Shown here in pieces: positions 1 to 35,346 of a stretch of DNA of 35,346 nucleotides. Position 1 is the first letter of the stretch. Every line of letters begins with the position of its first letter. The notes under the pieces are model-generated. The model did not search any database. It saw only the letters and a list, made by a program, of their open reading frames with translations, and had not been told where the DNA came from. Made by a program: the position numbers and the translations under genes. This DNA is from an uncultured bacterium (lineage in GTDB: Bacteria > Planctomycetota > Phycisphaerae > Phycisphaerales > SM1A02): positions 1 through 35,346 of the forward strand of contig CAIWCL010000202.1 of the NCBI GenBank assembly GCA_903911205.1, given 5' to 3'.

Positions 1-66
1 CGTCGTCGCGATGCACAGGCGTTGAGTGCGGAAGTCATCGCGCCTGGTCGTGCAGTGGTTCGCTGA
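1..66 (+). CDS. C-terminal end of a probable FlgA-like flagellar P-ring assembly protein (partial)
   Basis: Frame 1 reads RRRDAQALSAEVIAPGRAVVR then TGA. It lies directly upstream of flgH, and the tail resembles the end of FlgA. Only 21 residues are visible. Confidence 0.4.
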   Translation, partial: RRRDAQALSAEVIAPGRAVVR

Positions 67-140
67 ATCACTCACGATCTCACATCCACTCAAATCTCTC
101 GTCGACTTCATCGCCTCACCCTATTCTCCGCGAGTTTCAC

Positions 141-971
141 ATGCGAACGAATCCCTTGAACACGCTGATGACTGCCTCGATCCTCGCTTGCATGAGCATT
201 TCCTCAGCGGTCGCCCAAGACAGCGCCATGCGCGGAGACGGTGTGCCGACAACGACAGACTCCTCCTCGCGAACAACAACGACGAAACCGAATCAGAAGC
301 GCGTCCTGCGTGATGACGAAAAGCCATCCGCTGTTCCAACGCGCTCACTCACTGCGCAAGCGGTCCTTTCACAAGATCCCGCACAGGTTGATCGTCGCGG
401 GCAGCCTGTCAACGAACCAGGAAGCTTGTTCGCGGTGCAAGAACCAGAACCGCGCAAATTCGCCATCCACGATCTCATCACGATTGTGATCAGCGAATCC
501 AGCCGATCGAAGAGCGCATCCGACGCGAAAGCCGACAAGGATTACGGGATGTCTGCGGCCGTTGACGCGTGGATCAGCATGGATCCAACGTCGTTCGGCG
601 ATGGCTTCTTCACTCCCATCGATTCGGGCAGTCTCCCCGAGATCGGTGTCGCAGGCGAGAAGAACTTCAAGGGCAAGGGCTCCTACGCGCGAAGTGATGA
701 CTTCACGGCGCGAGTGACCGCTGAAATCGTTGAAGTTCGCCCAAATGGTCTGCTTGTCCTCGAGGCGCGGCGCGAGATTGTGAATGACGGCGAATCGCAG
801 GTCATCACGCTCTCGGGCATCTGCCGCCCTGAAGACATCGACGCGAACAACCAGGTGCTTTCGCAGCGCGTTGCCGACGCAGTTGTGAAGAAACTCACCA
901 CGGGCGAATTGCGCGACACCGCCGAAAAGGGCATTCTCGCGAAGATCATCGATACGATCTTTGCGTTTTGA
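141..971 (+). CDS. flgH: Flagellar basal body L-ring protein FlgH
   Basis: Signal peptide followed by the FlgH signature FTARVTAEIVEVRPNGLLVLEARREIVNDGESQVITLSGICRPEDIDANNQVLSQRVADAVV. Confidence 0.93.
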   Translation: MRTNPLNTLMTASILACMSISSAVAQDSAMRGDGVPTTTDSSSRTTTTKPNQKRVLRDDEKPSAVPTRSLTAQAVLSQDPAQVDRRGQPVNEPGSLFAVQEPEPRKFAIHDLITIVISESSRSKSASDAKADKDYGMSAAVDAWISMDPTSFGDGFFTPIDSGSLPEIGVAGEKNFKGKGSYARSDDFTARVTAEIVEVRPNGLLVLEARREIVNDGESQVITLSGICRPEDIDANNQVLSQRVADAVVKKLTTGELRDTAEKGILAKIIDTIFAF

Positions 972-974
972 AAT

Positions 975-1102
975 TTGAGCGCTCGAGCGCGGCTCTTGCC
1001 GCGCCCTCGCTCTGGCCGGCCTCGCTCGGAGTGAATCCTCGCGGGCCGAGATGCGTCGTACTTGAGCGCTCGAGCGCGGCTCTTGCCGCGCCCTTGCTCT
1101 GG
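975..1102. repeat. 41-bp direct repeat (975-1015 and 1062-1102) with internal palindrome and hairpin
   Basis: ttgagcgctcgagcgcggctcttgccgcgccctcgctctgg is repeated with one mismatch. Each copy contains the GCGCTCGAGCGC palindrome and the GCGCGGC-TCTT-GCCGCGC hairpin. Confidence 0.9.
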
Positions 1103-1119
1103 CGTGCATCACGCCAGAG
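1097..1119. terminator. Perfect 10-bp inverted repeat between convergent flgH and trpC, possible bidirectional terminator
   Basis: CTCTGGCGTG-CAT-CACGCCAGAG is a perfect stem with a 3-nt loop between convergent genes. There is no clear U-tract. Confidence 0.5.
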
Positions 1120-1174
1120 GGAGCCGCCGCAGCGGCGAACGCTTCAAACTCTGAGTGCTTGCGACTGGCGTGAT

Positions 1175-1981
1175 CTACGCCAACAACGTCTTCAGCGCCG
1201 TGCCCGGGTCGGGCTGTCGCATCAAGTGCTCACCGACAAGCACGATGTGAATCCCATGCGTACGGAGTCGCGCGAGATCTTCTGGCGTTCGAATTCCCGA
1301 CTCACTCACCAAAATGCTCGTGTCGTCCAGCATTTCCGCAAGTCGCATGGAATGCTCGAGCGAGGTCTTCATCGTTCGCAAATCACGATTGTTGATTCCG
1401 AGCAGCGAATAGCTTCGATGTGGAAATCCAACGATGTTCACGGCACTCAAGAGGTGCTCAACATCGTGCACCTCAAGCAACGTGGTCATTCCCAACTCAG
1501 TCGCGAGGATCTGAAAATCAATGATGTCCCGCTCAGGCAGCGCCTCTGCGATCAAGAGGATCGCATCTGCCCCGGCCGCGCGCGACTCCCAGACTTGATA
1601 GATGTCGACGAGAAAATCCTTACGCAAAACCGGCAACGGCATGGCGTCGCGGATCGCGTGTATGTACTCAAGCTTGCCTCCAAAATACTCTTCGTCGGTC
1701 AAACATGAAATCGCCGCCGCGCCATTCGCGTAGTAAGCCTTCGCGATCGCGACGGGATCGAAGTCCTCGCGAATCACACCGGCAGACGGGCTCTTCCGTT
1801 TGATCTCTGCGATCGCGTGTGTGCTGTTCGGATGACGGCGATCCACCACTGATTGGAAGAAATTTCGCGGCCGACCGAGTTCACCAATTTGCTCCTTGAG
1901 TGCTTCGAGCGGCACCAATTCCTTCGCCCGCGCGACCTCACTGGCTTTGCGCGCGAGGATGTCCTTGAGAACGGGAACCAT
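1175..1981 (-). CDS. trpC: Indole-3-glycerol phosphate synthase
   Basis: IAEIKRKSPSAGVIREDFDP, VLRKDFLVDIYQVWESRAAGADAILLI, LGINNRDLRTM, LVSESGIRTPEDL and VLVGEHLMR motifs. Start placed at MVPVLKDILARK (the ORF extends to 2053). Confidence 0.96.
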   Translation of the reverse strand: MVPVLKDILARKASEVARAKELVPLEALKEQIGELGRPRNFFQSVVDRRHPNSTHAIAEIKRKSPSAGVIREDFDPVAIAKAYYANGAAAISCLTDEEYFGGKLEYIHAIRDAMPLPVLRKDFLVDIYQVWESRAAGADAILLIAEALPERDIIDFQILATELGMTTLLEVHDVEHLLSAVNIVGFPHRSYSLLGINNRDLRTMKTSLEHSMRLAEMLDDTSILVSESGIRTPEDLARLRTHGIHIVLVGEHLMRQPDPGTALKTLLA

Positions 1982-2086
1982 GGGGAGCTGGAAGAAGAGG
2001 AGGGATGCGGAACGTGGGTCGATCGTCCGGTCGACGCGTGCGGAACGCCTCATGCGGAAACGAACCGGGGATCGTACCTTGCCTCC

Positions 2087-3004
2087 ATGATCGTCACGGC
2101 AGGCATGCTTCTTCAGTCGACGGCCACGGATGACGGACCATCCGCCGCCGCGCCGCTCACCGCGGGCGACACGAGCGCACTCGTCGAAAGCTCCATCCCC
2201 GAGATCGCAATCCTCGTCTTGGTGGCCACCGCGGCGATCGCGGCCTGTTGGCGGTGGCAGTTCTTCAAACTCCCCAACGAGGCGTCCGGGCGCATTCCTC
2301 TCGACCCACCCATGGGTGCGCTCGCGATGCTCGGGATCTATGTCCTAGGAATCATCGGCGCATCGGTCGTCGCGGGTTCGCTACCCGAGTCAACACGCAC
2401 CGATCCCGATTGGTCACGCCTTCTTGTCGGTCTCCTCGCAAACGCACTTCAATGTCTCGGAGCCATCGGATTCCTCCGTTCGCGCCTCGCCGTCGATGGA
2501 ATGCGTACACGCGCGACGTTCTCGCGCGCCGTTGCCGAAGGCACCATCGGATTCATCCTCGTTGTTCCGATCGTTTTCGCTGCGGCGGCGTTTCTCGGCG
2601 CAGTGCTTCCACTTCTTGGCCTGCCGAGAGCGCCGGAAGTTTCCCACGAAACACTCGAAATCCTCCGCGCGAAGGCAAACGCCGTCTTCACTTGGACAAC
2701 GCTCACGCATGTTGTTGTGCTCGTGCCGCTCGCAGAAGAGTTGCTGTGGCGCGGTCTCATGCAGCCTTCGATGCGCGCGGTAGGCTTACCGCCGCTCGCG
2801 GCGATTTGCACGACATCAGCGCTCTTCGCGGCGATTCACTGGACTTCCATTCCTGCGGACGGACGCGTGACGGGTCTTGTCATGCTGGTCATTCTGTCGA
2901 CCGCACTTGGCGTCTTGCGCGACCGGACAGGCGGAATTCTCGCACCCGCCATCGCACACGGCCTCTTCAATGCGTTGAACGTCGCGATGGTGCTTCGGGC
3001 GTAG
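2087..3004 (+). CDS. CPBP-family intramembrane glutamic endopeptidase
   Basis: Multiple TM segments plus EELLWRGLMQPSM, FAAIHW and APAIAHGLFNALNV motifs of the CPBP (Abi) family. Start trimmed from 1853 to MIVTAGMLLQ. Confidence 0.85.
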   Translation: MIVTAGMLLQSTATDDGPSAAAPLTAGDTSALVESSIPEIAILVLVATAAIAACWRWQFFKLPNEASGRIPLDPPMGALAMLGIYVLGIIGASVVAGSLPESTRTDPDWSRLLVGLLANALQCLGAIGFLRSRLAVDGMRTRATFSRAVAEGTIGFILVVPIVFAAAAFLGAVLPLLGLPRAPEVSHETLEILRAKANAVFTWTTLTHVVVLVPLAEELLWRGLMQPSMRAVGLPPLAAICTTSALFAAIHWTSIPADGRVTGLVMLVILSTALGVLRDRTGGILAPAIAHGLFNALNVAMVLRA

Positions 3005-3041
3005 CGCGAAACGCGCTTTTTCCCGTATCTTCTCGCGTTCT

Positions 3042-4121
3042 ATGAGCTCGATCGACGCCATCGCTGGAAAGCCGCGCATTCTCACCGGCGACACTCCCAC
3101 AGGACAACTTCACCTCGGCCATTGGGTTGGCAGCGTGAAGCGTCGCGTGGAATTGCAGCACTCTCACGATTGCTATTTCATCATCGCGAACATGCACGCG
3201 TACACCACGCGACTTGCGAAGAGCGAAGAGATTCGGCGCGACTCGATTGCGATCGTGCGTGATTACCTCGCGATGGGCATCGACCCAGAGAAGACCACGA
3301 TTTTCCTTCAGAGCGAAATCCCCGCGATTGCTGAACTCACGTTCCTCTTCGCGATGCTGCTTCCCTTCAATCGCGTCATGCGCAATCCGACGCTGAAGAC
3401 GGAGATTGAAGTGAAAGGTCTCGGCGAGTCGTACTCCTTCGGATTCCCGCTCTACGCCGTCGGCCAAACTGCGGACATTCTTGCTTTCCGACCCGTTGGT
3501 GTTCCGGTTGGCGAAGATCAAGTACCGCACCTTGAACTGACTCGTGAAGTCGCGCGACGTTTCAATCAGATCTTCTGCGGCGTCGATGAACACGCGGAAG
3601 ACGAGGATCACTTGAAACTTGGCGGTGCGTTTCCGATTCCGCATGCCGATGTTGGCGTCGTGGGACGGCTCGCCGGAATCGACGGCGTCAACAAAATGTC
3701 GAAGTCGCTCAACAACGCGATCTTTGTTGCAGATGACGCGAAGGAAGTCGAGAAGAAGGTGAAGAAGATCTTCACTGGCCGACAAAGCCCGACCGAGCCC
3801 GGCGACATCAACAACGTGTTGTTCCAGTACGTGCGAACGTTCATCCGTGACGAGGCGCGCGTGAAGGAACTCGAGGAGAAGTATGCGAAGGGTGACAATC
3901 TTGGCGACGGACACGTCAAGCTAGAAGTCGCTGCTGCGATCAACGAGTTGCTGACTCCGATGCGCGAACGTCGCGCGAAGTACGAAGGTCGCGATGACCT
4001 CGTGCTTGAAATCCTCAAAGCTGGCTGCGAACGCGCGAACAAAGTTGCGGAGGCGACGCTCGAGCGCGTCAAGACGCATGCGAATCTCGTCCACTGGCCG
4101 CGGCACCTTCGGTATGTGTGA
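3042..4121 (+). CDS. trpS: Tryptophanyl-tRNA synthetase
   Basis: Class I aaRS: GDTPTGQLHLGHWVGS (HIGH) and NKMSKSLNN (KMSKS) with TrpRS context. Confidence 0.96.
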   Translation: MSSIDAIAGKPRILTGDTPTGQLHLGHWVGSVKRRVELQHSHDCYFIIANMHAYTTRLAKSEEIRRDSIAIVRDYLAMGIDPEKTTIFLQSEIPAIAELTFLFAMLLPFNRVMRNPTLKTEIEVKGLGESYSFGFPLYAVGQTADILAFRPVGVPVGEDQVPHLELTREVARRFNQIFCGVDEHAEDEDHLKLGGAFPIPHADVGVVGRLAGIDGVNKMSKSLNNAIFVADDAKEVEKKVKKIFTGRQSPTEPGDINNVLFQYVRTFIRDEARVKELEEKYAKGDNLGDGHVKLEVAAAINELLTPMRERRAKYEGRDDLVLEILKAGCERANKVAEATLERVKTHANLVHWPRHLRYV

Positions 4122-4143
4122 TGCGCGTTTGCCGCCACGAAGA

Positions 4144-4539
4144 TCAGGACACGAGATAGAAACGACCGACTGTGACCGCGAACGCCTTCCCTTCGCGTTC
4201 AAACATGAATCGGCCTTCCATGGTGCCCCACGCCGTGAGCATCGGGCAGTAACTCGTGTATTCGAAGCTGTCGCCCGGGCTCAGTTCCGGATGCTCGCCG
4301 ACGACACCAGGTCCTTCCACGATGCGCTCCTCGCCCTCCGCGTCGACGATGCGCCAATGACGAGTTGCCAGTCGAACGCGCTGTGTCCCGTGATTCTCAA
4401 TCGAAACGTGATAGCTAAACAAGAAGCGTCCATCCGCGGGCGACGATTGCGACGCGATGAACGACGGGCGAACAACCACGCGAACGCCATCGGTGGTGAC
4501 ATCAGAACCATGCTTCGGAAGAGCGGACAGAACAGTCAT
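4144..4539 (-). CDS. apaG: ApaG (DUF525) domain protein
   Basis: FSYHVSIENHGTQRVRLATRHWRIVDAEGEERIVEGPGVVGEHPELSPGDSFEYTSYCPMLTAWGTMEGRFMF is the ApaG core. Confidence 0.94.
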   Translation of the reverse strand: MTVLSALPKHGSDVTTDGVRVVVRPSFIASQSSPADGRFLFSYHVSIENHGTQRVRLATRHWRIVDAEGEERIVEGPGVVGEHPELSPGDSFEYTSYCPMLTAWGTMEGRFMFEREGKAFAVTVGRFYLVS

Positions 4540-4610
4540 GCGCGGAGCATAGTCCGTGCGCGCACAGACAGACGCATCAATGTCCGCTCGCCGTTACGAT
4601 CGGCGTTTCC

Positions 4611-5642
4611 ATGATGCGCCTGCCAAATCCTCCTACTGTCGCGATCATCGGCGCCACCGGTGCTGTCGGCCGCGAGATGCTCGCCATTCTTGAGGAGCGG
4701 GCGTTTCCTGTGCGCGCGTTACGGCTCTTCGCTTCACCGCGTTCGATTGGAACGCGCATTCCGTTCCGCGGCATGGAGATCGCCTGTCAAGCGCTCGAGG
4801 CAATCGCGCCAAGCGCACTGAAAGAAATCGACCTCGCACTTTTCTCGGCCGGCAAAGGTCTTTCGAAGGAGTGGGCTCCTCGCTTCCGCGACGAAGGCGC
4901 ACTCGTCGTCGACAATTCCAGCGCTTTTCGCGCTGATCCGTCGTGTCCGCTTGTCGTTCCAGAAGTGAACCCACACGCGCTCGAAGCGATCGATGGACCT
5001 GCGATCATCGCGAATCCGAACTGCTCGACGATTCTCGCACTCGTTGCTGTCACTCCGCTTCACCGCGTGCTCGGTGTTGAACGCATGATCGCAGCGACGT
5101 ATCAAGCGGCCTCCGGAGCGGGCGCCGCCGCCATGGCTGAACTTGAGTCGCAAGCGCATGCATTCGCGGCAAATCAGCCGTTCGACACACGCATTTTCGG
5201 ACGGCAGTATCTCTTCAACGTCTTCAGCCACAACTCCGCGATCGGTCCTGATGGCTACAACGAAGAGGAACGCAAACTTCTCACCGAAACGCGGCGCATG
5301 TGGGAGTCGGAGTCTGTGCGGGTTTCTGCGACGTGTGTCCGCGTTCCAACATTGCGCGCCCACGCTGAAGCTCTGCACCTGGAGTTCGCGCGCGCGACGA
5401 GTGAGGCCGAAATCCGCGAACTGCTCTCGAAGGCACCTGGCGTCCGAGTCCTTGATGATCGTGCGACAAACCGCTTCCCCGAGCCACTCGACGCGGCGGG
5501 CGGCGACGATGTACTTGTCGGTCGAATTCGCATGGATCCCAGTGTGCCGAACAATCGAGGGGCCGCGCTCTTTCTCTGCGGCGACCAGATTCGAAAGGGC
5601 GCAGCGCTCAACGCCATACAAATTGCCGAGCGGTTTCTCTAA
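4611..5642 (+). CDS. asd: Aspartate-semialdehyde dehydrogenase
   Basis: VAIIGATGAVGREMLAILEER, VVDNSSAFR, VVPEVNPHAL, IIANPNCSTI and YQAASGAG motifs. Confidence 0.96.
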   Translation: MMRLPNPPTVAIIGATGAVGREMLAILEERAFPVRALRLFASPRSIGTRIPFRGMEIACQALEAIAPSALKEIDLALFSAGKGLSKEWAPRFRDEGALVVDNSSAFRADPSCPLVVPEVNPHALEAIDGPAIIANPNCSTILALVAVTPLHRVLGVERMIAATYQAASGAGAAAMAELESQAHAFAANQPFDTRIFGRQYLFNVFSHNSAIGPDGYNEEERKLLTETRRMWESESVRVSATCVRVPTLRAHAEALHLEFARATSEAEIRELLSKAPGVRVLDDRATNRFPEPLDAAGGDDVLVGRIRMDPSVPNNRGAALFLCGDQIRKGAALNAIQIAERFL

Positions 5643-5814
5643 GCCACCCCGCACGCATTGAGACGAGAACCCCGCCCGGCTCGTCACAGCCTCCAGTTCG
5701 TTTGTGACCGTCCGCGCTCACTCGCCAGATCCCAAACGCGGTTGCAGCGGACCGAAATCGAGAACTTCCGGCGATCACGGCGCAGAACTGGCTCTTGGCG
5801 CGCTGTTCTCCCGC

Positions 5815-6471
5815 ATGCGCACCGTTTTGCTTGCGTCCGCTTTGTCATTACTCGCGGCTCCCAACACTGCACTCGGTGTCGTGGTCTTTGACACGATCAC
5901 GTCGGCGACGTTTGCCACAGGTTCGCACCGTGTGGGCGAGTTCCCGCCCGCGCCAGGTGAGACATCACCTCACGATTACCGCGTCTCGACGCTGATCTCC
6001 ATCGCTGGCGACGGAATCTGGCGTCTTGATGCCATGGGCTTCCGGGTTTCCCGTGATGCGAACCTTCTCGGTGCCGGCCGCGCGCGGATTTGGATTGCAG
6101 AAGCGACCGACGGGAGTGGACCACTCGCGGCAACGGCGCTCGGAACTCTTGCGACCGCGTCGACGACGGCGACAACCGCTGTTGTTGAAGGGCTCTCGGC
6201 GCTCAACGTCGTTCTCCAAGGCGGTCGCTCGTACTGGATTACCCTCGGCTCGGTACCGGGAGATCCAGACGAAACGCGCCTTCGTTGGTATCGAAGTAGC
6301 GTTGGATCACTCGGGACGACGTTCTCAAACGATCTGCTCAACACGGCGGGCTGGGGCGCCGCGGATGGTCGCGCGGGTGGCATCAAAATCGGCGCGACGG
6401 CCATTCCCGCTCCGGCAGCCATCGCCCTGTTCGCCCTTGTCGGACGCATGCCACGCCGACGTCGTCTCTGA
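5815..6471 (+). CDS. Secreted protein of unknown function with C-terminal PAPAAIALFALVG..RRRR sorting-like tail
   Basis: N-terminal signal peptide MRTVLLASALSLLAAPNTALG. C-terminus AIPAPAAIALFALVGRMPRRRRL. Start trimmed from 5704. Confidence 0.75.
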   Translation: MRTVLLASALSLLAAPNTALGVVVFDTITSATFATGSHRVGEFPPAPGETSPHDYRVSTLISIAGDGIWRLDAMGFRVSRDANLLGAGRARIWIAEATDGSGPLAATALGTLATASTTATTAVVEGLSALNVVLQGGRSYWITLGSVPGDPDETRLRWYRSSVGSLGTTFSNDLLNTAGWGAADGRAGGIKIGATAIPAPAAIALFALVGRMPRRRRL

Positions 6472-6550
6472 TGAGACGAATAATCCCAAGCGGACGCGCA
6501 CCGGACCATTACTGAATGCCTCGGCACGGATATAGTGCCGCGCACACCGA

Positions 6551-6621
6551 TGGGGATTGGTGTAACGGTAGCACAAGTGATTCTGGTTCACTTTGTCCTA
6601 GTTCGAATCTAGGATCCCCAG
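6551..6621 (+). tRNA. tRNA-Gln (anticodon CTG)
   Basis: Acceptor TGGGGAT/ATCCCCA, D-arm GTGTAACGGTAGCAC, anticodon loop TTCTGGT in an AGTGA/TCACT stem, T-arm CCTAGTTCGAATCTAGG. Confidence 0.95.
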
Positions 6622-6652
6622 TTTGAACAGCCTCTGATGAGGCCATTCGCAC

Positions 6653-6682
6653 ACGGACCCATTCGGGTCCGTTGTTCGTTTT
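6653..6682 (+). terminator. Rho-independent terminator downstream of tRNA-Gln
   Basis: Perfect 8-bp stem ACGGACCC-ATTC-GGGTCCGT followed by TGTTCGTTTT. Confidence 0.8.
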
Positions 6683-6688
6683 GAGCGG

Positions 6689-7321
6689 CTACCGCCCCTC
6701 GGGTCGCGGGAACTGCACGCTTCGTACGCCGCGCAGCCAGACCGCTGGCGAGCCATCGACCGGCTCGAACCATGCAACTAAGTCAACACTTTCGACAGGT
6801 AGCGCATCGACGCCACGATTTGCGAGCAACGAGAGCGTGAACTCGTGGCACGGACCCGCGAGCGCCAAAGACCGCGCGAGCGCAACCGATTCCGATGGAA
6901 ACGTCCATGCGCGCAATGGCGCGGCACCAGGAGCCTCTGCGGTTCCCGCTTCGCCAAGTCGATAGATCGCAAAATGAAACGAACCGTCCGCAAAGATCGG
7001 TGCCGGATGCGGCCGCGAGAACAAATACGCCGTGACCTGCAGCGAGTCGGGAAGAAGATTGCCGTCGGTGTCCGCTGGCTTCGGCGCAAACGTGATAGCG
7101 ATCGCGTTCGGCTTCGCGCCCTGTGGCGCGCTCGGCGCCTCGGTTGGCTTGGGCACAGAGCGCGCACCGTCCGATGTCGTCACGGTCGTTTGACATCCAG
7201 CGAAAAACCCGAGCGACACGCAAACCGACGTCGCCGCGGATAGACCGCGAGCGCGCGAGAAGCTCGATCGCTCTCGCAACCGTCGTTGCGTTCGCATCGA
7301 CGCATGTCCTGCGCCGCTCAC
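6689..7321 (-). CDS. Putative lipoprotein translationally coupled to the giant secretin; candidate pilotin-like protein
   Basis: N-terminal hydrophobic stretch ending in FFAGC (lipobox-like). The GTG start overlaps the gspD TGA stop (GTGA at 7318-7321). An alternative ATG start is at 7297. Confidence 0.6.
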   Translation of the reverse strand: MSGAGHASMRTQRRLRERSSFSRARGLSAATSVCVSLGFFAGCQTTVTTSDGARSVPKPTEAPSAPQGAKPNAIAITFAPKPADTDGNLLPDSLQVTAYLFSRPHPAPIFADGSFHFAIYRLGEAGTAEAPGAAPLRAWTFPSESVALARSLALAGPCHEFTLSLLANRGVDALPVESVDLVAWFEPVDGSPAVWLRGVRSVQFPRPEGR

Positions 7322-8285
7322 TTTGGCTCCTTCGAAGCATCGGTGTCTTGCGGAACAACTTCACCCGATGCATCGCTCGGCACGTCGCCCGTCGCATCCC
7401 GCGCAGCGCCACCGACGTTGATGCTTGCCCCTTGCAACTCACCCTTGCGAATCTGCTCGAGCAGTTCGGGCGGCAATGTGAGTTTGCGGATGCCTTGTTC
7501 ACTCAACGCGCTCGCGGCGTCACCGCCACCTTGCGCAGGCGATCGAACAACGTGCGGCGTCAGCACAATGAGCAACTCGGTCTTGGACGAGTTCTCTTTG
7601 AACTGACGGAACAGCGCGCCGACGAGCGGGATATCGCCGAGGAGCGGAATCTTCTTGTCGACGCGTTCGAAGCGATCACTGATCAGGCCGCCGATCACAA
7701 CAGTCTGCCCGTCTTTCACTGTCACCGTGGTGTTCGCGCGGCGTCGCGTCACGACCGGGCTGTTGAAGTTCTCCGAGATCTGCGTCGTCTGGAGCGATAG
7801 GCGCGAGATTTCCGGCTCGATTTCCATGCGGACGAAACCCTCGGGATTAATGGAGGGCGTCACGCGCAGCAGAATGCCGATGTCCTCGGGGGTCACGCTC
7901 GACTGCTGTCCCGCGCTTGAGAAACTCACCGCGTCCGGAAGACGCACGGTTTCTCCAACCTGGATGAAGCCCTCCGAGTTGTTCTCCACCATCACCGACG
8001 GATTCGAGAGAACCTGCACGCGGCTTTGCGACGCGAGTGCGTTGATGAGGAGTTCGAAGTCCTCGGCACCGATCGCGACGTTCGGCGTACCGGAGTTCGA
8101 GAAGAGTGATCCAAGCAACTGATTGCCCGTGCGTCCGCCGATTCCGGGCAGATTGCCCATGCCGGCTGCGACTGCATAGTCACCAAATCTCGCGCGGCCA
8201 AACTCAGGCCCGAGTGATTCGGCGGAGTCGAGGCTCACCTCTGCGAGCAACACTTGGATCAAGACTTGCGGCGGATCAACGTCGA
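7318..8285 (-). other. Secretin barrel domain plus short C-terminal tail of giant GspD
   Basis: DVDPPQVLIQVLLAEVSLDSAESLGPEFG to the C-terminus; canonical secretin motifs. Confidence 0.93.
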
Positions 8286-11200
8286 GCTCATCGATGATGG
8301 CCCGGACTTTCTCGAGGTACTTCGGGCTCGCGTTTACGAGCACCGTGTTCGACTTTTGGTCGCCCACGACCGTCACTTCACGCTCGAGCAACTTGGACGC
8401 ACTTGGAAGTTCTTCGGTCGAGAGCGTCTCGAGAATCTTGCGCTGATCCTCGCTCACAAACTCGTTCACGACGCGCGCAACTTCGGTCGCCGTTGCGTTC
8501 TTCAGCTTGTAGACGAACGTATCGCGGGTGTTTGCCTCCTGCGCATCGAGTTCGTTGACCACCTTCTCGACGAGGTCGAGATAGGTCGGCGTACCCGAAA
8601 CGAGCAGTGAATTCGTTCGATCATCCACTGTGATGGAGAGTTGTTGCCGATCGTCTGGAACGAGCGTGAGATCGGAGCCGAGAGTCCCGGTCGCCGGAGC
8701 CCCAAGCGCGGCATTCGCATCGCCACCGATCGCTGGTGCAGCGTCTCCATCCTCACGCGGCTTCAGCACATACAGATTGCCCGACTGCCGAAGATTGAAG
8801 AGTTCTTTCAGGATGCGCGCCATCGAATCGGCGTCGGCGTTCGCCAGCTTGAAGATACGAATGTTCTGCGATCCGCTTGTCGAACTGTCGAGGTCCTTGA
8901 TCATCTTCTCGATCAGCGTCATCGATTCACGCGGCGCCTTCACGATGATCGTGTTCGTACGAATGTCGGGCGTCAGAGAAATCGATTGCCGTGTGGCCGC
9001 CGAGATCTCCATCTCAACCTCGGTTCCTGCGCCGTCTCCACTGCCATCGATTTCACGCAAGTACTTGAGGACTGTTGCCTGCTGCTGATTGCGACCCGCG
9101 AGCGAGCCGCCCGAAAGAATGCTCTGAATGAGTCCAACGGTCTCCTGGACGTTCGCGCCTTGCAGCGGGATGTACTTGATTTCGACAACCGTCTGCGGCT
9201 TCGCGCCATCAAGCTGCGCGACAAGGCGGCGAATCGCGGCTACGTCGGCTTCAGGGCCACTCGCCACAACGGCGTTGAGCCGCGCGTCAGCAGAAACGTT
9301 GACGGTGTTGTCGCCGCGACGACGATTCTCCTCCGCGACGTACATCTCATCGAGCATGCGCACCATGTCGGCCGCCGTTGTCTTCGCGAGAATAATCACC
9401 TCGAACGGCTTATCCGTGAGTTGCTCCTTCGCGGCCTTCGCGAGGAGTTCGACAAGCCCCTTCACGATCTCAAGGTTCTCTTCACTGGATGCAACGATGA
9501 GGGAGTTCGACGCCACATCTGGTGCAACCGAGACCGCATCCGACGGCGTTTGCGAGGTACCAAGCGACGTCGCACGATCACGCATCAACTGTTGAATGCG
9601 CGGCGCAATCGTCTCCGCACGCGCCGCCGCCAGTGGAAGTACGTGCACACCAACCGCGGGATTCGACGGGATCTCCTCAAGCCGCGCGGCAATCTGGCGA
9701 ACGAGTGCCGCATCTTCAGGCCCGCCGGCAACCAAAAGTGCGTTCGTGCGCGGATCGGGCAAAACCAACGGCTTCACACGCTTCGCAACTTCCGGCGAAA
9801 GCTCTGCGAAACGACGATCGAGAATCTGCTTGATCGCTGCTGCAAGGCGTTCGATATTCGCCTTCCCAACGGGAACCACTTCAACGCCTGATTCCTCGAG
9901 CGATTCTGCAACATCAAGGTCGGCGACAAGTGATCGCACGACATCAAATGCATCCGCCCCTGCTGCGACGAGTAATTGGTTTGTGCGTTCGTCAGCCGCG
10001 ATAGTCGCGCGCTCGAGATCTGCGGTCTCGGGATTCGCGCGCTTCAAACGATCGACACGCGCATCCATCATGCGTTGCAAGATGGCGGCAAGTCGAGGCG
10101 CGCTTGCATTCTTGAGTTCGAGCGTGCGAATCTCTCGAATATCCGGCGCCACCTTCTGATCGAGGCTCTTCAAGAGCTCCTCGATCACCGCGAAACTGCG
10201 CGCACTCGTCGAAACAACCAGCGAATTGAGACGCTCGTCGGGAATCACGCGAACGCGATCTTCAGCCCGAATCGTTTTCGCGGCAAATTGCTGGTCGAAG
10301 AGTTGCACAAGAAGCGGCCCGATGCGCGACGCGCTCGCGTTTTCGAGCGGATAGAGGCGAACGAGCGAGCCGGGTGCTGCGGCTTCGGTATCGAGACTCT
10401 TCAGTAGTTCGTCGACGATTTCGAGATTCTGCGTACTGCCGACAAGGATGAGTGAATTCGTGGTTGCATCTGGCCGGATTACCAATTGCGTGAACGGGAC
10501 AAAGACATCGCTCTCGACCGCAGAAGCCTCGGTTCCTGACTCAGCGGCGCGTGCCATGCGAATACGCCCCACCTGCTTCTGCAAGGGTGAGCCTTCAGGG
10601 AGTTTCGTCGAGCCGTCGACGAGCACTGCGCGCAGCGTTTCTGCGATCGCACCCGCATCCGCGTAGCGAAGCTTCACGATGCGCGGCTCAATCCAACCAA
10701 CTGCAACTTGCGAATCGAGCCGCTCGCGCAGCACATCGACCATCGCAACAGCTTCTTCCTTACCCGCGACCACAACCGTATTCGTTCGATCATCAACCGT
10801 GATCGCAATATCTTGAGCGAGTGCTTCACCCGTCGCGCCGCCCGCCTGCGCCTTGACTTGCGTACCTTGGAGAACCCCGATCTGCTTGCCTTGCGTGAAA
10901 AGTTCACGCACCACGCGGGCGAACTGGGTTGCTTGAATGTTCGAGAGCGGAATCACACGAACGACGGCCGCGTCGGTCACCGGAAGCGAATCGAAGAGCC
11001 GCGCTACCTCTTCGAGTGCACGTACGTTGTCGGCAGTCGACGCAAGCACGAGCGAGTTACTCGTCGCATCGGCGAGAATCTTGACAGGCTTTTGAAGATC
11101 CAGGGCGATCGGCGCAGAGGCGCCGTCCGGTTGAATGCGCAATCGACGAACTTGTTCCTGCAATGCTCGCGCGAGGTCACCCTGTTTCGCGCCAGTCGCC

Positions 11201-14200
11201 GCGGGAGCCGTTGCCTGTGCAACCATCGCATTGAGCGTCGTGGCGATACTCGTGGCCGCCGCGTTCTTCATTCGAACGACGCGCACTTCTGCGTCGGCAC
11301 CCGGCGGATCCGTATCGATGGACTTGAGAAGCGAGAGAATTGTGTCGCGATCTGCAGGATTCGCGACGATCACAAGCGCGCTACGACCAGCTGCAACAGA
11401 GACTTTGAGCGGCTCAGAAATCACCTTCGACACACTGTCTGCAGGCTGCGGCCGATCAAGGCCGATCTCTTCGATGATCTTCTTCGCCGACTCAGGCGCA
11501 ACATTGATGAGATCAATGATGAAGATTCCCTTCGACGCGTCCGGGGCGAGCGCATCCATTTGCTCGACGAGCGTGCGAATCTCTTCAAAGATTGGCCCGG
11601 TTGACGCGACGACGAGTCCGTTCGAGACAGTGTCGATCTGAATCGAGAGTGGCAGATTCGCTTGGCGCGCGCGCTGTGCAAACGCCTCACGAATCGCAGC
11701 GGCGATCCGCGGCGCGGGTGCACTCTTCAAACGAAGAAGGTGCACTTGAAGACCCTGCTCCGTTGCTTGCTGTTGCAATGCTTCCGCGATCGCGGCGATC
11801 TGTGCGAAGTCTTCCTCCGACGCGCGGACGATCAGCGCGTTTGACGCAGCATCTCCGACGATACGCAATCCGCGATCACGTCCTGCTGCACGACCCGGGC
11901 CGTATACGCGCTCAATCGAGCGGGCAAGCTGCTCGGGATTTCCGTAGCGCACCTCGATCAAACGCGGAGGTGGAAGTTGAGCAAAGTCGGGCTGATCGAG
12001 TTGCGCGATGATCGCTTCGATCTTGCGCATGTTTGCTGGGCTCGCGGCAACGACGAGGTTGTTCGAAAACTCGTCGGCACTGGCATTCACCTGCTCGTCG
12101 AGTTTCTGCTGCACCACGATCGGCTGCACAGGCTCTCCGCGCGGTGCAGGCTGCGGAGCAATGGGAGCCGGCTTGAACGCTTCGTTGATCGCGGAGGCAA
12201 CGGTTCGCGCGTCTGCGTGTCGAAGACCAACCACGCGCAGTTGTCGCGAGCCGTCGTACTGCTCGTTGTCCAACTTCGCGACAAGCTCGCGAATTGCAGG
12301 CCACTCGCTCTCTTCTGCAGAGATCACGAGCGAATTTGTTCCCTCGTCACCAACAATGCGAACCGACTTCTTCGCTGGCGAATCCGTATCGAGCGCCCCG
12401 CGGCCGTAGAAGTAGCCAAGTGCTTCCTGTACACCCCGCGCCTTCGCTGCCTTTAGCGCGACAAACTCGGTGATTCGCTTCGACACAGGTGGAATGTCGA
12501 TTGCATCAATGACGGCTTCGATGCGTTCAAATTGCTCAGGCGTTGCCGCGACGAGCAGGCGATTCTCCGCGGGATCTGCTTCGATGCGCGGCGCTTCCTC
12601 CGTCGCATTGGGCTTCACGTCGCCCACGAGTCGTTCAAGCGTGAGTGCAACTTCAGACGCGTTTGCAGCCTTCAACGGCACAATGCGATATTCAATTGTG
12701 GATCGCGTTGGTGATTCTTCGAGTTGCGAAAGCAACTTCTCAATCACCGGAAAGCTCTCCACGGTGCCCGTCACGACAAGCGCGTTCGAACGCCGATCCG
12801 CGACAATGCGCGCGTTGACTTGTACAGCCGCGGCCGATGGGTCAACCTTCACCGCGACGCCTTGCGTGCGTCCAGTCGCGTCGAGTTGCAACGACTGCGT
12901 CAGCACCCGCACCGCGTCTTCTGCTTTGGCATTGCGCAACGCGAAGGTGCGAATGAGTGTTTCGTCAGCGCTCGAGGGCGCATCGAGTCGTTCAACAAGC
13001 GCGCGCACCTGTTCGAATTGTCCGCCCGGCGCACTCACGAGAAGCGCGTTGGTTCGCACATCTGGCGTGATGGCGACGCCTTGAGCGCCGCCGCGCCCGC
13101 GAAACTGCTCCGCAACCATTCGCGCGATGTCGACGGCCCGACCCTTCTTCAGCACGATGATGTCGCTCTGACGATCGCCGCCCGATTGTGGCTGATCGAG
13201 GCGCGCAACAAGATCGCGCACCGTGCCGACTTCATCTTTGGTTCCCGCAACGAGCAAAGCGCCGCCCGACGCACTGGGCACGATGGTCGCGCTCGCGCCG
13301 CCGCCGGCCGCCCCCGCAGCACGATCGTCGATGAACTGACGCAGCGTCTGTGCGAGTTCCGCAGGCGCGGCGAACTCAACAGGAATCACTGCGGTTTCAC
13401 GATCTTCCGCGATGAGCGTCTTGGCGAGACTCTCAAGGAGCGACTTCACTTCCGCATGCTGTTGATCGGTGGCGCGAATGACAAGTTGGCGAGCTTTCGG
13501 GACCGTGATCACACGTGATCCACTTGCGGCCGACTGTGATTCCCACGGCCGCTGCGGACGCTCTCCCAGCGTGTCGCGCACCAACGCAGCAACCTGCTCA
13601 AGTTCACCCGCTTTCGCTTCATACATGCGAACGGTTCGCGCTTCGCCTTCAGTTGGTGCCACATCGAGTGTTGCGACGATCTCGCCAACAAGCGCGAAGC
13701 GATCGCCGCGTCCGATGACGATGAGCGCGTTGCGCTTCTCATCTGCGCGCACCGTCGCGCTGTCTTCTGCATTCGCGCCCGCCATTTCTGCGAGCATCTG
13801 TTCGACGGTGCGGGCAAGTTCACCTGCACGCGCGAATCGCAGCGTGAAAACCTTGAATTCATAACCCGCGGCAACTTCAGGGGCATCGAAGCCCTTCACC
13901 AATTCCTCGATCTCGGCAAAGTCTTGATCGTTTGCCGCGACGAAGATCACTGCGCTCCGCGGATCACCAACAACCGATGCCGCGCGCTGTCCACGCGCGC
14001 GTCCACCGCTTGCGACCTGCGCGCGTTCATCGAGCAACTTTTGAATGGCCTGCGCCACCCTCTGTGCATCAGCGCGCTCAAGACGAATCTGTCGAATCGG
14101 ATACTGCCGAGCACCCGCACGATCAATCTCGCGCACGATGCCTCGAATTTCGTCGAGGACCTCCGCGTCGGCGCGCACAAGCAGGACTCCTGCCGCGTCA

Positions 14201-17200
14201 TCCGCAACAACCTGCGTACGCTCGCGACGCGCGTTGTCGGTACCAATCACAAGGCGATCGATCGTCGTGGAAACCTCCGACGGCTTCGCAAACGCGAGCG
14301 CAATCGTTTCGAGTGGCGCGCGGCCACTTGTCCCCGGCTCATCCAATCGCGCAACGATGCGCTCTACTTCCGGCGCGAGTTCAGTGCCACCCCAGACGAC
14401 GAGCGTGTTCGTGCGTTCGTCCGCTGCGAATTCGGGTGTCGAGACCACGATGCCCTGCTGTGAAAGCGATCGTCCGCGCGAGGCGAAGATTGACGTCAGC
14501 GTTCGCGCCAGTTCTGTTGCCTTCGCATGCTTGAGCGGGAGAAGGCGCATTTCTGGCGCAATCGCGCGCTCTTCACGGTCGGCGTACGCGACGAATCGAT
14601 CGGTGAACGCGATCGCCTGCGGCGAGCCAACAACCGTAATTGCGTTCGCGGCCTTCTCGACGATCACGCGAAGTTTCGACGGATCAAAGGGAACTTCACT
14701 CTGCGGTTCGCCCGCCATGTCACCGGCAAGCGTCACCGCGAGCGCCCTCAGGCGAGTACCACCGGCTTGCGTTGTGACCGCACGGAGCGCTTCCGCAACG
14801 CGATCGGCGCCGGCGCTCTGCAACACGTAGCTCTTCACGACGACGGTCTCGGTCTGCTGACTTCGCGCGAGCGTTGCCACCAGTTGGCCGATTGACTCGA
14901 AATCACGATCCGTTGCCACGATGAGGAGCGAGCGCGTTTCTGGATCAGGAACAATCGCAACACGTTTCGCAAGATCACCTGCGGCGCCGCCTGCCGGTGT
15001 CATTCGCGCCACTGCACCAACGACCACCGACGCAAGCGCAACTGGATCACTTGACGCGGGAAGTTTGATCGCGCGGACGCGCGAACCCTCGCCGGGCAGT
15101 GCCTTCGACGCCTGCTCAACCAACTTCATCGCGCGTTCGATTTCGCGCTGCGAACCAAGCAACACCAGCGAATTCGTATCACGATCGACCGCAACAGTGA
15201 CTCCACCGGAGCCTTCGTCCCCTTTGGAGGACACGGCTGTTTTGGGCGCAACTTCAGCCGCTGGAGGTACCACGTTTCCCGCTGGAGCAACCTGCGCAAA
15301 TGCCAGCGCGACAAACGCAAATCGCGCAGGAAGCACCGCCGGCCACGTGGGGGCCGCGACCGGAGTTGCTGGCACCGTCTGGAGCGGAAAGAGACTCGAT
15401 TGTCCATTCTGCGGAGCAGCTTGTCCCGCGGGTGCCTTCGTGTCTGGCTCGTACCGCTTCAGCAGTTCTTCGACGGAAATCACTTCGACGTCTGCATCCG
15501 ATGACTCCATAAGTCGTCGAAGCAAACGCGCCATATCTTCCGCGTCGCCCTTCGACGGATCAAGCGGAACCGAGCGCAACGTGCGCGTGCCCGCGACCGT
15601 TGCTCCATCGAGCTTCGACACGATCTCTTCAATTGTGGCGAACTGCTTCTCCGTCGCACGTACAAGCAAACTGTTGCTCGCCGCATTGGTGCGAATGACT
15701 GGCGGTGTTTCCGTACCGTCATCCGTTTCAAAGAGATCAATCAGGCTCTTCGCGATTTCACCGGCATCCGCATTGCGAAGTGCCAAGACGCGCACCACGC
15801 GATCCGTCTCCCGGCCAGGCGCCACGTCAAGCTGCTGAAGCATCTCTTCTGCCGCATCCAACGCACCGGGCGTTGCACTGATCACAACGGCATTCAGCCG
15901 CTCGTCGGCAATCACACGAAGTGAAGGCTCTGTCGCGGCGACCGCGCCCGAGGGCCGCGTGCGCTCGACACGCCTCGCTTCGCCGGCGAGCAACTGCTCG
16001 ACAAGCGGAGCCATCTGCACAGCGCGCGCGTTCTTCAGGAACACCGTACGAACGCGCGCAGCATCGCGCGGTCCACGCACGTCAATGGTGCGCACGATGG
16101 CATCGACTTCGTCCAGTTGCGCTGGATCCGCTGCAACGACGAGCGCATTGCTCGTTGGCTCTGCAGCGATAGACGGCTTCCGCACGTTCGGCTGCGACGC
16201 GACGCGCGCGGCCAACGCTTGCTCGACTGCTTTCGCAACATCAGGCGCACTCGCTTGCGAGAGTGGATAGACGCGAATCTCTGCCGGACGATCACCGTCA
16301 CGCGCTCGATCGAGTTCATCGATCACCTTGGAGGCAATCGGCATCAGATCGGTCGGAGCCGTGACCACGATTCGTGCGTTGAGCGTGTCCGCAACAAACT
16401 TTGGTTCCACAATCGGCGCGCCCGCTTTTGCAGCGGCAACCAGCTGCGCCGGCCATCGCGAACGGTCGAGAAGCACTGCATTCAGCGCAGAAACAACGAC
16501 ATCCGGTGCGACGTGCTTGAGTTGGACGACACGAAAGTCAGCGTCAGGTGCAGCGAACGCCTTCTGATCAAGTTCGGCGAGCAGAGCACGCGCCTTTTCC
16601 GCGCCGTCCGCTGTACCTACAACGACGATGGTTCCCGACGCAGGGAGCGCCGAGAGTTCCACTCGGGACAATCCCGATGAATTGGTGGCATCAAGAATGC
16701 GACGCGCTTCATCCACGAGCCCCGCCACGGCCGCACGCGATGGCGTGAAGACCGACCACGAACGCGCGGTGGCATCGCCTTCACGATCAAGCTCTTTGAT
16801 CAGACCTTCCGCAACGCTCATGATGCGTGCAGCACCCGAGACGATCAGCGAATTCGTACGTGGATCAGCCTCCACACGGACCGGCGGCGTTGAGTCCGCC
16901 TGGCCGCGATTTCGTCGCATGCGCTCGAGAACGATGCGCGGGTCGGTCTCTTGTTGGTCACTCAAAAGCCGTTGAACCAGTGGTGCAACGCGCGACGCAT
17001 CGGCGTTCGTGAGCGTGAATGTCTTCGCATCGACCGAGTCAAGCGCGGGACGTTCATCGAGCGGTGCAACAAGTTTTTCAGCTTCATCCAGATCACTCGC
17101 GGGTCCTACGAGCAGCAGCGCGTTCGCGCCCGCCGCGGGAATCACCTTCACGGCGAGCAGTTCACGCGTCACCGGATTGGTCGCCGCCGCGAGTGCCTGT

Positions 17201-20200
17201 GAGAGGCTGGTCGAAACCTGCGTCGCATCGGCATACGAAAGCGGTCGAACGCGCACAACAGGTTCTGTTGAGCCCGCTGAAGCGCTTCCGTCATCGAGTT
17301 GCCGCACGAGCTCTTCCACAACGGGAATCAACGCGTCCGGTGCACTGACGATCAACGTATTCGAGCGGCGATCTGCCGCAACATCGAGGACGCGCCCGGG
17401 CTTTCCAGCGAGCGTCGGCTCGATCTGGGCAAGTCGCCCTTCCAGTGCCGATCGAACGAGCGGCGCGAGATTCTCCGCCTTCGCCACCTTGAGTTTGAAG
17501 ACACGCAATGTTGTCGACGGCTGTGCAGCACCTTCGACGCCACGGACAACCGCCTCGACCTTCGCAAAGACACTGGGCGAACCACTCACGACGAGTGTCT
17601 TCGAAACCGGCTCAACGCTCACGATGGTGCCCGTACCCTCAGGCCCCAACTGTCCCGCTTGCGCGAGATCGCGCACGGTCTTTGCAAGCGTTTCTACATT
17701 CGCATCGGACACGCGCCATGTGCGAATCTCTGCGTCGGGCATCGCCTGCGCGCGATCGAGTTGCTTGACGAGTTCTTCGAAACCTGCCATCCGCGCGACA
17801 GGCGCATCGACGATGAGCGAGTTCGTTTGCGCGTCCGCGCGCACAACAACTTCGCGTGGCTGTTGGAGTTCGGGACGAGCGCGACCGCGCGGATCGACCG
17901 GAACCGGCGGCGGCGGATACATCTCATCGATCGTCTTTGCGAGCTCGGCCGCACGAGCAACCTTCAGCGAGAAGATGCGAATCTCACGGTCACTCGCCGA
18001 CTGACGCGAGGAACCGTTCAGCGTCTCAACAACCTGCTGAATTTCCGGGAGAAGATCGGGATGTGCCGCAACGATCAACGCATTCGTTTGCGGTTCCGCC
18101 GTGATTTGCACGGGCTTCGCGCCCTTTTCATCAGGCGAACGCTGCGCGTACTGCGCATTGAGCGCAGAGGCGAGCGTGGCAGCATCCGCGGTGCGCAATT
18201 GAAGAATGCGCATCGGCGGCGTTGCGCCAACCGGAACGTCAATGTTGCGCACAATCGCAGAAAGGAGTTCTTGCTGACGCGCGTCGGCAGCAACGAGCAA
18301 CGAATTCGTTCGCTCCAGAATCTCAATCGCAGGCTCACGTGCGAACCCGGCAGCCTGGCCGAGCCGACTCGAAGCAAGGCCTTCAATCGACGCTTTCGCA
18401 TCTGCGGCCTTCACATGGGAAAGCGGTACGACGCGCACATCTGCGCCTGGCGACGTTGCCGCAAGAATTTGCCGACAGGCGTCGGCAAAACGTGACAGCG
18501 GCTCTTCTTCACCGCTCGCGATGATCGTCCCGTTCGCAGTATCGATCTCCGTCTCAATGACGGGCACCACCGGATTCGTGACCAGCGTGGTCGGTGCAGA
18601 ATCGGTGGCACTCGGCTGCGCGGGTGTCGTCGTGGTCGATGTGGCGGATGTCGTGCCGGGTGTTGTGGCGGAATTTGCCGCGGGCGTTGCGCCCGGCATA
18701 CCGCCAACCGATGGAGAAGCCGCTTGTCCAGCCTCGAGCCCTGCGAGCTTCAGTGCCTTCGCAACGAGTTGCGCTGGATCCGACGCACCCGCGTCGACCA
18801 CGCGCACACCGCGCTTCGCGGGCACCGCTTGCAATTGCCTCAGCAACTGCTCAGCCTTCTCAAAGGTTGTTGCATCGCCTGCCACAATGAGCGTACGACT
18901 CACTGGTTCTGGTTGAACGAGCACTTCAACCGGCTTCGCTCCATCAACCCCGGGCTTCGAAAGCATGCCACGTGCCGCGAGATCGCGGAGACTTGTCGCG
19001 ATGCGTTCGATATCGCCCTTTTCAACGCGGTATGTTCGCAACTCCGCTTGCGGAGGAAGCGGAGTGCGATCGAGTGTTGCGACGAGCTCTTCGAAACTCG
19101 CACGGCGCTCAGCGGGCGCCTCCACGATCAGCGAATTCGTTGTCGTGTCGGCAGTGACGAAGACTTCCTTCTGCTTTTGAAGATGTGGCAGCGGACGACC
19201 GCGCGCATCGAGCGGCACGGGCGGCGGCGGGTACAGCCGATCAAGGGCGGCCGCAAGTTCTGCGGCGCGCGCACTCTTGAGTGCCACGACGAACGTCTCG
19301 CGTGCTGGACCAGTTCCCGCATCGCCTGCGCGATTCATGTCATCGACAAGTGCGCGAATCTCTTCGAAAACGGCAGGGTGGGCTGTGACAACAAGCGTGT
19401 TGGTTGTTGCATCGCTCTCAATGCGCACTGGCTGCGCCCGACGCTGTTCAGGAGCGCGCGTGTCGTACCGTTGCGTCAGCATCGTGGCGACTTGCGACGC
19501 ATCACCGCCGCGCAATTGCAGAAGACGAAGCGGCGGTAGCGCTTCTGGCGCTGCAACGTCGAGATCACGAATGAAACTCTCAATCAGCGCAATTTGCGGC
19601 ACTTCTCCGACGATGTACAGCGCGTTGGTCGCTTCGATCACGCGAATCTCGGCGGCCGGAACCGTACGCGATGGCTCCACTGGCGATGCCGATGCGAGAA
19701 GCGGCGTGAGCTTCGCTGCAACTTCCGCCGCGACGGCGGCGCGCATGGGGATGATCTTGCCTGTTCGCGGCGGTGGAAGGAGAAGTCGCGCTTGCGCGAC
19801 CGCATTTTCGTAGAGCGCGACCGCATCGCGTCGACCGCTCACGAGCAACGCGCCACTGGATGCATCGACCTCGACGCTCGGCCGTTCGAGTTCCGCGCCA
19901 CCGCCGAGTGCGAGTTGGGTGTAGATCGAGTTGGCGCGTGCAACCAAGGCCTGCGCATCGACGCCAGGAACCGGCATGGCACGGAACGCGAATGCGTCAC
20001 GCGTTGGGCGGTCAAGACTCGCTGCAAGCGACTGCATTTCTGCGACCTGCTCTGGAGTTCCACTCACCAGAATCGCGCGCGTCGCATCAAGTGGCTCGAT
20101 CGCAGGCGCCGTAAAGTCTGTGCCATCCCGAGGATCGAGTACTTGCTTCGCGAGTTCGCGTAACTGCGGCGCGATGGTCGAAGGCTGTGCGTTCGCGACC

Positions 20201-21903
20201 GCGATTTGTCGCGTTTCGCGTTCGACAGCGCGCATGCCGTCGACTTGGTTCAATAGCTCGGTGAAACGGGCAATCGACTGCGCGCTTCCGATGAGGACGA
20301 GTTCGCGACTCATGGCATCGAGTTCGATGCGCAGGCTGCGCGCAGCGTCGGCCGCGGGCGTCTGTTGTTCATAGAGTTCGCGCGCCCGAGCCACCGACTG
20401 CTCCGCATCCTTACTCGCGACGCGCATCAATCGCACCTGACGTTCGACGTTCGCGGGGCGGTCGAGTGTTTCGACAATCGCGCGAATGCCAGCGATATCG
20501 GTGGAGTCGCCCGCAACGAGAATTGTGCGTCCGTCCGGGCCCGCAACGAGTGAAATCTCATCCTGTTGGCGCTTCGAAAGCAGCGACTTCGCTGCCGCGA
20601 GAATCGCTTCTGGCGATGCGCTCTCGAGTTCAAGTGCGGCGACGGCACGATCGCCACGAAGACGATCTCGCACGGTCGCCGAAGGTTTCGCAGGCTGCTT
20701 CGACGGGTCAAACCCCTCCATCTCCGCGATGAAGCGTTCGGCGTCATCAATAGAACCAAGGTCGCCCACAATTGTGACGCGCTCCGCCTCAGGAAGCGCG
20801 ACCACCGTCGGCTTCTTTTCAGCGGGATAGCCAGCGAACAACTGCTCGAGCCGCTCTTTTGCAACGGGCGCTTTCACCTTCGAGACCGAGAAGGTCTTCA
20901 TGCCGCGGCCACCCGCAGCGGTTGGTTCTGCTCCACCCGCAACAGGTACATCAAGAAGCTCGATGGTCTGCTTCAACTGATCGATCTTCGCACGCGAACC
21001 ACGCGCCACAATCGCGTTGGTGCGATCGTCCGCTGCAACCACAAGGCCCGCGACGCGATTTTCTTCGATCTTTGTGCGCTTTCCGTCCGCAGGATTCACC
21101 ACGTACTCAACGACGCGCTCGCCCATCAATGCTTGCAAACTCTTCAGCAGATCTGCAGATCGCGCGTGTCGAATCGGGATGAACTCAATGAGATTCTCCA
21201 CGTCTTTGCGATCGATTTCGTCGATGATGCGCTGCAATCGCCTCACCTGCGCCGCGGTTTCGACGAGCAAAATGCTGTTCTGCTGTTCAAGCGCGGTGAC
21301 GGATCCGTAGGTCGCAACAAGGTTCTTCAGTTGCTCTGCGACCGGCTTAGCTTGCGCGTTAAGAAGCGGCATGACGACCGTGACGATCGTGTCATCCGTC
21401 ACTTGCGATGGAACCGTGCCGATGAAGGTCGGCACGTTCTCGCGCTTCATGTCGTCGAGTTTCTGAAGGAACATTCGTCCTCCCTCGACGCGCAGCATGC
21501 AGTTCTGCGTTTGGAGGAGAACGTTCAGCGTTTGGATCGCTTCGTCGAGCGTGTACTCCTTCGGATAGATGTAGTCGACGGTGCCCTTCGGAACGTCAAT
21601 CTCGCGCACGATCGGGTAACCAGTCGTGCGACTGAAGTAGTCGAGAATCTGGTCGTAGGTCTGGCCCTTGAAATTGAAGCGAAGCCGAGTGCCGGATGCC
21701 TGCGATGCGCCCGTCGCAACCTGTTCTGTGGAGGCGTTGGAAGAAGCGGCCGGCGAGGGCGTGGGGGTACCCGACTGCGGGCTCGCTTGCGGGGCTGCCG
21801 CCTGGACCAACGCATCTTGTGCAGCGGTCATCGGGGCGGCGAGTACCGCGGCCACCACGGCGGGTGCCATCGCTCCGGCGTTGCGCGCGCTTCGCTTCTT
21901 CAT
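7318..21903 (-). CDS. gspD: Giant GspD-like secretin with N0/STN-like domain, about 52 tandem secretin-N domains and a C-terminal secretin domain (about 4861 aa)
   Basis: The open frame runs 7318-22035. Start preferred at MKKRSARNAGAMAPAVVAAVLAAPMTAAQ (ATG at 21903, signal peptide, upstream GAAGGAACG SD-like). The C-terminus has VLSNPSVMVENNSEGFIQVGETVRLP...VTRRRANTTVTVKDGQTVVIGGLISDR...KIPLLGDIPLVGALFR...TELLIVLTPHVV, typical of secretins. Confidence 0.95.
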   Translation of the reverse strand: MKKRSARNAGAMAPAVVAAVLAAPMTAAQDALVQAAAPQASPQSGTPTPSPAASSNASTEQVATGASQASGTRLRFNFKGQTYDQILDYFSRTTGYPIVREIDVPKGTVDYIYPKEYTLDEAIQTLNVLLQTQNCMLRVEGGRMFLQKLDDMKRENVPTFIGTVPSQVTDDTIVTVVMPLLNAQAKPVAEQLKNLVATYGSVTALEQQNSILLVETAAQVRRLQRIIDEIDRKDVENLIEFIPIRHARSADLLKSLQALMGERVVEYVVNPADGKRTKIEENRVAGLVVAADDRTNAIVARGSRAKIDQLKQTIELLDVPVAGGAEPTAAGGRGMKTFSVSKVKAPVAKERLEQLFAGYPAEKKPTVVALPEAERVTIVGDLGSIDDAERFIAEMEGFDPSKQPAKPSATVRDRLRGDRAVAALELESASPEAILAAAKSLLSKRQQDEISLVAGPDGRTILVAGDSTDIAGIRAIVETLDRPANVERQVRLMRVASKDAEQSVARARELYEQQTPAADAARSLRIELDAMSRELVLIGSAQSIARFTELLNQVDGMRAVERETRQIAVANAQPSTIAPQLRELAKQVLDPRDGTDFTAPAIEPLDATRAILVSGTPEQVAEMQSLAASLDRPTRDAFAFRAMPVPGVDAQALVARANSIYTQLALGGGAELERPSVEVDASSGALLVSGRRDAVALYENAVAQARLLLPPPRTGKIIPMRAAVAAEVAAKLTPLLASASPVEPSRTVPAAEIRVIEATNALYIVGEVPQIALIESFIRDLDVAAPEALPPLRLLQLRGGDASQVATMLTQRYDTRAPEQRRAQPVRIESDATTNTLVVTAHPAVFEEIRALVDDMNRAGDAGTGPARETFVVALKSARAAELAAALDRLYPPPPVPLDARGRPLPHLQKQKEVFVTADTTTNSLIVEAPAERRASFEELVATLDRTPLPPQAELRTYRVEKGDIERIATSLRDLAARGMLSKPGVDGAKPVEVLVQPEPVSRTLIVAGDATTFEKAEQLLRQLQAVPAKRGVRVVDAGASDPAQLVAKALKLAGLEAGQAASPSVGGMPGATPAANSATTPGTTSATSTTTTPAQPSATDSAPTTLVTNPVVPVIETEIDTANGTIIASGEEEPLSRFADACRQILAATSPGADVRVVPLSHVKAADAKASIEGLASSRLGQAAGFAREPAIEILERTNSLLVAADARQQELLSAIVRNIDVPVGATPPMRILQLRTADAATLASALNAQYAQRSPDEKGAKPVQITAEPQTNALIVAAHPDLLPEIQQVVETLNGSSRQSASDREIRIFSLKVARAAELAKTIDEMYPPPPVPVDPRGRARPELQQPREVVVRADAQTNSLIVDAPVARMAGFEELVKQLDRAQAMPDAEIRTWRVSDANVETLAKTVRDLAQAGQLGPEGTGTIVSVEPVSKTLVVSGSPSVFAKVEAVVRGVEGAAQPSTTLRVFKLKVAKAENLAPLVRSALEGRLAQIEPTLAGKPGRVLDVAADRRSNTLIVSAPDALIPVVEELVRQLDDGSASAGSTEPVVRVRPLSYADATQVSTSLSQALAAATNPVTRELLAVKVIPAAGANALLLVGPASDLDEAEKLVAPLDERPALDSVDAKTFTLTNADASRVAPLVQRLLSDQQETDPRIVLERMRRNRGQADSTPPVRVEADPRTNSLIVSGAARIMSVAEGLIKELDREGDATARSWSVFTPSRAAVAGLVDEARRILDATNSSGLSRVELSALPASGTIVVVGTADGAEKARALLAELDQKAFAAPDADFRVVQLKHVAPDVVVSALNAVLLDRSRWPAQLVAAAKAGAPIVEPKFVADTLNARIVVTAPTDLMPIASKVIDELDRARDGDRPAEIRVYPLSQASAPDVAKAVEQALAARVASQPNVRKPSIAAEPTSNALVVAADPAQLDEVDAIVRTIDVRGPRDAARVRTVFLKNARAVQMAPLVEQLLAGEARRVERTRPSGAVAATEPSLRVIADERLNAVVISATPGALDAAEEMLQQLDVAPGRETDRVVRVLALRNADAGEIAKSLIDLFETDDGTETPPVIRTNAASNSLLVRATEKQFATIEEIVSKLDGATVAGTRTLRSVPLDPSKGDAEDMARLLRRLMESSDADVEVISVEELLKRYEPDTKAPAGQAAPQNGQSSLFPLQTVPATPVAAPTWPAVLPARFAFVALAFAQVAPAGNVVPPAAEVAPKTAVSSKGDEGSGGVTVAVDRDTNSLVLLGSQREIERAMKLVEQASKALPGEGSRVRAIKLPASSDPVALASVVVGAVARMTPAGGAAGDLAKRVAIVPDPETRSLLIVATDRDFESIGQLVATLARSQQTETVVVKSYVLQSAGADRVAEALRAVTTQAGGTRLRALAVTLAGDMAGEPQSEVPFDPSKLRVIVEKAANAITVVGSPQAIAFTDRFVAYADREERAIAPEMRLLPLKHAKATELARTLTSIFASRGRSLSQQGIVVSTPEFAADERTNTLVVWGGTELAPEVERIVARLDEPGTSGRAPLETIALAFAKPSEVSTTIDRLVIGTDNARRERTQVVADDAAGVLLVRADAEVLDEIRGIVREIDRAGARQYPIRQIRLERADAQRVAQAIQKLLDERAQVASGGRARGQRAASVVGDPRSAVIFVAANDQDFAEIEELVKGFDAPEVAAGYEFKVFTLRFARAGELARTVEQMLAEMAGANAEDSATVRADEKRNALIVIGRGDRFALVGEIVATLDVAPTEGEARTVRMYEAKAGELEQVAALVRDTLGERPQRPWESQSAASGSRVITVPKARQLVIRATDQQHAEVKSLLESLAKTLIAEDRETAVIPVEFAAPAELAQTLRQFIDDRAAGAAGGGASATIVPSASGGALLVAGTKDEVGTVRDLVARLDQPQSGGDRQSDIIVLKKGRAVDIARMVAEQFRGRGGAQGVAITPDVRTNALLVSAPGGQFEQVRALVERLDAPSSADETLIRTFALRNAKAEDAVRVLTQSLQLDATGRTQGVAVKVDPSAAAVQVNARIVADRRSNALVVTGTVESFPVIEKLLSQLEESPTRSTIEYRIVPLKAANASEVALTLERLVGDVKPNATEEAPRIEADPAENRLLVAATPEQFERIEAVIDAIDIPPVSKRITEFVALKAAKARGVQEALGYFYGRGALDTDSPAKKSVRIVGDEGTNSLVISAEESEWPAIRELVAKLDNEQYDGSRQLRVVGLRHADARTVASAINEAFKPAPIAPQPAPRGEPVQPIVVQQKLDEQVNASADEFSNNLVVAASPANMRKIEAIIAQLDQPDFAQLPPPRLIEVRYGNPEQLARSIERVYGPGRAAGRDRGLRIVGDAASNALIVRASEEDFAQIAAIAEALQQQATEQGLQVHLLRLKSAPAPRIAAAIREAFAQRARQANLPLSIQIDTVSNGLVVASTGPIFEEIRTLVEQMDALAPDASKGIFIIDLINVAPESAKKIIEEIGLDRPQPADSVSKVISEPLKVSVAAGRSALVIVANPADRDTILSLLKSIDTDPPGADAEVRVVRMKNAAATSIATTLNAMVAQATAPAATGAKQGDLARALQEQVRRLRIQPDGASAPIALDLQKPVKILADATSNSLVLASTADNVRALEEVARLFDSLPVTDAAVVRVIPLSNIQATQFARVVRELFTQGKQIGVLQGTQVKAQAGGATGEALAQDIAITVDDRTNTVVVAGKEEAVAMVDVLRERLDSQVAVGWIEPRIVKLRYADAGAIAETLRAVLVDGSTKLPEGSPLQKQVGRIRMARAAESGTEASAVESDVFVPFTQLVIRPDATTNSLILVGSTQNLEIVDELLKSLDTEAAAPGSLVRLYPLENASASRIGPLLVQLFDQQFAAKTIRAEDRVRVIPDERLNSLVVSTSARSFAVIEELLKSLDQKVAPDIREIRTLELKNASAPRLAAILQRMMDARVDRLKRANPETADLERATIAADERTNQLLVAAGADAFDVVRSLVADLDVAESLEESGVEVVPVGKANIERLAAAIKQILDRRFAELSPEVAKRVKPLVLPDPRTNALLVAGGPEDAALVRQIAARLEEIPSNPAVGVHVLPLAAARAETIAPRIQQLMRDRATSLGTSQTPSDAVSVAPDVASNSLIVASSEENLEIVKGLVELLAKAAKEQLTDKPFEVIILAKTTAADMVRMLDEMYVAEENRRRGDNTVNVSADARLNAVVASGPEADVAAIRRLVAQLDGAKPQTVVEIKYIPLQGANVQETVGLIQSILSGGSLAGRNQQQATVLKYLREIDGSGDGAGTEVEMEISAATRQSISLTPDIRTNTIIVKAPRESMTLIEKMIKDLDSSTSGSQNIRIFKLANADADSMARILKELFNLRQSGNLYVLKPREDGDAAPAIGGDANAALGAPATGTLGSDLTLVPDDRQQLSITVDDRTNSLLVSGTPTYLDLVEKVVNELDAQEANTRDTFVYKLKNATATEVARVVNEFVSEDQRKILETLSTEELPSASKLLEREVTVVGDQKSNTVLVNASPKYLEKVRAIIDELDVDPPQVLIQVLLAEVSLDSAESLGPEFGRARFGDYAVAAGMGNLPGIGGRTGNQLLGSLFSNSGTPNVAIGAEDFELLINALASQSRVQVLSNPSVMVENNSEGFIQVGETVRLPDAVSFSSAGQQSSVTPEDIGILLRVTPSINPEGFVRMEIEPEISRLSLQTTQISENFNSPVVTRRRANTTVTVKDGQTVVIGGLISDRFERVDKKIPLLGDIPLVGALFRQFKENSSKTELLIVLTPHVVRSPAQGGGDAASALSEQGIRKLTLPPELLEQIRKGELQGASINVGGAARDATGDVPSDASGEVVPQDTDASKEPK
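8285..21387 (-). repeat. Protein-level tandem array of about 52 secretin-N (NolW-like) domains, mean period about 84 aa (about 252 bp)
   Basis: A recurring pattern, (P/K/R)L(k/r)xAxAxxxAxxL...D.RTN.L(I/V)V.a....i..L(v)..LD, can be followed by eye through the whole span, e.g. ADERTNTLVVWG, VDDRTNTVVVAG, PDIRTNTIIVKA, VDDRTNSLLVSG. Confidence 0.9.
21455..21695 (-). other. N0/STN-like domain of giant GspD
   Basis: RLRFNFKGQTYDQILDYFSRTTGYPIVREIDVPKGTVDYIYPKEYTLDEAIQTLNVLLQTQNCMLRVEGGRMFLQKL resembles the N-terminal domain of GspD-like secretins. Confidence 0.75.
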
Positions 21904-21973
21904 GCCATCGTTCCTTCGGCAGACGCCAAACCACCCGGACCCGCCGAGTCGCGAGCACGAGAATTGAGTTGAG

Positions 21974-23092
21974 TTACCCCGCGGTCGAAGACCGTTGGGT
22001 GAGATTGCTTCCGACTTGCACGCGGCAGGTTCCACCGGGCAGTTCGAAGACTCCGAAATCGTACTCGACGCGACGGAAAATGAGCTCGCCGATAGCGCTT
22101 CCTGGCTGCAACGTAAGTTGAGATCCTGTCGGAAGATGACGAAGCCAGACTTCCGGTCCTGACGGGCCTTCGACGATGCCCGTCACGAGCCACTCGCCGT
22201 ACGGAAATCCGCTGTCCGGTGCCGGCACTGGAAGCGTGCCCGCTGGGGAGACCGAATTCGCTCCCGGCGATGGCTGTGTTGGAGTCGTCGCGACTGTTAC
22301 CGGAGCTGTCGGCGCTGGCGGAGGTGGGATGCGGAAAGGGTTCGATTCAAAGAGCGCACGGTACCGCTCAGCGGTTGCAAGTGCTTGTGGATCCGGGACT
22401 AGCGGAGCATTGGCCGACTTCCCAGGAAGGAAGAGGGTCGTCAGCTTGAGGGTCATTCGAAGCGCCGATCCATCAGCAGTTGGGTCGAGTCGAATGGACT
22501 CGATCCGCTTCGTCCAAGGTTCGGCTTGGATCCGGTAGATCAGCGGATAGATCTGGCTGGCGCGACCACTGGCGACGACAGAGCCTTCGACCTCGACGAA
22601 GTCGGCCTCGTCCCGAAGCGATCGCTCCTCCGCGCGACGGAACTCGCGTTTCGCGGGCGTCGGCTTGAGCAGCGAACGGCCAGTTGTGACCGAGAACTCC
22701 GTGAATCCCAGTTCCTCGCACACACGGTTGAGGCGCCGCCGAACCTCGCTGTCGACAACTTCCAGTGAAGGACCGAGGGTCCGATTGGCCACCGCCTGCG
22801 TCCGACGTTCAAGTTCCGGGCGACCATCACGCGCTTTGCGAGCTTGCGTCAAGACGCCGACGTAGGTCTCGATCTGCGACTCCGCCTCCACGCGCTCATT
22901 CGAAAGTCGCCGCTCGCCGACGAGGTAGCCCACCGACAGCGCCGCGAGCGCAGCCACCGCAGCGACGATCCAGAGACCGCGCCGAGCCAAGCGTGCGCGG
23001 AGCGAATGACGTTGGCGTGAGCTGCTCGGCAACGACGAGGATGCGGATGACGCGGTGGTTGACGCGATCGTCCCGGAGTTCGAAGTCTTCAT
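21974..23092 (-). CDS. PilO/GspM-like inner-membrane protein with C-terminal PilP/GspC-like HR domain (apparent fusion)
   Basis: One N-terminal TM (GLWIVAAVAALAALSVGYLVG), coiled coil, ferredoxin-like region, Pro-rich linker, then WLVTGIVEGPSGPEVWLRHLPTGSQLTLQPGSAIGELIFRRVEYDFGVFELPGGTCRVQVGSNL. ATGA overlap with the upstream gene. Confidence 0.65.
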   Translation of the reverse strand: MKTSNSGTIASTTASSASSSLPSSSRQRHSLRARLARRGLWIVAAVAALAALSVGYLVGERRLSNERVEAESQIETYVGVLTQARKARDGRPELERRTQAVANRTLGPSLEVVDSEVRRRLNRVCEELGFTEFSVTTGRSLLKPTPAKREFRRAEERSLRDEADFVEVEGSVVASGRASQIYPLIYRIQAEPWTKRIESIRLDPTADGSALRMTLKLTTLFLPGKSANAPLVPDPQALATAERYRALFESNPFRIPPPPAPTAPVTVATTPTQPSPGANSVSPAGTLPVPAPDSGFPYGEWLVTGIVEGPSGPEVWLRHLPTGSQLTLQPGSAIGELIFRRVEYDFGVFELPGGTCRVQVGSNLTQRSSTAG

Positions 23093-24870
23093 TGCTTCGC
23101 CTCCGTGTTGGAAGGTTGACTTGGTGATCGCTCGGCTGCCGAGTCACGCGCCCCGTCCGTTGGCGGCTTCGCGGCATTGTTCGCGCCTGCAGTTGAAGCA
23201 GGCTCCTTCGCCGCCGATGGGGCGAGCTCTGTCGTTCGCAACGTGTATGCGAACGGCGCTGGCAAGCGGCGACCACCGCGCGCATCAGCGCCCGTCGACC
23301 CGAGCGTGTAGCCCTTCTCGCGAACGAGCGCATCACGCAAGGCATCGGCGACGCCGCGATCTTTCGCTTCACCATCGACCACAAAGCGCAATTCAGGCGT
23401 CGCGTCAAACGACCCCGTCTTGCTGTACTCAATCTCCGTTCCTGAAAGCTGCGCGGTCATTCCGTCGAGCACCACAACATTCGGATCAGGCGCGAAACGC
23501 CGAAGAATGTCGAGGTGCGCAAGCCAATCCGGAGAGAGCTGCCCGTGCGCCTCAATGTGCTTCAAGCGAAGCTCGTCGCGCTTCATTCGACGAAGTTCTG
23601 GAAGCGCGTTGCGCGCTTTCGACTCAAGATCATCACGGCGATTCTCTAGGGCGCGCCACTCGCGTGTACCGAGCGTCCAACCGGCAAGCGCCGCAACAAC
23701 CACGACACCGGCGACAAGAAGAATGCGTTGCCGAGTGCGCGCAGCGACATCAATCAATCCGGTCGGCGCGAGAAAATCGATGGCGGAACCATCGCGTCGC
23801 AACGCAAGTTCGTCTTCCAAGAGCGCACCTGCGAGCGGCCAGCACGACGAGAGAAAGGTCTCGCGCGCAGATGCATCGATGCTCGCGTACGTGATCAACG
23901 GATGAGACTCAAGCCGCTGCACCGACGCGCCCGTCAACCGCGCCAATTCCGGCGAAAGTGCCTCAAACACTCCACTCGAACCAAGAAACAGCACGCGTGA
24001 CAACGCGATGTTTGCGCCAGAATCCGCTGATTTCAACGATGCCAACAGCATGCGCACCGCGGGCAACGCTTCTTCACGCGCCGCGAGCGGTCCGCGTCCC
24101 TCTGCAGGAATCGAGAGTCCTCGCGAGGAAAGTAGCGATCCATCTCGTGCGACGATGAGTTCGACCGAATCGACGGTCGTATCGACCACCAAGACAAGTC
24201 CGCGCCGAAGTTCTGGCGCCGATCGAAGCAGCGCAAGCGTGCCGAGTGCGCGAACGGTTGCACGCGCCACAGGAACTTGGACCGCGGCACGCATTGCGGC
24301 GACGGCCGCCGCAGGCACTGCCGCGACAATTGCGCGCGCGCCATCGGAACTCCGGGACTCGATTTGAAAATCACCGAGTGTTTCGACACCTTCCGTTGCC
24401 GTTTCTCGTGCGATGGCCAGCCGCGCCATACTCCGCAACTCTGCCTCATCATCACTCAAAAGTTCGGTGGTCGCGACAACCGCAATCTCCCGCGGAACCA
24501 AGAGCACCGCGGCGCTCGATCCCGATGCGACGAAATCACTTGAAACAGACTCGCCTGGAACTACAGCACTTGCGGTTGAGGAACTTGCGTTTGACGTACT
24601 TGAGACCGAAGAACCTGAGTCCGAAGAACCTGAGTCCGAAGAACCTGAGTCCGAAGAACCTGACCCGCGCTCGAACGTCGCCAGCACTTCGAGTTGCGCG
24701 CCCATGCGACGACACTCAAGAACGCGAACGCACTCCGCCACACGCTCAACCGCGAGCGAACGCGCCTCTCTCCGCATGGAAGACTTCCCTCCGCGCGCAC
24801 CCACGTTGGTCGTGAGCGCGTGAGAGGTGTCGAGAGAACTCGAAGAGGAAGTGTCGCTGAGTGAAGCCAT
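23089..24870 (-). CDS. GspL-like protein: PilM-like actin-fold region fused to PilN-like TM/periplasmic region
   Basis: GLVLVVDTTVDSVELIVARDGSLLSSRGLSIP, PLAGALL and IDFLAPTG (PilM/GspL-like), then a single TM ILLVAGVVVVAALAGWTLG and coiled coil (PilN-like). An alternative start at 24777 has a better SD (GGAGGGAAG). Confidence 0.7.
   Translation of the reverse strand: MASLSDTSSSSSLDTSHALTTNVGARGGKSSMRREARSLAVERVAECVRVLECRRMGAQLEVLATFERGSGSSDSGSSDSGSSDSGSSVSSTSNASSSTASAVVPGESVSSDFVASGSSAAVLLVPREIAVVATTELLSDDEAELRSMARLAIARETATEGVETLGDFQIESRSSDGARAIVAAVPAAAVAAMRAAVQVPVARATVRALGTLALLRSAPELRRGLVLVVDTTVDSVELIVARDGSLLSSRGLSIPAEGRGPLAAREEALPAVRMLLASLKSADSGANIALSRVLFLGSSGVFEALSPELARLTGASVQRLESHPLITYASIDASARETFLSSCWPLAGALLEDELALRRDGSAIDFLAPTGLIDVAARTRQRILLVAGVVVVAALAGWTLGTREWRALENRRDDLESKARNALPELRRMKRDELRLKHIEAHGQLSPDWLAHLDILRRFAPDPNVVVLDGMTAQLSGTEIEYSKTGSFDATPELRFVVDGEAKDRGVADALRDALVREKGYTLGSTGADARGGRRLPAPFAYTLRTTELAPSAAKEPASTAGANNAAKPPTDGARDSAAERSPSQPSNTEAKQ
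24602..24661 (-). repeat. 15-bp in-frame tandem repeat in the GspL-like gene encoding (SSDSG)n
   Basis: gaacctgagtccgaa occurs three times exactly (24611-24655) with partial flanking copies; the translation is SGSSDSGSSDSGSSDSGSS. Confidence 0.95.
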
Positions 24871-24985
24871 TTCGCGCTGAAAACCGTGGGATATCTCGAT
24901 TGGATCTCAACTATGCCTTGAGGGCGCCTGCGATGACCCATGAAAGAAGCGGACTGTGTGCGTTCACTTCGCCGCGATTCACACG

Positions 24986-25069
24986 CGAAGCACCTATCAC
25001 TTCGAAGCACCTCTTACTTCGAAGTACCTCTTACTTCGAGGCACCTCTTACTTCGAGGCGCCCGCACTT
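24986..25069. repeat. 17-bp tandem repeat at the gspK 3' end / gspK-gspL intergenic region, 4 clear units plus a degenerate fifth
   Basis: cgaagcacctatcactt / cgaagcacctcttactt / cgaagtacctcttactt / cgaggcacctcttactt / cgaggcgcccgcactt in direct succession from 24986. Confidence 0.95.
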
Positions 25070-26712
25070 CCGACATCACGCCCGAAAGGGTCGCTCCTCA
25101 CTCGTTGTGGTCGCGGCGGTGCGACCGATGGTTCGACAAGTTTCGCAGGTTCGAACGCGGAAGGGAACACGTCACGCGAAGTTTCATCGACTTCGGTGCC
25201 GATCGGCTGCGTATCTGCCGATGAAGAATCGTCGGGCGCGGCTTCTCCACCACGCGTTTCAAGCGCTCGATCAGCGTCATCTGAGGCACGATCGATCAAG
25301 GCCAGCCCAAGTGCACGCGCCGTGTCAAGCAGCGAAACTTCGCGCAGATACACAAGACGCGGTACCTGCCCACCGACTTCGACGATCGCATCGAACACTG
25401 CCAACGCGCCACCGCGCGAGTCATTTGTTCCAGACGACGCGCCCTTGCGACTCGAACCGCCGCGCTCATCGAACGTTGTCAGCCGCTCAGAAGCAGCGAA
25501 GTCATCACCACCGACCTCGAGTTGCGCAACCACACGAAATCGCCACGCGGTGGACCGTGACGTCACGCGACCGGCGATGCGTGCATGTTCCTCCGCCGAC
25601 AGGACGCGGCGTTCCACGAGCCAGGCGGTATTCGCTCGCTCCGCTGGATCAAGCGACTCTCGCACGCTCTCAACGCGTTCCGCGAATCCATCCGGTAAAC
25701 CTTCCGCTTGCGCAAACGCCTCCAGAACTGGTCGCGGCGCTCGGAGAAGGTCGAGACGGGCTGGAGCGAGTTTGCCCGCGTGCAGCGTATTCTTCGTGAG
25801 AATCTCTTCACGTCGCGAAAGCGGAACACCGCGTGCAAGACACGCTTGCGCAATTCTTCCGTCATCTGGTTCTGCAGGCACATCGCGGGCGGACTCTTCG
25901 ATCGCTTTCAGTTCGGCTTCGTCAAACGCCTCAAGCGCCGCGTCACTGCGACGTTCTTCGACTCCCGTACCGCCCGCACTTTCGCGCGCGGAATCTTCGG
26001 CGCCTGTTGCAGCGATAAGATCAAGCCGCTCTGTACCACTCGCATCAACGAGCGATTCGCGTGCATGTGCGCTCACGAGTGAAATCACAGGTAATTCTGC
26101 GTCGTCAGAGGGACGCTCGTCACTCACGCGATCCCCGCTCACTGTCGCAGTTCGAAGCGGACCAAGAAGCGCCTTCAATGCGCGCACTCGATCGGACTCT
26201 GCAATTTGTGCGAGCACGCTTTCAACACTGGTCCTCTCACGCGCACTCGCAAGCGCCGCGAAAATGGCCTCACGAACTTCATCCGCACCACTCGACTTTC
26301 CCAGGACATCGGTCAAGGTTGCATCGAGCCGAGCAAGCGGAAATTTCGCACCCTCAGGCTCGGCAAATCCGCCGAGAGGCATGGCTACGAGCTGCACTTC
26401 GATGCGCTCCTCGCCATCGACTCGCTCCAACAACGCCGACTCAAGTTCCGGAGTACCGCCCGCAAGTATGCGCGCTCGGTCACGCGCAATCGCGTCGACG
26501 GCGAGTGCAACTCCATCAAGAGCTGCGCTTCGCAGGCGCTCTTCGGCGATGGAAGCGCGCGACGCGGCCGTGGCGGAGCGCGCTGCGAAAATGCTACCTG
26601 TTGCGATGAGAATGGCTGCCGCGAGCACGACGAGCACCGCGACAAGCACAAAACCCCTTGTTTTTTGCGCGGTTCGAACCCCGCGACGCGAACTGAGGAG
26701 GAGTTGGTTCAA
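25048..26712 (-). CDS. gspK: GspK-like minor pseudopilin
   Basis: Prepilin-like N-terminus RGFVLVAVLVVLAAAILIATGSIFAARSATAAS, large size and operon position after gspJ. TTG start overlapping the gspJ stop (TTGA). Confidence 0.75.
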   Translation of the reverse strand: MNQLLLSSRRGVRTAQKTRGFVLVAVLVVLAAAILIATGSIFAARSATAASRASIAEERLRSAALDGVALAVDAIARDRARILAGGTPELESALLERVDGEERIEVQLVAMPLGGFAEPEGAKFPLARLDATLTDVLGKSSGADEVREAIFAALASARERTSVESVLAQIAESDRVRALKALLGPLRTATVSGDRVSDERPSDDAELPVISLVSAHARESLVDASGTERLDLIAATGAEDSARESAGGTGVEERRSDAALEAFDEAELKAIEESARDVPAEPDDGRIAQACLARGVPLSRREEILTKNTLHAGKLAPARLDLLRAPRPVLEAFAQAEGLPDGFAERVESVRESLDPAERANTAWLVERRVLSAEEHARIAGRVTSRSTAWRFRVVAQLEVGGDDFAASERLTTFDERGGSSRKGASSGTNDSRGGALAVFDAIVEVGGQVPRLVYLREVSLLDTARALGLALIDRASDDADRALETRGGEAAPDDSSSADTQPIGTEVDETSRDVFPSAFEPAKLVEPSVAPPRPQRVRSDPFGRDVGSAGASK

Positions 26713-27440
26713 GGCGCCTCGCTCTCTTTCCTGAAATCGTCTGCGGTGTCATCCGCGATGGCGCGCCGCGCAAGCGGATCCACGCGAGGCGCTCCAGCGA
26801 TGCGGAAGAATCGCCGACGATCCGGGGAGTCCGCCAACATGTCGGCAGATCCTTCGCGGTCGAGTCCAAGTTCTGGATCAACCGACGCGTCGCCGTCCTG
26901 TGGATTGTCCTCGCCAAACCAAATCGAAATCTCAACACCAACGGGAAACATGGCATCATCGCGACTGTCGAACGCGTCTCGCCATCCCCGTTCACTGAGG
27001 TAGCGGATGCGAATCGTCCGCACCGGAACATCAATGATGTCGCGTCGATCTCCGCGCGAGATCTCGATCCGCCCCGCGCTCGCGAGAAAACGTACTTCGC
27101 AGCGCTCGCGGTCCGCGAAAAGTGGCGCATCACCTTGACCAAGCCCTACGCCGCTCCGCACAATTCGGAGTGTGGATTCATTTCCACCAACGCCTGCGCC
27201 AAATTGTGGATCGACAACAACTGCGGTCGCGAGTGCGCGATCCACAAGCGCGAAGACCGCGTCCGCGCATTCCACGCGCTCGATCGTTGTCGTCAGACGC
27301 GCGCGCGCGTCGCTGAGATTGATAAGAAATCCGGAGAGCGCACCAACGAGCGCGGCGATGATCGCGAGACCAACCATCACTTCAAGCAGCGTGAAACCAC
27401 GCTTCGACGCCACGTCGAAAAAGCGCGCCTTGCGTCTCAT
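26709..27440 (-). CDS. gspJ: GspJ-like minor pseudopilin
   Basis: Type IV prepilin motif RGFTLLEVMVGLAIIAALVGALSGFL; ATGA overlap with gspI. Confidence 0.75.
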   Translation of the reverse strand: MRRKARFFDVASKRGFTLLEVMVGLAIIAALVGALSGFLINLSDARARLTTTIERVECADAVFALVDRALATAVVVDPQFGAGVGGNESTLRIVRSGVGLGQGDAPLFADRERCEVRFLASAGRIEISRGDRRDIIDVPVRTIRIRYLSERGWRDAFDSRDDAMFPVGVEISIWFGEDNPQDGDASVDPELGLDREGSADMLADSPDRRRFFRIAGAPRVDPLARRAIADDTADDFRKESEAP

Positions 27441-27970
27441 GGCGAGCCCCCCTCGCGCCTCGTGTCTTCGGCTGCGATCACACGGTCGATGGTTGTGATG
27501 ATTGTCCCGCCTCCATCGCCGCCAACATCGCGTGCGCGAACGGTGGCGCGCGCCAAACGAACACCATCACCTGCACCGATGGGCAGGATTTCGAGTGAGA
27601 CATCAAGTTCGGGATCTCGATGCGCGCCCGCTGAACCCTCTTCGTCATCGACGCCGCCATCGAAATCACCAATGGCAACGAGCCCGGCGTCGAGTTCTGC
27701 CAGTCGCGATTGCGCAAGATCCATCGCGCGAGCGCGAAGATCCGTTCGCCGCGCACCATCGATGGCGCTCCGCATTGCGCCGAGTACGAGGATCGCGCCG
27801 CCGACGAAAAGCGCCATCGCCAACAAGAGTTCGAGGAGTACACCACCACGGCGATTGCGCGCGTATTCCTTCGCAGCTCTGGTCACCGATTCTCCCGCAC
27901 GCCGCACCACACGTACCCGCTTCGGAAGCGTCGTCGACGATGTGATGGCCGACGCAGGATCCTCGCGCAT
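27437..27970 (-). CDS. gspI: GspI-like minor pseudopilin
   Basis: Divergent prepilin motif RRGGVLLELLLAMALFVGGAILVLGA; operon position. The start may be internal (for example GTG near 27886). Confidence 0.65.
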   Translation of the reverse strand: MREDPASAITSSTTLPKRVRVVRRAGESVTRAAKEYARNRRGGVLLELLLAMALFVGGAILVLGAMRSAIDGARRTDLRARAMDLAQSRLAELDAGLVAIGDFDGGVDDEEGSAGAHRDPELDVSLEILPIGAGDGVRLARATVRARDVGGDGGGTIITTIDRVIAAEDTRREGGSP

Positions 27971-27975
27971 CGCGA

Positions 27976-28725
27976 TCAGCGCCGACGCGCCGCTCCCGCG
28001 TTGTCGCGATTCGCTTCCGCGCTTCCGGGTGCCGAAGGATCAGCGGCCTCGGCCGGAAGATCAAACTCGGGGCGAACAAATTCCTCAAGATCACTGTCCG
28101 GGCGCTTTGACTCTTCGACAACGCGCGCACGCCCCGTCGCACGGTCAACACGCATCGCGCGTGCAATGCCGGCGTCCGTTCGCAACAGAAAGACAGGAGC
28201 CATGAGCACCGTTCCATCAGGGAGGAAGAGTGCCAGTGTTTGCCCTGTGAGCGCGCCATCGGTGCCTGCGGCCGCGTTATTTTCTGATTGCTCATCCGCA
28301 GACTCGTCGCCGTTTGCCGCATCGACCGCGAGCGACATGCCATTCGGGAGCGAGAAAGACGCCCACTCCGCATCAATCGAAGATTGCGGAAGACCGTCTC
28401 TCGTCCAAAGATCGCCGCGGGAAACAACCTCACTGTCGTCGGAAGTACTGAGATCAATCCACCGAGCTTCGATGCTGCGCTGCCCGTCGGTATCGGAGGC
28501 CACAACTTCAACCGCTCGGCCTTCCTCACGCGCAGCCGCGCGGGCCATCAGCATTTGCATGGCAATGCGATCGCCCGCGTCATCGAGTTCGCGACTTCCA
28601 AGCCAACCGAGCGACCACGGCAGCGCAACCGCGGCAATGGCGATCACGATGCCGATCACAATCAAGATCTCGACCAGCGAGAATCCGCGGTGTCGCAGCA
28701 ATGATGAACGCGTGGAGCGCTGCAT
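27976..28725 (-). CDS. gspH: GspH-like minor pseudopilin
   Basis: Prepilin motif RGFSLVEILIVIGIVIAIAAVALPW; operon position. Confidence 0.75.
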   Translation of the reverse strand: MQRSTRSSLLRHRGFSLVEILIVIGIVIAIAAVALPWSLGWLGSRELDDAGDRIAMQMLMARAAAREEGRAVEVVASDTDGQRSIEARWIDLSTSDDSEVVSRGDLWTRDGLPQSSIDAEWASFSLPNGMSLAVDAANGDESADEQSENNAAAGTDGALTGQTLALFLPDGTVLMAPVFLLRTDAGIARAMRVDRATGRARVVEESKRPDSDLEEFVRPEFDLPAEAADPSAPGSAEANRDNAGAARRR

Positions 28726-28790
28726 GTCTTCGGTTCGAAATCTCGGAAAGGACCGTCACTGAGGGGGCGAAAATGTACGCGTGACGCGCG

Positions 28791-29339
28791 TCAGCCGCCA
28801 GATGCGCCACCCGAAGCGCCGCCCGAAGATCCGCCCGAAGATCCGCCACTGAAATCGCTGAACTCGCCATCCGCTTGTTCGCGGCGACCGTCATGGTTCG
28901 TAATGTCGTCTTCGGTGCCTTCTTGCTTATCCGGCCCGATCGAGATGATGTCGTAGTTCTGGCCTTCGATGATCGTGCTGGGTGCGCGGAAGATCCACTC
29001 GCTACCCCATGTGTCCTTCGGCTTCGGCTCCTTGAGGTACGGCTCGCCGTACTTCGCCTTGTCTTCGTCGTTGGCAATCGCTTCCTTGGACCAAAGAACC
29101 GCAAGCCCCTCTTCCTCGGTCGGGAAGCGCTTCATTTCAACGCGAAATCGGTCGAGCGCATCTTCGAAGGTCTTCAACTGCACTCGCGTCAACTGCACGT
29201 CGGCCTTTTCGCTCGCGCCGAGCACGTTGACGAGGACAAGGCTGCCGATCGCGAGAAGAATCCCGATGACAATCAAAAGCTCGAGAATGGTGAAGCCTGA
29301 GCGACGGGCGACGCGGCGGCGATGCAGCGGGTTCGACAT
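28791..29339 (-). CDS. gspG: GspG major pseudopilin with Ser/Gly-rich C-terminal tail
   Basis: SGFTILELLIVIGILLAIGSLVLVNVLG, RFPTEEEGLAVLW and WGSEWIF..YDIISIGPDKQEGTEDDI, typical of GspG. Start trimmed to MSNPLHRR with an SD-like GGAGAA. Confidence 0.9.
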   Translation of the reverse strand: MSNPLHRRRVARRSGFTILELLIVIGILLAIGSLVLVNVLGASEKADVQLTRVQLKTFEDALDRFRVEMKRFPTEEEGLAVLWSKEAIANDEDKAKYGEPYLKEPKPKDTWGSEWIFRAPSTIIEGQNYDIISIGPDKQEGTEDDITNHDGRREQADGEFSDFSGGSSGGSSGGASGGASGG

Positions 29340-29560
29340 GAAGTTCTCCAGAAGTGGACTTGGGGTCGCGAGTTTACCGCTCCACTCTCGAAGTGCGGCA
29401 CGTTCGAAGGGTTCGAGGGAAAAATCCGACGATCGCACCGCGTGCCTTTATCGGTCACATCGCCGCGTCTGCGGGCTTCACGATAGCCAAAGCCAGCTGC
29501 AGGTCGTGCATGTCCGTGCGAGGGAGACGCGCTGTTTGTGCGATGTCTGTGCGCGACAAG

Positions 29561-30799
29561 TCAGAGTTGTGACGACATCCGCATCATCGGCACCACAAGC
29601 GCGACGAAAATGAACATGACAACGCACGCGATGAGGAGCAGCATTGCTGGCTCCATCAGCTTCAACAGCGTTGCAAGCATGCGATCGATGCGCGACTCCA
29701 GTGTGTCGGCAAGTCGTACGAGCACCGACGGCAGATTGTTTGCGCTCTCGCCGACGGAGATCATCTCGATCACGTCTTCACTAAAGAACCCACTCTCGGC
29801 AAGCGGGGTGGCGAGCGCCTCACCGTGACGAACAGACTCGGCGGCTCGTTGAATGGCCGCCGCGAGGATTGGATTTCCAGCGCTTTCACGCGCGATTTCA
29901 AGCGCGGCAAGCATCGGAATACCGTTCTCGAGAAGCGTTCCGAGCATGCGTGCAAAACGCGCAACGGCGATCGACGAGAGCAGCGTTCCGATGAATGGCA
30001 ATCGCATCGCACGCGCAAGAAGCGCGAGTCGTACGACGCTCGATCGAAATGTGAACCAAGCCAATACCACCAGAATGACTGCCGCGACCGCGGCGAGCCA
30101 TGGACTTCCGGTCACGAAAGAACTCGTGCCTAGAAGGATGCGCGTTGGAAGCGGCAACTCCGGCATCTTGGAGAAATACTCTTCGAATTTCGGCACGAAG
30201 AAGACAAGTGATGCAACAACAACGCCCGCGCCGACGAGGAGAAGCACGACTGGATACAGCAAGTTTCCGAGCACACGTCCGCGCAAATCGGCCTGCTGTT
30301 CAAGCAGCGTCGCAAGCCGAGCGAGAACGTTTTCGAGGAACGCGCCGCGCTCACCCGCACGGACCATCGCCACGTGCACCGAAGCGAAGACGCGTTCGTC
30401 ACGCGCCATCGCGTCTGCGAGGCGATCACCTGACGCGATCCCATCCGCAACGGCACCCCAAGAAACAGCGAGCGCGGGGCTCGATTTTGATCGCGCAAGA
30501 ATGCGCAGTGCGCGCAAGAGCGGCACACCCGACCGCAAGAGTTCCGAGAGTTGTCGGTAACTCGCCGCGAGCGCGCGCACGCTCACGCGCTTCCCACGAC
30601 GCACGGCGGCCGTGAGCGAAATCTCGATGGGCGCGAGCCCGCGTGCAGCGAGATCGCCGAGTATCGCCGATTCGTTCGCCGCCTCCGCGCGTCCTTTGAC
30701 GCGTCGTCCGTCGGCACTCCGTGCGATGTAGGCATAGGTCGGCACGGTGAGATTGTAAAAGCCGCGCGCACCGTTTCCGGTGCGCGAAGCCACATGCAT
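29561..30799 (-). CDS. gspF: GspF/PilC-family inner-membrane platform protein
   Basis: YAYIARSADGRRVKGRAEAANESAILGDLAARGL, LRSGVPLLRALRIL, FARMLGTLLENGIPMLAALEIARES and MISVGESANNLPSVLVRLAD motifs. Confidence 0.92.
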   Translation of the reverse strand: MHVASRTGNGARGFYNLTVPTYAYIARSADGRRVKGRAEAANESAILGDLAARGLAPIEISLTAAVRRGKRVSVRALAASYRQLSELLRSGVPLLRALRILARSKSSPALAVSWGAVADGIASGDRLADAMARDERVFASVHVAMVRAGERGAFLENVLARLATLLEQQADLRGRVLGNLLYPVVLLLVGAGVVVASLVFFVPKFEEYFSKMPELPLPTRILLGTSSFVTGSPWLAAVAAVILVVLAWFTFRSSVVRLALLARAMRLPFIGTLLSSIAVARFARMLGTLLENGIPMLAALEIARESAGNPILAAAIQRAAESVRHGEALATPLAESGFFSEDVIEMISVGESANNLPSVLVRLADTLESRIDRMLATLLKLMEPAMLLLIACVVMFIFVALVVPMMRMSSQL

Positions 30800-30916
30800 C
30801 GATCGTTCCCCCGGAAAGGGGTATTCATTTCTTCCGATTCGCGCCTTCGCAACATGCCGAGCAGGGCAACGAAGCCCTCCGTCACATGGTTTGCGGACGC
30901 AACGGGCGCTCGCGCT

Positions 30917-31756
30917 TCAGCGGCGACGGCGAGCCACAAGACCCGCGAGCGCGATGAGCGCGATGGCGCCCGGTGCCGGAACTGCGGCCTGTTCAAAGAC
31001 GAGTTCGACGCCCCACTTCTCTCCGAGACCAGCTTCGCTCACTTCGAGCGTGATGCCCTGTGCGAGGAGAAGGCCACCGTAGGTCGGGGCGGTGCCGCCA
31101 CCTTGACCTTCGGTTTCGCCTTGGCTGCCGCCGCCCGATTGTCCGATGCCAGTGCCGCTTCCTTCGCCGCTACCTGAGCCAGAACCGGAACCCGAGCCCG
31201 AGCCTGAGCCCGAACCACCGGCAGAGCCGGGATTGTGCAAGAAGCCGCTGAACTGCATGATCGCGCGACCGTTCGCACCGAGCGAAACGAAGTGTTGGCT
31301 GTTGAAGTGTTGATCGCCGCTGACGGCGTCGCAGGTGTACGTGCGAGTACGGAGGATGTCGGAAGATTCGATGGAGTGTTCCGCAACGCCGCCGCTGTAC
31401 GCGCACTGCACCACGCCAGCTGGAATCGCGCCGGCGATGCGCATCATGTCGATGTCGGCACCAGGGCTCCAGTTGCTGTAGCTGTTGCCACCCGCGTCAT
31501 AGACGCGCACTTCGGTGAGCGCGAGATCGCCACCAAGGCTCATCGCGATCGCGTGGAGGTCGAAGCGGGTGACAGTACGGGTCGCGGAAGGATCGAGGGC
31601 GCTCGAGACGGCCGACGCGTAGGCACCGGTGTACTCGATGGCCGGGCGCGGCGAGATTTGGCGCACGGTTCCGACGTTGACGACAATGGCGGCGCTCGAG
31701 AGCGACGCGATGGTGAGCGAAGCAAGAACGCTAGCGAGAGCAGTGTGGCGATGCAT
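30917..31756 (-). CDS. Secreted protein of unknown function with (GS)n tract and C-terminal PAPGAIALIALAGLVARRRR tail
   Basis: Signal peptide MHRHTALASVLASLTIASLSSAA, SGSGSGSGSGSGSGSGEGSG low-complexity region, C-terminal motif-hydrophobic-RRRR; SD-like AAAGGA. Confidence 0.8.
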   Translation of the reverse strand: MHRHTALASVLASLTIASLSSAAIVVNVGTVRQISPRPAIEYTGAYASAVSSALDPSATRTVTRFDLHAIAMSLGGDLALTEVRVYDAGGNSYSNWSPGADIDMMRIAGAIPAGVVQCAYSGGVAEHSIESSDILRTRTYTCDAVSGDQHFNSQHFVSLGANGRAIMQFSGFLHNPGSAGGSGSGSGSGSGSGSGSGEGSGTGIGQSGGGSQGETEGQGGGTAPTYGGLLLAQGITLEVSEAGLGEKWGVELVFEQAAVPAPGAIALIALAGLVARRRR

Positions 31757-31919
31757 GTCTCAAGATGTCCTTTCCGTGTCCGCGCTGCGTGGTCCGCGGG
31801 AGCGACCGGGCTCCGTGTGGCGGGCGTGCGCTTGACAACCGAAGAGTGCATTGCGTTGCGAGGATTCCAAGCAACTTGAGCGTGTCCCTCGCTCTTCGTG
31901 GTTGGGCACTGCGGACTAT

Positions 31920-31941
31920 GCGGTTTGTGCAGGCAAACCGC
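31920..31941 (+). other. Perfect 8-bp inverted repeat upstream of the BtuF-like gene
   Basis: GCGGTTTG-TGCAGG-CAAACCGC, 63 nt before ATG 32004. Confidence 0.7.
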
Positions 31942-32003
31942 GTCGATTCGCTGTGCGATCGCGCCGTCTGTGCGGACTTTGCATGGGCGCTACCCTGCGC
32001 TCC

Positions 32004-32927
32004 ATGCGTGTCGTGAGCCTCCTTCCATCCGCAACTGAACTTCTCGCAAGCGCCGTTGACCCCGAAACGCTCGCACGGATCCTCGTGGGGCGCAGCCATG
32101 AGTGCGACTTTCCTGCGGGACTGAAGGATGTACCCGTGCTCACCAAGTCACGCACGCATGGCGGCGCATCTGCCGCGATCGATGCAGAAGTTTCCGCCGC
32201 ACTTGCAAGCGGTACGAGTTTGTATGAACTCGATGAGCGGCTGCTCGGCGAACTCGCGCCTGATGTCATTCTCACGCAGAGTCTGTGCGATGTCTGCTCG
32301 ATCGAGCTCCGCACCGTCGAGCGCATTGCCGCGACATTGCCAACGAAACCCATCGTTGTGAACCTCGATCCAAAGAGCATCTTCGATGTGTTTGATGATC
32401 TCTTGCGCGTGGGAGACGCATGCGGTTTCGCGTCGCGTGCAGAGGCAGCGATGGTTGCACTTCGAGCGCGCTATTGGAGCGCGGTGGACTACGTGAACCC
32501 GTATGTGCCGGGTCCTGAGGTGCTGTTTCTCGAGTGGTGCGACCCCGCCTTCTGCGGAGGGCACTGGACGCCCGCGCTCATCGAAGCAGCGGGCGCGCGA
32601 CATTCACTGAATGCCGCCGGCGCAAAGTCGCGACGCGTTTCGCCTGAAGAAATCCTCGAGTCAGCGCCTGAGCGCGTGGTTGTTTGTCCATGCGGCTTCG
32701 ATCTCGCGCGCGTGCGGCAAGAGCACGACGCTCTGACCAGAACACGATGGTGGTCGCTCTTGCCCGCAGTTCTTGAAGCACGCGCGGGCTCGATTGCGCT
32801 CGTCGATGGCAATCAAATGTTCAATCGCCCTGGGCCACGCCTTGTCAATGCCTTCGAGTGGCTTGTCGCGTGGATCAATGGACGCGATGAGCTGATTCCT
32901 CAAGATTTCCCGGTTGAGTATGTGTGA
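32004..32927 (+). CDS. BtuF-like periplasmic-binding-protein-fold (cobalamin-binding) protein
   Basis: RVVSLLPSATELL, GRSHECDFPAGLKDVPVLT, ALAPD-type region LLGELAPDVILTQSLCDVC and FLEWCDPAFCGGHWTPALIEAAG. Start trimmed from 31851. Confidence 0.8.
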   Translation: MRVVSLLPSATELLASAVDPETLARILVGRSHECDFPAGLKDVPVLTKSRTHGGASAAIDAEVSAALASGTSLYELDERLLGELAPDVILTQSLCDVCSIELRTVERIAATLPTKPIVVNLDPKSIFDVFDDLLRVGDACGFASRAEAAMVALRARYWSAVDYVNPYVPGPEVLFLEWCDPAFCGGHWTPALIEAAGARHSLNAAGAKSRRVSPEEILESAPERVVVCPCGFDLARVRQEHDALTRTRWWSLLPAVLEARAGSIALVDGNQMFNRPGPRLVNAFEWLVAWINGRDELIPQDFPVEYV

Positions 32928-32962
32928 AACCCTCGCTGCGCGTTGGTAGGCTTTCGCACGTG

Positions 32963-33430
32963 ATGCAATCCACCCGCTACTGGCTCTCCATCGGTGACGG
33001 CAAAACCTACGGCCCGTACACGGTCGAAGAATTGCTTCAACATCGACGCGAAGGTCGTTTGGGCGTGACCGCACAACTCTGCCCTGAAGGCGGTACGACG
33101 TGGATTCCTGCGACGTCGATCCTTGAGTTTGGCGCGGTGACAGGAGCACCACCGACCCTGCCTCCACCGCCCCCACCGTTTGCGCCAAATATGGATCCGC
33201 GTGCGAAGAGCAAAGTCGCGGCGGGAGTTCTTGGCATCTTGCTCGGTGCACTCGGTATCCACAACTTCTACTTGGGATACACCGGAAAGGCCGTCGCGCA
33301 ACTCTTGATCACCGTGCTGACGTGCGGCTGGGGTTCCATCTTCTCCGGTATTTGGGGCCTCATCGAAGGCATCCTCATTCTGACAGGCTCCATCGCGGTC
33401 GATGGCAACGGCGTACCGCTGCGCGATTGA
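32963..33430 (+). CDS. GYF_2 and TM2 domain-containing membrane protein
   Basis: GYF_2-like WLSIGDGKTYGPYTVEELLQHRREGRLGVTAQLCPEGGTTWIPA; Pro-rich linker; TM2-like AGVLGILLGALGIHNFYLGYTGKAVAQLLITVLTCGWGSIFSGIWGLIEGILIL. Possible upstream GTG start at 32924. Confidence 0.85.
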   Translation: MQSTRYWLSIGDGKTYGPYTVEELLQHRREGRLGVTAQLCPEGGTTWIPATSILEFGAVTGAPPTLPPPPPPFAPNMDPRAKSKVAAGVLGILLGALGIHNFYLGYTGKAVAQLLITVLTCGWGSIFSGIWGLIEGILILTGSIAVDGNGVPLRD

Positions 33431-33592
33431 TCTCCAGGCCAGTTTCTCTGAGACCTGCCCAAACGGCAGCGAACCCTGGAACGCGGGCAGCTTCGGCATC
33501 CGAAGGGCCCGATTCGATCGCACTCCCGTTGGCCCGCCCTTTGCCGTTGCGGCGACCTCCCGTGAACCGGGGGCGAAGGAACCAATCACACC

Positions 33593-35346
33593 ATGCGATT
33601 CGAAAAATTCACCACGCTCGCGCAAGAGTCGATTTCCGCCGCGCAATCTGCGGCATCCGGCGCTGGGCACCACGAGATTACCCCGTTACATCTGCTTTCC
33701 GCGATGCTCGCGGAAAAGTCCTCGTCGACCTCTGGACTCTTGCTGAAGGCAGGGATTGATCCTGTGCGCACCCGCGATCTCGCGGAGGCTGCGCTGCGCC
33801 GTCTGCCGAAAGTGCAGGGCGCTTCTACGGGAAACGCTTCGCGCGACCTTGTTGAAGTACTCAACACTGCAGAGCGCGAGGCGCAGAAAATGAAAGACGC
33901 CTACACGTCGACCGAGCACCTGATGCTCGCGCTTGCGGAAGTGAAGAGCGATGCGAAGGAAGTGCTTTCCACGCTCGGCGTTGATCGGAAGCGCGTGCTC
34001 GCGACCGTCGAATCAATTCGCAAATCGTCGGGCGTCACGAACGTCGCCGATCAGAACGCGGAACAGAACTACGAAGCGCTCAAGAAGTACGGCATCGACC
34101 TTGTTGAAAAAGCGCAACAAGGCAAGATTGATCCTGTGATTGGACGCGATGAAGAGATTCGTCGCTGCATGCAGGTTCTCTCGCGTCGCACCAAGAACAA
34201 CCCAGTGCTCATCGGTGAGCCTGGCGTCGGCAAAACTGCCATCGCGGAAGGCCTTGCGATTCGCATCGTGAATGGCGACTGCCCTGAGTCGATGCGTGAC
34301 GCAAGGATTGTCGCGCTCGATGTCGGTCAGTTACTCGCCGGCGCGAAGTATCGCGGCGAATTTGAAGAGCGATTGAAGGCCGTGCTGCGCGAAGTCGCGT
34401 CAAGCGAGGGTCGCATCATTCTCTTCATCGATGAGCTGCACACCATCGTCGGTGCTGGTCAGAGTGAAGGCGCTGTTGGTGCCGGCCAGTTGCTGAAACC
34501 TGCGCTCGCACGCGGTGAACTTCGCTGTATCGGCGCGACGACGCTCGATGAGTATCGCAAGCACGTGGAGAAAGATCCGGCGTTTGAGCGGCGATTCCAG
34601 CCAGTGTTTGTTGGTGAACCAAGCCTCGAAGACACCATCGCAATTCTGCGCGGTTTGAAAGAACGCTACGAAACGCACCACGGAGTGCGCATTCAAGATG
34701 GCGCACTGGTCTCGGCCGCAACCTTGTCACAGCGATACATCGCAGATCGCTTTCTGCCAGACAAGGCCATCGACTTGCTCGATGAAGCTGCGTCACGCTT
34801 GCGTATCGAGAATGACTCGATGCCAGCTGAACTCGACGAAGTGAAGCGTCGCGTCATGCAGCTTGAGATTGAACGCGAAGCGTTGAAACTCGAGAAAGAT
34901 GCCGAGAGTAAGAAGCGCCTCGCGGTCATCGAAGAAGATCTTGCGGATCTCAACGAGAAAGACCGCGCGATGACTGCGCGCTGGCAACTCGAGAAGTCGG
35001 AACTTGAAGCTGTAAAGAGTGTGCAAGCCGAAATCGAGCGCAAGAACATCGAGCTCGAGCAAGCAAAGCGCCGCGGCGATTTCGAAGTCGCGTCGCGCAT
35101 TCAGTACGGCGACTTGCGCGATCTCGAACAGCGTCTGCGTGCTGCAGAAGAGAGTTTCCGCAAGCGTCAGGCTGATGGCACCGCGATGGTGAAGGAAGAA
35201 GTCGACAGCGAACAGATCGCAGAAGTCGTTGCGAAGTGGACGGGTATTCCGGTTTCGAAGCTCGTCGAGAGTGAGCGCGAGAAACTCCTGCACATGGAAG
35301 ATGAACTCGCAAAGCGTGTCGTCGGTCAGCGCGAAGCGGTGACTGC
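33593..35346 (+). CDS. clpB: ATP-dependent chaperone ClpB (5' part; runs off the window)
   Basis: Clp N domain, Walker [43 protein letters not shown]-like region, [11 protein letters not shown], the middle coiled coil and [21 protein letters not shown]. Open at the window end. Confidence 0.95.

Follow-up and report, generated by a model that had tools for sequence, protein, structure and literature searches.

A GspD-type secretin with 52 secretin-N domains in a T2SS operon of Phycisphaerales bacteria

The stretch of DNA analyzed here (the window) takes in the whole of contig C202 (35 kb; 35,346 nucleotides), one of 393 contigs in a 3.87-Mb MAG, whose relatives with names are MAGs of the Phycisphaerae/Phycisphaerales (Planctomycetota), chiefly from lakes and the sea. 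The flanks of the window (1-7318 and 31851-35346) are ordinary and encode flagellar FlgH, IGPS, a CAAX protease, a tRNA synthetase, a semialdehyde dehydrogenase, tRNA-Gln, a TM2/GYF protein and a Clp ATPase. Between the flanks, on the reverse strand, lies a T2SS operon that is closed by a giant secretin gene, and this gene order is conserved across the family and partly across the order.

The frame of the giant gene (7318-22035, reverse strand) runs for 4,905 codons without a stop. An ATG at 21903, preceded by the Shine-Dalgarno sequence AAGGA, is the likely start, and the ORF together with Pfam and NCBIfam matches describes a giant GspD-type secretin of 4,861 aa and 516 kDa (7318..21903). A preliminary description of the DNA had placed a protein of about 4,860 aa at these positions, with a signal peptide and N0 domain at its start, an ordinary secretin domain at its end and about 52 secretin-N copies between them, and this outline was confirmed throughout. 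The signal peptide MKKRSARNAGAMAPAVVAAVLAAPMTAAQ (21817..21903) was recognized by eye from the sequence. It is followed by an N0 domain of the GspD type (21436..21687; profile against PDB GspD, E 2e-24), and a profile of the N-terminal region aligned with N0-N1-N2 of the GspD structures 5wq7 and 5wq8 at E 1e-23 to 1e-24. The GspD N0 model PF21305 matched 29 of 45 orthologues. At the other end is a single secretin domain (PF00263, Pfam; 7543..8040, aa 4666-4831, E 1.5e-47), the predicted outer-membrane barrel.

The intervening array (8275..21384, aa 218-4587) consists of 52 secretin-N domains, as delimited with Pfam, a custom HMM, AF2 and Foldseek. The number recovered by Pfam, the scan proposed in the preliminary description, was 39 to 48 depending on the cut-off: 39 stretches totaling 1391 bits at the strict cut-off, and 48 matches at E<=1e-3 in a genome-scale scan. 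The custom HMM, which was trained on the giant array and its orthologues, found 52 domains at iE<0.01 that tile the region contiguously, leaving no unassigned stretch longer than 21 aa, and it gave zero matches against 20 shuffles of the giant protein. Domains 3 (21 bits), 12 (7 bits) and 25 (21 bits) are weak, and the earlier statement that all copies keep a D.RTN.L(I/V)V core goes a little too far. Linkers between the domains have a median length of 6 aa (10-90% range 4-8), and over a set of 1,049 junctions 97% of the linkers are <=10 aa, again with a median of 6 aa. Mean identity among the N domains within one giant protein is 26%, and neither adjacent domains nor domains at a fixed offset are clearly more similar to one another, as higher-order repeat units would be. 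Two of the domains hold long disordered inserts, and long loops are conserved at fixed positions in domains 25, 38, 42, 44, 50 and 51. The insert of domain 25, about 85 aa in the alpha1-beta2 loop (15196..15450), includes a short basic-hydrophobic A-x-A segment (e.g., PARFAFVALAFAQ) that resembles a signal peptide and is kept across most of the order; it may be a relic, a membrane contact or a processing site. In a sister clade, this insert is where the gene is naturally divided.

Modeling with AF2, which the preliminary description had also suggested, supports an N-domain fold for the array. Eight consecutive mid-array domains were predicted as eight beta-alpha-beta-beta-alpha units with a mean pLDDT of 77, and the Foldseek top matches of this model were ExeD/GspD/PulD, with the Deinococcus DR_0774 secretin (PDB 8co1) as the second-best match. 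A sequence-profile search with the same region likewise placed GspD on top (E 1e-22). The pTM of the model was 0.28, which makes the domain orientations uncertain, and a tube geometry taken from the model was rejected for that reason.

By all testable features except domain number, the giant protein is of the GspD kind. GspD is its best NCBIfam model (equivalog TIGR02517, 1287.7 bits against a cut-off of 351), the whole-protein score being inflated by the repeats and the best stretch covering model positions 132-594 of 600. The Pfam scan found no AMIN domain, a feature of PilQ membership, and no pilotin or S-domain was identified for the giant secretin. Where the GspD norm is N0 to N3, the protein has N0 plus 52 N domains; with this atypical count it is a GspD variant and still a member.

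The genes ahead of the giant gene, all on the reverse strand, complete a T2SS operon. Adjacent to the giant gene is a PilO/GspM-like inner-membrane protein of 372 aa (21974..23092), for which AF2 predicted a transmembrane helix, a PilO-like domain, a disordered linker and a C-terminal beta domain. Foldseek matched this model to PilO and PilP of 3jc8, PilO of 2rjz and the GspC HR domain of 3oss, with modest E-values; the match to 3oss_C had a probability of 1.00, a TMt of 0.73 and 2.4 A over 63 columns at a Foldseek E of 0.04. T2SSB was matched in one orthologue (E 0.0024), and a phmmer search of the 372-aa protein against the PDB gave only antibody-like matches to about residues 276-341, which were judged spurious. 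The GspC HR/PilP-like domain of this protein is likely the partner of N0, as predicted from the models. Upstream are a GspL/PilM-like inner-membrane protein (23089..24870), assigned from its conserved position and from PilM_2, which matched 2 of 7 orthologues (E 1.6e-4 at best), and a GspK-like minor pseudopilin (25048..26712), tentatively assigned from its position and an N-terminal hydrophobic segment, with no Pfam match; a GspK-like gene adjoins the giant gene conservedly in relatives. The remaining genes encode a GspJ-like pseudopilin (26709..27440; N_methyl PF07963, E 3e-7), a putative GspI-like pseudopilin assigned from position (27437..27970), a GspH-like pseudopilin (27976..28725; PF07963, weak), the major pseudopilin GspG (28791..29438; PF08334, E 7e-25; TIGR01710 above cut-off) and the platform protein GspF of the giant system (29561..30799; PF00482, E 3e-54; co-occurrence). 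No GspE is encoded in the operon, and six full-length T2SSE ATPases are encoded elsewhere in the genome.

The giant secretin and the operon GspF, counted at >=42% identity and with the ambiguous, fragmented genome G006 excluded, occurred together in 37 related genomes and were both missing from 22, with 1 and 0 discordant genomes (Fisher p 1.6e-15, a value that overstates independence because the genomes are related). The giant T2SS is missing from several relatives with small genomes. As judged from gene content, it is a dedicated system that is gained or lost as a unit with its own GspF. The genome of the window has three further secretins of ordinary length, with open frames of 1,016, 816 and 1,016 aa. 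One locus (L044, contig C214) is a second, conventional T2SS with GspK and a secretin of four N domains, the secretin of another (L045, C183) is 777 aa long and lies close to a PilM-like gene, and C387 carries the fourth secretin of the genome. Since a conventional T2SS and further secretins are present, the giant system is an extra machine.

An obvious concern with a gene of this size in a MAG of 393 contigs is that repeat expansion, misassembly or a pseudogene has produced an artefact of assembly or gene modeling. Giant arrays were present in 38 of 61 related genomes, including the one-contig genomes G024 and G046, and direct reading of 20-odd genomes found single-ORF giants of 3,568-5,086 aa with 37-56 N domains, well over the 10 domains for which the preliminary description had proposed a search (the collection scan was seeded by a 5-row alignment of closer sequences). 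Within the genus, all 52 domains have the domain at the same position as their reciprocal best match (73-81% identity); for most of the family's other genera, 47-50 of the 52 do so, at 46-49% identity. Domain order is also shared with other families of the class (z about 5-11 for most), with agreement being weak in G182 (z 2.2) and absent in G250 and G537. Omega over the array was 0.035 for the window versus L022, 0.060 versus L021 and 0.058 for L037 versus L038, and dN/dS was low for each measurable domain and uniform along the array. TRF detected no domain-length DNA repeats in the giant gene. Recurrence in many independent genomes, omega values of 0.035-0.06 and the TRF result rule out an assembly or repeat artefact with near certainty, and the earlier argument for long-term selection over slippage or misassembly is upheld by collinear orthologues. 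The giant array is, on this comparative evidence, old, fixed in register and constrained. Some public MAGs with the gene (L060, L064 and L108) bear the title 'Kuenenia stuttgartiensis' or 'Phycisphaera mikurensis'; their genes group with Phycisphaerales MAGs and the labels look loose.

Beyond what the preliminary description had recognized, the array is class-wide, is tied to a dedicated T2SS and varies by blocks, and certain lineages have it divided among two or three genes. L030 has 4 additional domains behind domain 7. L036 has 37 domains and is missing counterparts of 5-6, 9-19, 21 and 28, and L037-L039, from a different family, have 37 domains and are missing much of 7-21; two families are thus both at 37 domains with mostly the same region (~7-21) gone. 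In families of the class that are more distant, single ORFs hold 31-40 domains (G062, G068, G098, G103, G154, G155, G172 and G182), and secretins outside the class in a sample of the phylum are mostly about 600-1,500 aa. One genome (G060) has two different giant arrays (L041 and L042), one with 37 N domains and running off the contig end and the other with 45; the pair may reflect a second system or contamination. In another class, G537 has a 3,265-aa ORF (L139-L140) whose N0 is accompanied by 16 to 25 N domains, most of them weak; a secretin domain was not detected in this ORF, which is adjoined by GspF/GspG homologues.

Splitting of the array takes several forms. In one nested clade of f1 MAGs (L082, L084 and L100), two adjacent ORFs have 17-18 and 24 N domains. 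The break falls within domain 25, and the second of the two has a signal-peptide-like N-terminus of its own; in L100 the ORFs overlap at the junction by ATGA. Loci of families f17 and f19 have two adjacent genes with 23-34 and 11-16 domains, and the f21 locus has three adjacent genes with 7, 12 and 14 domains (split-array loci of f17, f19 and f21: L145-L154, L159-L160 and L137-L138). Each of these genes has a signal-peptide-like start, the secretin domain is in the last gene only, the domain totals are 33-45 per locus, and linkage to a T2SS operon of the window type is weak. Some split giants may be frameshifts introduced by assembly. L043 (two-contig genome) resembles such a case because its later ORFs lack signal peptides, whereas the splits in f17/f19/f21 and in the L082 clade have proper new N-termini. 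A possible origin of the signal-peptide-like stretch in domain 25 of the window, as a remnant of the two-gene arrangement seen in f17/f19/f21, was not supported and was dropped because the junction in those families is 11-16 domains from the C-terminal end, versus 28 here. Since the totals stay within 33-45 despite splitting, total array length seems to be selected above the single-polypeptide state. Array length seems to matter more than having one polypeptide, and the split loci suggest, from gene structure, that array segments can assemble from separate chains.

What, then, does such an array do? The reading we consider probable is that the giant protein is the GspD of a dedicated T2SS with an N-domain tube that is roughly tenfold longer and bridges a wide periplasm. 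A 12-15-mer would form stacked rings as in PulD, with N0 docked on the HR domain beside the inner membrane and the secretin barrel in the outer membrane, and the GspG pseudopilus would push folded exoproteins through or within the tube. At the base of the PulCD secretin, N0 is bound by the HR domain, and PulD with HR and four N rings extends outward by about 20 nm (PMC6882859). The six rings of Thermus PilQ are reported to let it span a wide periplasm (PMC5745081). N domains form rings in every solved secretin, and the short, uniform linkers argue for stacking. From about 20 nm for PulD with four N rings and 35 nm for Thermus PilQ with six, each ring would add about 3-4 nm, so a tube of 52 rings, or 53 if N0 is counted, would be about 150-200 nm long, a rough estimate; ring stacking and physical length are inferred by analogy. 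The HR domain is tethered near the inner membrane by a 72-residue helix and about 60 disordered residues, which would keep the N0 end within a few tens of nm of that membrane. The extended vestibule or long conduit of the preliminary description is the reading with the best support: the domains have the N fold and are joined by short rigid linkers, an N0 precedes them, and the operon supplies an HR-domain partner. The rings, length and gating of such a conduit are inferred.

An alternative is that ring formation is confined to N0 and the final few N domains, while the rest of the array is a flexible tether, like beads on a string, that keeps the outer-membrane ring attached to the inner-membrane platform over a variable distance. 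The AF2 model without confident inter-domain orientation and the long disordered inserts in two domains are compatible with a tether. Linkers that are short and uniform (97% at <=10 aa), even selection along the array and the retained positional identity of each domain argue against one, since swapped domains and drifting linkers should be tolerable in a plain spacer, and we consider a tether unlikely. It is also conceivable that the long lumen is a chamber or scaffold for storage, folding or gating of large substrates, and that it lies along or between membranes. The conserved long loops at domains 25, 38, 42, 44, 50 and 51 may be internal constrictions, and the ordinary-length secretins in the genome indicate that not every site requires a long bridge. 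N0 with its HR partner and the secretin domain are at opposite ends, however, which implies an inner-membrane end and an outer-membrane end, and the tolerated loss of blocks (52 to 37, in L036 and L037) suits a change in length more than loss of a chamber, making this reading quite unlikely.

A different question is whether the giant secretin serves protein secretion at all or is instead a PilQ-like secretin for a pilus or DNA uptake. The inner-membrane partners are PilO/PilP/PilM-like, and T2SS and T4P machines are closely related. Given a GspG with a T2SSG domain and a score above the cut-off of the GspG equivalog model, the full pseudopilin set, the GspD-type N0, GspD as the best NCBIfam model and the lack of AMIN in the Pfam scan, we regard a PilQ-like role as distinctly improbable.

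If the giant secretin is a long trans-envelope tube, the periplasm it crosses would have to be wide at least locally, as at the membrane invaginations of planctomycetes. In these bacteria the periplasm can be hugely enlarged and convoluted at sites of inner-membrane invagination, whereas in other places the contacts are close (PMC5394234). A uniformly wide periplasm as the sole cause is disfavored, since the same genome encodes three secretins of ordinary length; a cell with wide and narrow envelope zones would, as a hypothesis, explain the coexistence of giant and ordinary secretins. Counting against a tube for a wide periplasm, the described Phycisphaeraceae lack crateriform structures (PMC8882080). 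Domain number would set tube length, which would change through loss or gain of domain blocks. A more specific proposal, which is plausible but which we hold only tentatively, is that a tube of 33-56 rings and about 150-200 nm has evolved its length as a ruler for a periplasm that is very wide in places, and that it is built from one to three polypeptides joined end to end, in one clade via an N domain split between two proteins.

Usual secretins have four to six stacked ring domains; about four N rings are typical, and one to six are known. GspD/PulD/ExeD (TIGR02517; PDB 5wq7, 5wq8, 6hcg and 6i1x) resemble the giant protein in the signal peptide, N0, N-domain fold, C-terminal secretin domain and T2SS operon, but have N1-N3 in 600-700 aa compared with about 52 N domains in 4,861 aa, and the giant system differs further in that the partner HR domain is fused to a PilO/GspM-like protein. 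Thermus thermophilus PilQ likewise has a lengthened N-domain stack, which is reported to cross a wide periplasm, but it is a 757-aa, 35-nm type IV pilus/competence secretin of six rings, about ninefold fewer, and its N3-N4 linker is 17 aa and flexible (PMC5745081), in contrast to the short linkers of the giant array. Deinococcus DR_0774 (PDB 8co1) is multi-ring like the giant, with about 740 residues and few N rings. The phylum also has planctomycete secretins of about 1,200-1,500 aa, whose N domains outnumber those of proteobacterial GspD; the giants of this class are three to four times as long. No published giant or many-N-domain secretin was found in the open-access literature, and the giant secretin is apparently an extreme, undescribed GspD variant.

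The giant secretin escapes annotation pipelines as well as 'giant gene' counts that set a limit of 15 kb (as in PMC8882080). The block gains and losses, together with the one-, two- and three-gene forms, provide natural length variants for relating N-domain number to envelope reach. If the proposed architecture is true, a 52-ring secretin would be the longest secretion conduit by far, and protein transport over the enlarged planctomycete periplasm would become directly testable by tomography.
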